From Rhodanobacteraceae bacterium ZG21-1 (GTDB lineage: Bacteria > Pseudomonadota > Gammaproteobacteria > Xanthomonadales > Rhodanobacteraceae), in assembly GCA_021390615.1 (NCBI GenBank), contig JAJEJU010000024.1, positions 1,302,001 through 1,366,000 on the forward strand: 64,000 nucleotides of DNA. The letters are read 5' to 3'. A model generated the notes under the pieces. That model did not search any database. It was not told the origin of the DNA and saw nothing but the letters and a program-made list of their open reading frames with translations. This document shows, in pieces, positions 1 to 64,000 of the stretch (position 1 is its first letter; every line of letters starts with the position of its first letter). Made by a program: the position numbers and the translations under genes.

Positions 1-66
1 TGGTTTGACGCCGTGAACTGCCTGTGCTCACCATGAGCGGGACAAGACAACGAAAGGGGACGCTAG

Positions 67-465
67 ATGCCGCTAGAGCTGATCAATCCGCGCGATCTGC
101 CGACCCCGACGACGTATACGCAAGTCGTAGTCGCGAAGGGGACCAAGCTTGTCTTTGTCGCTGGCCAGGAGCCGGAAGACGTCGACGGCAAGCTGGTCGG
201 CCCCGGCGATCTGGCGGCTCAAGCCCCCCAGGTGTTCGCCAACCTGGGGCGAGCCCTTGCAGCGGCTGGCGCCTCGCCTGCACAGGTAGCGAGGATTACC
301 ATCTACGTGGTCGGTTACGAGCGCGATCGCCATCTGGCGATCATCGAAGCGGCTCGTGTGGTGTTGTTCGGCGAGCACAAGCCTGCCGACATCATCGTAG
401 GGGTCGCCTCCCTCTCGCCGGGTTATCTGGTCGAGGTGGATGCGTTCGCGGTGGTCGATGGCTAG
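67..465 (+). CDS. RidA/YjgF-family protein lacking the catalytic Arg
   Basis: 132-residue single-domain protein of the RidA (YjgF/YER057c/UK114) fold, normal length for the family. Classic RidA deaminates reactive enamine/imine intermediates from PLP enzymes and depends on one Arg in a V-A-R-L-P context. Here the corresponding segment reads V-A-S-L-S, with Ser115 in the Arg position, while the following L-V-E-V-D-A strand is conserved. This places it in the Rid subgroups without the arginine, which are not expected to have the imine deaminase activity. The ATG at 67 is preceded by an AAAGGGG ribosome binding site. No operon partner is visible; the left neighbour lies outside the window. The fold is confident, the biochemical role unknown. 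Confidence 0.9.
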   Translation: MPLELINPRDLPTPTTYTQVVVAKGTKLVFVAGQEPEDVDGKLVGPGDLAAQAPQVFANLGRALAAAGASPAQVARITIYVVGYERDRHLAIIEAARVVLFGEHKPADIIVGVASLSPGYLVEVDAFAVVDG

Positions 466-705
466 GCTCCGGCCGGTCGGCTGAATCAGCGGCTTTAGCC
501 GATGACTGGCCATGCCGGCGTTTTCCGGCGAGCCCGATCGCTGAGGGATGGAACAGGCGGCTGCTCCTGCGGATGGCAGTTACGGCGACAACGATCCATC
601 GCCAATCTCAGACCTGAAGTCGTGAGCAGTACGGCGAGCGCCTTCCTTGGCGATCGCCAACTTGCTCGCAAACAAACCCAGTGCGCAAGCTCCAACTTGG
701 CCGGC

Positions 706-2313
706 CTAATGCAGCGAAACCGTCAGCGTCGACGGCGCAGCGCTGGACGAGCTGAAGCTCAGCGGGCTGCCGGGCGGTGTCGCGCCGGCGTAGCGCAGGT
801 CCACCGTGCCGATCACCAGGGCCAGTTGCCGGCCGGCCTGGAGCTGCCAGTCGGTCGCTTCCAGCTGCAGATTGACGGCTTGCGGCGTGCCGGGCGTGGC
901 GTTGAGCACGGTGTAGGGTTTCCAGCTGATCAGCTGGCCGAGGCCGCTCAGCGGATCCACGTCGTACAGGTACGCGTACAGCGAAAGCTGGCTGCTGCTC
1001 GGTGTCACCGTGATGCGCAGGTTCGACAAGCCGGCGAGGGTCTGGCTCTTGCCGAGCACGGGCCCGGTCCAGACCGCGGCATTGGCGCGCGCGATCAGCG
1101 GCAGCGAGACGGTCAGCGGCAGATCCAACTGGGTCGCGATGCCGTTGACCAGCACCAGACCAGAGTTGGCCACGGTCGGGATGCCGCCCACGAAGCTGTA
1201 TTGCCAGCTGCCCGCGTTGCCGCTGCTCAGGCTGCCGGTGGAGGTGGGATTGAACAGGCCGAAGCTGGGATTGCCCAGGTTGTAGGTCACCGCGTTGGCC
1301 TGCACTGCATTCCAGTCCGCGTAGCTGTTCCAGCTGCCGCCCTGGGTCTGCAGCTGTATCGGCGCCTGGCGGTCGATGCCGTTGTCGATGCCCTTGAGGT
1401 AGTGATCGAACCAGGCGGTTGCCGCGGTATAGACCTCGTTGGGGAAGCCCAGCGCGCCGGTCAGTTCGGCTGTCGCGTGATCGCCGTGCGAGAACATCAG
1501 ATATTTCGGCACGCTCAGCTGGTTGTAGAAATTGACCACCTGGCTGGGCACGAAGAGGCTGTCCTCGAAGGCGTTGGCCAGAAACACCGCCGGATGGTTC
1601 TGGTTGATCTGGGCGACCTCGGTGATGGGATTGCGCGGCGCGACCACCGGCAGCAGGTCCTGCACCGCGCCGTAGAAATCCAGCCCGGCCACCGACTGGT
1701 TGACCTGCTGCATCAGCGGCCCCGGCTTGCCCAGGTAGCTGGCGACGGAGAGCAGGCCGATGCCCTGGGCACTGGGCGTCTGGTTCGCATCCAGCGAGGC
1801 CTGCAGGTCGGCCCAGGTGCTCATCGCGGCTACCGCCTTGATGCGCGGATCGTGTTCGGCGCCGAGCAGTGAGGTGCCGCCGCCGTAGGAGATGCCCGAG
1901 ATGCCGATGGCGTTCGGATCGGCCGGCGTATTCGCCAGCGCCCAGTCGATCACCGTGCTCACGTCATTGACCGTCGCCGGGCCGGCGATGTCGATCGAGC
2001 CGCACGACGGCGTGACCGAGCAGGTCAGGCCAAAGCCGCGCGAGGCGTAGCTCACCACGATGTAGCCGTCGCTCGCCCAGGTGTTGGCTGCACCGATGTA
2101 TTCGATATAGCCCAGCCCCCAGCTGGACGGCATCACGATCACCGGAAACGGCCCCTTGCCTTGCCCGGTCGGCACCGAGACATAGGCGTTCAACTGGTAG
2201 CCATCGGAGGTCGGGATGGCGTGCAGGGAACCGGGCAGGTTCTGCGCCGCGGCGGGCATCGCGGCAAACGTGGCCAGCAGGAGGATGGCCAGCAGGGATT
2301 TCAGCTTACGCAT
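706..2313 (-). CDS. Secreted X-Pro dipeptidyl-peptidase S15-like alpha/beta hydrolase
   Basis: 535-residue exported hydrolase. An N-terminal signal peptide (basic MRKLK, then a Leu/Ala-rich stretch ending in A-A-A-Q around residue 24) is followed by an alpha/beta hydrolase domain. The nucleophile elbow is G-I-S-Y-G-G, a catalytic Asp is plausible in F-E-D-S-L-F, and the His in S-H-G-D-H. A beta-rich C-terminal part (about 330-535) resembles the jelly-roll of S15/CocE proteins. The family covers X-Pro dipeptidyl peptidases, cocaine esterase and glutaryl acylases, so the substrate cannot be read from sequence. It probably acts in the periplasm or outside the cell. It stands alone, leftward, with no partner gene. 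Confidence 0.85.
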   Translation of the reverse strand: MRKLKSLLAILLLATFAAMPAAAQNLPGSLHAIPTSDGYQLNAYVSVPTGQGKGPFPVIVMPSSWGLGYIEYIGAANTWASDGYIVVSYASRGFGLTCSVTPSCGSIDIAGPATVNDVSTVIDWALANTPADPNAIGISGISYGGGTSLLGAEHDPRIKAVAAMSTWADLQASLDANQTPSAQGIGLLSVASYLGKPGPLMQQVNQSVAGLDFYGAVQDLLPVVAPRNPITEVAQINQNHPAVFLANAFEDSLFVPSQVVNFYNQLSVPKYLMFSHGDHATAELTGALGFPNEVYTAATAWFDHYLKGIDNGIDRQAPIQLQTQGGSWNSYADWNAVQANAVTYNLGNPSFGLFNPTSTGSLSSGNAGSWQYSFVGGIPTVANSGLVLVNGIATQLDLPLTVSLPLIARANAAVWTGPVLGKSQTLAGLSNLRITVTPSSSQLSLYAYLYDVDPLSGLGQLISWKPYTVLNATPGTPQAVNLQLEATDWQLQAGRQLALVIGTVDLRYAGATPPGSPLSFSSSSAAPSTLTVSLH

Positions 2314-3219
<906 letters not shown>

Positions 3220-3258
3220 TCGCTACCGGGATTTTCGGAAGCAGACCTGCGCGTTGCC

Positions 3259-4125
3259 TCAGCGCAGAAAACTCAAGGCCTGCGCGCAGGGCTGCTCGAC
3301 TTTCAAGGCAAACAAGGCGTCGGCCCGTGTGCGGCCGAGGTTGACCGCAGCAATCGGCAGGCCGAGACGCGCGGCCGCCGCAGCGAAGCGATAACCCGAG
3401 AACACCATCAGCGACGAGCCGACCACCAGCATGGCGTCGGCCTGTTGCAGGTGCTGCTGGGCCGCGTCCACCCGTGCGCGCGGCACGTTCTCGCCGAAGA
3501 ACACCACATCGGGCTTCAGCACGCCGCCGCAGTGCGCGCATGCGGGAATGTCGAAGCTGGAGAAGTCCTGCACCTCCAGATAGGCATCGCCGTCCGGGGC
3601 TTCGTTGGCTTCGAGTTCGGCCCAGTCGGGATTGCGCGCCTCCAGTTCGCCTTGGAACTCGGCGCGATCCGAGCGCCTTTCGCAGCTCATGCAGCGCACC
3701 TGATCGAGTCGCCCGTGCAGGTCGATGACCTGCCGCTGGCCGGCGCGTTGATGGAGCCCGTCCACGTTCTGAGTCAGCAGCACTTCCAATTGGCCGCGCG
3801 CTTCCAGCACTGCCAGGGCGCGATGGGTGGCATTGGGCTGGGCCTGTCCGAAGCGCCGCCAGCCGATCAGGCTGCGCGCCCAGTAGCGCTGCCGAGTGGC
3901 CTGCGCGCTCATGAAGGCCTGATAGGTCACCGGCGGCGGCCGTTTCCAGCCGCCCTGGTCGTCGCGGTAGTCGGGAATGCCGGAATCGGTGCTGCAGCCG
4001 GCGCCGGTCAGCACGAACAGGCGCCGATGGCCTTCGATAAAATCCCGCAACTGCTGCTGGGCCGCCGCTTGGTCCTGCTCCTGCAGGGCCGGGGAAGCCG
4101 ATAAAACGGGCACTTCGACGCTCAT
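3259..4125 (-). CDS. NAD-dependent protein deacylase, sirtuin family (class II-like)
   Basis: 288-residue sirtuin: it removes acyl groups from lysine while consuming NAD and releasing nicotinamide and O-acyl-ADP-ribose. Visible motifs are [14 protein letters not shown] (residues 41-54, NAD binding), T-Q-N-V-D-G-L-H (118-125), the catalytic His137 in D-L-H-G, and two Cys pairs (C-M-S-C at 145-148 and C-A-H-C) for structural zinc. The Rossmann motif is close to the SIRT4-like class II group rather than E. coli CobB. The ATG at 4125 overlaps the stop of the upstream HAD gene as ATGA, so the two are probably translationally coupled. An open frame continues upstream but only as a shadow of the neighbours. 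The nicotinamide it releases could feed the salvage genes at 6.8-9.3 kb. Confidence 0.94.
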
Positions 4126-4844
4126 GCCGCCAGTGTAGCGCGCGCCGACAAGGCCGCCACGGCGGTGGGAATGCCTTGCGGCGCTTCGACGCGCAGCACG
4201 CGTGAGGAGTCGGTCGGAAAATCGGTGTCCTGCTCGTGCGCCCAGGTCACGTGGTAGGGCATGTAGACGCCCCAGCCGCCCAGCCGGCAGACCGGCGCGA
4301 TGTCGGAGCGCAGCGAATTGCCGACCATCAAAAAACGCCCGGCCTCGACGCCGCATTCCGCCAGCACGCGCCGGTAGGAGCCTTCGCTCTTCTCCGAGAC
4401 GATCTCGATCCGATGGAACAGCTCGGCCAGCCCGCTGCTCGCCACCTTGTGCTCCTGATGCATCAGGTCGCCCTTGGTGATCAACACGACGCGGTGATGC
4501 TCGGCCACGGCCTCGACTGCCGCGCGGATACCTGGCAGCAGTTCCACCGGATGCGCCAGCACCTGCTTGCCGATGGCGATGATGCGATGCAGGTCGACGG
4601 CGCTGATCTTGCCGCCGGTGATCTCGATCGCCGCTTCGAGCAGGGACAGGGTCATGCCCTTGGCGCCGTAGCCGAACAAGGCGAGATTGCTGCGCTCGGC
4701 CGCCAGCAGCCGTTCCTGCAGATGCAGGTCGGCCAGGTCGACGTAGCCGGCGACGATGCGCTCGAACTCGGTGTGGGCTTCCTGGTAGTAACCCTCGCTG
4801 TGCCACAGCGTATCGTCGCCGTCGAAGCCCACCAGTTCGATCAC
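4122..4844 (-). CDS. HAD-superfamily hydrolase (phosphatase-like)
   Basis: About 240-residue haloacid-dehalogenase-type hydrolase. Motif I is G-F-D-G-D-D-T-L-W (nucleophile Asp and general acid Asp), motif II Thr is in V-V-L-I-T-K-G-D, and the motif III/IV region is V-G-N-S-L-R-S-D-I, with a helical cap between motifs I and II. This is the family of small phosphatases such as YjjG; the substrate is not predictable. I favour the GTG start at 4844 because homologs start just before the I-E-L-V-G-F-D-G-D strand and a GGA-type site precedes it. An ATG at 4889 would add 15 residues of unlikely sequence. Its stop overlaps the sirtuin start (ATGA). Confidence 0.88.
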   Translation of the reverse strand: MIELVGFDGDDTLWHSEGYYQEAHTEFERIVAGYVDLADLHLQERLLAAERSNLALFGYGAKGMTLSLLEAAIEITGGKISAVDLHRIIAIGKQVLAHPVELLPGIRAAVEAVAEHHRVVLITKGDLMHQEHKVASSGLAELFHRIEIVSEKSEGSYRRVLAECGVEAGRFLMVGNSLRSDIAPVCRLGGWGVYMPYHVTWAHEQDTDFPTDSSRVLRVEAPQGIPTAVAALSARATLAA

Positions 4845-4913
4845 GTTGTCCGTCCATCGGCAAAAACCAGGCCGATACGATAGCAGCATGGCTTTCGAGG
4901 CCGAAGCGAGGAC

Positions 4914-5612
4914 TCAATCGCGATGACGGTCCGGCAGCACCACGGTCACCGCACCGACGCCTTCGACGGCGCGACAGGCTTCGACCACGCGATCGAGCCT
5001 GGCCGGTCCGATCGCGTTGGTGAAGCGCACATCGGCCAGTTCGCGCCCGCCGGATTGCCGACGCAGCACGATCTGCCGTACCGGCACATGCAGGCCGTCC
5101 AGGGCGTGTTCGAGGGTGGCCAGAGCGACGCCGCCCTGCAGCTCGATACGCAAGGCTGCCGGTTGCCTGCGTGGCTTGATGAAGCGTTGTTCCAGCGGTT
5201 TCAGCAAGGCCAGGATCGTCCACAGAATGACCGTGGCCGTGATCGCCGCCGCGAACATGCCGCTGCCTGCCGCCAGGCCGACCGCGGCGACGGCCCAGAT
5301 GCCGGCGGCCGTGGTCAAGCCGCGAACTACCTGTTCCTTGGGCAGTACCAAGATGGTGCCGGCGCCCAGGAAACCGATGCCGCTGATCACCTGGGCGGCG
5401 ATACGCGAAGGATCGAGCACCACGTGCTCGTAGGTGAGCGCGTGCTGGAAACCGTAGGCGGATACGATCATCGCCAGCGCGGCGCCCACGCTCACCAGCA
5501 TGTGCGTGCGCAGGCCGGCGGCCCACTCGAGCCGGCCGCGATTGACGCCGATCACGGCGCCGAGCAGCGCTGCCGTGAGCAGGCGCCAGATCACTTCGGA
5601 CAAACTGATCAC
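4914..5612 (-). CDS. MgtC/SapB-family inner-membrane protein
   Basis: 232 residues. The N-terminal half carries the MgtC/SapB membrane domain with hallmark segments G-A-V-I-G-V-N-R-G, A-G-L-R-T-H-M-L-V-S-V-G, G-I-G-F-L-G-A-G-T-I and V-R-G-L-T-T-A-A-G-I-W-A. About four to five membrane helices are followed by a soluble C-terminal domain of roughly 80 residues, ACT-like in appearance. MgtC proteins inhibit the F1F0 ATP synthase and help adaptation to low magnesium in intracellular pathogens, while many environmental copies have unknown roles. It heads the leftward group MgtC - HAD - sirtuin with a gap of about 70 bases to the HAD start. No magnesium riboswitch or leader could be recognised upstream. 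Confidence 0.92.
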   Translation of the reverse strand: MISLSEVIWRLLTAALLGAVIGVNRGRLEWAAGLRTHMLVSVGAALAMIVSAYGFQHALTYEHVVLDPSRIAAQVISGIGFLGAGTILVLPKEQVVRGLTTAAGIWAVAAVGLAAGSGMFAAAITATVILWTILALLKPLEQRFIKPRRQPAALRIELQGGVALATLEHALDGLHVPVRQIVLRRQSGGRELADVRFTNAIGPARLDRVVEACRAVEGVGAVTVVLPDRHRD

Positions 5613-5773
5613 GGGCGGCAGATTCCTCTCTGGCTAAAGACGGCAGCCGCGCCGATTCCGATCGGAACAGCGGCATGGCAGTGCCACTCTGCGCCTCGGC
5701 GGTTCACGACTGCGTCAAGCCGCGGTGCTGGCTTATGCTTGCGCGACCCTCCGTTCTGCTTGGGAAGATCGAC

Positions 5774-6445
5774 ATGCACGTGCTTATCTTCGGCGCCTCC
5801 GGCATGGTCGGGCAGGGCGTGCTGCGCGAATGCCTGCAGGCGCCCGACGTGCAAAAGGTCACCACGGTGGGCCGCAGCCCGATCGGCATGCAGGATGCCA
5901 AGCTGCATGACCTGGTCCTGCCGGATCTGAGCGATTGCCGCGGGCACGAAGCCGAACTGCAGGGCTACGATGCCTGCTTCTTCTGCCTGGGCGTTTCGTC
6001 GGCGGGCATGAGCGAGGCCGACTACACCCGGCTTACCTACGATCTCACCTTGGCGGCGGCGCAAGTATTGGCTCGCCTAAACCCGCAGATGACCTTCGTC
6101 TATGTGTCCGGCGCAGGCACCGACAGCAGCGAACAAGGGCGCTCGATGTGGGCGCGGGTCAAGGGTCGCACTGAGAATGCGCTGTTGCGGCTGCCGTTCA
6201 AGGCGGTTTACCTGTTCCGCCCAGGCGTGATCCAGCCGCTGCACGGCGCGCGCTCCAAGACATCCTCCTACCGCTGGTTCTACAGCCTGACGCGGCCGCT
6301 GCTGCCGCTGCTGCGTGCACTGTTCCCCGGCGCCGTGCTCAGCACCGAAGTGGTCGGCCGGGCCATGCTGCAGGTGGCTCGCCACGGTGCGCCTCAACCG
6401 GTGCTGGAAGCGCGCGATCTATCGCGACTGGGGCAAGCGGCCTGA
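5774..6445 (+). CDS. NAD(P)-binding Rossmann-fold protein (atypical SDR, TIP30/HTATIP2-like)
   Basis: 223 residues with a clear N-terminal dinucleotide-binding motif (V-L-I-F-G-A-S-G-M-V-G-Q-G) and a C-F-F-C-L-G-V-S-S-A strand/loop typical of the atypical short-chain dehydrogenases related to HTATIP2/TIP30 and YbjT. The classical YxxxK pair is not obvious; the corresponding region reads M-W-A-R-V-K-G-R-T-E-N, retaining the Lys. These proteins bind NAD(P)H and are often regulators or uncharacterised reductases. ATG 5774 follows a GGGAAG site at good spacing; the frame is open upstream but without homology. Monocistronic and divergent from the MgtC gene. Confidence 0.87.
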   Translation: MHVLIFGASGMVGQGVLRECLQAPDVQKVTTVGRSPIGMQDAKLHDLVLPDLSDCRGHEAELQGYDACFFCLGVSSAGMSEADYTRLTYDLTLAAAQVLARLNPQMTFVYVSGAGTDSSEQGRSMWARVKGRTENALLRLPFKAVYLFRPGVIQPLHGARSKTSSYRWFYSLTRPLLPLLRALFPGAVLSTEVVGRAMLQVARHGAPQPVLEARDLSRLGQAA

Positions 6446-6506
6446 GCCGTACGCCTGCAGTTGGAGCAGGCGATGCCTGTTCCGCTGCCGGACGGGCGCA
6501 GGTAAC

Positions 6507-6716
6507 ATGCGCGAAATTTCCAAGGCCCGGGCCATGATCAAGACGATCACTACAGATTCCGACGCCGCCGCCGGAGAACTTGCCGATGCCGCCATACCGG
6601 CATCGGCCATGCACCATCCCAAGCATTGCGTGCTCGATACGCTGGAAACGGCCGCGCTCGACGAGCTCCAGCACGAGGCCGCGCTGCGCGACTCGGCGCT
6701 GCGCCCGCCGCGCTGA
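6507..6716 (+). CDS. Small hypothetical protein
   Basis: Possible 69-residue protein (or 60 residues from ATG 6534) in the short gap between the Rossmann protein and the NAD salvage genes. It is acidic and Ala-rich with two H-H-P-K-H / L-D-E-L-Q-H-E segments. No family is recognised and the ribosome binding site is weak. It could be a real small gene upstream of nadM or chance coding in GC-rich DNA. Confidence 0.35.
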   Translation: MREISKARAMIKTITTDSDAAAGELADAAIPASAMHHPKHCVLDTLETAALDELQHEAALRDSALRPPR

Positions 6717-6807
6717 TCGCTGGCCGTTGACTCCGCCGCCAGGCGGCGTAGCATGCGCGCCAGTCGCGGGATAGACCCGCGGCAGCCAACTACCGTGAGG
6801 GAGCCTC

Positions 6808-7857
6808 ATGGATTTCGATTATCTGGTCTTCATCGGCCGCTTCGAGCCTTTTCATCTCGGCCATGCCGCCGTCGCCCGCCATGCCCTGCAGCATGCGCGC
6901 AAACTCATCCTCCTGGTCGGTTCGGCCGACACGCCGCGCAGCCTGCGCGATCCGTGGACCGTGGCCGAGCGCAGCGTGATGATCCGCGCCGCTCTCGAAG
7001 ACGAGAGCGCACGCCTGATCGTGTCGCCGCTGCGCGATCATCTGTACAACGAAGCGCAGTGGATCGGCGCCGTGCAGCGTGCCGTGGCCGAAGCCGTGCG
7101 CCGCGACGGCGCCGACGGCGAGGTGCGCATTGGCCTGATCGGCCAGGACAAGGACGCCAGCAGCTATTACCTACAGGAATTCCCGCAGTGGCCGCTGCTG
7201 GACATCCGCCATACCGACACCTTGTCGGCCACCGAACTGCGACGTTATCTGTTCGAGGCGGCCAACGAAGAGGGTCACGGCGCCTTGCGCATGCTGCAGG
7301 CCAATGTGCCGCCGGCGGTGTTCGAGATGATCGAGGCCTTCCGCAAGCACTCGCCCGCCTACACGCAGCTGGCGGCCGAATACCGCTTCATCCAGGGTTA
7401 TCTGGCGTCCTGGGCTTCTGCGCCATATCCGCCGACCTTCGTGACCGCCGATGCGGTGGTGGTGCATTCCGGCCATGTGCTGCTGGTGCGCCGCCGCGCC
7501 GAGCCGGGCAGGGGATTGTGGGCGCTGCCCGGGGGCTTCGTGCGCCAGGAGGAGACGGTTCTCGCCGCCTGCCTGCGCGAACTGCGCGAGGAAGCGCGCC
7601 TGAAACTACCGCTGCCCGTGCTGAAGGGCTCGATCAAGGCTCAGCAGGTGTTCGATCATCCGCGTCGTTCGCTGCGCGGACGCACCATCACCCATGCCTT
7701 TCATTTCGAGTTTCCCGGCGGCGAGCTGCCCGCGGTGCGCGGCGGTGACGATGCCGACAAGGCACGCTGGTTCCCGTTGAGCGAAGCGCTCGAGATGGGC
7801 GCGCAACTGTTCGAAGATCATCTCGCTATCCTGGAATTCTTCCTGGGCCGCGGCTGA
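6808..7857 (+). CDS. nadM: Bifunctional nicotinamide-nucleotide adenylyltransferase / Nudix hydrolase
   Basis: 349-residue fusion. Residues about 1-180 form a NadM-type nucleotidyltransferase with G-R-F-E-P-F-H-L-G-H (HxGH at 16-19) and a D-T-L-S-A-T-E-L-R-R-Y segment that serves as the second nucleotide-binding motif; it adenylates nicotinamide mononucleotide to NAD. Residues about 200-349 form a Nudix domain with box G-G-F-V-R-Q-E-E...R-E-L-R-E-E-A, normally acting on ADP-ribose. The architecture matches the Slr0787/Francisella NadM-Nudix group. ATG 6808 follows a strong GAGGGAG site. It is 55 bases ahead of the nicotinamide phosphoribosyltransferase and surely co-transcribed, giving nicotinamide to NMN to NAD in two steps. 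Confidence 0.95.
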   Translation: MDFDYLVFIGRFEPFHLGHAAVARHALQHARKLILLVGSADTPRSLRDPWTVAERSVMIRAALEDESARLIVSPLRDHLYNEAQWIGAVQRAVAEAVRRDGADGEVRIGLIGQDKDASSYYLQEFPQWPLLDIRHTDTLSATELRRYLFEAANEEGHGALRMLQANVPPAVFEMIEAFRKHSPAYTQLAAEYRFIQGYLASWASAPYPPTFVTADAVVVHSGHVLLVRRRAEPGRGLWALPGGFVRQEETVLAACLRELREEARLKLPLPVLKGSIKAQQVFDHPRRSLRGRTITHAFHFEFPGGELPAVRGGDDADKARWFPLSEALEMGAQLFEDHLAILEFFLGRG

Positions 7858-7912
7858 TCCCATCCGTCGGCGGATAGACCGCCGGCTTTCCCGACGCGAA
7901 GGAGCTTCCGTC

Positions 7913-9331
7913 ATGCAAGATTTCGACAACCCCATCCTCGATACCGACAGCTACAAGGCCAGCCACTGGCTGCAGTATCCGCCCGGCATCGACAAGACCT
8001 TCTTCTACGTGGAATCGCGCGGCGGCGTGTACGACCGCACGCTGTTCTTCGGCCTGCAGGCCATCCTCAAGCAGTCCTTCGGACGTCCGCTGCGCCATGC
8101 CGACGTCGACGAGGCCAGCGAGTTCTTCGCCGGGCACGGCGAGCCGTTCAACGAGCCAGGCTGGCGCCGCATCGTCGACGAGCACGGCGGCCACCTGCCG
8201 TTGAAGATTCGCGCCGTCGCCGAGGGCAGTGTGGTGCCGACTCACCAGGCGCTGGTGACCATCGAGTCCACCGATCCGCAGGCGTTCTGGCTGCCCAGCT
8301 ATCTGGAAACTCAGCTGCTGCGCCTGTGGTATCCGGTCACCGTGGCCACCATCAGCTGGCAGCTCAAGCAGCTGATCCGCGGCTTCCTGCTGCAGAGCAG
8401 CGACGAGCCCGAGGCGCAGCTGCCGTTCAAGCTGCACGACTTCGGCTCGCGCGGCGTGTCCAGCGCCGAATCCGCCGCGCTGGGCGGTATGTCGCATCTG
8501 GTCAATTTCCGCGGCACCGACACCGTGCTCGGCGTGCTGGCGGCCCGCCGCTACTACGGCGAGCCGATGGCCGGCTATTCGATTCCCGCTGCCGAGCACA
8601 GCACCATCACCAGCTGGGGACGCGAGCGCGAAGTCGACGCCTACCGCAACATGCTGGCGCAGTTCGCCAAGCCCGGCAGCCTGGTGGCCGTGGTGTCGGA
8701 CAGCTACGACATCTATCGCGCCATCGCCGAGCACTGGGGCAAGAGCCTGCGCGATGAGGTGATCCGCTCCGGCGCCACCCTGGTGGTGCGGCCGGACTCC
8801 GGCGATCCGGCCGAGGTGGTGATGCGCAGTCTGGAGCTGCTCGACCAGGCCTTCGGCAGCACGCTCAACGGCAAGGGTTACAAGCTGCTCAAGCACGTCC
8901 GCGTGATCCAGGGCGACGGCGTGAACCCGCAGAGCATCCGCGCCATCCTGGAGCGCGTGGTGGCAGCCGGTTTCGCTGCCGACAACATCGGCTTCGGCAT
9001 GGGCGGGGCACTGCTGCAGCAGATGAATCGCGATACGCAGAAGTTCGCCCTGAAGTGTTCCGCAGCGCGCGTGCAGGGACGCTGGATCGACGTCTACAAG
9101 GACCCGGTCACCGATGCCGGCAAGACCTCGCAGCGCGGACGGCTGACCTTGCTGCGCCATCGCGACGATGGCAGCTACCGCACTGTGGCGATTCCCGAAG
9201 GCGTCGACGATGCCGAGGCCATGACCCTGCCGGCAGGCTGGGAGCACGCCATGCAGACAGTGTGGGAGAACGGCCGCCTGCTGCGCGACTGGAGCTTCGC
9301 CGAGGTGCGTGCGCGCAGCGAGCAGGCCTAG
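7913..9331 (+). CDS. nadV: Nicotinamide phosphoribosyltransferase
   Basis: 472-residue enzyme of the NAMPT/NadV family: nicotinamide plus PRPP gives nicotinamide mononucleotide. The N-terminus (N-P-I-L-D-T-D-S-Y-K-A-S-H, then Y-V-E-S-R-G-G) is diagnostic. Further family motifs are H-D-F-G-S-R-G-V-S-S and S-V-V-S-D-S-Y-D-I-type (here V-V-S-D-S-Y-D-I-Y), V-R-P-D-S-G-D-P and I-G-F-G-M-G-G-A-L-L-Q. Length is normal. A strong GAAGGAG site precedes ATG 7913. Directly downstream of the NadM-Nudix gene, it completes a nicotinamide salvage route that bypasses deamidation to nicotinate. Codon use and GC match the neighbours, so no recent transfer is evident. Confidence 0.96.
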   Translation: MQDFDNPILDTDSYKASHWLQYPPGIDKTFFYVESRGGVYDRTLFFGLQAILKQSFGRPLRHADVDEASEFFAGHGEPFNEPGWRRIVDEHGGHLPLKIRAVAEGSVVPTHQALVTIESTDPQAFWLPSYLETQLLRLWYPVTVATISWQLKQLIRGFLLQSSDEPEAQLPFKLHDFGSRGVSSAESAALGGMSHLVNFRGTDTVLGVLAARRYYGEPMAGYSIPAAEHSTITSWGREREVDAYRNMLAQFAKPGSLVAVVSDSYDIYRAIAEHWGKSLRDEVIRSGATLVVRPDSGDPAEVVMRSLELLDQAFGSTLNGKGYKLLKHVRVIQGDGVNPQSIRAILERVVAAGFAADNIGFGMGGALLQQMNRDTQKFALKCSAARVQGRWIDVYKDPVTDAGKTSQRGRLTLLRHRDDGSYRTVAIPEGVDDAEAMTLPAGWEHAMQTVWENGRLLRDWSFAEVRARSEQA

Positions 9332-9375
9332 CCGCAGGCCTGCCGGTACGCGCGGCCTGCTCAGTCCCGGCGTCC

Positions 9376-10134
9376 TCAGCCCCAGCGCCCGCCGCCGTCG
9401 ATGTACAGGGTCTCCCCGGTGATGTAGGGGTTGGTCATCAGGGCGAACATGGCGCGCGCGATGTCCTCGGCCCGGCCGATGCGCGCCACCGGCAGGCTGC
9501 GCGCCGCGCCCTCGATCGTCTGCGCCTTGGCGCTGCCGAACAATTGGTCGAGCAACGGCGTGTCGACCAGGCCGGGAGCGATCGCGTTCACCCGCAGCGG
9601 GGCCAATTCCAGCGCCAGGGCGCGGGCGATCGCTTCGACGGCGGCCACCGCGCCCGCCAGCACCGCCGCGCCGGCGGCGATCGGGCGGGAGGCCAGCAGG
9701 CCGGAGGTCAGGGTGATCGAGCCGCCCGGCACCAGCAGCGAACGCGCGGCCTGGATCGCCAGCAGCGGGCCGACCAGGCGCTCCTCGAGCACCTGCCGCA
9801 AAGCCTCGGCAGTGGCGTCCTGCAGTGGCAGCAGCTGCGCCGTACCGGCCGTGATCACCAGATGGTCGATGCGCGACAGGCCCCGGAAAATGCCCGGTAC
9901 GGTGTCCGCCGCCGACAGATCGGCAATCACCTGGCCAGCGCCACCGAGGCTGGCGGCGGCGGCCTGGAGCCGCTCGGCGTGTCGGCCGACCAGCACCAGC
10001 TCGGCACCGGCCTGGCGGGCCAGTCCGGCGACGGCCAGGCCGATGCCGGAGGAGCCGCCGATCACCACCACGGTCTGGCCGTGCAGGACCGGCTCGGCAG
10101 CGATGGGCAGGGAACGAGGCGACGGAGAACTCAT
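9376..10134 (-). CDS. SDR-family protein without the canonical Tyr-Lys pair
   Basis: 252-residue short-chain dehydrogenase/reductase fold: the coenzyme motif (V-V-I-G-G-S-S-G-I-G), the T-A-G-T loop in place of NNAG, and the C-terminal segment L-R-V-N-A-I-A-P-G-L-V-D-T-P-L are present. The expected YxxxK active-site motif after strand 5 is missing; that stretch reads A-A-G-A-A-V-L-A-G-A-V with no Tyr or Lys. The Ser of S-G-L-L-A remains. It may be a catalytically unusual reductase or a nucleotide-binding regulator. Start ATG 10134 has an AAGGA site; an upstream ATG at 10179 lacks one. It is divergent from a LysR gene, the usual arrangement of a regulator and its target. Confidence 0.88.
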   Translation of the reverse strand: MSSPSPRSLPIAAEPVLHGQTVVVIGGSSGIGLAVAGLARQAGAELVLVGRHAERLQAAAASLGGAGQVIADLSAADTVPGIFRGLSRIDHLVITAGTAQLLPLQDATAEALRQVLEERLVGPLLAIQAARSLLVPGGSITLTSGLLASRPIAAGAAVLAGAVAAVEAIARALALELAPLRVNAIAPGLVDTPLLDQLFGSAKAQTIEGAARSLPVARIGRAEDIARAMFALMTNPYITGETLYIDGGGRWG

Positions 10135-10214
10135 GGGATGTCCTTGGGTTGGCATGGGGTGAGCGCAGCCTAGGTTCATCGGAAGATTCGCAGTAGATGG
10201 CCAAATTCGATTTT

Positions 10215-10237
10215 ATTTATCGATGAATCGGATAAAT
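10215..10237. promoter_or_regulatory. LysR-type operator candidate in the SDR/lysR divergent region
   Basis: ATTTATC (10215-10221) and GATAAAT (10231-10237) form a perfect 7-base inverted repeat around a 9-base spacer in an AT-rich patch between the two divergent genes. Partial dyad symmetry with an AT-rich core just ahead of the regulator gene is the normal form of a LysR box. It sits 8 bases before the lysR ATG, so binding would also repress lysR itself. Confidence 0.6.
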
Positions 10238-10244
10238 TGCGGAG

Positions 10245-11135
10245 ATGGATCTGCTGGCTGCCATGCGTGTGTATCTGCGTGTCGTCGAACGCGGCAGCTT
10301 GTCGGCGGCCGCGCGCGACCTGGGCATGGGACAGCCGGCGGTGAGCGAGCGGATCGCGCAGTTGGAACGACGCCTGCAAACCCGCCTGCTCGATCGGACC
10401 ACGCGCTCGATCCGCGTCACCGATGCGGGCCAGCGCTTCCACGAGCGCGCCAGGCTCGCGGTCGAGGCCATGGACGAAGCCCTGGCGTTGCCCGAGCATC
10501 CGCTGCGCGGGACCTTGCGCATCGCCGCTCCGCACGGCGTCGGCGAGACCTTGGTCCCGCCGCTGCTGCTGGCCATGCAGGAACAGCATGCCGGCCTGAC
10601 GATCGACCTGGTGCTCAACGACCGCTTCGTCGATCCGGTGGCCGAGGGCGTCGATCTGTCGCTGCGCATCGGCCGCGTCGGCGAAGGCGGTTTTGTCGCG
10701 CGGCGACTGGGTGGCATCGCTCGCGCCATCCTGGCATCGCCGGCCTACCTGGCGCGGCACGGTGCGCCGGCTTCGCCGGAGGAACTGGACAAGCATCCCT
10801 TCATTCGCATCGACAGCCTGACCAGCGACGAGCGGCTGACCTTGCTGGACGCGCAGGGCGCTCCGCTGCATGCGTCGATCCGCACGGCGTGGCGCACCAA
10901 TCACTGGCGTCCTCTGCAAACTGCGCTGCTGGCTGGAGCGGGCATCGGCGTGCTGCAGCTGCCGGTATGCGCCGATGTCGTGCGCAGCGGTGCGCTGGTG
11001 CCCGTGCTGCCGGCCTATCGGCTGCCGCCGCGTGACATGCATGCGATCTATCCCGCCACCCGCCATCTGCCGGCGAAGACCCGGGTGTTCCTTGAACTGC
11101 TGCGCGAGCGCCTGAGTCCCTTGTTGCAGGACTGA
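10245..11135 (+). CDS. LysR-family transcriptional regulator
   Basis: 296 residues with the standard layout: winged helix-turn-helix at about 1-60 (M-D-L-L-A-A-M-R-V-Y, then G-S-L-S-A-A-A-R-D-L-G-M-G-Q-P-A-V-S) and a periplasmic-binding-like effector domain from about 90 to 290. It resembles the CrgA/YafC group that frequently controls adjacent reductases. The start at 10245 gives the usual N-terminus although GGAG abuts the ATG, a poor spacing that suggests weak translation. It is divergent from the SDR gene, which is the likely target. Confidence 0.93.
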   Translation: MDLLAAMRVYLRVVERGSLSAAARDLGMGQPAVSERIAQLERRLQTRLLDRTTRSIRVTDAGQRFHERARLAVEAMDEALALPEHPLRGTLRIAAPHGVGETLVPPLLLAMQEQHAGLTIDLVLNDRFVDPVAEGVDLSLRIGRVGEGGFVARRLGGIARAILASPAYLARHGAPASPEELDKHPFIRIDSLTSDERLTLLDAQGAPLHASIRTAWRTNHWRPLQTALLAGAGIGVLQLPVCADVVRSGALVPVLPAYRLPPRDMHAIYPATRHLPAKTRVFLELLRERLSPLLQD

Positions 11136-11388
11136 TTCGCTTCGAGCCTGGGCGATGCGGCGCGATCGTGCTGCAGACTTCGCTGCCGGGGGCATCGCGG
11201 AGGTTGCATCAACGCGCGCAATCGCGCAGCCGCCACGATCTCGCACCGAATCGCGGGCAGGCAGGTCTCGTGTGGCCGGCCGCTTCCGGAGGCAGTCGCG
11301 CGGCGCCGTCGGGCGGTTCATTTTCCAGCCAGCTACCGAGCGCGCAGACGCGTAACCTTGCGCGGTCTTCACGCTGCCACAGGCGACC

Positions 11389-13257
11389 ATGTCACACGAC
11401 TCTACTGAACCGCACAGCCGTGCGGCGCTTCCGCTCGCGCCTTCGCTGGACGCAACCCTGGCCGAGGCGCACATGCCGCGGCAGTTTCGCCCGCTGGACC
11501 GGCGCGTGCTGTGGATCGCCGCCCTGGCCATTCCGCTGGGTGCGCTGGTGGCGGGCATCGCGCGCCTGCTCACGGCGCTGATCGGCTTGTGCACCAACCT
11601 GGCTTTCTACGGGCGCTGGGCCTTCGATTTCGCTAGCCCGGCGGGCAATCGGCTCGGCGCGTGGGTCATCCTGGTACCTGTCGTCGGCGGCCTGATCGTG
11701 GGCGTCATGGCGCGCTGGGGATCGCGGGCGATCCGTGGCCATGGCATTCCCGAGGCGATGGAGCAGGTGCTGCTCAACGAGAGCCGCATTCCGCCGCGCA
11801 TCACCTGGCTCAAGCCAGTCTCTTCGGCGATCGCCATCGGCACCGGCGGCCCGTTCGGCGCAGAGGGGCCGATCATCGCCACCGGCGGCGCGCTGGGTTC
11901 GCTGGTCGGACAGTTGCTGCATGTGACCGCCGACGAGCGCAAGACCCTGCTTGCCGCCGGCGCCGCGGCCGGCATGGCGGCCGTGTTCTCCGCGCCGGTG
12001 TCGGCCGTGCTGCTGGCGCTGGAACTGCTGTTGTTCGAGCGTCGCGCGCGTTCGCTGATTCCGGTGGCGCTGGCGGCGACGATCGGCACCGGCGTGCGCT
12101 ATCTGCTGGAGGGCAACGAGCCGATGTTTCCAATGCCGGCCATCGCGACTCCGGGCCTGGCCGCCCTGGTCGCCTATGTACTGATGGGCGTGCTCGCCGG
12201 AGCGGCCAGCGTGGGCATCACCAAGTTGACCTATGCCATCGAGGACGGCTTCGAGAAGCTGCCGATCCACTGGATGTGGTGGCCGGCGCTCGGCGGCGTG
12301 GTGGTCGGCCTGGTCGGTTACCTGATGCCTGCGACCCTGGGCGTGGGCTACGGCAACATCGCGGCAGTGATCGCCGGGCAGGTCGGGCTGGGCAGCATGC
12401 TGGCGCTGTGCCTGATGAAGCTGCTGTCCTGGTCGATCGCGCTGGGCAGCGGCACCTCGGGCGGCACGCTCGCGCCGCTGTTCACCATCGGCGGCGCGCT
12501 GGGCGGCGTGCTCGGCCTGGCCTGCGTGATGTGGCTACCCTGGCTGCAGGTGGATCCGCGCATCGCCGCGCTGGTGTGCATGGCGGCGATCTTCGCCGGC
12601 GCCTCGCGTGCCTTCCTCACCTCGGTGGTGTTCGCCTTCGAGACCACCCAGCAGCCGCACGGCCTGTTGCCCTTGCTCGGCGGCTGTGCCGCGGCCTATC
12701 TGGTTTCCGGCCTGATGATGCGCAACACCATCATGACCGAGAAGATCGTGCGTCGCGGCGTGCGCGTACCGTCGGAGTATGCGGTCGACCATCTCGAGCG
12801 CATCCACGTCGGCGAGGCCTGCAGTCGCGAGGTGGTAAGCCTGCAGGCTACGCAGGCGCTCGGCGAGGTCCGGCGCTGGCTGCAGTCAGGCGAAGCGGCG
12901 GCAAGCCACCAGGGCTATCCGGTGGTGGACGGGCAGGGCGCGGTGCTCGGCGTAGTGACGCGGCGCGACCTGCTCGATCCGTCGGTGGGCGACGACACGC
13001 GGGTCGCCGAGCGGCTTCGTCGCGGCGTGATCGCGGTGCGCGAGGACCACAGCCTGCGCGAAGCTGCCGATCACATGGTCGAGGCGGAAGTCGGTCGCCT
13101 GGTGGTGTTGGCGCGCGAGGCGCCGCATCGCATGATCGGCATTCTCACTCGCGGCGACCTGCTGGCCTCGCATGCGCGGCGCCTGCGCGAAGCGCACCAG
13201 ACCAGCCGGCATATCGAGCTGGGCCGCGGCCGCGGCAAATCAGTCGCTGCGGACTGA
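11389..13257 (+). CDS. CLC-family chloride channel/transporter with C-terminal CBS pair
   Basis: 622-residue membrane protein. Residues about 40-450 are the CLC fold with selectivity motifs G-H-G-I-P (117-121), G-A-E-G-P (gating Glu159) and G-S-G-T-S-G-G-T-L-A-P. Residues about 480-600 hold two CBS domains (G-Y-P-V-V-D...V-T-R-R-D-L-L and the second ending G-I-L-T-R-G-D-L-L), which bind adenine nucleotides in related proteins. Aligned with E. coli ClcA by the F-S-A-P segment, the internal proton glutamate (E203) is Leu213 while the preceding Glu is kept. That suggests a channel or uncoupled transporter rather than a 2Cl/1H antiporter. It is alone on this strand and ends at a hairpin shared with the convergent MFS gene. 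Confidence 0.93.
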   Translation: MSHDSTEPHSRAALPLAPSLDATLAEAHMPRQFRPLDRRVLWIAALAIPLGALVAGIARLLTALIGLCTNLAFYGRWAFDFASPAGNRLGAWVILVPVVGGLIVGVMARWGSRAIRGHGIPEAMEQVLLNESRIPPRITWLKPVSSAIAIGTGGPFGAEGPIIATGGALGSLVGQLLHVTADERKTLLAAGAAAGMAAVFSAPVSAVLLALELLLFERRARSLIPVALAATIGTGVRYLLEGNEPMFPMPAIATPGLAALVAYVLMGVLAGAASVGITKLTYAIEDGFEKLPIHWMWWPALGGVVVGLVGYLMPATLGVGYGNIAAVIAGQVGLGSMLALCLMKLLSWSIALGSGTSGGTLAPLFTIGGALGGVLGLACVMWLPWLQVDPRIAALVCMAAIFAGASRAFLTSVVFAFETTQQPHGLLPLLGGCAAAYLVSGLMMRNTIMTEKIVRRGVRVPSEYAVDHLERIHVGEACSREVVSLQATQALGEVRRWLQSGEAAASHQGYPVVDGQGAVLGVVTRRDLLDPSVGDDTRVAERLRRGVIAVREDHSLREAADHMVEAEVGRLVVLAREAPHRMIGILTRGDLLASHARRLREAHQTSRHIELGRGRGKSVAAD

Positions 13258-13282
13258 AGCGGGATCAGGAAAGCGGCGTACC

Positions 13283-13311
13283 GCCCGGCCTGCGCGCATG
13301 GCAGGCCGGGC
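13283..13311. terminator. Bidirectional hairpin between clc and MFS genes
   Basis: Perfect 11-base stem GCCCGGCCTGC / GCAGGCCGGGC with a 7-base loop, lying between the stop of the CLC gene and the stop of the convergent MFS gene. No long T tract follows, so it is a hairpin-type terminator by position rather than a textbook one. Confidence 0.7.
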
Positions 13312-13322
13312 GAACGAGTTCT

Positions 13323-14657
13323 TCAGCGCGTGCCCAGCGCGCGATTGACGCGAAGGGCCAGCAGGGTGCAGCACACGCCCGAAAGCAGGTACAGGCTTAC
13401 CGCGACCAGGCCGTAGTGCGAGGACAGACCGAGCGCCACCAGCGGCGCGAAGGCCGCGCCGAGCAGCCAGGCCAGGTCGGAGGTCAGCGCCGCGCCGGTG
13501 TAGCGGAAGCGGCTGGAGAAATTCGAGGTCATCGCGCCGGCGGCCTGGCCGTAGGAAAGGCCGAGCAGGGCGAAGCCGATCAGGATGAAGGCATCCTGCG
13601 CGACCCGTCCGCCGCCGAGCAGCCACGGCGCGGCGAGGCTGAACACGCCGATCAGGCAGGCCACCGAACCCAGGGTGGTGCGCCGGCCGATGCGGTCGGC
13701 GATAAAGCCGGAAGCGATCGTGCCCAAGATACCCACGCCCGCGCCGATCACCTGCACCACCAGCACGCTGTCCACCGACTGGGTGGTGCCGAGCACGATC
13801 CAGGACAGCGGGAACACCGTGATGAGATGGAACAGCGCAAAGCTGGCGAGGGCGGCGAAGGCGCCCAGGAACAGGTTGTAGCCCTGCGCGCGCAGCATCT
13901 TCGGAATGCTGATCGGCTCGAGCTCGCGCTCTTCCATCAGCTGGATGTATTCCTCGGTGACCACCAGGCGCAGGCGCGCGAACAGCGCGACCACGTTGAT
14001 CGCGAACGCGACGAAGAACGGATAGCGCCAGCCCCACTCGATGAAGTCGCCGTTGTTGAGGTTGGAGTGCAGGAACAGGAACAGGCCGCTGGCGATCATG
14101 AAGCCGATCGGCGCGCCCAGCTGGCCGAGCATGGCGTACCAGCCGCGGCGCTTGGACGGCGCGTTCATCGCCAGCAGCGAGGGCAGACCGTCCCACGAGC
14201 CACCCAGCGCGATGCCCTGCAGGATGCGGAAGAACGCCAGCAAGGCGACTGCGCGGCCGCCTAGCACGTCATAGCCGGGCAGGAAGGCCATGCCCACCGT
14301 GGCGGTGCCGAGCAGGAACAGCGCCACCGTGAGCTTCATGCCGCGGCTCCAGCGGCGCTGCAGTTCCATGAACAGCGCGGTGCCGAGCGGGCGGGCCACG
14401 AAGGCCAGCGAGAAGATCACGAACGACAGCAGCATGCCGCCGAGACGATCTTCGAAGGGGAAGAACACCGACGGGAACACCAGCACGCAGGCGATGCCGA
14501 ACACGAAGAAGTCGAAGTATTCGGAAGCGCGCCCGATCACCACGCCGACGGCGATTTCGCTGGGCGCTACGTGTGAATGGCCGGCGTGCAGCGGCTCGTC
14601 GTCGCCGGCAAGATGTTGCGCTGAAGGATCCTGGTGTTGCTCGAACGTGCTCGACAT
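13323..14657 (-). CDS. MFS transporter, metabolite:proton symporter (MHS) type
   Basis: 444 residues, 12 predicted membrane helices, with the Major Facilitator loop motif after helix 2 and an MHS-type start (S-E-I-A-V-G-V-V-I-G-R-A-S-E-Y-F-D-F-F-V-F-G). The phrase G-G-S-W-D-G in helix 5 and I-A-D-R-I-G-R-R in the central repeat fit the sugar-porter/MHS group that includes citrate and shikimate symporters. The hydrophilic His-containing N-terminus (about 30 residues) is cytoplasmic. The substrate is not predictable. Convergent with the CLC gene and divergent from cyoA. Confidence 0.88.
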   Translation of the reverse strand: MSSTFEQHQDPSAQHLAGDDEPLHAGHSHVAPSEIAVGVVIGRASEYFDFFVFGIACVLVFPSVFFPFEDRLGGMLLSFVIFSLAFVARPLGTALFMELQRRWSRGMKLTVALFLLGTATVGMAFLPGYDVLGGRAVALLAFFRILQGIALGGSWDGLPSLLAMNAPSKRRGWYAMLGQLGAPIGFMIASGLFLFLHSNLNNGDFIEWGWRYPFFVAFAINVVALFARLRLVVTEEYIQLMEERELEPISIPKMLRAQGYNLFLGAFAALASFALFHLITVFPLSWIVLGTTQSVDSVLVVQVIGAGVGILGTIASGFIADRIGRRTTLGSVACLIGVFSLAAPWLLGGGRVAQDAFILIGFALLGLSYGQAAGAMTSNFSSRFRYTGAALTSDLAWLLGAAFAPLVALGLSSHYGLVAVSLYLLSGVCCTLLALRVNRALGTR

Positions 14658-14734
14658 CGGTGTGTCACTCGACTCGGTAAAATAGGTATGACGCGGCGCT
14701 TACAGCATCGCATCACGGCGTCTCCGCCGCCATG

Positions 14735-14747
14735 GGACAAAATGTCC
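14735..14747. promoter_or_regulatory. Short palindrome in the cyoA upstream region
   Basis: GGACA-AAA-TGTCC, a perfect 5-base inverted repeat, about 60 bases before the cyoA start and followed by an AT-rich tract. It could be an operator for the oxidase operon. It does not match an FNR or ArcA consensus and no regulator can be assigned. Confidence 0.35.
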
Positions 14748-14807
14748 TATTCCTGCAATGCACCATTTCAGGGTATTTTATCGCTTCCCCAGGTTACATC
14801 GCCGATC

Positions 14808-15818
14808 ATGTCCATCAAGGCTCTCCGCGGACTGCTGCTGCCGGCCGTTTTGCTTTTGGCTGGTTGCAACACCGTGCTCATGTCGCCGTCCGGCGACGTC
14901 GCGCTCCAGCAGCGCGACCTTATCGTTACCTCCCTGTTGCTGATGTTGCTGATCATCGTTCCGGTGATCGCGTTGACCTTGTTCTTCGCCTGGCGCTACC
15001 GCGCCTCCAGCCAGCGCAAGGATTACGCACCGGAGTGGGATCACTCCACCGTGCTCGAGCTGCTGATCTGGTCGGCGCCGCTGCTGATCATCATCGCGCT
15101 CGGCGCGTTGACCTGGGTCAGCACGCACAAGCTGGACCCGTACAACAAGCTTGAGCGCATCTCCGCCGGGCGCCAGGTGCCGGCGGACGCCAAGCCGCTG
15201 GTGATCGACGTGGTCGCGCTGGACTGGAAGTGGCTGTTCATCTACCCGGAGCAAGGTATTGCGACGGTGAACGAGGTGGCTGCGCCGGTGGATCGGCCGA
15301 TCCAGTTCCGCATCACGGCCTCCAACGTGATGAACTCGTTCTTCATCCCCGCGCTGGCCGGCCAGATCTACGCCATGCCCGGCATGGAAACCCAACTGCA
15401 GGCGGTGATCAACAAGCCTGGCCAGTTCCAGGGCTTCTCGGCCAACTACAGCGGCGGCGGCTTTTCCGGCATGCGCTTCACCTTCCATGGCATGAGCGAA
15501 GGCGAGTTCGAGCAGTGGGTCGGGCAGGCGAAGGCCAGCAGCGATGCGCTGAACCGCGACGCCTATCTGCAGCTCGCGCCGCCCAGCGATCATCAGAAAG
15601 AGCATCCCGGCGATCCCGAGCCGGTGCGGCGCTATGCCACGGTGGCGCCCGGCCTCTACGACGCCATCCTCAACAACTGCGTGCAGGATCCTTCGACCTG
15701 CATGCGGGGCATGGGCCACATGGCCGCGCCGGCCGCCGCTGCGCCTGCAGCCGGCGACAGCCATGGCGACGGCGGCATGGCCGACATGCCAGGCATGCCG
15801 GCCGGCCATTCGATGTGA
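14808..15818 (+). CDS. cyoA: Cytochrome bo3 ubiquinol oxidase subunit II
   Basis: 336-residue lipoprotein subunit II of the quinol oxidase. The signal peptide ends in a lipobox L-A-G-C (Cys20), followed by two membrane helices and a cupredoxin-fold periplasmic domain (D-W-K-W-L-F-I-Y-P, N-S-F-F-I-P-A-L, Y-A-M-P-G-M). The Cys/His/Met set of the CuA centre is absent, as expected for a quinol-oxidising enzyme. It is somewhat longer than E. coli CyoA because of a C-terminal Met/His/Ala tail. The start at 14808 gives the proper signal peptide; the frame is open further upstream without homology. First gene of cyoABCD. Confidence 0.96.
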   Translation: MSIKALRGLLLPAVLLLAGCNTVLMSPSGDVALQQRDLIVTSLLLMLLIIVPVIALTLFFAWRYRASSQRKDYAPEWDHSTVLELLIWSAPLLIIIALGALTWVSTHKLDPYNKLERISAGRQVPADAKPLVIDVVALDWKWLFIYPEQGIATVNEVAAPVDRPIQFRITASNVMNSFFIPALAGQIYAMPGMETQLQAVINKPGQFQGFSANYSGGGFSGMRFTFHGMSEGEFEQWVGQAKASSDALNRDAYLQLAPPSDHQKEHPGDPEPVRRYATVAPGLYDAILNNCVQDPSTCMRGMGHMAAPAAAAPAAGDSHGDGGMADMPGMPAGHSM

Positions 15819-15863
15819 GCCCTTCCGGCGCCCCTTTCGCCTTTCGCTTTTCCGGTATTGAAG

Positions 15864-17867
15864 ATGTCTGACCATCCCGATCTCTTGAAGCTGTTCTTCG
15901 GCCGTCTCACCTGGGACGCGCTGCCGCTGCACGTGCCCATCGTGATGGTCACTTTCGCGGTGGTGATGATCGGCGCCCTGGCTGTGCTCGGCGCGATCAC
16001 CTACTTCCGCCTGTGGGGCTACCTCTGGCGCGAGTGGTTCACCAGCATCGACCACAAGAAGATCGGCATCATGTACATGGTGCTGGGCCTGGTGATGCTG
16101 CTGCGCGGCTTCGCCGATGCGGTGATGATGCGCGCCCAGCAGGCGATCTCGTTCGGCCACTCGACCGGCTACCTGCCGCCGGAGCATTACGACCAGATCT
16201 TCACCGCGCATGGCGTGATCATGATCTTCTTCGTGGCCATGCCGCTGGTCACCGGCATCATGAACTTCGTGGTGCCGCTGCAGATCGGTGCGCGCGACGT
16301 GGCGTTCCCGTTCCTCAACAACTTCAGCTTCTGGATGACCACCGCCGGCGCCATGCTGGTGATGGCCTCGCTGTTCATCGGCGAGTTCGCGCGCACCGGC
16401 TGGCTGGCCTATCCGCCGCTGTCCGGCATCGGCATGAGTCCGGACGTGGGCGTGGACTACTACATCTGGGCGCTGCAGGTGGCCGGCGTAGGCACCTTGC
16501 TGTCCGGCGTCAACCTGCTCGCCACCATCGTGAAGATGCGCGCCCCCGGCATGCGCATGATGCAGATGCCGGTGTTCACCTGGACCGCGCTGTGCACCAA
16601 CGTGCTGATCGTGGCGGCCTTCCCGGTGCTCACCGCGGTGCTCGCGCTGCTGGCGATGGACCGCTACGTGGGCACGCACTTCTTCACCACGGATCTCGGC
16701 GGCGACGCCATGATGTACGTGAACCTGATCTGGATCTGGGGCCACCCCGAGGTGTACATCCTGATCCTGCCGGCGTTCGGCATCTTCTCCGAAGTGGTGT
16801 CCACCTTCAGCCGCAAGCGCCTGTTCGGCTACGCCTCGATGGTCTACGCCACGGTGGTGATCACCGTGCTGTCCTACCTGGTGTGGCTGCACCACTTCTT
16901 CACCATGGGCTCGGGCGCCAGCGTCAACTCGTTCTTCGGCATCACCACGATGATCATCTCGATCCCGACGGGCGCGAAGATCTTCAACTGGCTGTTCACC
17001 ATGTACCGCGGCCGCATCGTGTTCGAGGTGCCGATGCTGTGGACGATGGGCTTCATGATCACCTTCGTGATCGGCGGCATGACCGGCGTGATGCTGGCGG
17101 TGCCGCCGGCCGACTTCTCGCTGCACAACAGCCTGTTCCTGATCGCGCACTTCCACAACGTGATCATCGGCGGCGTGCTGTTCGGCCTGTTCGCCGGCAT
17201 CAACTTCTGGTTCCCGAAGGCGTTCGGCTTCCGCCTCGATCCGTTCTGGGGCAAGTGCTCGTTCTGGTTCTGGCAGATCGGCTTCTGGTTCGCCTTCGCG
17301 CCGCTGTACGTGCTCGGCCTGATGGGCGTGACGCGTCGCCTGAGCCACTTCGACGATCCGTCGCTGCAGATCTGGTTCGTGATCGCCGCCTTCGGCGCCT
17401 TCCTGATCGCGCTGGGCATCCTGTGCATGCTGATCCAGTTCGCGGTGAGCTTCCGCCGCCGCGAGCAGCTGCGCGACCACACCGGCGACCCGTGGAACGG
17501 CCGCACGCTGGAATGGTCGACCTCCTCGCCGCCGCCGGCCTACAACTTCGCCTTCACCCCGATCGTGCACGACAACGATGCCTGGTGGCAGATGAAGCAG
17601 CGCAACTACCGGCGCCCGCTCGACGGCTACCGTGCGATCCACATGCCGAAGAACACCGGCGCGGGCATCATCCTGGCCGGCATCAGCGCGGCGCTCGGCT
17701 TCGCCTTGATCTGGCAGATGTGGATCCCGGCCGCGGTGTCCTTCGTCGCCCTGCTGGTGGTCGCGATCGGTCACACCTTCAACTACCAGCGCGATTACTA
17801 CATCCCCGCCGATGAAGTGGCGCGCGTCGAGACGGCACGTACGGAGCTGCTGGCGAACCATGTCTGA
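15864..17867 (+). CDS. cyoB: Cytochrome bo3 ubiquinol oxidase subunit I
   Basis: 667-residue haem-copper oxidase core subunit with about 15 membrane helices. It reduces oxygen to water and pumps protons. Haem and copper ligands are visible: His in [10 protein letters not shown], the CuB/Tyr cross-link motif W-G-H-P-E-V-Y, the H-H-F-F-T-M-G pair, and [12 protein letters not shown] 15864 follows the cyoA stop by 45 bases; an in-frame TTG two codons earlier is less likely. Its last codons overlap cyoC by 8 bases. Confidence 0.98.
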
Positions 17868-18501
17868 TACCCACGCCATCCATTTGTCCGGCCAGCCGGG
17901 CCATCCGGAAGAGCTGAGCTTCCACGTCACCGGCGACCATCATCCGGCGAACAGCACGCTGCTCGGCTTCTGGCTGTACCTGATGAGCGACTGCCTCATC
18001 TTCGCCTGCCTGTTCGCGGTGTACGGCGTGCTCGGCCGCAACTATGCGGACGGCCCCACCGGTGCGCAGGTGTTCGAGCTGCCGGTGGTGGCGCTGAACA
18101 CCTCGCTGCTGCTGCTGTCCTCGATCACCTACGGCTTCTCGGTGCTCGAAATGCAGCGCGACCGCGTGCGCGGCACTTTGATCTGGCTGGCCATCACCGG
18201 TCTGCTCGGCGCCGGCTTCATCTTCCTGGAGCTGCGTGAATTCGCCCACTTGATCGCCGAACACAACGGCCCGCAGCGCAGCGCCTTCCTGTCCTCGTTC
18301 TTCACCCTGGTCGGCACCCACGGCCTGCACGTGACCTTCGGCATCATCTGGCTGATCACGCTGATGGTGCAGGTGGGGCAGAAGGGACTGATTCACGAAA
18401 ACAAGCGCCGCCTGATGTGCCTGTCGATGTTCTGGCACTTCCTCGACGTGGTCTGGGTCGGCGTGTTCAGCTTTGTCTATCTGATGGGAGTGCAGCCATG
18501 A
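17860..18501 (+). CDS. cyoC: Cytochrome bo3 ubiquinol oxidase subunit III
   Basis: 213 residues, five membrane helices, of the haem-copper oxidase subunit III family ([27 protein letters not shown]). Start ATG 17860 overlaps the cyoB end by 8 bases and its stop overlaps the cyoD start as ATGA, so the operon is tightly coupled. Confidence 0.97.
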
Positions 18502-18923
18502 GCGGGCATGTCGACAGCCACGGCCATGGCGGCCACGACCAGCACCACGACGATCACGGGCACGGCCACGAGCATCACGACGACGGCATCGGCCACAGCA
18601 CCTTCAAGGGCTACATGATCGGCTTCGTGCTCGCGGTGATTCTCACCGCGATCCCGTTCTGGCTGGTGATGAGCGGCGGCTTCCAGAAGCCGGCCACCAC
18701 CTCGATCGTGGTGCTCGCCTTCGCCGCCGTGCAGATCGTGGTGCACATGATCTACTTCCTGCACATGAACACCAAGTCCGAAGGCGGCTGGAACATGCTG
18801 GCGCTGATCTTCACCATGGTGCTGGTGCTCATCACGCTGAGCGGCTCGATCTGGGTGATGTATCACATGGATCACAACATGATGCCGTCGATGATGATGC
18901 GCGAGATGCAGAACCTGCCGTGA
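18498..18923 (+). CDS. cyoD: Cytochrome bo3 ubiquinol oxidase subunit IV, His-rich N-terminus
   Basis: 141 residues. The C-terminal about 100 residues form the three-helix subunit IV domain (F-K-G-Y-M-I-G-F-V-L-A, V-H-M-I-Y-F-L-H-M). The first about 35 residues are unusually rich in His and Asp (at least 13 His), which looks like a metal-binding extension, plausibly for copper. E. coli CyoD (109 residues) lacks such a tail. ATGA overlap with cyoC. Confidence 0.96.
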   Translation: MSGHVDSHGHGGHDQHHDDHGHGHEHHDDGIGHSTFKGYMIGFVLAVILTAIPFWLVMSGGFQKPATTSIVVLAFAAVQIVVHMIYFLHMNTKSEGGWNMLALIFTMVLVLITLSGSIWVMYHMDHNMMPSMMMREMQNLP

Positions 18924-18968
18924 GCCGGGCAGGGCGCCAGCCGCTTCGTGTAATGCCAGCCTGAAGCC

Positions 18969-19757
18969 ATGGCGACCGAATCCGAAGAGACGGCGCTGCG
19001 CGCGTCGCGCGGCCCGGTCGCGCTGGGCTTGCTGGCCGCGCTGGGCCTGGTGCTGTTCTGCGGCTTCGTCGCGCTCGGCACCTGGCAGGTTTATCGGCGC
19101 GCCTGGAAACTCGATCTGATCGCTCGCGTCGACGCGCGGGTGCATGCGCCGCCGACCGCCGTGCCCGACGTCGGGCAATGGCCGCGGGTGAGTGCCCAGG
19201 CCGACGAATACCGGCATGTGCGCGTTGCCGGCACTTTCCTGCACGACCGCCAGGCCCTGGTGTGGGCAAGCAGCGCGCTGGGCAACGGCTACTGGGTGCT
19301 GACGCCGTTGCGGCTGGACGACGGCAGCACGGTGCTGGTCAATCGCGGTTTCGTGCAGGCCGACTGGTGCGGCCGCGATGGCCGCTGCGCCCTGCAGCCG
19401 ACCGGTCCGACCCGCGTGACCGGCCTGCTGCGCATCAGCGAAACCCGCGTATTCCTGCGCCACAACGATCCGGCGCACGATCGCTGGTATGCCCGCGACG
19501 TGCAGGCCATCGCCGCGGCACGCGGGCTGCAGCGCGTCGCGCCGTTCTTTATCGACGAGGATGCCGCGGCCGGCGCCGACGGGCAGGGCGATCAACCCGT
19601 CGGCGGGCTCACCGTGATCTCGTTTCCCAACAATCACCTGAGCTACCTGATTACCTGGTATCTGCTGGCCCTGATGGTGCTGGCCGCGGCGACCTACGTG
19701 GCGCGCGACGAGCGCCGCCTGCGCCGGGCCTGGCGGGCGGCGAACAAGCCCGCGTAA
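18969..19757 (+). CDS. SURF1-family oxidase assembly protein
   Basis: 262 residues with the SURF1 layout: an N-terminal membrane helix followed by G-T-W-Q-V-Y-R-R-A-W-K, a periplasmic domain (Y-W-V-L-T-P-L, V-L-V-N-R-G-F-V), and a C-terminal helix after N-N-H-L-S-Y-L-I-T-W-Y. SURF1 helps insert haem into haem-copper oxidase subunit I. It follows cyoD by 45 bases and probably belongs to the oxidase operon. The haem O synthase gene cyoE, often next in line, is not in this window. Confidence 0.93.
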   Translation: MATESEETALRASRGPVALGLLAALGLVLFCGFVALGTWQVYRRAWKLDLIARVDARVHAPPTAVPDVGQWPRVSAQADEYRHVRVAGTFLHDRQALVWASSALGNGYWVLTPLRLDDGSTVLVNRGFVQADWCGRDGRCALQPTGPTRVTGLLRISETRVFLRHNDPAHDRWYARDVQAIAAARGLQRVAPFFIDEDAAAGADGQGDQPVGGLTVISFPNNHLSYLITWYLLALMVLAAATYVARDERRLRRAWRAANKPA

Positions 19758-19872
19758 GCAGGGGCTGCGCGGGGGCAGGCAACTCGCTGCCTGACATCCG
19801 CCGCGACAGCGGCCGTCGATTTGGGGCAGACTCGTTCGTCGTGCCCATGACACCACTCGACGAGCGCAGCCG

Positions 19873-21339
19873 ATGACTTCCCAACCGTCCCCATTCCAGT
19901 CCGCCGCCGGTTCGCGCGCCGACCACCGCTGGCTGGCCCTGATCGTGCTGTGCATGGGCGTGCTGATGATCGTGCTAGACACCACGATCGTGAATGTGGC
20001 GCTGCCGTCGATCAAGACCAATCTCGGCTTTTCCGACACTGCGCTGGCCTGGGTGGTGAACGCCTACATGCTGACCTACGGCGGCTTCCTGCTGCTCGGC
20101 GGCCGGCTCGGCGACCTCTACGGCCATCGCCGCCTGTTCCTGCTCGGCATCACGCTATTCACCTTGGCCTCGCTGGCCTGCGGCGTGTCCAGCTCGCAGC
20201 AGGCGCTGGTCGCCGCGCGGGCGGTGCAGGGCCTGGGCGGTGCGGTGGTCACGGCGGTGGCGCTGTCGCTGATCATGGATCTGTTCCAGGAACCTGCCGA
20301 TCGGGCCAAGGCCATGGGCATCTACGGCTTCGTCTGCGCCGGCGGCGGCAGCCTCGGCGCGATGCTGGGCGGCGTGCTGACCAGCAGCCTGAGCTGGCAT
20401 TGGGTGTTCCTGGTCAACCTGCCGATCGGCCTCGCCGTGGTGGTGTTCTCGCAGCGCCTGCTGCCGGGCTGGACCGACAAGGGCGGCACGCGCCATCTGG
20501 ACGTGGGCGGCGCCCTGGCGGTGACCGCATCGCTGATGCTGGCGGTGTATGCCATCGTCAACGGCGATCAGCTGGGCTGGACCACGCCGGTCACCCTGGG
20601 ACAGCTCGGCGTGGCCGTGGCCTTGCTGGCCTTGTTCTTCGCGATCGAGGCGCGGGTGCGGGCGCCGCTGATGCCGTTGCGCCTGCTGCGCCTGCGCAGC
20701 ATCGCGGTGTCCAATGTGATCGGCGTGCTGTGGGCTGCCGCCATGTTCGCCTGGTTCTTCCTGTGCGCGCTGTACATGCAGTTGGTGCTGGGCTACAGCC
20801 CGATGCAGGTCGGCCTGGCCTTTCTGCCGGCCAACCTGATCATGGCGGCGTTCTCGCTGGGTATTTCGGCCAAGCTGGTGATGCGCTTCGGCATCCGGCG
20901 GCCGCTGGCGCTGGGGCTTACGGTGGCGGCTGCCGGCCTGCTGCTGTTCGCCCGCGCGCCGCTGGACGGCCATTTCCTGGCGGACGTGATGCCCGGCATG
21001 CTGCTGCTCGGCCTGGGCGCGGGCGTGGCCTTCAACCCGCTGCTGCTGGCGGCCATGAGCGACGTCTCGCCGGAAGAATCCGGACTCGCCTCGGGCATGG
21101 TCAACACGGCCTTCATGATGGGCGGTGCGTTGGGCCTGGCGGTGCTCGCCAGCCTCGCCGCCGCACTGAGCGCCGATAGCGTAGCCGGCGGCGCCAGCCA
21201 TCCGGCGGCGCTGGCCGCGGGCTATCGCGTCGCCTTCATGGTGGGCGGCGGCTTCGCCATCGTCGGCGCACTGCTCGGCGGCACGCTGTTGCGCGAGCCG
21301 CAGATGACGTCTACCGAGGCCTCGGCTCCGGTCCATTGA
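19873..21339 (+). CDS. DHA2-family (EmrB/QacA-type) MFS drug exporter
   Basis: 488 residues, 14 predicted membrane helices. Diagnostic DHA2 signatures are L-D-T-T-I-V-N-V-A-L-P in helix 1, loop motif G-G-R-L-G-D-L-Y-G-H-R-R, and the antiporter motif C around G-G-G-S-L-G-A-M-L-G-G in helix 5. It probably exports hydrophobic or cationic toxins by proton antiport. No membrane-fusion partner (EmrA type) is adjacent, so it probably acts alone in the inner membrane. Its stop is only 6 bases from the convergent DUF2214 gene. Confidence 0.93.
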   Translation: MTSQPSPFQSAAGSRADHRWLALIVLCMGVLMIVLDTTIVNVALPSIKTNLGFSDTALAWVVNAYMLTYGGFLLLGGRLGDLYGHRRLFLLGITLFTLASLACGVSSSQQALVAARAVQGLGGAVVTAVALSLIMDLFQEPADRAKAMGIYGFVCAGGGSLGAMLGGVLTSSLSWHWVFLVNLPIGLAVVVFSQRLLPGWTDKGGTRHLDVGGALAVTASLMLAVYAIVNGDQLGWTTPVTLGQLGVAVALLALFFAIEARVRAPLMPLRLLRLRSIAVSNVIGVLWAAAMFAWFFLCALYMQLVLGYSPMQVGLAFLPANLIMAAFSLGISAKLVMRFGIRRPLALGLTVAAAGLLLFARAPLDGHFLADVMPGMLLLGLGAGVAFNPLLLAAMSDVSPEESGLASGMVNTAFMMGGALGLAVLASLAAALSADSVAGGASHPAALAAGYRVAFMVGGGFAIVGALLGGTLLREPQMTSTEASAPVH

Positions 21340-21345
21340 GGGCGA

Positions 21346-21786
21346 TCAAGAGAATTCGCCATAGCCGCGGGCCATGGCGGCGGCGCAGGCCAGGACCACG
21401 GCGAACAGCCCCAGTTGCAGCCAGAGCATGCGGCGCACGGTCGCGATCTCGCGCTCGTTCGGCGTTGCCTGCTGCTTGCGCCAGCGCATGAAGCACCGCG
21501 TGGGATACGAGGAAAGGGCACCCATCAGGGCGAACGCCGCAAGCTTGGCCCAGAAGAACAGGTTGTGTTCGTAGTAGGCCCAGCCTTTCGCGGCATAGAT
21601 GGCCCGGCTGAAGCCTACGACGAGCACCAGGCCGGCCAGGACGCCGTAGCCGAGGTCGACCGCCGCAAGCCGTTTCAGCGCGGCCTTGTCGATGTCCCGT
21701 CGCAGCGCCATCAGTTCGGCGGCGAGCACGCCGAACAGCGCGAATACCAAGAGGTGGTGCAACACCGCCATCAGCAGATCGCGCAT
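21346..21786 (-). CDS. DUF2214-family inner-membrane protein
   Basis: 146 residues with four predicted membrane helices and the conserved pattern of DUF2214 proteins (L-H-H-L-L-V-F-A-L-F near the N-terminus, Y-G-V-L-A-G-L-V-L-V-V-G, N-L-F-F-W-A-K, Y-P-T-R-C-F). Function unknown. Start ATG 21786 has a GGAG site 8 bases upstream; the longer frame to 21822 would run through the operator. It is divergent from a TetR gene across a perfect palindrome, so it is very likely the TetR target. Confidence 0.85.
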   Translation of the reverse strand: MRDLLMAVLHHLLVFALFGVLAAELMALRRDIDKAALKRLAAVDLGYGVLAGLVLVVGFSRAIYAAKGWAYYEHNLFFWAKLAAFALMGALSSYPTRCFMRWRKQQATPNEREIATVRRMLWLQLGLFAVVLACAAAMARGYGEFS

Positions 21787-21802
21787 GCCGCGTCTCCACA
21801 TG

Positions 21803-21823
21803 AATGTTATATGCAATAACATT
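21803..21823. promoter_or_regulatory. TetR operator, perfect inverted repeat
   Basis: AATGTTAT (21803-21810) and ATAACATT (21816-21823) are perfect 8-base arms around the spacer ATGCA, between the DUF2214 gene and the divergent tetR. Size and symmetry fit a TetR-family operator placed over the DUF2214 promoter. Confidence 0.72.
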
Positions 21824-21851
21824 AAGTGCGGCGATGGGCTCGGTCAAGTGA

Positions 21852-21870
21852 ATGTTTTAGGCTAAGACAT
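21852..21870. promoter_or_regulatory. Second, imperfect TetR operator overlapping the tetR start
   Basis: ATGTTTTAG / CTAAGACAT (one mismatch) around a single central G. It shares the ATGTT...ACAT ends of the first operator and overlaps the tetR ATG, consistent with autorepression. Confidence 0.55.
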
Positions 21871-22534
21871 GGCTAAGAAGAACGGCTCCGCGCAAAAGCG
21901 GCCCAGCCGCTACCACCACGGCGACCTGCGCGCCGCACTCCTGCAGCTGAGCTTCGAGGAAATCGAGCGCAGCGGCTTCGAGTCGATCAGCCTGGCTGCG
22001 TTGGCGAAGGCCTTGCACGTCTCTCAGGCCGCGCCCTACCGGCATTTTGCCGATCGCGAGGCGCTGCTCGTGGCTGTCGCCACCACGGGCTTCCAGCGCT
22101 TCGGCGAAGCGCTGCTTGCCGCGCTTGTCGGCCAGCCTGCCAGGCGTCATCTGGGCTGCCTGGCGCGGGCCTATGTCGATTTCGCGCTGGCGAGTCCACA
22201 GCTGTACCGCCTGATGTTCGGCTCGCGCCTGCTTGCGGCCGCCGCGGCGACCGACGCGCTCAAGCTGGCTGCCGACGCGAGCTTTGCGAGCTTGCTGGCG
22301 GTGTTCGAAGCGGAGATGGCTACGCCGCGCGCGCAACGCGAAGCCCTCGGTGCCTGGAGTTCCCTGCACGGCCTGGTGCTGCTGTGGCAGGAAGGCTTGT
22401 TGAGTTCCGAAAATGCGCCGATCGATCTGGCCGAGTTGGTCGATGATGCCGTGAGGCGCCATGAGCCGCCGCACCTCGGCGGACGACCTGCCGAGGCACC
22501 AAAGCGGCGGCGGCCGTCAGGCTCCCGAGGATGA
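21869..22534 (+). CDS. TetR-family transcriptional regulator
   Basis: 221 residues. The N-terminal helix-turn-helix has Y-H-H-G-D-L-R-A-A-L-L and S-L-A-A-L-A-K-A-L-H-V-S-Q-A-A-P-Y-R-H-F-A. The ligand-binding half resembles the WHG-type C-terminal domain (L-Y-R-L-M-F-G-S, A-W-S-S-L-H-G-L-V). A basic, Arg/Pro-rich tail follows. It probably represses the divergent DUF2214 gene and itself through the two palindromes. The signal is unknown. Confidence 0.92.
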   Translation: MAKKNGSAQKRPSRYHHGDLRAALLQLSFEEIERSGFESISLAALAKALHVSQAAPYRHFADREALLVAVATTGFQRFGEALLAALVGQPARRHLGCLARAYVDFALASPQLYRLMFGSRLLAAAAATDALKLAADASFASLLAVFEAEMATPRAQREALGAWSSLHGLVLLWQEGLLSSENAPIDLAELVDDAVRRHEPPHLGGRPAEAPKRRRPSGSRG

Positions 22535-22598
22535 ATGCCTAGGGACCGTGTGGCTTGTTAGCGCTGCGGTTGTGGCTGCAAAACAGGAGAGGCAAGTC

Positions 22599-23258
22599 AT
22601 GGTTTTATCCGATGTCGCGACGTTCGATCGCCAGGGCTTCGCGATGCTTCCCCGGCTGATTGCGGACGAGACCTGCGATGCCCTGATCGATGCCGTCGGC
22701 GACGCTGCCGATACGAAGGCCGGAACGCGCCGCCTGCTGGACCTGGCCTGCGTGGCGGATACCGCAGAGCAGCTGCGCCAGCACCCTGCGGTGGCGGCCC
22801 TGCTGCCGCCCCAGTCGAAGGTGATGCAGTGCAATCTGTTCGCCAAGCATGCGGCGACCAATTGGGCCGTGACGCCGCATCAGGATCTGAGCATTCCCGT
22901 CGCGCAGCCTCACGGGTTGCCAGGCTGGTCGGGCTGGTCGCGCAAGGAAGGCTGCTGGTTCGCCCAGCCGCCGGTGGCCATCCTGCAACAGTTGGTGGCT
23001 GTGCGATTGCAACTCGATGACGGCGATCCCGCGGCGGGACCGCTGGAGGTGGTGCCAGGCTCGCATGCGCTGGGCCGGCTTTCCGCCGCAGCCTTGTCCC
23101 GACAGGCAGCGCTCACCCGATTCAGCTGTGTCGTGTCGCGCGGCGGGGCTCTGCTGATGCGCCCGTTGATCGTGCATGCCTCGGGCAAATCGAAGGTCAA
23201 TACGCCGCGCCGCGTCTTGCACTTCGTTTATGGCCCGTCGCGCTTGCTCGATGCCTGA
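22599..23258 (+). CDS. PhyH-like Fe(II)/2-oxoglutarate dioxygenase
   Basis: 219 residues of the phytanoyl-CoA dioxygenase fold. The HxD iron-binding motif appears as T-P-H-Q-D-L-S-I-P, the double-stranded beta-helix continues with A-G-P-L-E-V-V-P-G-S-H, and the distal His is in L-I-V-H-A-S-G-K-S with the 2-oxoglutarate Arg nearby (P-R-R-V-L-H-F). The substrate is unknown; such enzymes hydroxylate lipids, amino acids or natural products. A strong AGGAGAGG site precedes ATG 22599. It follows tetR by about 65 bases on the same strand but is probably an independent function. Confidence 0.87.
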   Translation: MVLSDVATFDRQGFAMLPRLIADETCDALIDAVGDAADTKAGTRRLLDLACVADTAEQLRQHPAVAALLPPQSKVMQCNLFAKHAATNWAVTPHQDLSIPVAQPHGLPGWSGWSRKEGCWFAQPPVAILQQLVAVRLQLDDGDPAAGPLEVVPGSHALGRLSAAALSRQAALTRFSCVVSRGGALLMRPLIVHASGKSKVNTPRRVLHFVYGPSRLLDA

Positions 23259-23377
23259 AGGATGACCGAGGCACGCGGGCTGGAAAATGGCGAGGTCTGA
23301 TATACGGGTAATCCCGAAGCGCATCGACATTTCTGCGCGCTTCGGCGGCCGCAGTTAAATGGAATCGGAGGCCCAAG

Positions 23378-23476
23378 ATGCCCAGCTGGATCGCTTCGCG
23401 CCTGCGTCGGATTGCAGCTCGCCCACTCATGGCGCGTGCAAGACACCCGCCAAAATCGGGCCTGCCCATGCCCTGA
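23378..23476 (+). CDS. Possible 32-residue cationic small protein
   Basis: A 32-codon frame with a CGGAGG ribosome binding site 6 bases before its ATG. The product begins M-P-S-W-I-A-S-R-L-R-R-I and contains seven Arg/Lys, with an amphipathic-looking first half. It lies alone in the convergent gap between the dioxygenase and the outer-membrane gene. No family recognised; it may be chance. Confidence 0.3.
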   Translation: MPSWIASRLRRIAARPLMARARHPPKSGLPMP

Positions 23477-23525
23477 TCGCCGCTCGCCTCTATCCCCACA
23501 GCGACCAGGGCATGTCGTCTCTAGC

Positions 23526-24359
23526 TCAGAAACGCAGGCGCAGGAACAGCGAAGGACCGTCGAGCTTCATGTCCAGATCGTCGTTGAAGCTATGCCTGCG
23601 CTGGTTGAGGCTGATCTTGGTGTAGTCGTATTCCGCGCCGACGCCGACGTTGTGCCAAGGGAACCATTCCAGGCCGAGCGCGGCGTTGTAGATGTGGCCG
23701 CTGAGGTTTCCGCCATTCTTCTTGACGCCTGAGGCGTCGGCGTAGATGCGCCAGCTGTCGCTGAAGGCGTGCCGCCAGCCGAGCTGCAGCATCGGCGCCC
23801 AGGCGCTGTCGTTGCTCGAGGTCGATGCCTCGCCGAGACTGGCGCCGTTCAACGAGGCGTCGCCGCTGACACCGGCCCGCACGCGGTAATACGCCGCGCC
23901 GAGACCGACGCCGAACACGTCGCTTTCGTGCCCGAACCACCAGCGATAGGCCGCGCTGCCCATGTCGAAGTCGAGCTTGCCGCGTACCGTCGCGGAAGCG
24001 GCATAGTCGTTGCCGCCGTAGCTGATGCCGGCATCCAGGGTTTTGCTGCGAGTGCGGTTGATGCTGGTGTAGTCGAACGAGAAGCCCTGGCTGTCGCCGA
24101 TTAGGAAATCCAGGCGTGCACGCGGCACGGTCTTGTGGTCCTGGAAACCCAGGTCGTGCTCGAGATTGACGTTGCCCTTGAGCTGGCCGCTCTTGTCGCT
24201 GGCACCGATGTTGGTGTCGCTGTTGGCGTAGAAGCCGCCCAGCCAGATGCTGACCCGGTCCAAGGCGGGCGACTGGTCGGCGAGGGCGGCGGAGCTGGCC
24301 AGCATGAATGGCGCGAAGGCAAGGGCGGAGGCGATCGTCTTGCGAGGTATGGGATTCAT
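23526..24359 (-). CDS. Outer-membrane beta-barrel protein
   Basis: 277 residues. A Sec signal peptide (basic start, then an Ala/Phe-rich stretch ending A-L-A) precedes alternating amphipathic beta strands and a terminal L-F-L-R-L-R-F, the C-terminal Phe being the outer-membrane insertion signal. Around 8-12 strands are likely, with Gly/Asn-rich loops. Function unknown; it looks like a small OmpW/porin-like barrel. Start ATG 24359 gives the signal peptide; the frame remains open further upstream without homology. It is divergent from the NRPS gene across a long regulatory region. Confidence 0.82.
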   Translation of the reverse strand: MNPIPRKTIASALAFAPFMLASSAALADQSPALDRVSIWLGGFYANSDTNIGASDKSGQLKGNVNLEHDLGFQDHKTVPRARLDFLIGDSQGFSFDYTSINRTRSKTLDAGISYGGNDYAASATVRGKLDFDMGSAAYRWWFGHESDVFGVGLGAAYYRVRAGVSGDASLNGASLGEASTSSNDSAWAPMLQLGWRHAFSDSWRIYADASGVKKNGGNLSGHIYNAALGLEWFPWHNVGVGAEYDYTKISLNQRRHSFNDDLDMKLDGPSLFLRLRF

Positions 24360-24608
24360 CGATGTTTCCTGCATGCGAGGGGAGAGGCGTAGTCGCGTGG
24401 ATTCCCTTGCCCTCCATGCTATGCACGGCGCGTGCACGCGGCGTGCATGCGACGCACGCGGCACAGTCGTGCATGTCATTCACGGCATTGGCGACCAGTG
24501 CGATGCGCACAGAAACAAGCTCGTCGCGGCTTAACACGTGGCGCACACTGACGTGCTTTCGCCAAGCACTTCTCGCCCACGCAGCGGATGGATCGGCCCG
24601 GGCACAGC

Positions 24609-24629
24609 CATCGAATTGGCAAATCGATG
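24609..24629. promoter_or_regulatory. Imperfect palindrome upstream of the NRPS
   Basis: CATCGAATT / AAATCGATG (one mismatch) with a 3-base centre. Position and symmetry suggest a protein-binding site; no regulator can be named. Confidence 0.35.
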
Positions 24630-24788
24630 CACAAAAACTGCTGCAATGCAATAAGTGTGATGATGCACACGTGGCGCGTATGGACAAGGCCACCTGCGGG
24701 CGCCGAAACTCAAACCCGAAATAAACGCTGATTATGCGTGCCAGGCTGGCATTTCCCCCGGCGAATTAAGTCGATTTCTTTACAGGAG

Positions 24789-24808
24789 CAAATCATGCCC
24801 ATGATTTG
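24789..24808. promoter_or_regulatory. Perfect 20-bp palindrome upstream of the NRPS
   Basis: CAAATCATG-CC-CATGATTTG, 9-base perfect arms, about 240 bases before the NRPS start. It overlaps the start of the seven-codon leader frame, so a bound protein or an RNA hairpin here could block its translation. Confidence 0.5.
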
Positions 24809-24818
24809 TTGCAGGTAG
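24795..24818 (+). CDS. Possible seven-residue leader peptide (MPMICCR)
   Basis: AGGAG at 24784-24788 lies 6 bases before ATG 24795; the frame runs seven codons to TAG. The spacing is ideal and the peptide has adjacent Cys codons. Leader peptides of this size control operons by ribosome stalling, but nothing here proves translation. The same bases form the palindrome at 24789-24808. Confidence 0.25.
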   Translation: MPMICCR

Positions 24819-25046
24819 CGGCTTAGCTATCGCTTTAAGAGCGGATGTGCGTAATTCGAGCGAGCCCTCGTCGAGGGCGCGTCAGGCAGTCTTTGCTCGA
24901 TGATCTGGACGCGGCATTCGAGATTGAGGCATGGCAGTCGATGACGCAGCGTTGCCGATACCCATCGGCAGCGACGGGGTTTTGCGGCCCAAACGAAGGC
25001 CGGGCGCAGGCCCGGAACGATGGCTGATGAGCCGGGAGAAGACGCC

Positions 25047-28000
25047 ATGAACGACGAGCCTAGCGCACTGCTGCCGCTGACCACTGCTCAGCGCGGACTC
25101 TGGGTAGGACACAAAATTGGCGCAACGGACGCGACCATGAATATTGCCGAGGCGGTGGAAATCTGCGGGCCGGTCCAGCCCGAGATATTCATGCGCGCCT
25201 TGTGGCAGGTCGCCGCCGAGGTCGATGCCGTGCGAGCCGGCATTATCGAGCGCGATGGCAGGCCGTTCCAATTCATCCGTGCGCATTATCATGGCGATTT
25301 TCCATATATCGATTATAGCGAGGAAAGCGATCCGCGGAAATTAATCGACCGCTGGATGCTGGATGAGCTGAAGAAGCCGGTCGATCTCGCCAAGGACCCA
25401 TTATGGGTAAATGCCTTGTTCAAGGCTTCCGATAATCGCTATTTCTGGTATCAGCGCGCCCATCATGTGATCTACGACGGCTACAGCGGCGGCATGATCG
25501 CCAGGCGCCAGGCCGAGCTGTACACCGCCTTCGCCGAGGGCAGGGAGGCGCCGCCTTGCGAATTCGGCTCGCTGCAGACGCTGGTCGAGGCCGAGGCGGC
25601 CTATCGCGATTCGGATCGTTGCCGGCGCGACCGCGAATTCTGGAAGGCGCAGCTGGCCGACTTGCCTGAGGCGGTATCCCTCGCACGCGGCGGACATCGC
25701 AACGGCATGGGCGGCCTGCGTCGCGGCAGCGGTTACCTGTCGAGCGATACCGCGGCGCGCCTGGCCGCGCTGGGGCGCGAGTCGTCGACCAGCCTGCCGC
25801 AGGTGTTGATCGCCCTGGTGGCGGCGTATTACCAGCGCGTCACCGGCGCAGCCGACCTGGTCATCGGCATGCCGGTCTCCGGCCGCATCAATGCGGCGCT
25901 GCGCAGCGCACCGGGCATGGTCGCCAACGCGGTGACCCTGCGCCTGCGCTTCACGCCGCAGATGACGGCCATCGAGTTGTTCGAGCAGGTGGCACGCGTG
26001 GTGCGGCAGGCCCTGCGGCACCAGCAGTATCGCTACGAGGATTTGCGCCGCGACCTCGGCCTGGTCGGCCAGGCGCAGCACATCGCCTGGCTGGGCGTGA
26101 ATATCGAGCCCTTCGATTATCAGCTGAGCTTCGCCGGCGCGCGGGCGACGCCGCACAACGTCTCGAACGGCTCGGCCGAGGATCTCACCGTCTTCGTGTA
26201 TGACCGCGGCGACGGCGGCAGCCTGCGCTTCGATTTCGACGCCAATCCCGCCCTGTACAGCGAAGCCGAGCTGGACGAGCACTGCCGCCGCCTGACCCGG
26301 CTGGTCGAGGCCGTGCTGGCCGATCCCGCGCAGTCGTTGCGGCAGATCGACATGCTCGGCGAACAGGAACGCGAGCGCCTGTTGCAGCGCTGGAACGAGA
26401 CCGCGCAGGCCGTACCACCGGAAAGCCTGCCTGCGCTGGTCGCCCGGCAGGCACGGCTGTCGCCGCTGGCGCCGGCGCTGGTCTGCGACGGTCGTCTGCT
26501 TAGCTATCGCGAGCTGCATCGGCGCAGCGTGCGCCAGGCTCGGCAGTTGCTGGCCGACGGCATCCGCCCGGGCGACATCGTTGCGGTCGCCTTGCCGCGC
26601 AGCGAGGTGTTGCCGATCGTGCTGCTCGGCATCCTGCGCTGCGGCGCGGCCTATCTGCCGATCGATCCGCTCGCGCCGCTGGAACGCACCGCGATGATGC
26701 TGGACGATGCGGCGCCGACCGCGATGATCGCCAGCCCCGAACTGGCGGTCCGCCATGCACGTGGCGGGCTGCTGATGCTCGGTCCGGAGGAGGCCGACGC
26801 CTCGCTGGAAGACATGCCCGACGAGCCGGACTTCACCACGCCGGAAGCCACCGCCTACGTGCTCTACACCTCGGGTTCCACCGGGCGGCCGAAGGGCGTC
26901 GAAGTCACCCACCGCAACCTGGCCAACTTCCTGCACGGCATGCGCATGCAGCTTGCGCCCACGCCGACCGACCGCTTTCTCGCGGTGACCACGATCGGCT
27001 TCGACATCGCCGTGCTGGAGCTGTTCCTGCCCTTGACCGCCGGCGCCAGCGTAGTGATCGCCGGCAGCGACAGCGTGCGCCATCCGCCTACGCTGGCGCG
27101 CCTGATCCAGCACAGCGGGATCACCCGCATGCAGGCCACGCCCTCGTTGTGGCGTGTGCTGCTGGCCTGTCCGGCGCTGCGCCTGGACGGCGTGCATGCC
27201 CTGGTCGGCGGCGAAGCGTTGGATACGGAACTGGCGGCACGACTGCAGCGCCAGGCAGCCAGGCTCACCCAGTTCTACGGACCGACCGAGACCACGGTGT
27301 GGTCGACCGCGCATGAGCTGACGGAGCCAGGCTCCACGCCGCCGCCGATCGGACGTCCAATCGCCAACACGCGCCTGTACGTGCTCGACGACGAACGCCA
27401 GCTGGTGCCGACCGGCGCCGTCGGTGAGCTGTACATCGGCGGCGAAGGCGTGGCCAAGGGCTACCTCAACCATCCCCAGCTCAGCGTGGAGCGCTTCCTG
27501 CCCGATCCTTTCGTCGAGGGCGAGCAGCGCATGTATCGCACCGGCGATCTGGTCTACTGGAACGACGACGCTACGCTGCAGTTCGTCGGACGCGCCGATC
27601 AGCAGGTGAAGATCCGCGGGCATCGCGTGGAGCTGGGCGAAATCGAGAGCCGACTGGTGCGCCATGCCAGCGTGGCCGAAGCAGCAGTGACCGCACAGCG
27701 CGACGGCGAAGGCGGCACCGGCCTGTGCGCCTATCTGGTGGCCGCTCCCGGTGCGCAGATCGTGCTGGATGCCTTGCGCGGCTACCTGGCCGGCTATCTG
27801 CCCGACTACATGATGCCGGCGCGCTTCATGCTGCTCGACGCCATGCCGTTGACCCCCAGCGGCAAGCTGGACCGCAAGGCGCTGCCGCAGCCCGAGCGCA
27901 GCGAGCGCGCCGCCTACGTGGCGCCGGTCGGCGCGCTGGAGCAGAAGCTGGCGGCCTTGTGGCAGCAGATCTTCGCTGTGGAGCGGGTGGGCCGGCACGA

Positions 28001-29060
28001 GAACTTCTTCGAGCTGGGCGGCGATTCGCTCACCGCTGCGGCGATGATGGCGCGCTTTCCCGAACACTTCGGCATGGAGTTGCCGCTAGGCAGCCTGTTC
28101 GAGACGCCCAGCGTGGCGGGCCTGGCGGCCTACATGCAGCGCGCCGAGAGCCGGCCCGACCCGCTCGGCGGCTTGCTGCCGTTGCGTCCCGGCGCACAGG
28201 CGCGCCCGCTGTTCTGCATCCATCCGGTGGTCGGCCTGAGCTGGTCTTACGCCAACCTGCTGCGGCATCTCGACGACAGCCTGCCGCTGTACGGCCTGCA
28301 GTCGCGCGGCCTGCGTGCGGGCGGCGCGCTGCCGGCCAGCATCGACGAGATGGCCGCGGGCTATCTCGAACAGATGCGCCAGATCCAGCCGCAAGGACCG
28401 TATCGTCTGCTCGGCTGGTCACTCGGCGGCCTGCTCGCGCATGCGGTGGCCGCACGGCTGCAGGTGTTGGGAGAGCGGGTCGAACTGCTGGCCATGCTCG
28501 ACGCCTTTCCCTTCGTCACGGCTCATGGTCCCATGATCGGGCAGGACGAAGCAGGCGAGGCGAGGACGATCCTGCAGTTCCTCGGCTTCCATCGGCAGGC
28601 ACGCGAGAATCCGCCGGCCGGCATGGATCAGCTGGCCGACCTGCTGTGCCGCGAATACGACATCTTCGGCATGCCGCTGGTGCGCGAACTGATGAAGGAC
28701 GATCCGCAACTGGTCGGACGCGTGGCCGCCGCCACGCGCCATCACCTGGAACTGGCGCGCCGGCATGTGCCCGAGCGGATCCAGGCCGACGTGATGTTCT
28801 TCCACGCCACGCAGCGGGAAGAGGCCGAGCTGGACGGCGTGCTGCAGGATCGGCCGGCGGCCTGGCGCTCGTATGTCGACGGCATGCTGGAGGTGCATGC
28901 GGTGCCCTGCCATCACCAGGCCATGCTGGATGCCGCGCCGGCGGCGCAGATCGGCCGGCTGCTGCAGCGTCGGCTCGACGCGCTGGCGGCCGCACCGGTG
29001 CGCACGCCAGCGGCACGGCAGGCTCCGGCGGTGCGCGAGCGTGTCGCCGCCCATGCATAA
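25047..29060 (+). CDS. Single-module nonribosomal peptide synthetase C-A-T-TE, glycine-like code
   Basis: About 1337 residues with four domains: condensation (about 10-430, active site H-H-V-I-Y-D-G at 139-145), adenylation (about 455-950, with Y-V-L-Y-T-S-G-S-T-G-R-P-K-G and T-G-D-L), thiolation (E-L-G-G-D-S-L, phosphopantetheine Ser about 994) and thioesterase (G-W-S-L-G-G, Ser about 1125). The layout is that of EntF. The ten specificity residues read D-I-L-Q-L-G-F-V-W-K, very close to the known glycine code DILQLGLIWK. So it probably loads glycine, joins it to a carrier- or CoA-bound acyl donor, and releases the product by hydrolysis or esterification. No donor carrier protein, MbtH protein or phosphopantetheinyl transferase is in the window. 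I chose ATG 25047, which has a GGGAG site, over ATG 25020. It overlaps the next gene by 8 bases. Confidence 0.93.
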   Translation: MNDEPSALLPLTTAQRGLWVGHKIGATDATMNIAEAVEICGPVQPEIFMRALWQVAAEVDAVRAGIIERDGRPFQFIRAHYHGDFPYIDYSEESDPRKLIDRWMLDELKKPVDLAKDPLWVNALFKASDNRYFWYQRAHHVIYDGYSGGMIARRQAELYTAFAEGREAPPCEFGSLQTLVEAEAAYRDSDRCRRDREFWKAQLADLPEAVSLARGGHRNGMGGLRRGSGYLSSDTAARLAALGRESSTSLPQVLIALVAAYYQRVTGAADLVIGMPVSGRINAALRSAPGMVANAVTLRLRFTPQMTAIELFEQVARVVRQALRHQQYRYEDLRRDLGLVGQAQHIAWLGVNIEPFDYQLSFAGARATPHNVSNGSAEDLTVFVYDRGDGGSLRFDFDANPALYSEAELDEHCRRLTRLVEAVLADPAQSLRQIDMLGEQERERLLQRWNETAQAVPPESLPALVARQARLSPLAPALVCDGRLLSYRELHRRSVRQARQLLADGIRPGDIVAVALPRSEVLPIVLLGILRCGAAYLPIDPLAPLERTAMMLDDAAPTAMIASPELAVRHARGGLLMLGPEEADASLEDMPDEPDFTTPEATAYVLYTSGSTGRPKGVEVTHRNLANFLHGMRMQLAPTPTDRFLAVTTIGFDIAVLELFLPLTAGASVVIAGSDSVRHPPTLARLIQHSGITRMQATPSLWRVLLACPALRLDGVHALVGGEALDTELAARLQRQAARLTQFYGPTETTVWSTAHELTEPGSTPPPIGRPIANTRLYVLDDERQLVPTGAVGELYIGGEGVAKGYLNHPQLSVERFLPDPFVEGEQRMYRTGDLVYWNDDATLQFVGRADQQVKIRGHRVELGEIESRLVRHASVAEAAVTAQRDGEGGTGLCAYLVAAPGAQIVLDALRGYLAGYLPDYMMPARFMLLDAMPLTPSGKLDRKALPQPERSERAAYVAPVGALEQKLAALWQQIFAVERVGRHENFFELGGDSLTAAAMMARFPEHFGMELPLGSLFETPSVAGLAAYMQRAESRPDPLGGLLPLRPGAQARPLFCIHPVVGLSWSYANLLRHLDDSLPLYGLQSRGLRAGGALPASIDEMAAGYLEQMRQIQPQGPYRLLGWSLGGLLAHAVAARLQVLGERVELLAMLDAFPFVTAHGPMIGQDEAGEARTILQFLGFHRQARENPPAGMDQLADLLCREYDIFGMPLVRELMKDDPQLVGRVAAATRHHLELARRHVPERIQADVMFFHATQREEAELDGVLQDRPAAWRSYVDGMLEVHAVPCHHQAMLDAAPAAQIGRLLQRRLDALAAAPVRTPAARQAPAVRERVAAHA

Positions 29061-30345
29061 GCCGCTCGCGCCAGGACGATCGATCGCGATCTTCACGATC
29101 GGCACGCAGGGCGACATCCGCCCCTGCGTGGCGCTGGGCCTCGGCCTGCAGCGCGCCGGCCATCCGGTGCGCATCGTCACCAGCGACAACTTCGCCGGGC
29201 TGGTGCGCGGTGCCGGCCTGGAGTTCTTTCCGCTCACCAGCGATTTCCAGGCCCTGCTGGAGATGGATCGCAGCATCGCCGACCAGGGCCTGGACATGCG
29301 CGCGATGGCGCGGATCTTCCGCGGCCACTTCGCCGACTGGGCCACGCGCTGGGTAGCCGAGGGGCAGGCGGCATGCGAAGGCGCCGGCTTGTTGGTGGGG
29401 GTAGGCAACAGCACCTTGCTGGCCAAGTCGCTGGCTGAAGCCCGAGGCTTGCCGTTCGTCTGCGCCCAACTGCAGCCGCTCACTCCGTCGAGGGTGTTGC
29501 CGCCGATGGTGCTGGCCGGCACGCGGCAGCGGCTGCCTGCCTGGCTGAGCATGGGCGCTTATCAGCTGCTGCGCCTGCTGGTATGGCACGTGATGCGGCC
29601 GGCGATCAACGACATCGTGCGCCCGCAGCTGGGCCTGCGCCGCTATCCCTGGTACGGGCCGTACTTCAACACCGGACGGCAGGACAGCCGGGTGGTCTAC
29701 GGCTTCAGCCAGCACGTGCTGCCGCGGCCCGCGGACTGGCCGGACAGCGCGCAGATCGCCGGCTACTGGTTCCTCGATCAGCCCGCCTGGCAGCCGCCGG
29801 AAGCCCTGCACGCCTTCCTCGATGCCGGTCCGGCGCCGGTCTATATCGGCTTCGGCAGCATGGTGAGCAGCCAGGCGGACCGCTTCACCGCCACCGTGCT
29901 GGACGCGGTGCGGCGCAGCGGCCGCAGGGCGGTGCTCGCCACCGGCTGGGGCGGCCTGGCCGGCCAGGATGGCGCGCTGGACGAGCAGATTTTCTTCATC
30001 CGCCACGCGCCGCACGACTGGCTGTTTCCGCGCATGGCCGCCGCCGTGCATCACGGCGGGGCGGGCACCACAGCTGCAGCCGCGCGAGCCGGGATTCCTT
30101 CGGTAGTGGTGCCGTTCTACGGCGATCAGCCGTTCTGGGCGCGTTGCCTGCAGCGCGCCGGCGCCGCGCCGGCTGCGGTAGACCGCCGCGACCTGCAGGC
30201 GGTAGCTCTGGCTACGGCGATGGACGTCGCCCTGGGCGAGGACATCCGCCAGGCGGCCCAGGCGCTCGGCAGCCGGGTGCGCGCCGAAGACGGGGTGAGT
30301 CAGGCCGTGGATTGCCTGCGCGGCTGGGGCTTGCTGGCCAGCTGA
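29053..30345 (+). CDS. UGT/MGT-type glycosyltransferase coupled to the NRPS
   Basis: 430-residue GT-B glycosyltransferase of the GT1 family (macrolide, sterol and rhamnolipid type). The N-terminal I-F-T-I-G-T-Q-G-D-I-R-P-C-V is the usual acceptor-domain start, and H-H-G-G-A-G-T-T-A-A-A-A-R-A-G at about 330 is the nucleotide-sugar-binding signature, followed by V-P-F-Y-G-D-Q-P-F-W-A. The start overlaps the NRPS stop by 8 bases, so the enzymes are almost certainly made together. It probably glycosylates the NRPS product or its lipid acceptor. No signal peptide; cytoplasmic or membrane-associated. Convergent with a tetR gene. Confidence 0.92.
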   Translation: MHKPLAPGRSIAIFTIGTQGDIRPCVALGLGLQRAGHPVRIVTSDNFAGLVRGAGLEFFPLTSDFQALLEMDRSIADQGLDMRAMARIFRGHFADWATRWVAEGQAACEGAGLLVGVGNSTLLAKSLAEARGLPFVCAQLQPLTPSRVLPPMVLAGTRQRLPAWLSMGAYQLLRLLVWHVMRPAINDIVRPQLGLRRYPWYGPYFNTGRQDSRVVYGFSQHVLPRPADWPDSAQIAGYWFLDQPAWQPPEALHAFLDAGPAPVYIGFGSMVSSQADRFTATVLDAVRRSGRRAVLATGWGGLAGQDGALDEQIFFIRHAPHDWLFPRMAAAVHHGGAGTTAAAARAGIPSVVVPFYGDQPFWARCLQRAGAAPAAVDRRDLQAVALATAMDVALGEDIRQAAQALGSRVRAEDGVSQAVDCLRGWGLLAS

Positions 30346-30428
30346 GCCGGCGTGTCTGGCTCAGGCGTGCAGACTTCGAGGCGGCCGTGCTCTAGGTGGC
30401 GCCTGTTCGCGCCGTGCCGGCTCGGCGC

Positions 30429-31040
30429 TCAGGAGCCGAAGAAAGTGGCGACGAAGATGGTGCTCAGCACGTGCTGCGCGGAGGCTTCCGGCAGCTCGTT
30501 GGGCATGCTGATGTTGAAATAGCGCACGCCGTCGACCAGCCCCATCATGGCCAGGGCGAGATCGGGTGCGCTGGCCGGCGGCGGCCGCTCCAGCCGCTCG
30601 CAGAACTTCGCAATGAAGTAGGCGATGATGTCGCGCTTTTCCAGCATCAGCGCATTCAGGCGATGTCGGAACTTGGCGTCCCGCGCGGCATGCAGGCGCG
30701 CTTCGGCCCACAACACGTAGCTGATGTTGTCGCCGTAGCACTGGCTGTAGAAGTTCGCCAGTTGTTCTTGCAGGCCCTTCTGGGTCAGGCCGTTGTCGAG
30801 CAGGGACTGCAGGTCCTGCTGGATGCTCAGGTGATCGCGCTTGAGCAGCTCGATGAACAGGTCGGCCTTGCTCTTGAAGTTCGAATAGAACGCGCCGCGC
30901 GTATAGCCGGCGTGGCCGGCGATGTTCTCCACGCTGCTCGCCGCCAGGCCTTTCTTGGCGATGGTGACCGCTGCGGCGTCGAGCAGGCGCAGGCGCGTCT
31001 GCTCGCGGCTCTCTTCCCGGGTCAATCGTTGGCGTGCCAT
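30429..31040 (-). CDS. TetR-family regulator of the RND efflux operon
   Basis: 203 residues. The N-terminal DNA-binding domain has R-L-R-L-L-D-A-A-A-V-T-I-A-K-K-G and Y-T-R-G-A-F-Y-S-N-F-K-S-K-A-D-L, typical of AcrR/TtgR-like repressors of efflux pumps. It is divergent from the MFP-RND-OMF operon across a long imperfect palindrome (31086-31119), which is its likely operator. It may respond to the compound made by the neighbouring NRPS/glycosyltransferase genes. Confidence 0.93.
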   Translation of the reverse strand: MARQRLTREESREQTRLRLLDAAAVTIAKKGLAASSVENIAGHAGYTRGAFYSNFKSKADLFIELLKRDHLSIQQDLQSLLDNGLTQKGLQEQLANFYSQCYGDNISYVLWAEARLHAARDAKFRHRLNALMLEKRDIIAYFIAKFCERLERPPPASAPDLALAMMGLVDGVRYFNISMPNELPEASAQHVLSTIFVATFFGS

Positions 31041-31085
31041 GCCGGCATGCTAGCACGCCATGCATTCCGGCACATGGATGCTTGG

Positions 31086-31119
31086 TTGAATTCAGATACA
31101 ACTATGTATCAAAATTCAT
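31086..31119. promoter_or_regulatory. TetR operator between tetR and the RND operon
   Basis: Left arm TTGAATTCAGATAC and right arm GTATCAAAATTCAT agree with dyad symmetry at 11 of 14 positions around a 6-base centre; the inner GATAC/GTATC is perfect. It is AT-rich inside GC-rich DNA, and its TTGAAT looks like a -35 element, so repressor binding would cover the promoters. Confidence 0.65.
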
Positions 31120-31193
31120 CCATGTACCAAAGTGACGATGCCGGCGGGGCGAATCCGCCGGGCGAACGTCCCCACGCCCCAAGGAGTCGAGCT

Positions 31194-32330
31194 GTGAGCG
31201 ATCGAATGCATGGCCTGCCGCGGATGGTTCGGCGGCGGTGGCCCGGGTTGGCGCTGCCAGCCCTCGTGGTGATCGGGCTGGCCGGCTGCAGTCAGCGTCC
31301 GCCCGAAGCGGTGAGTGCGGTGCCGATCATCGCCTGGCAGGTGCAGGCGGCCGACGGCGCGGCTGGCGTGCGCCTGCCGGGCGACGTGCATGCGCGCTAC
31401 GAGATGCCGCTGTCGTTCCGCATCGGCGGAAAGCTGGCCGCGCGCTACGTCAGTCCCGGCGACGAAGTGAGGAAGGGCGCCAAGCTGGCCGAGCTGGATC
31501 CGGCGGACGTCGCCAGCGCCCGCGCCGCGGCCGAGGCTGCGGTGAAGGCCGCCGAGAGCCGCTATGCCTTTGCCGCCCAGCAATTGCAGCGCGACGAAGC
31601 GCAGAGCCGGCAGAATCTGATCAGCCAGCTGCAACTGGAGCAGACTCGCGATGCCTATGCCGCGGCACTGTCCGGCCGCGAACAGGCCAGGCAGCAGCTG
31701 GTGCAGGCGCGCGACCAGCAGGGCTACGCCACCCTGGTGGCGGATCACGACGGCACCGTCACCAGCATGCAGGCCGACGTGGGCCAGGTGCTCGCGGCAG
31801 GTCAGGCGGTGTTCGGCTTTGCCTGGTCGGGCGAACGCGAAATCCATGTCGACGTGCCCGAAAGCCGCATCGGCGGCATCGCGCCGGGGCAGGCGGTGCA
31901 GGTGAGTCTGCCGGCCTTGCCCGGTTACGCCGGCCAAGCCCATGTGCGCGAAGTGGCTTCCGCCGCGGATCCGCAGTCGCGCACCTATCTGGTCAAGCTG
32001 GCGCTGGATCAGCCGCCGCCCGGCGTGCGCCTGGGCATGACCGCCGAGGCCAGCTGGAACGCGACCGGGCAGGCATCGTCGGCGCAGCGCATTCCCGCCA
32101 GCGCCTTGTTTCACCAGGGCGAGCGGCCGGCCGTGTGGGTGGTGCGCCCGGCGGATTCGACGCTCGAACTGAGGCCGGTCACGGTGCTGCGCTATCTCGA
32201 GCGCGACGTGCTGCTGGACGGCGGCCTGCATGTCGGCGAGCGCATCGTGGCGCAGGGCGTGCACACCGTGTCGGTTGGCGAGAAGGTCACGCCGATCGCC
32301 CCGCCGCATGCGGAGGACGCGCCGCAATGA
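31194..32330 (+). CDS. RND efflux periplasmic adaptor (membrane fusion) lipoprotein
   Basis: 378 residues. The N-terminal lipobox G-L-A-G-C (Cys32) predicts an inner-membrane-anchored lipoprotein. Then come a lipoyl/barrel-sandwich half (Y-E-M-P-L-S-F-R-I-G-G-K), a coiled-coil hairpin rich in Ala/Gln (about 95-180), the second half-motif (V-A-D-H-D-G-T-V-T-S) and beta-barrel/membrane-proximal domains. It links the RND pump to the outer-membrane channel. I chose GTG 31194, which has an AAGGAG site at good spacing; the frame runs open much further upstream without homology. The stop overlaps the pump start (ATGA). Confidence 0.92.
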   Translation: MSDRMHGLPRMVRRRWPGLALPALVVIGLAGCSQRPPEAVSAVPIIAWQVQAADGAAGVRLPGDVHARYEMPLSFRIGGKLAARYVSPGDEVRKGAKLAELDPADVASARAAAEAAVKAAESRYAFAAQQLQRDEAQSRQNLISQLQLEQTRDAYAAALSGREQARQQLVQARDQQGYATLVADHDGTVTSMQADVGQVLAAGQAVFGFAWSGEREIHVDVPESRIGGIAPGQAVQVSLPALPGYAGQAHVREVASAADPQSRTYLVKLALDQPPPGVRLGMTAEASWNATGQASSAQRIPASALFHQGERPAVWVVRPADSTLELRPVTVLRYLERDVLLDGGLHVGERIVAQGVHTVSVGEKVTPIAPPHAEDAPQ

Positions 32331-35300
32331 GCGCGGACGAACGCTTCAATCTGTCGGCCTGGGCGCTGCGCCACAAGTCCCTGGTGTTTTTCCTGATGGG
32401 CATGATGGCGCTGTTCGGCGCCTTGTCCTACCGCCAGCTGTCGCAGTCGGAGGATCCGCCGTTCACCTTCAAGATCATGGTGATCCAGAGCTTCTGGCCC
32501 GGCGCGACGGCGCGCCAGGTGCAGGAAGAGGTCACCGACCGCATCGCGCGCAAGCTGCAGGAAACGCCTTCGGTGGATTTCCTGCAGAGCTATTCGCGCC
32601 CGGGCGAATCGCTGGTGTTCTTCAACATCAAGGATTCGGCGCCCGCTTCGACCGTGCCCGACACCTGGTACCAGGTGCGCAAGAAGATCGGCGACATCGC
32701 CGGCCAGCTGCCGCAAGGCGTGCAGGGCCCGTTCTTCAACGACGAGTTCGGCGACGTCTATACCAACATCTACGCGCTCGAAGGCGACGGCTACACGCCG
32801 GCGCAACTGCACGACTATGCCGACCAGCTGCGCGTCGAGCTGCTGCGGGTGCCCGGCGTAGCCAAGGTCGACTACTTCGGCGACCAGAACCAGCACGTCT
32901 ACATCGACATCGACAACGCGCGGCTCGGCAAGCTGGGCATCGCGCCGCAGCAGATCGGCCAGGCCCTGGCCGCGCAGAACGCAGTGGCCTCCCCCGGCGT
33001 GCTGACCACGGCCGGGGATCGCGTCTTCATCCGGCCCAGCGGGCAGTTCGAAAGCATGGACGCGCTGGCCAACACCTTGCTGCACGTGGACGGCCGCAGC
33101 TTCCGCCTCGGCGACATCGCCAGCATCCGGCGAGGCTATGACGAGCCGATGGGCGCCCAGCTGCGCTTCATGGGCCAGCCGGTGCTCGGCGTCGGCATCA
33201 CCATGCAGCCCGGCGGCGACGTGATCCAGCTGGGCAAGGCGCTGGACCATGCCACCGCGGACCTGCAGAAGCGCCTGCCGGCCGGCCTGAAGCTGGCGCC
33301 GATCACCAGCATGCCGCATGCGGTGGCGCATTCGGTCGACGACTTCCTCGAATCGGTGGCCGAGGCGGTGGGCATCGTGTTGCTGGTGAGCCTGCTCAGC
33401 CTGGGCTTCCGCACCGGCATGGTGGTGGTGATCTCGATTCCCTTCGTGCTGGCCGCCACTGCCTTGCTGATGGACATCTTCGGCATCGGCCTGCACAAGG
33501 TCTCGCTGGGCACCTTGATCCTCGCCCTGGGCCTGCTGGTCGACGACGCGATCATCGCGGTGGAGATGATGGCGGTGAAGCTGGAGCAGGGCTGGAGCCG
33601 CGTGCGCGCGGCGGCGTTCGCCTACACCAGCACGGCGTTCCCGATGCTCACCGGCACCCTGGTGACGGTGTCCGGCTTCCTGCCGATCGCGCTGGCCAAG
33701 TCGGGCACGGGCGAATACACCCGCTCGATCTTCGAGGTGTCGGCGATCGCCTTGCTGGTTTCCTGGGTCGCGGCGGTGATCCTGATTCCGCTGCTGGGCT
33801 ACTACCTGCTGCCCGAGCGTCATGCACATGCCGCGCCTGGCCAGGCCTGGTGGCAGCGCCTGCTGCCGTCGCGCCGGCAGGCGGCGCTGCCTGCCAAGGC
33901 GCCCGCACCCGTGCACGACGGCCATGACGTCGACATCTACGATACGGCGTTCTATCGGCGCTTCCGCGCGCTGCTGGACGCCTGCCTGCGCGGCCGCTGG
34001 ATCGTGCTGATCGCCGCCATCGGCCTGTTCGTGGTGGCCATGGCGGGCTTCGGCCTGGTACCCAAGCAATTTTTCCCGAGTTCGGACCGGCCGGAGCTGA
34101 TGGTCGATCTCAGCCTGCCGGAGGGCTCGTCCATCGAGGCGACGCTGCACCAGGTGGAACGGCTGGAAGCGGCGATCCGAGGCCGCCCGGAAGTGGCCAG
34201 CTACGCCAGCTTCGTGGGCAGCGGCGCGCCGCGCTTCTACCTGCCGCTGGATCAGAAGCTGCCGCAGCCGAATTTCGGGCAGTTCGTGATCACCGCCAAG
34301 GACATCGCCCAGCGCGAGCATTTGGCCGTCTATCTGGACGGCGTGCTCAAGCGGGACTTCAGCGGCGTGCGCAGCCGCGTCAGCCGCCTGGAGAACGGTC
34401 CGCCGGTGGGTTTCCCGGTGCAGTTCCGGGTCAGCGGCGACGACATCGCGACCGTGCGTGGCATCGCCGAGCAGGTGGCCGGGGTGATGCGCTCCGACGC
34501 CCACACCACCAATGTGCAGTTCGACTGGGACGAACCGGGCGAACGCTCCGTCCGCTTCGATATCGACCAGGTCAAGGCGCGCCAGCTCGGCATCACCTCC
34601 GAGGACGTCGCCCAGTTCCTGGCCATGAGCCTGTCCGGCACCACGGTGACCCAGCTGCGCGAACGCGACAAGCTGATCGCGGTGGATCTGCGCGCCGCCG
34701 GCGGCGACCGCGTCCACCCGGATCAGATCGAGCGACTGGCCATCCCGACGCCGAACGGCACGGCGATTCCGCTGGGCCAGCTCGGCCGGGTCAGCTACGG
34801 GCTGGAATACGGGGTGATCTGGGAGCGCGACCGCCAGCCCACCATCATCGTCGAGTCCGACACCCGCGGCGGCGCGCAAGGCGTGGACGTCACCAACACC
34901 ATCGACCAGAAGCTGGCCGAGATCCGCAGCCATCTGCCGATCGGCTACCGGGTCGAAGTCGGTGGCTCGGTGGAGCAGAGCGGCAAGGCCCAGGGTTCCA
35001 TCAACGCGCAGATGCCGCTGATGCTGGTGGCGGTGCTGACCCTGCTGATGATCCAGCTGCAGAGCCTGGGACGCACGGTGATGGTGGTGCTCACCGCGCC
35101 GCTCGGCCTGATCGGCGTGGTCGGCGCGCTGCTGCTGTTCGGCCAGCCGTTCGGCTTCGTCGCCATGCTCGGCACCATCGCCATGTTCGGCATCATCATG
35201 CGCAACTCGGTGATCCTGGTGGACCAGATCGAGCAGGACATCAGCGCCGGACATCCGCGCTGGGAGGCGATCGTCGGCGCCACCGTGCGGCGCTTCCGTC

Positions 35301-35521
35301 CGATCACGCTGACCGCGGCGGCCGCCGTGCTGGCCTTGATCCCGCTGCTGCGCAGCAACTTCTTCGGACCGATGGCCACCGCGCTGATGGGCGGCATCAC
35401 GGTGGCGACCATTCTGACTTTGTTCTATTTGCCGGCGCTGTACGCCACGTGGTTCCGCGTGCGCAACAACGAAAAGGCCGCAGACGACAAGCCGGCCGCA
35501 ACGCAGGAGGTTCAGGCATGA
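32327..35521 (+). CDS. RND-family efflux pump, inner-membrane permease
   Basis: 1064 residues, 12 helices and two large periplasmic loops: the proton-driven pump of a tripartite system. Helix 4 has G-L-L-V-D-D-A-I-I-A-V-E (about 402-413), the Asp pair of the proton relay. Repeats of the N-terminal loop (S-F-W-P-G-A-T-A-R-Q-V-Q-E) and G-L-I-G-V-V-G near helix 10-11 fit the TriC/MexK-like group rather than AcrB. The cytoplasmic loop between helices 6 and 7 is long and His/Ala-rich. Start ATG 32327 overlaps the adaptor stop, and the pump stop overlaps the OMF start; both are ATGA. Confidence 0.96.
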   Translation: MSADERFNLSAWALRHKSLVFFLMGMMALFGALSYRQLSQSEDPPFTFKIMVIQSFWPGATARQVQEEVTDRIARKLQETPSVDFLQSYSRPGESLVFFNIKDSAPASTVPDTWYQVRKKIGDIAGQLPQGVQGPFFNDEFGDVYTNIYALEGDGYTPAQLHDYADQLRVELLRVPGVAKVDYFGDQNQHVYIDIDNARLGKLGIAPQQIGQALAAQNAVASPGVLTTAGDRVFIRPSGQFESMDALANTLLHVDGRSFRLGDIASIRRGYDEPMGAQLRFMGQPVLGVGITMQPGGDVIQLGKALDHATADLQKRLPAGLKLAPITSMPHAVAHSVDDFLESVAEAVGIVLLVSLLSLGFRTGMVVVISIPFVLAATALLMDIFGIGLHKVSLGTLILALGLLVDDAIIAVEMMAVKLEQGWSRVRAAAFAYTSTAFPMLTGTLVTVSGFLPIALAKSGTGEYTRSIFEVSAIALLVSWVAAVILIPLLGYYLLPERHAHAAPGQAWWQRLLPSRRQAALPAKAPAPVHDGHDVDIYDTAFYRRFRALLDACLRGRWIVLIAAIGLFVVAMAGFGLVPKQFFPSSDRPELMVDLSLPEGSSIEATLHQVERLEAAIRGRPEVASYASFVGSGAPRFYLPLDQKLPQPNFGQFVITAKDIAQREHLAVYLDGVLKRDFSGVRSRVSRLENGPPVGFPVQFRVSGDDIATVRGIAEQVAGVMRSDAHTTNVQFDWDEPGERSVRFDIDQVKARQLGITSEDVAQFLAMSLSGTTVTQLRERDKLIAVDLRAAGGDRVHPDQIERLAIPTPNGTAIPLGQLGRVSYGLEYGVIWERDRQPTIIVESDTRGGAQGVDVTNTIDQKLAEIRSHLPIGYRVEVGGSVEQSGKAQGSINAQMPLMLVAVLTLLMIQLQSLGRTVMVVLTAPLGLIGVVGALLLFGQPFGFVAMLGTIAMFGIIMRNSVILVDQIEQDISAGHPRWEAIVGATVRRFRPITLTAAAAVLALIPLLRSNFFGPMATALMGGITVATILTLFYLPALYATWFRVRNNEKAADDKPAATQEVQA

Positions 35522-37005
35522 GACGCGTCAAGATCGAGACGACGCAGATGGCGCGCCTGTCGCTCGCGGCCGGCGTGCTGGCCCTATCGGCCTGTTCCTT
35601 CGCGCCGCTGCCGCAACTGCCCGCGCCCAAGTCCGCGCCGGGCTACGCAGTGCAGCCACCGCCAGCGCAAAGCGCTTCCGCCGACGGCGTGGCCCAGCGT
35701 TTCAGCCTGGGCGCGCGACCGGTGCCGGCATGGTGGCGCCAATACGGCTCCGACACGCTGGACGCCTGGGTCGACGAGGGGCTGCAGCACAACGCCTCGC
35801 TGGAAGCGACCCGCCACAGCCTCGCCGCCGCACGCCAGTTGCTGCGCGCACGGACCGGCCAGAACGAATTGCCTTCGCTGGATGCCGCGGCCCAGGCCAA
35901 CCGCCAGCGCGCCGTGGGGCTGCCCGAGCTGGGGCCGCCGACCAATCTCTACGACATCTACGCCGGTCAGCTGCAGCTGAGCTATACCTTCGACCTGTTC
36001 GGCGCCACCCGGCACGGCAATGCGCAGGCGCGGGCCGAGGTGGATCAGCAGTCCTACGAGTTCGACGCGGCGAAGCGCGCCCTGGCGGCGAATATCGTGA
36101 TCGCGGCGATCGACGCGGCCTCGCTGGCCGAGCAGGTCGAGATCAGCGAGCGGCTGTCCGCGCTCGCACACGAACAGGCGCGCCTGACCGAACAGTCTTA
36201 CCAGCTGGGCGCTGCCGCGCACGGGGATGTGCTGCTGGCCCGGCAGAACGCTGCCTCGATCGATGCCAGCCTGGCGCCCTTGCGCACGCAGGCGCTGCGG
36301 GCGCGCCATGCGCTGGCCGTGCTGATGGGGCGCACGCCGGATCAGGCGCCGTCGAGCCTGGCCCTGGCGCAGTTGCACTTGCCTGCCGAGGTGCCGGTCA
36401 GCGTACCGTCGGCCTTGCTGAAACAGCGCCCCGATGTGCTGGCGGCCGAGGCGGCGGTGCAGGCAGCCTCGGCCCGGGTCGGCGTGGCGACGGCGCAATT
36501 GTTCCCGCAGATATCGCTGTCGGCCTCGACCGGCTCGGCAGCCTTCAAGGCCGCTTCGCTGTTTACCGGCAGCGCGGCCATCTGGGGGGCAGGCGTGTCG
36601 ATCGCGCAGCCGATCTTCCACGGCGGCGCCCTGATCGCACAGCGGAAGGCGGCGGTGGAGGATTACCAGGCGTCCCTGGCGCAGTACCGGCAGACCGCGC
36701 TCAACGCATTCCAGAACGTCGCCGACACGCTGACCGCACTCGACCAGGACGCCTCGGCGCTGCAGGCCGCCCAGGCTGGCGCGGCCAGCGCGCAGCAGTC
36801 CTATACAGACGCCGAGGCGCGCTATCGGCTGGGCGCAGCGTCGTATCCGAGCATGCTGGCCGGCGAGCTGCGCTGGCAGAACGCCCGCCTCGGCGAAACC
36901 CAAAGCCGTGCCGCTCGCCTGACCGATACGGCGGCGCTGTTCCAGGCAATGGGTGCGCCGCTGGACGAACCGGCCCAGGCGGCGCGTCCAGATGCGCCAC
37001 CTTGA
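35518..37005 (+). CDS. NodT-type outer-membrane efflux lipoprotein
   Basis: 495 residues, TolC-fold outer-membrane factor of the NodT group. The lipobox is L-S-A-C (Cys26); W-W-R-Q-Y-G-S-D-T-L begins the conserved repeat, and two helical/strand repeats follow, including L-K-Q-R-P-D-V-L-A-A-E. It completes the MFP-RND-OMF set by ATGA overlap, so the three are translated as one unit. It ends before a hairpin shared with the convergent glycosyltransferase gene. Confidence 0.94.
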   Translation: MRRVKIETTQMARLSLAAGVLALSACSFAPLPQLPAPKSAPGYAVQPPPAQSASADGVAQRFSLGARPVPAWWRQYGSDTLDAWVDEGLQHNASLEATRHSLAAARQLLRARTGQNELPSLDAAAQANRQRAVGLPELGPPTNLYDIYAGQLQLSYTFDLFGATRHGNAQARAEVDQQSYEFDAAKRALAANIVIAAIDAASLAEQVEISERLSALAHEQARLTEQSYQLGAAAHGDVLLARQNAASIDASLAPLRTQALRARHALAVLMGRTPDQAPSSLALAQLHLPAEVPVSVPSALLKQRPDVLAAEAAVQAASARVGVATAQLFPQISLSASTGSAAFKAASLFTGSAAIWGAGVSIAQPIFHGGALIAQRKAAVEDYQASLAQYRQTALNAFQNVADTLTALDQDASALQAAQAGAASAQQSYTDAEARYRLGAASYPSMLAGELRWQNARLGETQSRAARLTDTAALFQAMGAPLDEPAQAARPDAPP

Positions 37006-37056
37006 GCTCTGCATGCACGGTATCGACGACGGGAACGCAGCGCGCTGAGCATGGCC

Positions 37057-37090
37057 TGCCGTGGCGCGCGACTTGCCTGGCGCCACGGCA
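37057..37090. terminator. Bidirectional hairpin between OMF and glycosyltransferase genes
   Basis: Perfect 11-base stem TGCCGTGGCGC / GCGCCACGGCA with a 12-base loop in the short gap between two convergent genes. No T tract; assigned by position and stem strength. Confidence 0.65.
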
Positions 37091-37132
37091 AGCCGATCGA
37101 GCAGGCTGCGCGCCAGCGTCCATCCACCGATC

Positions 37133-38359
37133 TTATCCAGCGCTATCGCTTGGACTTGCCAGCCGACCGAGGCACTGCGCGGCGATGCGTGCGCCATCCA
37201 TGACCATCCGGCCGGCCAGAGCTTGCGCACGCGCAGCGACTTGCGGCTGCAGGCATTCGCCCAGCATGGAAACCATGTCGTCGGTGCTCAGCTGCCGCTG
37301 ATCGGAGCCCGATACGCCGATGCCCAGCGTCTTTACGCGATGCGCCCAGTAGTACTGGTCGTAGAGGTGCGGCACCACCACCTGGCCCTTGCCGGCGCGT
37401 GCCGCTGCCGCGGTGGTGCCGGCGCCGCCGTGGTGCACTACGGCCAGCACGCGCGGGAACAGCACTTCGTGGTCTACGTCGTCGATCGCCAGGCAGTCGT
37501 CGGCGCTGTCGGCGGGCAGCAGCTGGCCCCAGCCTTGCGACACGATGGCGCGCAGGCCCAGCGCACGCGCCGCCTCGACCAGCAGCGGGCCGGTGTGTTC
37601 GCTTGAGCGCATGCTGCCGAAGCCGAAATAGACCGGCGGCTCGCCGGCGGCGAGGAAGCGCTCGACGCGCTCGGGCAGGGGATCGCCCCCACGCATGAAC
37701 CAGGCACCGGTCTGCACGACGTCCAGGCCCTCCGCCAGGCCTGCAGGCGCAAGCACCGGGTCGGCCGCGAGCCACGGATGGTCGGTAATGATGTGCGCGT
37801 GGACGCTTTCCACCGGCGCCAGGCCGAGCTCGGCGCGCGCCTCATTCATGGCGGTCCGGAACAGCGCATCGAAGCTCTGCTGATCCTCGCGCCACAGCGC
37901 GCGATTTTCGTCGCTGCCGAGGGTTTGCGAGTAATGCGTGCCCATCTTCGACGGCGGATGGCTGGGCGACGGCAGCACGCTAGGCGCATAAGCGGTGAAC
38001 ACATAGGGAACTCCACGCGCCTCGGCGACGGAACGGGTGGCGAACTGCAGCACGTCGGCGGCCACCGCCAGCGCGCAGCCCTGGATCGCTTCGGCCAGCA
38101 CCGGGAACTGCGCACGCACGGTGTCGATGGCGAGTTGCTGCAAGTGCTCGGCCGAAGCTCGGACTGGCGCGCCGCGCGCAAGCTGCTGCAGGTCGGGGCC
38201 GATCGGGATGCAGGCCAGGCCGAACGATTCCACCCATGCCTTGAAGTTCGGAGGCACGCACAGGCGCGGCTCATGTCCCAGCGCACGCAACTCGAGCGCC
38301 AGGGCGAGCAGCGGCTGCACCGAGCCGCGCGAACCCACCGACGAAAGAAGTATGTTCAT
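37133..38359 (-). CDS. Second UGT-type glycosyltransferase (GtfA/B-like)
   Basis: 408-residue GT1-family glycosyltransferase. N-terminal M-N-I-L-L-S-S-V-G-S-R-G-S-V-Q-P is the vancomycin-type GtfA/GtfB start, F-G-F-G-S-M-R-S is in the hinge region, and H-H-G-G-A-G-T-T-A-A-A-A-R-A-G at about 306 with V-V-P-H-L-Y-D-Q-Y-Y-W-A binds the nucleotide sugar. It differs from the first glycosyltransferase in its N-terminal half, so it probably uses another acceptor or adds a second sugar. Convergent with the RND operon and transcribed from its own promoter, so its link to the NRPS product rests on proximity. Confidence 0.9.
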   Translation of the reverse strand: MNILLSSVGSRGSVQPLLALALELRALGHEPRLCVPPNFKAWVESFGLACIPIGPDLQQLARGAPVRASAEHLQQLAIDTVRAQFPVLAEAIQGCALAVAADVLQFATRSVAEARGVPYVFTAYAPSVLPSPSHPPSKMGTHYSQTLGSDENRALWREDQQSFDALFRTAMNEARAELGLAPVESVHAHIITDHPWLAADPVLAPAGLAEGLDVVQTGAWFMRGGDPLPERVERFLAAGEPPVYFGFGSMRSSEHTGPLLVEAARALGLRAIVSQGWGQLLPADSADDCLAIDDVDHEVLFPRVLAVVHHGGAGTTAAAARAGKGQVVVPHLYDQYYWAHRVKTLGIGVSGSDQRQLSTDDMVSMLGECLQPQVAARAQALAGRMVMDGARIAAQCLGRLASPSDSAG

Positions 38360-38922
38360 GTCCTTGCACCTTGGCCGAGGAGGGGCGCTTTTTAGCGTTT
38401 TTCCCGCAAAAACGGCAGTCTTTGCGCGCGGCGGCCGAAGGCTTATTATTTAAGTGCCCAAGAGGAGTTCCGCGATCCGTGCCTTTGCGCCGGGGCGATA
38501 TCGCGACGGACAGGGCCAGCTCAGCCGCTCGCAGCAAGTTGCCGAACCGCTGTCTGAGTTTGGGCGCTGCCGGTTCATGGCGGCATTCTTCCGGGTTCTG
38601 GCGAACCTGGCTCTGGCGAACAAATTCGGCGGCCGGCCGCGACTTTCCCGGCATCCGGCGACTCGCGTCGGCTCTCGACCGAGGCAACCTGGTGTCCCCA
38701 TTCGCGGGCAGCGTTTCGCGGCGTATCCCCCGCGGGCTGGCATACCGGTCGCCGACAACGATCGCCCGAAGACGCGGGCGGATCTTCCAGTCCACCTCCC
38801 GCAGGCCGTGATATCGCGCTCCGTACCGAGGCCCAGTCGTTGCATGGCCGCGTGAGCCGGCGTACTGTCGGGATCGGGCTTGTTGAGCACTTCGGCCATC
38901 GAAAGCTTCACGGAGAAGGCGC
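38360..38922. other. Intergenic region between glycosyltransferase and XVIPCD genes
   Basis: About 560 bases between two divergent genes. The frames across it are Arg/Ser-rich and lack family resemblance. A short AT-rich patch near 38440-38455 may hold the promoter of the glycosyltransferase gene. Nothing else recognised. Confidence 0.4.
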
Positions 38923-39810
38923 ATGACACGCGAGGAGCACGCAGCAGCATCGACCGCGGCATCCACCGATGATGCCGGTCATCCGGCGATGGGGTCGCAG
39001 GAGCGGGGCGTCGCCCAGGATCCCGCGATGGATCGGCACGCGGAGACCCAGGCCGCGATGCTCGGCGGCGACGCCGCCGCACGACGCCAGGCCGCGCATG
39101 TGCTGAGCCAGGAATTGCAGGCGACCACGTCCGGCGATCGTGCAACCATGGACCGGAACGCGCCGGCCACACCCTTGATGCCCGTGCATGATGCGGGCGA
39201 GGTGCGCCAGTCGATCCGCGCCCAGGATCTCGAGCCTCATGCGGCCGCACCGCGTGCCCCCAATGAAGAGGTCACGCGCAGCGACGTCTACACCATGGAG
39301 TCCGCCAGGACTGCCGAGCAGCAAGCGGTACAGCAGGGCCATGCACACCAGTCGGCCCAGGCCATGGCCAACGCGGCCAATGCCTCCAGCGGGCAGGCCG
39401 TGCGGTCTTCCGTCACCCAGCTGAGCGACCCGGATCATCCGGACCACGGGCTTTATCGCCAGGCCCAGGCCAAGGTCTATGCGATGGACGCCCAATTCGG
39501 GCGCACGCCTGACCAGCGCAGCGACAATCTGGCGGCTTCGCTGACCGCGGCGGCCAAGGCCGAAGGGCTGAACAGTATCGACAAGGTCACGGTGAGCGAC
39601 GACGGCAGCCGGGTCTTCGCGACCAGCGTGGCGGTTCCTCATGCGCTGAGCTATTCGGCGGCCGTGCCGACGGTGCAGGGCCTGAACACGCCGATCGCGC
39701 AGAGCACGGAAAGGCTGGATCAGGCGAATATGAGCCTGGACCAGCGTGCGCAGGCTCAGGCCCAAGCTCAGGCACGCGAACAGCAGATGAACCAGCCTTG
39801 GGGGCGCTGA
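38923..39810 (+). CDS. XVIPCD-domain protein, candidate type IV secretion substrate
   Basis: 295 residues. The C-terminal about 128 residues (from 168) carry the Xanthomonadales VirD4-interacting conserved domain: D-P-D-H-P-D-H-G-L-Y-R-Q, then V-Y-A-M-D-A-Q-F-G-R-T, N-L-A-A-S-L, G-L-N-S-I-D-K-V, S-D-D-G-S-R-V-F-A, T-P-I-A-Q-S, and a Gln-rich tail (Q-A-Q-A-Q-A-Q-A, then Q-Q-M-N-Q). In Xanthomonas and Stenotrophomonas this domain directs antibacterial effectors to the X-T4SS through VirD4. The N-terminal 160 residues are Ala/Gln/Glu/His-rich, low in complexity, and show no known catalytic motif. No lipoprotein immunity gene sits beside it. A GGAGAAGG site precedes ATG 38923. Whether it is a toxin, a scaffold or a decayed effector is open. 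Confidence 0.85.
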   Translation: MTREEHAAASTAASTDDAGHPAMGSQERGVAQDPAMDRHAETQAAMLGGDAAARRQAAHVLSQELQATTSGDRATMDRNAPATPLMPVHDAGEVRQSIRAQDLEPHAAAPRAPNEEVTRSDVYTMESARTAEQQAVQQGHAHQSAQAMANAANASSGQAVRSSVTQLSDPDHPDHGLYRQAQAKVYAMDAQFGRTPDQRSDNLAASLTAAAKAEGLNSIDKVTVSDDGSRVFATSVAVPHALSYSAAVPTVQGLNTPIAQSTERLDQANMSLDQRAQAQAQAQAREQQMNQPWGR

Positions 39811-40154
39811 CGCCTGCCGGGTTTTTCGCCAGCCGATCGATGAGCCTGAGCTAGGCGCATCGAACGCAGTGACGCATAGACGGCACACGTGCGACACAGT
39901 GCTGATGCCTTGTCTCGATGCGACCTTCCGAGCGAGCACAGAGCCCTGGCAGCACGACCCTCTCGCCTGTGTTCGCGCCTTGCATTCTCGACCACTGTCC
40001 CACGGCAACATCGAGCCGGCGGGCGGCCATGCCGTTCGGGGGCGGCATCAGCTCCGATGCCTAGGCAGGGTACTGTCACTAGCCTCCGAGCTCGGCTAGC
40101 CTTGAGCCGCGATCGAGGCGCACCGACGTCCGCCATACGCTCCCGGGGTAGCCC
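39811..40154. other. Intergenic region upstream of the AraC gene
   Basis: About 345 bases with no convincing frame, hairpin or repeat. Probably the promoter region of the AraC-type gene. Confidence 0.4.
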
Positions 40155-40976
40155 ATGCCTGGCCAGGTTTTCGGACACGACTACTTCCTGGGGCGTTACG
40201 AAAGGCGCCGGCAGACCGGTGGCTTCTCGCTGGCCCAGCTGACTCCGACCGTTCCGGAAGAGCAGGTCCAGGAACACTCGCATGCCGAGGCGCATTACGT
40301 GCTGGTGCTGGAAGGCCGTTATGTCTCGTCCGCGGCCGGCGCACCGGCGGTGACCAGCGGCCCGGTGCTGATCTACAACCCGCCAGGCACGCGTCATCGC
40401 GATTGCTTCCGTGGCGAAGGCGGCTTGTTCCTCACTGTCGCGGTGCCGGCTTCGCTGCTGCATCGTTTCGCCGATGCGGTGGCCTTGCCGGACTATGCCT
40501 GCCTCCCCGGCGAGCCAGCCATGCGCGCGGCGCAGCGGCTCGCCGCCACGGGCCTGGCATCGGCCCAAGCCGACGACCTGGCATTGGAATCGTTGTGCGC
40601 CGAGCTGCTGACGGCGACCGCGACCAAGCGCGATGCCGCGGAAAAACACCGGCCGCATTGGTTGTGGCGCGCGCGCGAACTGATGCGCGACGATTGCGGC
40701 GCCGCGCTGAGCCTGACCGATATCTCGGCCGCGGCAGGCGTGCACCCGGTGCATCTGACGCGCGCATTCCGCCGCCACTTCGGCTGCACGCCGGGGGATT
40801 ACCTGCGTCGCTGCCGCCTGCTCAAGGCCGCCGCCTTGCTTGCCGACGGTCGCGACGGCCTGGCCGACATCGCCAGCCGCTGTGGCTATTTCGACCAGGC
40901 GCATTTCTCGCATGCTTTCCGGCTGGCCTTCGACTTGTCGCCACGACAGTACCGCGAGCGGGCCAGGCGTTGCTGA
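40155..40976 (+). CDS. AraC-family transcriptional regulator
   Basis: 273 residues. An N-terminal cupin-type sensor (about 30-110, with E-H-S-H-A-E-A-H-Y-V-L-V-L-E-G and Y-N-P-P-G-T-R-H-R-D) is followed by two helix-turn-helix motifs (I-S-A-A-A-G-V-H-P-V-H-L-T-R-A-F-R-R-H-F-G and I-A-S-R-C-G-Y-F-D-Q-A-H-F-S-H-A-F). The target and ligand are unknown. It lies about 120 bases ahead of the beta-lactamase-like gene on the same strand, a plausible target. Confidence 0.92.
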   Translation: MPGQVFGHDYFLGRYERRRQTGGFSLAQLTPTVPEEQVQEHSHAEAHYVLVLEGRYVSSAAGAPAVTSGPVLIYNPPGTRHRDCFRGEGGLFLTVAVPASLLHRFADAVALPDYACLPGEPAMRAAQRLAATGLASAQADDLALESLCAELLTATATKRDAAEKHRPHWLWRARELMRDDCGAALSLTDISAAAGVHPVHLTRAFRRHFGCTPGDYLRRCRLLKAAALLADGRDGLADIASRCGYFDQAHFSHAFRLAFDLSPRQYRERARRC

Positions 40977-41094
40977 AAGTCAACCAGGTTTGCCAGATAC
41001 AAGACGGCAGCGCGCCGATCGCCTAGCCTCTTCGCGAAGAGGCGGCCTGGCTCATGCAGGCCTGGTCGCCCCGCACTTTCCATCGGGGAGTTCC

Positions 41095-42855
41095 ATGCGT
41101 CGCTCGAAGCTTGCGCTTTATCTGCTGGGCTGCGGCTTCTGCTGCGCGGCACTGGCCGGCACTTCCGGAACCGACGGCTCGGACCGCCTGGTCGGGCTCT
41201 GGGGCGATGATGTCGCGCTGGCGCAGCCGGTAGGCGGCACCCTCACGATCGATGGGCGTGCCGGGGCCTGGCGCGCGGATATCGCCGGCTTCCAGGTGAA
41301 AGTCGACCAGCGAGGCAAGGCGCTGTCGATGAGCCTGCCGGGGCAGCAAGGCATGTTCCGGGGAAACCTGGCTGCCGACCAGGCCAGCATCCGCGGCTTC
41401 TGGATCCAGCCGGCAAGCGACAACAGCCCGGCTTATGCCTCGCCGCTGACGCTGAAACGGCTGCAGCCCGGCGTATGGGCTGGCGAGGCGCGCCCGCTGG
41501 CGAACCGCACCTTCCAATACCTGCAGATCACCCGCGCCGAGGACGGTTCGCTGAGCGCCTTTCTGCGCAATCCGGAATTCAATTTCATGCGCGAGCATCG
41601 ATGGCGCGTGCAGGTCGACGGCGATGCGCTGGTGTTCAACGATCCGCAACGCCCGCGCTGGCAGCTGCGGGCCAAGCTGGACGACGACACCGGCCATCTG
41701 CGAGTCGATTGGCAGGGCATCGGCGTCTTCGACTACAGCCGCCGCGATCGCGATCACGCGCAGGGCTTTTATGCCCGCACGCCGGCCGAGACGGGCTATG
41801 TCTATCGGCAACCCGTGGCGAGCGACGACGGTTGGGCGACAGCATCGCTGGACGAAGCCGGCCTCGACAGCCGGCGCATCGCTGCGCTGATCGGCCGGCT
41901 CGGCGAGACGGCGCCCGCAGCCGGGCCGCAGGTTCAAGGACTGCTGATCGCACGGCATGGCAAGCTGGTGCTGGAAGAGTATTTCCAGGGCTTCGGTGCC
42001 GACCGCGTCCATGACACGCGTTCGGCCGGCAAGACTTTCACATCGCTGCTGACCGGACTGGCCATGCAGCATGGAACCGCCTTTACGCCGGACACGGCGG
42101 TGTTGTCGCTGCTGCCTCAATACCAGGCTGCAGCCGGCAACGATCCGCGCAAGCAGCAGATCACTGTGGGCCATCTGCTGTCGATGACGTCCGGGCTGGC
42201 CTGCGACGACAACGACGACCAGTCGCCCGGCAACGAGGATCGCATGCAGGGCCAGCAAGCCCAGCGCGACTGGTATCGCTATACCCTCGAGCTGCCGATG
42301 GCGAAGTCGCCGGGAGGCGGCCAGGCCGTCTACTGCACGGCGGGCATCAACCTGCTGGGCGCGATCATCGGCCGCACCAGCGGCATGTGGCTGCCGGATT
42401 TCTTCGATGCCCATGTGGCTCAGCCGCTGCAAATGCACGACTACTACATCAACCTGATGCCGAATGAGGATGCCTACCTGGGCGGCGGCATCTATCTGCG
42501 GCCGCGCGACTTCATCAAGCTGGGGCAGCTTTATCTTTCAGGCGGTCGCTGGAACGGCAAGCGCATCGTCGGACAGGACTGGGTCGAACGCTCCATCACG
42601 CGACATGCCGAATTCACACCGGATCACGGCTACGGCTATGCCTGGCACCTGCATCAGATGCAGGCGAGCGGCAGGAGTTTTCGTGAATATGCCGCCGAGG
42701 GCAACGGCGGCCAGTTCGTCATCGTGGTGCCCGAATTCGAGCTGGTCGTGGCGATCACCGCCGGCAACTACGGTGACTTCAAGACCTGGTACGCGCTGCA
42801 GAACCTGGTGGCCGACGAGATCATTCCGGCGGCGCTGGACAACCGTGGCCATTGA
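41095..42855 (+). CDS. Exported serine hydrolase, beta-lactamase/6-aminohexanoate-hydrolase fold, with extra N-terminal domain
   Basis: 586 residues. The N-terminus could be a Sec signal (cleaved after A-L-A) or a lipoprotein signal (L-L-G-C at 10-13). Residues about 25-270 form a beta-rich domain of unknown role. Residues about 285-580 have the class C beta-lactamase/DD-peptidase fold: S-A-G-K (Ser310, Lys313), Y-C-T-A-G-I-N (Tyr413) and H-G-Y-G-Y-A-W-H in place of the KTG strand. Such proteins are usually esterases or amidases rather than true beta-lactamases. ATG 41095 follows GGGGAG; the frame is open upstream through the AraC gene as a shadow. Confidence 0.88.
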   Translation: MRRSKLALYLLGCGFCCAALAGTSGTDGSDRLVGLWGDDVALAQPVGGTLTIDGRAGAWRADIAGFQVKVDQRGKALSMSLPGQQGMFRGNLAADQASIRGFWIQPASDNSPAYASPLTLKRLQPGVWAGEARPLANRTFQYLQITRAEDGSLSAFLRNPEFNFMREHRWRVQVDGDALVFNDPQRPRWQLRAKLDDDTGHLRVDWQGIGVFDYSRRDRDHAQGFYARTPAETGYVYRQPVASDDGWATASLDEAGLDSRRIAALIGRLGETAPAAGPQVQGLLIARHGKLVLEEYFQGFGADRVHDTRSAGKTFTSLLTGLAMQHGTAFTPDTAVLSLLPQYQAAAGNDPRKQQITVGHLLSMTSGLACDDNDDQSPGNEDRMQGQQAQRDWYRYTLELPMAKSPGGGQAVYCTAGINLLGAIIGRTSGMWLPDFFDAHVAQPLQMHDYYINLMPNEDAYLGGGIYLRPRDFIKLGQLYLSGGRWNGKRIVGQDWVERSITRHAEFTPDHGYGYAWHLHQMQASGRSFREYAAEGNGGQFVIVVPEFELVVAITAGNYGDFKTWYALQNLVADEIIPAALDNRGH

Positions 42856-43248
42856 GCCGAAACGGCTGCCTCGCTGTTGGGAGCACCGCTGACGATCGCC
42901 CGCTGACGGTATCGAGCGAAGTGGATGAGGATCCTCGCAACTCGTCCATGGTCGAGTAGTTGAGAAACCAGGATGATCCGCAGCAGCGGAACTGTTCGGT
43001 TGCGGCGAAGCGTTCGAGCAGCAAGGGCAGGGCCGGTGCGTACTCGATGCATGCGGTTGAGGGCTGGGCCGCACCGTCGAGCGTGTCATTAGTCCGGCGT
43101 GAACACCGCATGCGTCATGCTGCCGACCAAGCCATTCGCGTCGAACGCCGATACGGCTGACGCCGAGGCTTGCCCGTGATCCATCACCGAAGCTTCTGGA
43201 TCGGCTTGCGAAGCTTCGCTCGCGCAAGCCGGCAGCATGCATGTCGAT
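42856..43248. other. Gene-free stretch downstream of the serine hydrolase
   Basis: About 390 bases. Two leftward frames (to 43111 and to 43277) contain mildly protein-like segments such as S-S-W-F-L-N-Y-S but no start site, domain or consistent frame. It may be a decayed gene downstream of the DUF4303-like gene; I cannot support a product. Confidence 0.35.
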
Positions 43249-43695
43249 TCAATAATTGTGCTCGACGCGGTTGGCAAAGAAATCGGGGCTGCGCTTCAGT
43301 CCATCAAAGGCCCGTTCCTCGACGAGCGCCGCAAGCAGCTGATCCATGGCCTTCGCATAGTCGGAAGCTTTTTGCTCGAGCTCATGGGAATCGTAGTGCG
43401 ACTGATAGAGCTCGTAGTCAAAGCCCCCGGAATCCATCAGGCAGACAAATCCTTGGTAGTCCCAGTCACCCGTGTTGAGTCGAAGGTCCTCAACATCTTC
43501 TGGCAACAAGTAGCGCCCGGCTGTCTTTGCGCGGTAACCGGCGAGTGTCTTGGCAAAGGCTTCTGTGGAATTAAGGCAAAGAAGCGATGCATCGATGGAG
43601 AAGCCGTAAAAGGTTTCGGTCCGGTGAGCATCGGCGAACGCCCGAATGGCCTTGACGGAGAAAGCCAGCATCCTGCCATGGTCAAATCCGGGCAT
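43249..43695 (-). CDS. DUF4303-like protein
   Basis: 148 residues resembling the DUF4303 family: an N-terminal A-I-R-A-F-A-D-A-H...E-T-F-Y-G-F-S-I-D, a middle N-S-T-E-A-F-A-K-T-L-A-G-Y, and W-D-Y-Q-G-F with acidic residues. The family is of unknown function and some members occur as immunity proteins near polymorphic toxins. I chose ATG 43695, which has AAGGGAG at 8 bases. A longer start at 43866 would overlap the kup stop as ATGA, suggesting coupling, but adds 57 residues without protein character. It lies downstream of kup on the same strand. Confidence 0.7.
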   Translation of the reverse strand: MPGFDHGRMLAFSVKAIRAFADAHRTETFYGFSIDASLLCLNSTEAFAKTLAGYRAKTAGRYLLPEDVEDLRLNTGDWDYQGFVCLMDSGGFDYELYQSHYDSHELEQKASDYAKAMDQLLAALVEERAFDGLKRSPDFFANRVEHNY

Positions 43696-43862
43696 GGACA
43701 ACGCTCCCTTGAGGTGGCGCGGAAACGCGAGGGCAAGCTCGCAACATGAAGGCTCAGTATCACCGGCCACCGGACCGATTGCCATCGGCGGGAGCTTGAT
43801 GACGATGCGATACCGGATGCGCGTGGATCGCGTGGTCTCGCCGGCACGGCGCGCTGCTGTGT

Positions 43863-45755
43863 TCATAGATCGATCTTGGTTCCGATTTCGACGATATGCT
43901 GGGCCGGCATGCCGTAATACAGCATGGCAGGCATGGCGTTGCGCTCCATGTAAACGAAGGCGGCCTTGCGCCACCACGGCATCTGGCCCTTGTCTGACGC
44001 CGCGGTCAACTTGTCCCGACCGATGAAGTAACTTACCTCCTGCGCCTTCAAGGCCGGCTCGAGATCGAGCGCCTCCAGGCGGTCGGGCACATCGATGCGC
44101 TCATTGAAGCCGAAACGCAGGCGAACCCAATAGAAGCCGTCGCCGAGATCTTCGACGTCGCTGCGGAGATCGGCATTGACGCGCGACGTATCGACGCCGT
44201 CGTCGACATGCAGAAGGATGTTGCGCTGGTGCAAGACCTGGTTGTGCCGAAGATTCTGCAATAGAGCATGCGGCGCCCAGCGGGGATCGGCCGCGAGGAA
44301 AACGGCCGTCCCCGCCGCACGCAGGGGTGGCTCGCAGCGGATCTTGGCCATCAGTGCGTCGAGTTGCTTGCTCTCCGCGTGAATGCGCCGGAGCAGCAGC
44401 TGGCGCCCCCGTCGCCAGGTCGTCATGACGAACAAAGCCAGCGCCGCCAGCAGCAGGGGAAACCAGCCGCCTTCGCGCAGCTTGAGCAGGTTGGACGAAA
44501 AGAATGCGAGGTCGATGATGCCGAAAAGCCCGCCGAAGCCCACCAGCTTTGCCAGGCCCCAGCGCCAATTGCGCCGCGCCACCACCAGCAGCAAGGCGGT
44601 GGTCAGCAGCATGGTGCCGCTGACCGCGATGCCATAAGCACCGCCAAGCCGCTGGGACGAACGGAAGCCCAGCACCGCGGCCATCACTGCCAGGAACAGC
44701 ATCAGGTTGACCGCAGGCAGATAGACCTGGCCCTCGACATGCTTCGAGGTGTGCAGTACGCGGGCACGCGGCAGATAGCCGAGCTGGATGCCCTGATGCA
44801 CCATGGAAAAGGTCCCGGAGACGACCGCCTGCGAAGCAATCACCGTGGCGCACGTCGCCAGCGCGATCATCGGATAAAGCAGCAGGTGCGGAACCAGGCT
44901 GTAGAAGGGAGCGCCGCTTGCGTCGGGCTGTGCGAGCAAAAGCGCGCCCTGACCGAAATAGTTGAGCAGCAGGCAGGGCAGGGCCAGGCTCAGCCAGGCC
45001 ATCCGGATGGGCGCGGTGCCGAAATGGCCGATGTCGGCGTAGAGCGCTTCCGCACCGGTGAGCACCAGCACGACGGCACCCAGGGAAGCAAACCCTTTGT
45101 AGCCGCCGTGCACGACGTATGTGACGGCGTGGCGCGGATCGACAGCCGCGAACACCGCAGGATGGCGCACGATGGCGGCAACCCCCAGGGCGGCAATCGC
45201 CAGCAGCCAGACCATCATGATCGGACCGAACCAGTGCCCCAGCAAGGAACTGCCGCGCCGCTGCAGCACGAACAGCCCGACCAGGATGCCGGCGGAAATC
45301 GGCAGCACCCACGGCTTGAGCACGGGCGTGGCCAGTTGCAGACCTTCCACCGCCGACAATACCGAGATTGCCGGCGTAATCACGCTGTCGCCGAAGAAAA
45401 GCGCCGCACCGATCAGGCCCAGCATGATGGTCAGCCAGGTCCAGCGGCCACGGCCCTGCATGGCACCGCGGGCAAGCGCTCCCAGCGCCATCATGCCGCC
45501 TTCACCGTGGTTGTCGGCGCGCATGACTACCCACACGTACTTGCAAGTCACCACGAGCAGCAAGGCATACAGGCAAAGCGACAGCAACCCCAATACGTTT
45601 TCGGCATCGGGTCGAACACCTTGCTCGGTAAAGGCTTGCTGCAGGGAATACAGCGGGCTGGTGGCGATGTCGCCAAAGACGACGCCGGTAGCCGCCAAGG
45701 CAAGGGTGGGCAGGGATGGCGTCGGCTTCTTCGGTGAGGGCTTCCGATCGAGCAT
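43863..45755 (-). CDS. kup: KUP-family potassium uptake transporter
   Basis: 630-residue secondary K+ transporter (proton symport). The start T-G-V-V-F-G-D-I-A-T-S-P-L-Y-S-L is the strongest family motif, followed by F-F-G-D-S-V-I-T-P-A-I-S-V-L-S-A-V-E-G-L. About 12 helices occupy the first 440 residues and a cytoplasmic domain forms the C-terminal 170. I favour ATG 45755; in-frame ATGs at 45794 and 45824 would add residues without homology, and none has a clear ribosome binding site. The DUF4303-like gene lies immediately downstream. Confidence 0.94.
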   Translation of the reverse strand: MLDRKPSPKKPTPSLPTLALAATGVVFGDIATSPLYSLQQAFTEQGVRPDAENVLGLLSLCLYALLLVVTCKYVWVVMRADNHGEGGMMALGALARGAMQGRGRWTWLTIMLGLIGAALFFGDSVITPAISVLSAVEGLQLATPVLKPWVLPISAGILVGLFVLQRRGSSLLGHWFGPIMMVWLLAIAALGVAAIVRHPAVFAAVDPRHAVTYVVHGGYKGFASLGAVVLVLTGAEALYADIGHFGTAPIRMAWLSLALPCLLLNYFGQGALLLAQPDASGAPFYSLVPHLLLYPMIALATCATVIASQAVVSGTFSMVHQGIQLGYLPRARVLHTSKHVEGQVYLPAVNLMLFLAVMAAVLGFRSSQRLGGAYGIAVSGTMLLTTALLLVVARRNWRWGLAKLVGFGGLFGIIDLAFFSSNLLKLREGGWFPLLLAALALFVMTTWRRGRQLLLRRIHAESKQLDALMAKIRCEPPLRAAGTAVFLAADPRWAPHALLQNLRHNQVLHQRNILLHVDDGVDTSRVNADLRSDVEDLGDGFYWVRLRFGFNERIDVPDRLEALDLEPALKAQEVSYFIGRDKLTAASDKGQMPWWRKAAFVYMERNAMPAMLYYGMPAQHIVEIGTKIDL

Positions 45756-45928
45756 GGCGATGTCGAAGGCGAAGAGGGCTCGGAATGAGCCGGGCATGTC
45801 ATGGGCACTGCAGCGCCGGGCCATTCAAGTCCCACAGCGCCGGCCGGCTGCCTGCCTGACTGAAGCAGCGTGCAGGCGCATGCTAGGCATGGGGCAGGTT
45901 GGGGCGAGGTCGAGGAAGAGCGAAATTG

Positions 45929-45948
45929 GCGTGACTCGTCAGTCACGC
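45929..45948. promoter_or_regulatory. Perfect hairpin upstream of kup
   Basis: GCGTGACT-CGTC-AGTCACGC, 8-base perfect arms with a 4-base loop, about 175 bases upstream of the kup start. It could be an RNA hairpin or a protein site. Confidence 0.5.
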
Positions 45949-45953
45949 AGAAC

Positions 45954-45965
45954 TCGCCATGGCGA
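45954..45965. promoter_or_regulatory. 12-bp perfect palindrome next to the kup hairpin
   Basis: TCGCCATGGCGA, perfectly self-complementary, 5 bases after the hairpin. Two adjacent dyads in one intergenic region suggest a regulatory locus, though a 12-base palindrome can occur by chance. Confidence 0.35.
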
Positions 45966-46448
45966 ATCACGACGGTCACGGCATGGCCTTGACGCATGAC
46001 AAGCCGCTTCGATAAACGAGCAGGAATGATCGAAGCCTGGCTCCGCTGCGGATCGCAACGGGACAGGCCGATCGTCATAAAAGGGGTGAACCGACGCAGA
46101 TCGAAAAGATCGGAGGATGCGACAAGCAGCAAAATGCCAGTCGGGCAATTTAGGTTGCGATTGGCTCGGGCCAGCCGATGCTCATTCGATTATTTCGGTC
46201 GATTCCCTTCATGGCTGGAGTCAGAAGGCCATGCGTGAAAGAAGCTTTCCCGGCAGCGGGGTTCAGGGGGCTAAATCGCCACTGCCACCGGCGTCAATTC
46301 GCCGATACAAACTATCCGTGTCCGCGGGAAATTTGAAACTCTGTGTGATGCGTCAGCTTGGGGCGCTCTCCATCCTTGAAAGCGCATTTCGTGGTGATAG
46401 TGTCGGTTATTCGCCAAGACCCAGCCATCAGATGAGTCCGAATGCGCT

Positions 46449-46646
46449 GTGACAATTAGCACGCGTGATAATCAGAACTTTTCATCAAAAAACACGCGCC
46501 CGATGTCTCTTGAAATGGCTATCAGGCAAATGGATGAGATAAAGCAGAAGGGTTTTCTGGGCGGCTCGCTCAAAAAGCAAAAATCGGTCTTAGAGGTCTG
46601 GCTTGCGCTGTACGCGCGGGCATGCGTGTTTGACGTCGCCAGATGA
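46449..46646 (+). CDS. Small hypothetical protein in a low-GC patch
   Basis: Possible 65-residue protein from GTG 46449 (or 47 residues from ATG 46503). The composition (M-A-I-R-Q-M-D-E-I-K-Q-K-G-F-L-G-G-S-L-K-K-Q-K) looks like a real, basic, helical protein, and its codon use is much less GC-rich than the surrounding genes. No ribosome binding site or family. It may be a fragment of a transferred gene. Confidence 0.35.
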   Translation: MTISTRDNQNFSSKNTRPMSLEMAIRQMDEIKQKGFLGGSLKKQKSVLEVWLALYARACVFDVAR

Positions 46647-47120
46647 AGTCAACACGAGCATAGTCCGATACGAGATATGGGCCGGCACAAGATAGAGGAA
46701 TCACCCAAGCGCTCGTGCAAGACGCACAAACCACGCTATCGTCGTGACGGCTCGTCGTGCGTTTGCGGTAAGCCAAGCGGCGATCTTCAGGAAAAGGCAG
46801 CGGTCGGTGCTGAGGAGTCCTGCGATCAGGTGGTCGTCGTGGACATGGCTGTCACAGCTCGCGGCAGATCATCGCCTTCGCCGCGAATGCCGTGGCTTGA
46901 TTCCAAGCGATCGACATCGGTGGCCTCGCCGTTTTCCGTAGTTCGAGCTGAGTGCTGCAGACAAGTGCCGTCGACTAAGGCAGGTGACGTCGATCGCCGG
47001 CGATCGACTGTCTGGGGCATCGCTTCATCGTGCCTCGCATGTTCCGGGCGGCTCTTGCCTGGTATTCGCGGCGATATATTCGCGGCGATCGATCCGACTG
47101 CCCCAGGCAGGCGCCTTGCC
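46647..47120. other. Gene-poor region with a tandem duplication
   Basis: About 475 bases of mixed composition without a convincing gene; contains the 14-base tandem repeat at 47063-47090. It may be a decayed remnant, but I could not match any part to a transposase or phage protein. Confidence 0.35.
47063..47090 (+). repeat. 14-bp tandem duplication
   Basis: TATTCGCGGCGATA followed directly by TATTCGCGGCGATC, differing only in the last base. Looks like replication slippage or half-sites of a binding motif. Confidence 0.6.
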
Positions 47121-47738
47121 TCAAGGCATGGCGACGGATCGCGCCTCGTAAATCACACTGCAATCGCCATCGTGCTCCAGCGGCGCGAAAAACCGGCGAT
47201 AGCTATCCGCATCGCTCACCGTGCTGGTCTGGGCGTTGCCGTTGCTGTCCCATACTGTGCGGGTCAGCTCGAGGTGCACGATGCCGCCATGAACACCGGG
47301 ACGCACGACCACCAGCGCCTGGGTGGACTGGTGATCCGGCTTGGCCGGCAGCATGGGGGCCTTGGTCTTCAGCAGGCCGCGCAGGATCTGCCGCCCATGG
47401 CTGATCAGCACTTCGTCGTGTTCGGCCTTGACCAGGCCGACGTCAGGCGTGATGAAGACCGGCGAGAAATCCAGCGCCTTCAGGCTGGCCGCACTTTGCC
47501 TGACCAACCCCTCCGCATCGCTCGCCTCACAGCGCCGGCTCTGCAGGCGAGCCAGTTCCTCCTGCTGTGGCGGGGTGAGGTCCACCGTCACCTGCTGCGA
47601 GCTGTATTTCAGAAGGTGGCCGCCGCTTCCGGTGGTGCGTGTGGTGCCGTCTGGCGACGGCTGTTGCGCCATCGCCGGCACGGCGAGCAGGACCAGAAGC
47701 CACGCAGCCGCGCGGCGTAGGCGACATGGATCAGGCAC
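47121..47738 (-). CDS. Exported protein of unknown function, co-transcribed with the two-component system
   Basis: 205 residues with a Sec signal peptide (A-A-A-W-L-L-V-L-L-A-V-P-A-M-A) and a periplasmic remainder without recognised domain; two Cys residues may form a disulfide. I chose GTG 47738, preceded by GGAGAG at 8 bases and overlapping the kinase stop by 8 bases. The longer frame to 47789 gives no signal peptide start and no site. It is the third gene of RR-HK-secreted protein and may be a periplasmic accessory or an output of that system. Confidence 0.72.
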   Translation of the reverse strand: MPDPCRLRRAAAWLLVLLAVPAMAQQPSPDGTTRTTGSGGHLLKYSSQQVTVDLTPPQQEELARLQSRRCEASDAEGLVRQSAASLKALDFSPVFITPDVGLVKAEHDEVLISHGRQILRGLLKTKAPMLPAKPDHQSTQALVVVRPGVHGGIVHLELTRTVWDSNGNAQTSTVSDADSYRRFFAPLEHDGDCSVIYEARSVAMP

Positions 47739-49143
47739 GACAGGTTCTCTCCGGGGCGAATTCATAGGCATCGGCTGCATGCGTTGCACGGCTCGTTGCC
47801 TCCGACCGCCGGCTTGCGGCCAGGCGGAGACAAACCATCAGTCCTTGCGGCTGTCTCTGGCGCAGCTCCACGCTGGCGCCATGCAGCTCGGCGATCCGCT
47901 GCACAATGGCGAGTCCAAGGCCGCTGCCTGATTCGCTGTTGCCGGGAACACGGAAGAACCGCTCGAAAACCTGATGACGATAATGTTCAGGGATGCCCGG
48001 GCCATCGTCGGACACCACCAGCCATACGGCGTCTTTATGGCGGCGCAGGGTGAGCGCTATGTTTCCGCGCTCCGGCACGTACTTGATGCCGTTGTCCAGC
48101 AAGTTGTCGATGAGGGTGGTCATCAGGTCGTAGTCGCAGTCGACCATGCACGATGCCGGGGCCTGCAGGCTCAATTCAATATGTTTCTCGAAGGCCCGCG
48201 AGGCCGCTGCCGAGATGCGGTTGGCCACCAGATCGGCCAGGTCGTTCTGAACCAGCCTGGGCTGGGTATCCGTGGACTGGATACGCGCGACCATCAGCAG
48301 CTGGCGGATCATCTTCGCCGCGCGCAGCAGGCCTGCGTGCAGGTCGGCCTTGGCGCGTTCCCTGGTTTCCACGCTTTCGGCCGCCGACAGCACATGGGCC
48401 TGGGCCTGAATGGCGGAAAGCGGGGTAAGCAGCTCGTGAGCCGCATCCTGGAAGAACTTTCTCTCCTGCGCCTGCGCCTGTTCGAGCGCGCCGATCAGGC
48501 GATTCAACTCGCTGACCAGGGGATGCAGCTCGGCCAGCGGCTGCTCGATCTGCAGCGGCACCAGGTTGCCCGGCGAACGCGCGCCGATGACCTCGACCAG
48601 CGAGCTCAGGGGCCGCAGGCCAAGGCGGGTCAGCAGCACCGTGGCCATCACCACCAGCGGAAGCAAGAGCAGCATGGCCAGGCCGAAGCGGAAGGCCAGC
48701 GTGACGCCGCCACGCAGCCAGATGTCGCGCAGCCAGCCCTCGTTGATGGCGGCCACCACGCTCCGATCGCCCTGTGTGTCGCTCAGCCGCAGCAGACGCC
48801 AGCCCGGTTGCGCCAGCGGCGGGTCTTCGGTCTGCGCCAGCACCTTGCCGCTGCCATCCTGCAGCCTGAAGCGCATGACTGCGCGCGCATCTGTGGACAT
48901 GAATCCGTGCAGGTCGAGCGCTTGACGCACGATTCGGTTCGATGCCCCTGACGGATCGCGCGCCTCCAGCATCACGTGCGCGTAATTGTCGAGGCTGCGG
49001 TCAGCGTCGCGATCGACGTAGCCGAGCACGAACAACAGGATCACGCCGCTGCAGGCCAGATAGGTCGCCATCGACGTCGCCAGCTGCACCAGCAGCATGC
49101 GACGAGCCAGCGATTGGCGGAAGATGCGTGCCAGGGCGCTCAT
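47731..49143 (-). CDS. Sensor histidine kinase (QseC/PmrB-like)
   Basis: 470 residues: two membrane helices flanking a periplasmic sensor of about 120 residues, a HAMP-like linker, H-box F-F-Q-D-A-A-H-E-L-L-T-P-L, N-box N-L-L-D-N-G-I-K-Y, and G1/G2 boxes D-D-G-P-G-I-P and G-S-G-L-G-L-A-I. Two-domain sensors of this type detect metals, cationic peptides or quorum-like signals; the signal is not readable here. The start overlaps the response regulator stop (ATGA). Confidence 0.93.
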   Translation of the reverse strand: MSALARIFRQSLARRMLLVQLATSMATYLACSGVILLFVLGYVDRDADRSLDNYAHVMLEARDPSGASNRIVRQALDLHGFMSTDARAVMRFRLQDGSGKVLAQTEDPPLAQPGWRLLRLSDTQGDRSVVAAINEGWLRDIWLRGGVTLAFRFGLAMLLLLPLVVMATVLLTRLGLRPLSSLVEVIGARSPGNLVPLQIEQPLAELHPLVSELNRLIGALEQAQAQERKFFQDAAHELLTPLSAIQAQAHVLSAAESVETRERAKADLHAGLLRAAKMIRQLLMVARIQSTDTQPRLVQNDLADLVANRISAAASRAFEKHIELSLQAPASCMVDCDYDLMTTLIDNLLDNGIKYVPERGNIALTLRRHKDAVWLVVSDDGPGIPEHYRHQVFERFFRVPGNSESGSGLGLAIVQRIAELHGASVELRQRQPQGLMVCLRLAASRRSEATSRATHAADAYEFAPERTCRA

Positions 49144-49784
49144 AGATGCAGGCGGTAACCCACGCCGCGAATGGTCTGGATCATCTCGGTACCGATCTTC
49201 CGGCGCAGATTGTGGATGTGTACCTCGAGCACATTGCTTTCCACCTGTCCCATCGACTGCTCCAATTGCCTGCGCGACACCACTTTGCCGGCACTCTTCA
49301 TCAACTCCACCAGCACCGAGAACTCGCGTGGCGACAGGTCCAGCGCCCGGTCGTGCACGAAGGCCAGGTGTCGGGCGACGTCGATGCTCAATGCGCCCGC
49401 CTGCCAGTGCGAACTGGCCTGACCTGCGCTGCGCCGGATCACCGCGCGCAGGCGCGAAATCAGCTCGTCCACCACGAATGGCTTGACCAGGAAGTCGTCC
49501 GCCCCGCGATCCAATGCGCCGATGCGCTCGCTGAGGGCATCGCGGACGGTGAGAAACAGCACGGGAGTGCGGTCATTGCGTTGGCGCAGCCAATCCAGCA
49601 GCTCGTAGCCCAGCCCGTCGGGAAGCTCCACGTCGAGCAGCGCAGCATCGTAGCCGCCGTTTGCCATCAATTGGCGCGCATCGCCCAGGCGGCGCACCCA
49701 TGCATGCTCGAAGCCGGCGCGTTGAAGCGATATCGACACCGCCTTGCCCAGCGGAACGTCGTCCTCTACCAGAAGCGTTCGCAT
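49140..49784 (-). CDS. OmpR-family response regulator (QseB/PmrA-like)
   Basis: 214 residues. Receiver domain with acidic pocket E-D-D near residue 8-10, phosphoacceptor in L-L-D-V-E-L-P-D-G and K in V-K-P-F. OmpR-type winged helix with L-S-P-R-E-F-S-V-L-V-E-L and V-H-I-H-N-L-R-R-K-I-G, the QseB/PmrA form. ATG 49784 starts the receiver; the open frame upstream is spurious. Divergent upstream region carries a PmrA-like box at 50003-50019, suggesting self-regulation. Confidence 0.95.
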   Translation of the reverse strand: MRTLLVEDDVPLGKAVSISLQRAGFEHAWVRRLGDARQLMANGGYDAALLDVELPDGLGYELLDWLRQRNDRTPVLFLTVRDALSERIGALDRGADDFLVKPFVVDELISRLRAVIRRSAGQASSHWQAGALSIDVARHLAFVHDRALDLSPREFSVLVELMKSAGKVVSRRQLEQSMGQVESNVLEVHIHNLRRKIGTEMIQTIRGVGYRLHL

Positions 49785-50002
49785 GCCGCCTTCTTTGCCA
49801 TCCGCAGGTCGATCCGAAGTGGTTGAGAAAGCACGTCCCTGCGCTTTCCCAACGGGCGAAACCCGGTGTGGTTCCGGTTCCGCTCCCGGCAACGCGATCC
49901 TATAGGGGAACATCGATCTGCCGGCGAGCCATCCATGCTCTCACGGACCAAGTCGTCCTTGAGTCCGCGGGCGCTATTGCAGCGCAAGCTGAGCCCAGCT
50001 GC

Positions 50003-50019
50003 CTTAATTGCGGATTAAG
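50003..50019. promoter_or_regulatory. PmrA/QseB-like box
   Basis: CTTAAT-TGCGG-ATTAAG. The PmrA consensus is two CTTAA-type half-sites spaced by 5 bases, and this site has both half-sites at the exact spacing, with one base of the second half-site altered; it is also a perfect inverted repeat. It is 219 bases before the response regulator start. Confidence 0.5.
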
Positions 50020-50465
50020 CTTTCAGGCTACGGCCAGTCCCCATGCCAGAGAGGACTGGCCCGTGGCGACTTCGCAGCAGGTAAGAAGATCATCTGTTAG
50101 GTGGCGCAAGGAACGGCAGCGCGAAGCGGTCTGGAGGCGCGAAAGCATGACGTATGCATGCGCCGTATCGAATCCGGACAGGCATGTCGGCGGCGGCAAT
50201 CCGGCGGCACCTTGACGTTGCCCCGTTGTGGCCGGCCGCGTGACCAACCGCCCCATGGCGACGCTTGCCAAGTCTTTCGGAAAATCGAACACGGCAGATG
50301 AGGTGGTTGCCGACTGTATGGGCTGCCGACGACCGCATCGCGGGCTTGAAGCACCTGGGCCAGATTCACGGGCGGCACGCATGGCACCGGCAAACTCTCG
50401 ATGCAGCCGGACGAGAATCTGGCCGCAGCCGATGTCCGGCTCATGGAAGCGGCAGGCACTTATGC

Positions 50466-50489
50466 GAACGGCCCCGTGCGGGGCCGTTC
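50466..50489. terminator. Terminator hairpin downstream of the 147-residue lipoprotein gene
   Basis: GAACGGCCCC-GTGC-GGGGCCGTTC, a perfect 10-base stem 37 bases after the stop of the leftward lipoprotein gene. No T tract. Confidence 0.7.
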
Positions 50490-50526
50490 TCGTTCAGCGG
50501 ATTCGCGCCCCCTGAATCGGGTTTGC

Positions 50527-50970
50527 TTACAGGGAACAACCAAAAGACGTGTAGGTCGCCTTGGCCTGATCCAGCGCCTGCTTACACTGTGAGGCCAATG
50601 CGTCCTTGGTGGCCGGGTTGGCTGCGGCCTGCTTGAACGCATCCGTCTGCTGCTTGAAGGCCGAGGCCATCATCGCCCGCTGGGCCTCCGGCACCTTGCT
50701 GGAGACGCAAGCCTGCACCTTGCTGACGTAGTCGTCGCATTCGGGGATGCCGATCTTGTCGCCGCTGGCGGCAACCGGTGCCGCAGTGCCCGCAGCGGCA
50801 GGTGCTGCCGGGGTGGCGGCAGGCGCCGGGGCCGGAGCCGCGGCCGGAGTGGCGGCAGTCGCCGGCGTGGCTGCCGGGGCCGAGCTGCTGGCAGTGTCGT
50901 TAGAAGACTTGTCGCAGGCGCAAAGAGCCAGAGCCATGGCGGCGGAAAGCAACACAATACGACTATTCAT
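50527..50970 (-). CDS. Small lipoprotein with Ala/Pro linker and Cys-containing helical domain
   Basis: 147 residues. A lipoprotein signal ends L-C-A-C (Cys19). Then an Ala/Pro/Thr-rich linker of about 45 residues, flexible, and a C-terminal domain of about 75 residues with four Cys (C-D-D-Y, V-Q-A-C-V, S-Q-C-K, F-G-C-S-L), probably two disulfides in a small helical fold. Predicted to sit in the periplasm or outer membrane. Function unknown; similar small lipoproteins are common in Xanthomonadales. Confidence 0.82.
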   Translation of the reverse strand: MNSRIVLLSAAMALALCACDKSSNDTASSSAPAATPATAATPAAAPAPAPAATPAAPAAAGTAAPVAASGDKIGIPECDDYVSKVQACVSSKVPEAQRAMMASAFKQQTDAFKQAAANPATKDALASQCKQALDQAKATYTSFGCSL

Positions 50971-51651
50971 GGAACCTCCTCAGGAAGTGACGGGACCAGA
51001 TCAAACTCCGTGTGCAACACCTAAGCCTCCAACTTATTCGCAGATGAATCGCGCAGCTTCGCGTGAATCATCCACATACCAGCACAAGCAATTGATTTAC
51101 TTATAGAAACAACCAACGCACTCGTGGAGTGGGCGGGCGTCACTGTGCTCTCGGTGCGAACAAATCGGAGGTTCCCCAACCAATACCGATACAGGCTGTT
51201 GCGGCGAGAAACTATCACGAATAGGCGACGGAAGAGCGGAAATGCGGCAGAGACTTGGTATGCGGGGATAGCTCGGGATGGCCTTCCGGCGCTTACCAGA
51301 GTCCGTTCCGCAAGCGCGATCAAGTCCAACGAACCCACTCAGATGCGATGGGTCCAGCTGCGCGCCGTTGCTCGAGCATTGACATCGAAGAGGGTGACGC
51401 AGACTCCAGCCAGGTCGAATCTATGCCAGGCCAGATCGATCGTGCCGCGGTCCATGCCACGCGCAGCGTGGGCGCTTCGTCGCGCGGGCGGCCTGGCGGC
51501 AAGCCGCTTTGTATGCCTGCTTGCGATCCCGACGGGGTGATTCTTAGTGCGTCGAGAGTGCATCGAGAAGGGACGATCGCTTCCCGCGGTTAGCGCATTG
51601 GATTTCCGTAGGTCATGATGCCGTTCTGACGACGAGCCCGAGAAGTTTGCT
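50971..51651. other. Gene-free stretch upstream of the FAD monooxygenase
   Basis: About 680 bases. Parts of the first 250 are lower in GC. Frames on both strands have no recognisable character. I see no RNA gene or repeat in it. Confidence 0.4.
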
Positions 51652-53202
51652 TTGATCTACGACGTGGTGATTGCCGGCGCAGGTCCGGTCGGCTTGTTCC
51701 TGGCCTGCGAGCTTCGGCTTGCCGGACGCTCGGTGCTGGTGCTGGAGCAGGCCGACGACCCGCATTCTCCCTTGAAGGGGCTCCCGTTCGGCATGCGCGG
51801 GCTTTCCGCGCCTACCGTTGAAGCGTTCTACCGTCGCGGGCTGCTGAGTGACCTCGCGATGCCGCAAGGCGTGCAAGGTGGGCCGGGTAAAGACGCTGCC
51901 GCGCCCGCAGAAACAGGGGCGCAGAAGCCGCGCCGTCAGGCCGGCCATTTCGCCGGCATTCCCTTCGATCACGCCAAGATCGACGCCTCGAAATGGCCGT
52001 ATCGTCTGCCTGGTCCGGCCGATACCCATATGGCGGCCGACATGCAGGGCATCGAAGCTGCCTTGGCCGCTCGCGCCAGCGCGACCGGGGTCGAGATCAG
52101 GCGCGGCGTCGGCGTCCAAGGTTTCGAAGCATCGAGCGAGCAAGTGGCCGTTCGCGCCGCTGACGAGGTTTTCCACGGGCGCTGGCTGGTCGGATGCGAC
52201 GGCGGTCGCAGCACGGTGCGCAAGGTCGGCGGATTCGAGTTCGCCGGCACCGATCCCGAATTCACCGGCTACTCGGTCCAGGTCGAGATGGCCGATCCGG
52301 ACAAGCTCGCCTTGGGCCGCCACTACACGCCGACCGGCATGTATTTCCAGTCGCAGCCCGGGACCATTGCGATGGTCGAGTTCGACGGAGGCGCGTTCCA
52401 TCGCAGCCAGCCGATCACGCAAGACCACGTGCAGGCGGTATTGCGCCGCATTGCCGGTACCGACATCACCCTGACGGCTCTGTTGCTTGCCACCACCTGG
52501 ACCGATCGCGCCTATCAGGCCACGGCTTATCGCAAGGGCCGGGTGCTGCTCGCCGGCGATGCCGCGCACATCCATTCTCCCTTGGGCGGCCAGGGACTCA
52601 ATCTCGGGCTTGGCGACGCGATGAACCTGGGCTGGAAGCTTGCCGCCACCCTCCGCGGCGATGCGCCCGCCGATCTGCTCGACAGCTATGCGCGCGAACG
52701 GCAGCCCCTGGGCGAGCAGGTGCTCGACTGGTCGCGCGCCCAGGTCGCATTGATGCAGCCGAGCAGGCAATCGCGAGCACTCGAAGCCATCATGCGCGAT
52801 CTGATCGACACGCGGGACGGCGCGACCTACTTCGCCGAGCGCGTGTGGGGGATCTCCACCCGCTACGAGCTGGGCGGCCAGCATCCCCTGGTCGGGCGCA
52901 GCGCTCCCGATTTCGAGCTGGCCGATGGAACCAGGCTCGGCGCCTTGCTTCGACAAGGAATCGGCGTGCTGCTGGACTTCGACGCCCGCAAGCCGCTGCA
53001 GTCGCTCGCGAGTGGCTGGAGCGGCCGGATCGACTATGTCGCAAGCGAACCCAGTGAGCGACTGGGCCTGAGTGCCGTGCTGGTGCGCCCGGACGGCATC
53101 GTTGCCTGGGCAGGCGAGGAAACTTCCGATCAAGAAGCCGCTGCGCAGGCGATGGCTCGATGGTTCGGCGCAGCCAATCCGCCGCGCAACGGGGCAGGCT
53201 GA
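51652..53202 (+). CDS. FAD-dependent aromatic monooxygenase (PHBH class A)
   Basis: 516 residues. N-terminal FAD-binding G-A-G-P-V-G, the D-G motif G-C-D-G-G-R-S-T-V-R, and G-D-A-A-H-I-H-S-P-L-G-G-Q-G-L-N-L-G define class A flavoprotein hydroxylases, which hydroxylate aromatic rings using NAD(P)H and oxygen. The C-terminal about 110 residues resemble the thioredoxin-like domain of phenol hydroxylase-type members. The start is a TTG at 51652; no ATG or GTG is placed to give the FAD strand. The substrate is unknown; the position near a MaiA-like gene is compatible with aromatic ring catabolism, but the two genes are convergent and may be unrelated. Confidence 0.9.
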   Translation: MIYDVVIAGAGPVGLFLACELRLAGRSVLVLEQADDPHSPLKGLPFGMRGLSAPTVEAFYRRGLLSDLAMPQGVQGGPGKDAAAPAETGAQKPRRQAGHFAGIPFDHAKIDASKWPYRLPGPADTHMAADMQGIEAALAARASATGVEIRRGVGVQGFEASSEQVAVRAADEVFHGRWLVGCDGGRSTVRKVGGFEFAGTDPEFTGYSVQVEMADPDKLALGRHYTPTGMYFQSQPGTIAMVEFDGGAFHRSQPITQDHVQAVLRRIAGTDITLTALLLATTWTDRAYQATAYRKGRVLLAGDAAHIHSPLGGQGLNLGLGDAMNLGWKLAATLRGDAPADLLDSYARERQPLGEQVLDWSRAQVALMQPSRQSRALEAIMRDLIDTRDGATYFAERVWGISTRYELGGQHPLVGRSAPDFELADGTRLGALLRQGIGVLLDFDARKPLQSLASGWSGRIDYVASEPSERLGLSAVLVRPDGIVAWAGEETSDQEAAAQAMARWFGAANPPRNGAG

Positions 53203-53636
53203 ACGCCTCACCTCGGGCATTTTCGACTACCCGCGCGGTAGCGATTCGATGGAAGAGGGCGCGGCTACGGGGCGCCGGCTGGATCGAGGCCGGGACCGGT
53301 GTGGCTGTCGTCGTCGATGCGCACTGACACCGCATGCTCTCTGCCGTGAAAAGCGGTTTGAAGCCCACGTAGCTCGAGTCGTGGCATAGGGGGCGCAGCT
53401 TTGCTGCTCGTCAGCGCCATTCCACCGAAGACCTCAGATCGTCGGCGATATTCATGACGTCTTCTAGGCGAGCCTGAGCGGCGGATTGGGCAGCGAGCCC
53501 CCGGACTGACAAGCGTCACTACGGATTCCGCCCATTCCCGAGCTGGATGAAATACCGGCGAGCTGGAAGCAGCGCGGCCGCCCCTGTACCTGAAAGGGAA
53601 ACGGCCGCGTGGACTTCTGGCCAACGCCAGGTCTGC
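53203..53636. other. Gene-free stretch between convergent genes
   Basis: About 430 bases with no convincing frame or hairpin. Nothing recognised. Confidence 0.4.
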
Positions 53637-54281
53637 TCAGGCCTTGTAGCCTGGCTGCTTGAACGGATGAGCTTCGGCGAATGCCGGGAGCTCGAAACAA
53701 CGCTTGGTCAAGGCGTCCACCTTGGGAAAAGGCGCCATGTCCAATTGGTAGAGATGGCCGGTAATGACCTGGCCGGCCATGCAGATGTCGGCGATGCCCG
53801 GTGCTTCGCCCAGCGCGAAGGGAGCCGCCGGGCGTCGGTCGAGCAGCCGCTCGTAGGTCGCCAGGCCTTCTGCCGCCCAATGCCGGCACCAGGACTCGAT
53901 GGCCGCCGTGTCGGCGCCGAACGCCGTGGCGAGATGCTTGCGCACGCGCGGCACCACCAGGGGATGGGCGTCGGCCACCGAAACCAGCGCCAGCGACCGG
54001 GCGTAGGCACGTTCCCTGACGTCCGTCGGCAACAGCCGCGGTTCCGGCTGGATCTCGTCGAGATATTCCATGATCGCCATCGACTGGAAAATCCGCTGGC
54101 CCTCGTGGACGAAGGTGGGCACTACGTGTTCTGCGTTGACTGCGGCATAGCCGGCGTCGAACTGGCGCCCCGACAGGATGTCGACTTCGATTTCGTCGAA
54201 GGGCAGTTGCTTCAACGCCAGGGCGACGCGCACACGGAATGCGGCATTCGAACGCCAGAAGCCATAGAGCTGGATAGTCAC
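53637..54281 (-). CDS. Maleylacetoacetate isomerase-like glutathione S-transferase (zeta class)
   Basis: 214 residues. N-terminal thioredoxin fold with Y-G-F-W-R-S-N-A-A-F-R-V-R, the zeta-class active-site serine motif, and V-P-T-F-V-H-E-G and Q-S-M-A-I-M-E-Y-L for glutathione binding; all-helical C-terminal half. It isomerises maleylacetoacetate or maleylpyruvate in tyrosine/gentisate breakdown, or is a general GST. GTG 54281 is preceded by AAAGGA at good spacing. It lies 67 bases after aceF on the same strand, in a likely operon with the pyruvate dehydrogenase genes, an unusual partnership. Confidence 0.82.
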   Translation of the reverse strand: MTIQLYGFWRSNAAFRVRVALALKQLPFDEIEVDILSGRQFDAGYAAVNAEHVVPTFVHEGQRIFQSMAIMEYLDEIQPEPRLLPTDVRERAYARSLALVSVADAHPLVVPRVRKHLATAFGADTAAIESWCRHWAAEGLATYERLLDRRPAAPFALGEAPGIADICMAGQVITGHLYQLDMAPFPKVDALTKRCFELPAFAEAHPFKQPGYKA

Positions 54282-54348
54282 GGGGGAGGGTCCTTTGTGC
54301 GGGTTTAGGGGATGCCTTGCGTAAGCTACGGCAGCCTGCCAGCGTCGT

Positions 54349-55695
54349 TCACAGCAAAACGCGGCGAAAGTCGCCAAGCAAGCGAGCCAGTTCGGCGGTG
54401 AAGCGCGCTGCGGCCGCACCATCGACGACACGATGGTCATAGGACAGCGACAGGGGAAGCAGCAGGCGCGGCTGGAATGCGCTGCCGTCCCATACCGGCT
54501 GGATGGACGAGCGGGAGACGCCGAGGATGGCGACCTCCGGAGCATGCACGATAGGCGTGAACGCGGTGCCGCCGATGCCGCCCAGCGAACTGATCGAGAA
54601 ACAGCCGCCCTGCATATCGACGGGCTGCAGCCTGCCATCACGCGCACCGGCGGCGAGCGATGCCGCTTCGCGCGCGATCTCGCGCAGGCCCTTCTGGTCG
54701 GCATGGCGCAGCACCGGCACCAGCAGGCCCCGCGGCGTGTCGGTCGCAAAGCCGATGTGGCAGTAGCGCTTCAGGATCAGGGTTTCTCCATCCTCGTCGA
54801 GGGAGGCATTGAATGGCGGGAAGCGCTTGAGCAGCACCGCTGAGGCCATGATCAGAAAGGCCAGCAGGGTGATCTTGGCATCACCGGGTGGCTGCTCCCG
54901 ATTGAGCTGGGTGCGGAAGGCCTCTAGCTCCGTGATGTCGGCCTGGTCGTGCTGGGTAACATGCGGTATGACCGCCCAGTTCCGCGCAAGGTTGGCGCCG
55001 GACAGTTGCTGGATGCGGCTGAGCGGCTGCCGTTCGACCGCACCGAACTGGGCGAAGTCCACACGCGGCCAGGGCGGCAGGTTCATGCCTCTCCCCGACG
55101 CCGGCGGAGCCGCCGCCTCGATGCGCTCGCCGCTGGCTGATAAAACGTTGCGCACATAGGCGTCCACGTCGCCGCGCAGAATGCGACCGTTGCGCCCGCT
55201 GCCGGCGACCTGGGCCAAAGGCACGCCAAGCTCGCGGGCTCGTTGGCGCACCACCGGGCTTGCATACGGCAGATTGCCGGGTGCGGCGGGCAGGGCATCC
55301 GACGCCACGGTGGGCAGGCTCGGCTCGGTGCGCACTCGTGCGGCTGGTTCGGGGGTGACGACCGTAGCCGCTATCGCCGTAGCCGCCTCGGCTTTGTCAG
55401 CTTTGGCGGAATGCGTGGCTTCGACGGTGGCTGCTGTACCGTCAGCCGCTGGCTCAGCCACCTCGACTAGCGCAATCAGGTCACCTTCGGAAAGCGTGTC
55501 GCCGAGGCGGGCCTTCCATGCCCTGACGATTCCCGCCACCGAAGTGGGCACCTCCATGGTGGCCTTGTCCGACTCAAGCGTGATGATGCCCTGATCGACC
55601 TTGACGCGATCGCCCAGCTTGACCAGCAGTTCGATGACGGGAACGTCGCGGGAGCCGCCAAGGTCGGGCACGCGCACTTCTTTCAGGTGGTCCAT
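54349..55695 (-). CDS. aceF: Pyruvate dehydrogenase complex dihydrolipoamide acetyltransferase (E2)
   Basis: 448 residues. One lipoyl domain (Lys44 in E-S-D-K-A-T-M-E-V-P), an Ala/Thr/Glu-rich linker, a peripheral-subunit-binding domain (Y-A-S-P-V-V-R-Q-R-A-R-E-L-G, then G-R-N-G-R-I-L-R-G-D-V), and the catalytic domain ending S-Y-D-H-R-V-V-D-G with the HxxxD active site. Shorter than E. coli AceF, which carries three lipoyl domains. ATG 55695 follows a GAGA-type site; an ATG at 55719 is possible. Downstream of aceE by 68 bases; no lpd follows, so dihydrolipoamide dehydrogenase must come from elsewhere. Confidence 0.95.
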   Translation of the reverse strand: MDHLKEVRVPDLGGSRDVPVIELLVKLGDRVKVDQGIITLESDKATMEVPTSVAGIVRAWKARLGDTLSEGDLIALVEVAEPAADGTAATVEATHSAKADKAEAATAIAATVVTPEPAARVRTEPSLPTVASDALPAAPGNLPYASPVVRQRARELGVPLAQVAGSGRNGRILRGDVDAYVRNVLSASGERIEAAAPPASGRGMNLPPWPRVDFAQFGAVERQPLSRIQQLSGANLARNWAVIPHVTQHDQADITELEAFRTQLNREQPPGDAKITLLAFLIMASAVLLKRFPPFNASLDEDGETLILKRYCHIGFATDTPRGLLVPVLRHADQKGLREIAREAASLAAGARDGRLQPVDMQGGCFSISSLGGIGGTAFTPIVHAPEVAILGVSRSSIQPVWDGSAFQPRLLLPLSLSYDHRVVDGAAAARFTAELARLLGDFRRVLL

Positions 55696-55763
55696 GCTTA
55701 TCTCTGTGATCGTGCCCATGCAGCGGCGCCCAACCGAATCGCCGGCGCAGCCAGCCTCTGGCC

Positions 55764-58436
55764 CTATGCCGTGGCCGGATTGGGCTTTTCCGGATCGATG
55801 CCGAAAGCCTGGATGGCCTGGGCAACCCGGGCGCGCGGCACCTGCCCGTCGTCGGCCAGGGCCTTGAGCGCCGCCAGCGCGATGAACTGCCGATCCACCT
55901 CGAAGAAGCTGCGCAGCGATGCCCGCGTGTCGGAACGGCCGAAGCCATCCGTGCCCAGCGCGACGAAGCGGCGATCGTCGATGAAAGGACGGATCTGGTC
56001 GCTGACGATCTTCATGTAGTCGGTGGCGACCACCACCGGGCCCGGGCGGCCCGCCAAACAGGCCTGCACGTACGGAATGCGCGGCTCGTCTTCCGGGTGC
56101 AGCATGTTCCAGCGCTCGACGGCGAGACCGTCGCGACGGACCTCGTTGAGGCTGGTCGCGCTCCACACGTCGCAAACCACCGCGTAGTCCTTCTCCAGCA
56201 GCTCGGCGGCCGCCAGTACCTCGTTGAGGATGGCGCCGCTGCCCATCAGCTGCACCCGCGGCGTCTTCTTCGCTGTCTTGCCGCCTTCGCGCAGCAGATA
56301 GAGGCCCTTGAGAATGCCCGCTCCCGCGCCGTCCGGCATGGCCGGGTGAGGGTAGTTCTCGTTGAGCAGGGTGATGTAGTAGTAGATGTCCTCCTGCTCG
56401 ACGAACATGCGGCGCATGCCGTCCTGCACGATCACCGCGAGTTCGTAGGCGAAGGTCGGGTCATAAGAAATGCAGCTGGGAATGACCGACGACAGCACGT
56501 GGCTGTGGCCGTCGTCGTGCTGCAGGCCTTCGCCCATCAGGGTGGTGCGCCCCGAGGTCGCGCCGAGCAGGAAGCCGCGCGTCCTGGCATCGGCCGCGGC
56601 CCAGGCCAGATCGCCCACGCGCTGCAGGCCGAACATGGAATAGAAGATGTAGAACGGGATCGTGGTCAGCGCATGATTGCTGTAGGACGTGCCCGCGGCG
56701 ATCCACGAGGAGATCGCGCCCGACTCGTTGATGCCTTCCTGCAGGATCTGCCCGTCCTTGGCCTCCTTGTAATAGCTCAGCTGGCCCGCGTCCTGCGGCG
56801 TGTAGAGCTGGCCCAGATAGGAATGGATGCCGATCTGGCGGAACAAGCCCTCCATGCCGAAGGTGCGCGACTCGTCCGGCACGATGGGGACGACGAGCTT
56901 GCCCAGCTCGGGGTCCTTCAGCAGCATGCTCAGGATGCGCACGAAGGCCATGGTGGTGGATTGCCCGCGCTCGCCGCTTCCCTGCAGCAGGCCGGCGAAA
57001 GTCTTGAGCGCGGGAACGGGCAGCGTCGGCACCTGATGGATGCGCGCAGGCAACTGGCCGCCGAGGGCGCGGCGCCGTGCCGCGAAGTAGCGGGCTTCCT
57101 CGCTGTCCGGGACAGGCCGCAGGTACGGCATCTCCTCCAGCTGTGCGTCGCTGACCGGCAGGGCGAAGCGATCGCGAAACGCACGCACCGCGTCAGCACT
57201 CATCTTCTTCAGCTGGTGATTGATGTTCTGGCCTTCGCCCGCCTCGCCCATGCCGAAGCCTTTGACGGTCTTGGCCAGGATCACCGTGGGTCGCCCGCTG
57301 GTGGCGACCGCCTGCGCGTAGGCGGCGTAGACCTTTTCGGGATCGTGGCCGCCGCGAGTGAGCTGCCAGATCTCGTCGTCGGACATGTCGGCGACCAGCG
57401 CCAGCAGCTCCGGATACCTGCCGAAGAAATGCTCGCGCACGTAGGCGCCGTTCTGCGACTTGAAGGTCTGATAGTCGCCGTCGACGCACTCCATCATGCG
57501 CTGGCGCAGCAGGCCGCTGGCATCTTTCGCCAGCAAGGCATCCCAGCCGCTGCCCCAGATCACCTTGATGACCTGCCAGCCGGCCGCATGGAAGGTGCCT
57601 TCCAGTTCCTGGATCACCTTGCCATTGCCGCGCACCGGGCCGTCGAGGCGTTGCAGATTGCAGTTGACCACGAAGATCAGATTGTCGAGCCGCTCGCGGC
57701 CGGCCACCGAAATCGCCGCGAGAGATTCGGGCTGGTCCATCTCGCCATCGCCGAGGAAGGCCCAGACCTTGCGTCCCTGCGCTTCCTTCAGTCCGCGGTA
57801 TTCCAGATAGCGCATGTAACGCGCCTGGTAGGCGGCGGTCAGCGGACCCAGTCCCATCGACACGGTAGGGAACTGCCAGAAGTCGGGCATCAGGCGCGGA
57901 TGCGGGTAGGACGACAGGCCGGCGAGCACCGATTCGCGCCGGAAGTTGTCCATCAGCGCTTCGCTGAGGCGGCCTTCGACAAAGGCTCGGCCGTAGATGC
58001 CGGGCGCCGAATGGCCCTGGATGTAGACCAGGTCGCCGTCGAAGTCGTCGGTGCGCCCGCGAAAGAAATGATCGAAACCCACGTCATAGAGCACGGCAGC
58101 GGATTGGTAGGTGGCGATGTGGCCGCCCACGTTCGAGTGCTTGCCGGCGCGCAACACCATGACCATCGCGTTCCAGCGGATGTACGCATTAAGGCGGCGC
58201 TCGACGGCAAGGTCACCGGGGTAATTCGGCTGCCGTTCGCGCGCGATGGTATTGACGTAGGCCGTGGTCACCCGTCGATGCAGGTCGCCGTGGCGGCTGA
58301 CGTCGAAGTCGCTCAGCTGATCGATCAGGTAATGCGCCCGCGCCCGCCCGTCGGCCTTATTCACCGCTTCGAAGGCCTCGACCCATTCGCGGGTTTCCAC
58401 GGGGTCGATATCGGATTGCACGATGGGATCATTCAC
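55764..58436 (-). CDS. aceE: Pyruvate dehydrogenase E1 (homodimeric)
   Basis: 890-residue homodimeric-type E1: pyruvate decarboxylation on thiamine diphosphate and transfer of the acetyl group to E2. The TPP motif is G-D-G-E-M-D-Q-P-E ... N-C-N, and the body (E-F-E-A-V-N-K type N-terminus here A-F-E-A-V-N-K, R-G-E-F- region H-S-A-P-G-I-Y-G-R-A) is typical. GTG 58436 has a GGAGG site at 5 to 6 bases and starts the homologous sequence; the frame runs on upstream through the regulatory region. It is divergent from marR with palindromic sites between them. Confidence 0.96.
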   Translation of the reverse strand: MNDPIVQSDIDPVETREWVEAFEAVNKADGRARAHYLIDQLSDFDVSRHGDLHRRVTTAYVNTIARERQPNYPGDLAVERRLNAYIRWNAMVMVLRAGKHSNVGGHIATYQSAAVLYDVGFDHFFRGRTDDFDGDLVYIQGHSAPGIYGRAFVEGRLSEALMDNFRRESVLAGLSSYPHPRLMPDFWQFPTVSMGLGPLTAAYQARYMRYLEYRGLKEAQGRKVWAFLGDGEMDQPESLAAISVAGRERLDNLIFVVNCNLQRLDGPVRGNGKVIQELEGTFHAAGWQVIKVIWGSGWDALLAKDASGLLRQRMMECVDGDYQTFKSQNGAYVREHFFGRYPELLALVADMSDDEIWQLTRGGHDPEKVYAAYAQAVATSGRPTVILAKTVKGFGMGEAGEGQNINHQLKKMSADAVRAFRDRFALPVSDAQLEEMPYLRPVPDSEEARYFAARRRALGGQLPARIHQVPTLPVPALKTFAGLLQGSGERGQSTTMAFVRILSMLLKDPELGKLVVPIVPDESRTFGMEGLFRQIGIHSYLGQLYTPQDAGQLSYYKEAKDGQILQEGINESGAISSWIAAGTSYSNHALTTIPFYIFYSMFGLQRVGDLAWAAADARTRGFLLGATSGRTTLMGEGLQHDDGHSHVLSSVIPSCISYDPTFAYELAVIVQDGMRRMFVEQEDIYYYITLLNENYPHPAMPDGAGAGILKGLYLLREGGKTAKKTPRVQLMGSGAILNEVLAAAELLEKDYAVVCDVWSATSLNEVRRDGLAVERWNMLHPEDEPRIPYVQACLAGRPGPVVVATDYMKIVSDQIRPFIDDRRFVALGTDGFGRSDTRASLRSFFEVDRQFIALAALKALADDGQVPRARVAQAIQAFGIDPEKPNPATA

Positions 58437-58524
58437 GGGGACCTCCGGATGGGCGCAGCTGGCCGCGTCGCGCAAGGCGACGGCCTGGACGGATGGGCGA
58501 GGCGCCTGGGGCAGCGCCGGCATA

Positions 58525-58542
58525 CGATTGCAATTGCAATCG
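58525..58542. promoter_or_regulatory. Perfect 18-bp palindrome, MarR operator 1
   Basis: CGATTGCAATTGCAATCG is fully self-complementary. It sits 89 bases before the aceE start and about 65 before marR, between the divergent genes. MarR-family operators are perfect or near-perfect palindromes of this size with TTGCAA half-sites. Confidence 0.72.
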
Positions 58543-58569
58543 ATGCCGGGGAATCATGCCGCGATATAA

Positions 58570-58581
58570 TTGCGATTGCAA
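58570..58581. promoter_or_regulatory. Second TTGC...GCAA site, MarR operator 2
   Basis: TTGCGATTGCAA repeats the core of operator 1 with altered centre, 26 bases before the marR ATG and next to a TATAAT-like sequence (58564-58569). Repression of marR itself is likely. Confidence 0.55.
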
Positions 58582-58607
58582 CTCACTGGATGCGGGAGGC
58601 ATCGCCC

Positions 58608-59063
58608 ATGACGAACCCGAAACCGGATCTCTGGTTTTCCTTCGTGCGCTCGCATCGCGCGCTGATCCGCGAGATCGAGCGACGGCTGGCCGAAGCCGGT
58701 TTGCCCGCCTACGGCTGGTATGACGCTTTGTGGGGTGTTGAGAGCGGCAAGAACGGCACGCGGCGCATGCACGAACTGGCCGACGCCCTGGTGATCGAGC
58801 GCTACAACCTCACGCGCCTGGTGGATCGCCTGGAGCAGGAGGGGCTGGTCACGCGCGCGCGATCGCCCGAGGACGGTCGCGCGGCCTATGTCACCATCAC
58901 CGAAGCCGGCCGCTCGCTGCGCAAGCGCATGTGGAAGATCTACGAGACTGCGGTGAACGAGCTGTTCCTTCCTCAGTTCGACATAAAGGCGCAGCGTGAG
59001 GTTTCGGAAGCTCTGGACCAAGCCGCACTGGCGGCGCGCCAATCCTCGCAGTCCGTGCAGTAA
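58608..59063 (+). CDS. MarR-family transcriptional regulator
   Basis: 151 residues. Winged helix with G-T-R-R-M-H-E-L-A-D-A-L-V-I-E-R-Y-N-L-T-R-L-V-D-R-L-E-Q-E-G-L-V and wing R-S-P-E-D-G-R-A-A-Y-V-T-I-T-E-A-G. GGGAGG lies 7 bases before ATG 58608. It is divergent from aceE, and the palindromes between them suggest it represses aceE-aceF-maiA and itself. Phenolics and other aromatic acids are common MarR signals, which would agree with the maiA and monooxygenase neighbours, but this is inference. Confidence 0.93.
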   Translation: MTNPKPDLWFSFVRSHRALIREIERRLAEAGLPAYGWYDALWGVESGKNGTRRMHELADALVIERYNLTRLVDRLEQEGLVTRARSPEDGRAAYVTITEAGRSLRKRMWKIYETAVNELFLPQFDIKAQREVSEALDQAALAARQSSQSVQ

Positions 59064-59224
59064 CGTCCCTTTCCAAAACCGGAGGCGTGTTGCGCGGCAG
59101 ATCGCCGACGCCTCCGCTAACCAGACTGCCGAGCCCGATTAGGGCGGACCCCAGCCTTGCGCTGCGTGCGGCGTGACTGAAGTGGCCATGTCGGCGTGAT
59201 TTGCCTATTGCAGTTCGTGAGTGG

Positions 59225-60325
59225 CTAACGCAATTCGTCGATGTGCTTCTGCATGTCGTCCTTCCGCATGGGGTCGGTTTGAGCAGGCAACATCTGTTCG
59301 AGGATCGCCAGCTGCGCCGCGTCCAGTGCCTTCTTGGCCGACGTCTTGATGTCCGGCGCGACGCCCACGCCCTCCCAGTCGCCATGCGTGACTGGATTGA
59401 TCGGACGCCCCGACGGGACAAACATCATGAAGTGTTCGCTCAAGCGTTGCGGCGAACCGGCATGCGCGGCTCCGGCCGTAGTCTCGCCGACGATCTTGGC
59501 GCGACCGGCGTTCTTCAATGCGTAAGCGAAGTCTTCGCAGCCCGAGATGGTATCGCTGCTGGTCAGCACGTAGAGCTGACGCGCCTGGCCGTATCGCCTG
59601 CCGGGCACACTGGCCGTCGTCCAGCGTTCTTCCGTGTGATTTTCCGTACGGAAGTAAATGTCATTGAGGTGGGTCGGCTTGTCGAACAGATAGCTCGCCA
59701 GCAGCATCACCGTGTCCGGATCGCCGCCCTGGCATTCGCGCAGATCGACAATCAACGCGTCGGTGTCGCCGAGCAAGGTCATTGCAGCGGCGATGCGTTC
59801 GGCAGCCTGCTGCGGCCGGCCAAACGCGTGCAGGTCCAGCAGGCCGATGTTGAAATGCAGCCGACCGACATTGGCGAAGCCGTAGTTCACCTGTTTCTGG
59901 TGCAAGGCCTCATCGGCCTGTTCCTGCGGTGATGGGTCGTCCCCCTGTCCTGCGGGGACGGCATGTTCGAAGTAACGGATCTCCAGATGCTTGTCATGCG
60001 TCAGGCTCTGCAGATCGTCGGTCAGCGTTTCCGCCAATTTTTCCGCACTGTCGATGGCATCGAAATCTCCGCGCGACATACGCTGGCGCAGGTCTTTCTC
60101 GATCAGCGCGGCCTTGTCCGGGAACACATAAGCGCGATTCAGATTGGCGATGACGCCATCGATGACGGCCTGGCGCGTCGGCTTGTCGACGGGCATATCC
60201 CGTTGTGGCGGCTCATGCGGCGGCCCTGCATCCGGCGGGTCGGGCAAGGCCAGCACGGCGATGCTGCCCAGCACCGACATGCCGGCCACGGCCAGGGCGA
60301 TAACGAGCTTGGTTCTTTTATTCAT
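59225..60325 (-). CDS. Exported S41-family peptidase (CtpA/IRBP-like)
   Basis: 366 residues. Signal anchor (L-V-I-A-L-A-V-A-G-M-S-V-L-G-S-I-A-V-L), then a Pro-rich spacer, a helical N-terminal domain (V-I-A-N-L-N-R-A-Y-V-F-P-D-K as in retinoid-binding/S41 proteins), and the catalytic core (D-A-L-I-V-D-L-R-E, then L-T-S-S-D-T-I-S-G-C-E-D-F-A-Y, Ser nucleophile). No PDZ domain is evident. GGAGGA at 7 bases precedes ATG 60325. It follows the BaeSR-like pair by about 100 bases on the same strand and may be a member of that regulon. Confidence 0.85.
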   Translation of the reverse strand: MNKRTKLVIALAVAGMSVLGSIAVLALPDPPDAGPPHEPPQRDMPVDKPTRQAVIDGVIANLNRAYVFPDKAALIEKDLRQRMSRGDFDAIDSAEKLAETLTDDLQSLTHDKHLEIRYFEHAVPAGQGDDPSPQEQADEALHQKQVNYGFANVGRLHFNIGLLDLHAFGRPQQAAERIAAAMTLLGDTDALIVDLRECQGGDPDTVMLLASYLFDKPTHLNDIYFRTENHTEERWTTASVPGRRYGQARQLYVLTSSDTISGCEDFAYALKNAGRAKIVGETTAGAAHAGSPQRLSEHFMMFVPSGRPINPVTHGDWEGVGVAPDIKTSAKKALDAAQLAILEQMLPAQTDPMRKDDMQKHIDELR

Positions 60326-60426
60326 CACACATTCCTCCATCCGCCGGTGTTGACGATCGACGGACCCAGCCTGTGGCAACAATGTGGGGGAATTGTGTGG
60401 GTGCTTCGGTTTCGGTCGCGAAGAGC

Positions 60427-61092
60427 TCAGAGATCGACGCGGTAGCCCAGGCCGTAGATGGAGTGGATGACCTCGACGTCCGGCAACACCGTGGCGAGCT
60501 TGCGCCGCAGGTTCTTGATGTGCGTATCGATGGCGCGGTCGTTGACCTCAAGATTGTCGCTCCTGGCAATGTCCAGCAGCTGCGCGCGAGAGAAGGCTGT
60601 GCCAGGCCGTTTCGCCATCACGGCCAGCACGTTGTATTCGCTTGGCGTCAAATCAAGCCATTGCGAGCCCACCCGGATCGCGCGCGCAGACTCGTCGACC
60701 TGCATGAGCGGGCCGCTCGCTGCGGCACCGCCTGCACGCCGCAATATCGTCTTGATGCGCGCGACGAGCTCGCGAGGGCTGAAGGGCTTGCACACGTAGT
60801 CGTCGGCACCGGCTTCCAGGCCGAGCAGACGGTCGACTTCTTCGATCCGCGCGGTCAGCATGAGGATGGGCACATCGGAGAACTCGCGTACGGCCCGGCA
60901 TAAAGCAAGGCCGTCGAGGCCAGGGAGCATCAGATCGAGCACGATCAGGTCAGGCATCGCGCGGCGTATGCTGGCGAGCGCAGCCTTGCCGTCGGCGATC
61001 ACTTCGGCCGCAAATCCTGCCGCAATGACATAGTCCGCGATGATCGCCGCGAGGTCGCTTTCATCCTCGACGATAAGGATTTTCCTGTTCAT
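60427..61092 (-). CDS. OmpR-family response regulator (BaeR-like)
   Basis: 221 residues. Receiver with V-E-D-E-S-D, phosphoacceptor L-V-L-D-L-M-L-P-G-L-D-G, K in V-C-K-P-F-S-P-R-E-L, and OmpR winged helix with L-T-P-S-E-Y-N-V-L and I-D-T-H-I-K-N-L-R-R-K-L. Resembles BaeR/envelope-stress regulators. The kinase stop overlaps its ATG (ATGA). Confidence 0.94.
   Translation of the reverse strand: MNRKILIVEDESDLAAIIADYVIAAGFAAEVIADGKAALASIRRAMPDLIVLDLMLPGLDGLALCRAVREFSDVPILMLTARIEEVDRLLGLEAGADDYVCKPFSPRELVARIKTILRRAGGAAASGPLMQVDESARAIRVGSQWLDLTPSEYNVLAVMAKRPGTAFSRAQLLDIARSDNLEVNDRAIDTHIKNLRRKLATVLPDVEVIHSIYGLGYRVDL

Positions 61093-64000: not shown

Follow-up and report, generated by a model that had tools for sequence, protein, structure and literature searches.

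The window, i.e., the whole stretch of 64,000 nucleotides from Rhodanobacteraceae bacterium ZG21-1 that was analyzed, carries a one-module NRPS gene followed by a glycosyltransferase gene (GT1), a tetR gene, the three genes of an RND efflux pump and a second glycosyltransferase gene (GT2). ORF and domain searches bore out this gene list and the positions given in the original prediction (Table 1), with domain matches across the window ranging from E 1e-12 to 1e-153 in the Pfam scan, far beyond chance. The NRPS frame is open from 25020, and the ATG at 25047, which has a GGAG upstream, is the more likely start. The predicted overlap between the NRPS and a UGT-type glycosyltransferase was found to be 8 bp (29053-29060), with the start of GT1 lying within the 3' end of the NRPS gene, and the predicted full coupling of the adaptor, permease and outer membrane factor genes was also found, as ATGA overlaps at both the MFP/RND and the RND/OMF junctions. 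The original prediction gave no orientation for tetR and GT2; the tetR gene is divergent from the pump genes and convergent to GT1. The second UGT-type glycosyltransferase is present as well, but it is not part of the pump operon since it is encoded on the minus strand, convergent to that operon. An Rfam search yielded zero matches, and a tRNA-Pro(cgg) called by ARAGORN on the minus strand (36667-36754) was taken as spurious, as it lies inside the OMF coding frame.

Table 1. Features of the window discussed in the text (positions are those of the window).
Feature	Position	Strand	Remarks
Cytochrome bo oxidase genes (COX2, COX1, COX3) and SURF1	14634..19757	+	apparent ancestral neighbor of the pump
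SURF1-tetR stretch, about 10.7 kb	19758..30428	.	MFS, DUF2214, TetR, PhyH and OMP genes, and NRPS-GT1
One-module NRPS, C-A-PCP-TE	25047..29060	+	Pfam scan: Condensation / AMP-binding / PP-binding / Thioesterase
GT1, GT-B glycosyltransferase, sterol-glucosyltransferase (UGT51)-like group	29053..30345	+	
TetR repressor, MexL-like position	30429..31040	-	domain search; probably separate unit from NRPS-GT1
Palindromic operator (putative), tetR-MFP intergenic	31090..31115	.	ATTCAGATACA-ACTA-TGTATCAAAAT; conserved in relatives
RND periplasmic adaptor (MFP), MexJ/TriA-like	31116..32330	+	probably separate unit from NRPS-GT1
RND permease, best solved relative MexK	32327..35521	+	probably separate unit from NRPS-GT1
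Outer membrane factor (OMF), NodT/OprM type	35518..37005	+	probably separate unit from NRPS-GT1
GT2, orphan UGT/Rgt-like glycosyltransferase	37133..38359	-	convergent to pump

GT1 was searched against the genomes of the family, and approximately 20 kb was fetched around each match. Close GT1 relatives (56-74% identity) were found in 17 other family genomes, and in all 17 an NRPS gene is located directly upstream, with 55-66% identity over the full NRPS length. A scan of named genomes showed that the pair is also found in Dyella, Frateuria, Lysobacter, Xanthomonas maliensis, Nitrospirillum, Rhizobium, Zhongshania and Spongiibacter; in Acidomonas the NRPS homologue is convergent to the glycosyltransferase gene, and Acetobacter is similar but with the genes in pieces. 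GT1 relatives without an NRPS were present in many phyla in the same scan. In the NRPS protein tree, the window copy groups with those of Rhodanobacteraceae and lies next to a clade of the Dyella type, a placement that is moderately supported (91/97). Judged by this gene order and sequence similarity, the NRPS and GT1 are a conserved two-gene unit.

While the original prediction could match the arrangement to no named pathway, a close published counterpart was described in 2013. Xanthomonas albilineans has two pairs of a short NRPS gene and a glycosyltransferase gene, XALc_0364/0365 and XALc_1145/1144; their NRPS genes (4,047 and 4,011 bp) each encode one C-A-PCP-TE module and are overlapped by the glycosyltransferase genes by 4 and 8 bp, XALc_0364 has a glycine signature, both C domains are of the starter type, and the predicted product consists of glycine, a beta-hydroxy acid and a sugar (PMC3849588). 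The window pair likewise has one C-A-PCP-TE module, encoded by about 4 kb, with a glycine signature and a glycosyltransferase gene that overlaps its 3' end by a few bp; compared by published description, it differs in belonging to another family of the same order and in happening to adjoin a MexJK-like pump. The same study named Alcanivorax borkumensis ABO_1784 (NRPS), ABO_1783 (glycosyltransferase) and ABO_1782 (PPTase) as relatives (PMC3849588), and ABO_1783 is an RhlB-like candidate glycosyltransferase for the glycine-glucolipid of A. borkumensis, which is composed of glucose, four esterified 3-hydroxy fatty acids and amide-linked glycine and whose biosynthesis was not fully elucidated as of 2023 (PMC10710537). 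By the 2013 comparison, ABO_1784/1783 are the same gene pair as that in the window, and the glycine-glucolipid fits the activities predicted here; a PPTase gene adjoins the pair in Alcanivorax, whereas none is found beside the window pair. By its domains, specificity code and layout, the window pair belongs to an already described NRPS-glycosyltransferase arrangement, and this little-studied glycolipid family, previously represented by Xanthomonas and Alcanivorax, is extended to Rhodanobacteraceae, Alphaproteobacteria and Spongiibacteraceae.

The ten-residue specificity code of the A domain, DILQVGFVWK, differs at two positions, both conservative, from that of the glycine-activating first module of DhbF (DILQVGLIWK; PMC4169593), and glycine is predicted as the substrate. 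A DILQ.G..WK-type code is kept in most relatives. Five Dyella-type orthologues (L032, L033, L036, L037 and L045) have DILW[IV]GLVLK instead of the glycine-type code, and by this code switch the predicted A-domain substrate differs within the orthologous group. When the C domain alone was compared with solved structures, the best match was 7C1K (267 bits), which is RzmA-Cs, a starter C domain using acyl-CoA (PMC7804268), followed by the CDA starter C domain 4JN3 (199 bits) and EntF (174 bits), with ObiF1 also among the matches; on the basis of these best PDB matches, the C domain appears most similar to starter C domains of the lipo-initiating type. The HHxxxDG, GGDSL and GWSLG motifs are all intact in the window NRPS, and the best solved relative of GT1 is a yeast-type sterol 3-beta-glucosyltransferase, a lipid glucosyltransferase.

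A glycosylated N-acyl-glycine is the likely product of the NRPS and GT1. To this extent the glycosylated acyl-glycine of the original prediction is well supported, by the glycine code, the starter-like C domain, the lipid-type glycosyltransferase and the published relatives; the pump and the second glycosyltransferase, which it had counted as parts of the same cluster, were not found beside NRPS-GT1 in any of the 17 family relatives. In the proposed pathway, the A domain would activate glycine and load it onto the PCP, the starter-type C domain would N-acylate the glycine with a fatty acyl-CoA (3-hydroxyacyl by analogy), the TE would release the N-acyl-glycine in free-acid form, and a sugar, probably glucose, would be added by GT1 to the hydroxyl of the acyl chain, giving a minimal counterpart of the glycine-glucolipid of Alcanivorax. 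Here, we infer the order of release and glycosylation, the acyl length, the sugar and the location of the product in the cell.

The efflux genes have relatives of their own. At a threshold of E 1e-30, 34 of 197 family genomes have a TetR relative, and all 20 of these that were fetched have tetR, MFP, RND and OMF genes in the layout of the window, with RND permeases that are 80-84% identical; neither an NRPS nor a glycosyltransferase gene was found beside the pump in these 20 relatives. Among solved structures, the RND permease best matches MexK (1168 bits, full length); adaptor matches are a chain of the TriABC type (6VEJ) and MexJ. In Pseudomonas aeruginosa, MexJK is repressed by the TetR-family protein MexL and pairs with OprM or OpmH (PMC9323910). 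As in MexL-MexJK, a TetR repressor, an adaptor and an RND permease are found together in the window, whereas the window operon, unlike P. aeruginosa MexJK, carries its own OMF gene. These matches identify the window pump as a MexL/MexJK-like efflux operon. A palindrome-like motif, TCARATACA-N4-TGTATTAGA, is shared by the tetR-MFP intergenic regions of the relatives compared and occurs once in the window, in the gap between tetR and the adaptor gene, suggesting that the pump is probably repressed by its own TetR at this predicted operator. A search of the window did not find the motif upstream of the NRPS, and shared regulation of the NRPS by the pump's TetR was rejected since the only operator copy is at the pump.

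Comparison of all window ORFs with the pump loci of the 20 relatives showed that COX1, COX3 and SURF1, which span 15858-19757 in the window, are also neighbors of the pump in 12 of these relatives (cyoABC-SURF1). The distance between SURF1 and tetR is 55-329 bp in these 12 relatives and 10,671 bp in the window, and in 6 of the 12 genomes with a cyo-linked pump NRPS-GT1 is located elsewhere. The GC content does not set the approximately 10.7 kb stretch apart. These conserved neighborhoods place the ancestral position of the pump behind cyo-SURF1, and the simplest account of the window is that SURF1 and tetR were separated by an insertion of approximately 10.7 kb in its lineage. NRPS-GT1 would then lie next to the pump because of this insertion, which makes the adjacency an accident; adjacency to an RND pump is therefore a poor guide here, the real neighbor of the pump being the cytochrome bo oxidase operon.

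In the original prediction, the NRPS, both glycosyltransferases and the RND pump formed one dedicated cluster that makes, glycosylates and exports a compound. These genes do adjoin in the window genome, and the pump was found in 14 of 18 genomes with the NRPS compared with 20 of 179 others (Fisher p 3e-9, a count that ignores relatedness); 20 genomes carry the pump without the NRPS, and this co-occurrence at the genome level is confounded by phylogeny. Yet in all 17 family relatives the TetR, MFP, RND and GT2 genes of the window were not found beside NRPS-GT1, the weak OMF matches (26-29%) near some of these pairs being unrelated outer membrane factors, while the pump with its tetR stands alone in all 20 relatives and is linked to cyo-SURF1 in 12; the original prediction had itself named both of these patterns as grounds for its refutation. 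The confinement of the tetR operator to the pump, the opposite strand and single-genome occurrence of GT2 and the fact that the Alcanivorax glycine-glucolipid remains cell-associated (PMC10710537) also argue against one export cluster, which we consider very unlikely even though an operon with the order NRPS, GT/adaptor fusion, two RND permeases and second glycosyltransferase is found in one genome, that of Nitrospirillum amazonense BR 11622; its RND permeases are only 24-25% identical to the window permease and its pump genes are not orthologous to those of the window. Given genome-level co-occurrence and this single operon, it is conceivable, though improbable, that the NRPS-GT pathway is in some cases linked to RND export. 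In particular, there is a slim chance that, once the insertion had occurred, the cyo-linked MexJK-like pump of this lineage was recruited as an exporter of the glycosylated acyl-glycine; if so, this would be a second case, beside the Nitrospirillum operon, of this glycolipid pathway being tied to an RND exporter, and the first transporter for this glycolipid class. It is quite probable that the locus consists of two independent units lying side by side, an NRPS-GT1 glycolipid pathway and a TetR-MFP-RND-OMF efflux operon, with GT2 as a third, lone gene.

For the product of NRPS-GT1, an alternative is that the C domain takes an aryl-CoA or another acyl-CoA, or that the hydroxyl to which GT1 adds a sugar is not part of the NRPS product. 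The matches of the C domain to EntF and ObiF1, its placement by best structure matches rather than by a tree, and the GT1 relatives that lack an NRPS are consistent with this alternative, but the 8-bp overlap and the strict pairing of the two genes, the fatty-acyl starter RzmA-Cs as best C-domain match and the placement of the X. albilineans twins in the starter clade (PMC3849588) make it unlikely. Far less likely still is a decaying pair without any product, as was proposed for Xanthomonas pairs where a PPTase is absent (PMC3849588), considering that the core motifs are all intact, the frames are full-length and the window's own genome has three ACPS-superfamily matches and many other NRPSs elsewhere.

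Compared with relatives carrying extended operons, GT1 and the NRPS of the window are the minimal form of the pathway. The pair runs on into further genes, with short overlaps where measured, in a Bryobacterales MAG and several genomes of the Dyella/Frateuria type; these genes encode PapA-related condensation-like acyltransferases together with a GT2-family enzyme close to the rhamnosyltransferase model TIGR01556, or a penicillin acylase. NRPS-GT1 is followed by PapA-like acyltransferases and an RhlC-like GT2-family enzyme in L043 (8919-17875, minus strand), L109 and L110, and in Frateuria defendens (L108:6419-8629) and related genomes (L038:6646-9570) the next gene after the pair encodes a penicillin acylase (Ntn hydrolase). 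The PapA/RhlC-type operons suggest that larger glycine glycolipids are made in the Dyella relatives and the Bryobacterales MAG, and the extended Dyella/Frateuria operons are better targets for learning how the polyester and sugar parts of the family arise. In the window's own genome, a search for the accessory acyltransferase gave only weak matches inside other NRPSs, and a search for the RhlC-like enzyme gave 30% identity on another contig and no close copy; since neither enzyme has a close copy, the chemistry in the window may be simpler than that of the glycine-glucolipid, and the locus amounts to a minimal two-gene form.

In the Nitrospirillum genome, the glycosyltransferase frame is open into the RND adaptor (L112:9995-12490, 831 aa), and this apparent fusion looks like a physical coupling of synthesis and export; as a single-genome case, it was not used as support for an export link. 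In the 13 stretches inspected from other Azospirillaceae, the glycosyltransferase was found alone, with neither NRPS nor RND genes. The X. maliensis NRPS (L113) has SHLVIDG, not HHxxxDG, at the aligned C-domain position. A sulfotransferase gene is located upstream of the pair in Zhongshania and Spongiibacter (L115:4285-5274 and L119:4399-5382), and in Spongiibacter a PPTase gene comes right after the glycosyltransferase gene (L119:11221-12051).

GT2 of the window is 34% identical to GT1, and a family search at 1e-40 or better found no match besides the GT1 of one genome; by this search, it is an orphan, unique to the window genome within the family. Adjoining GT2 is a gene for an XVIPCD-domain protein (38923-39810), this domain being a Xanthomonadales type IV secretion effector signal, and an AraC regulator is encoded at 40155-40976.
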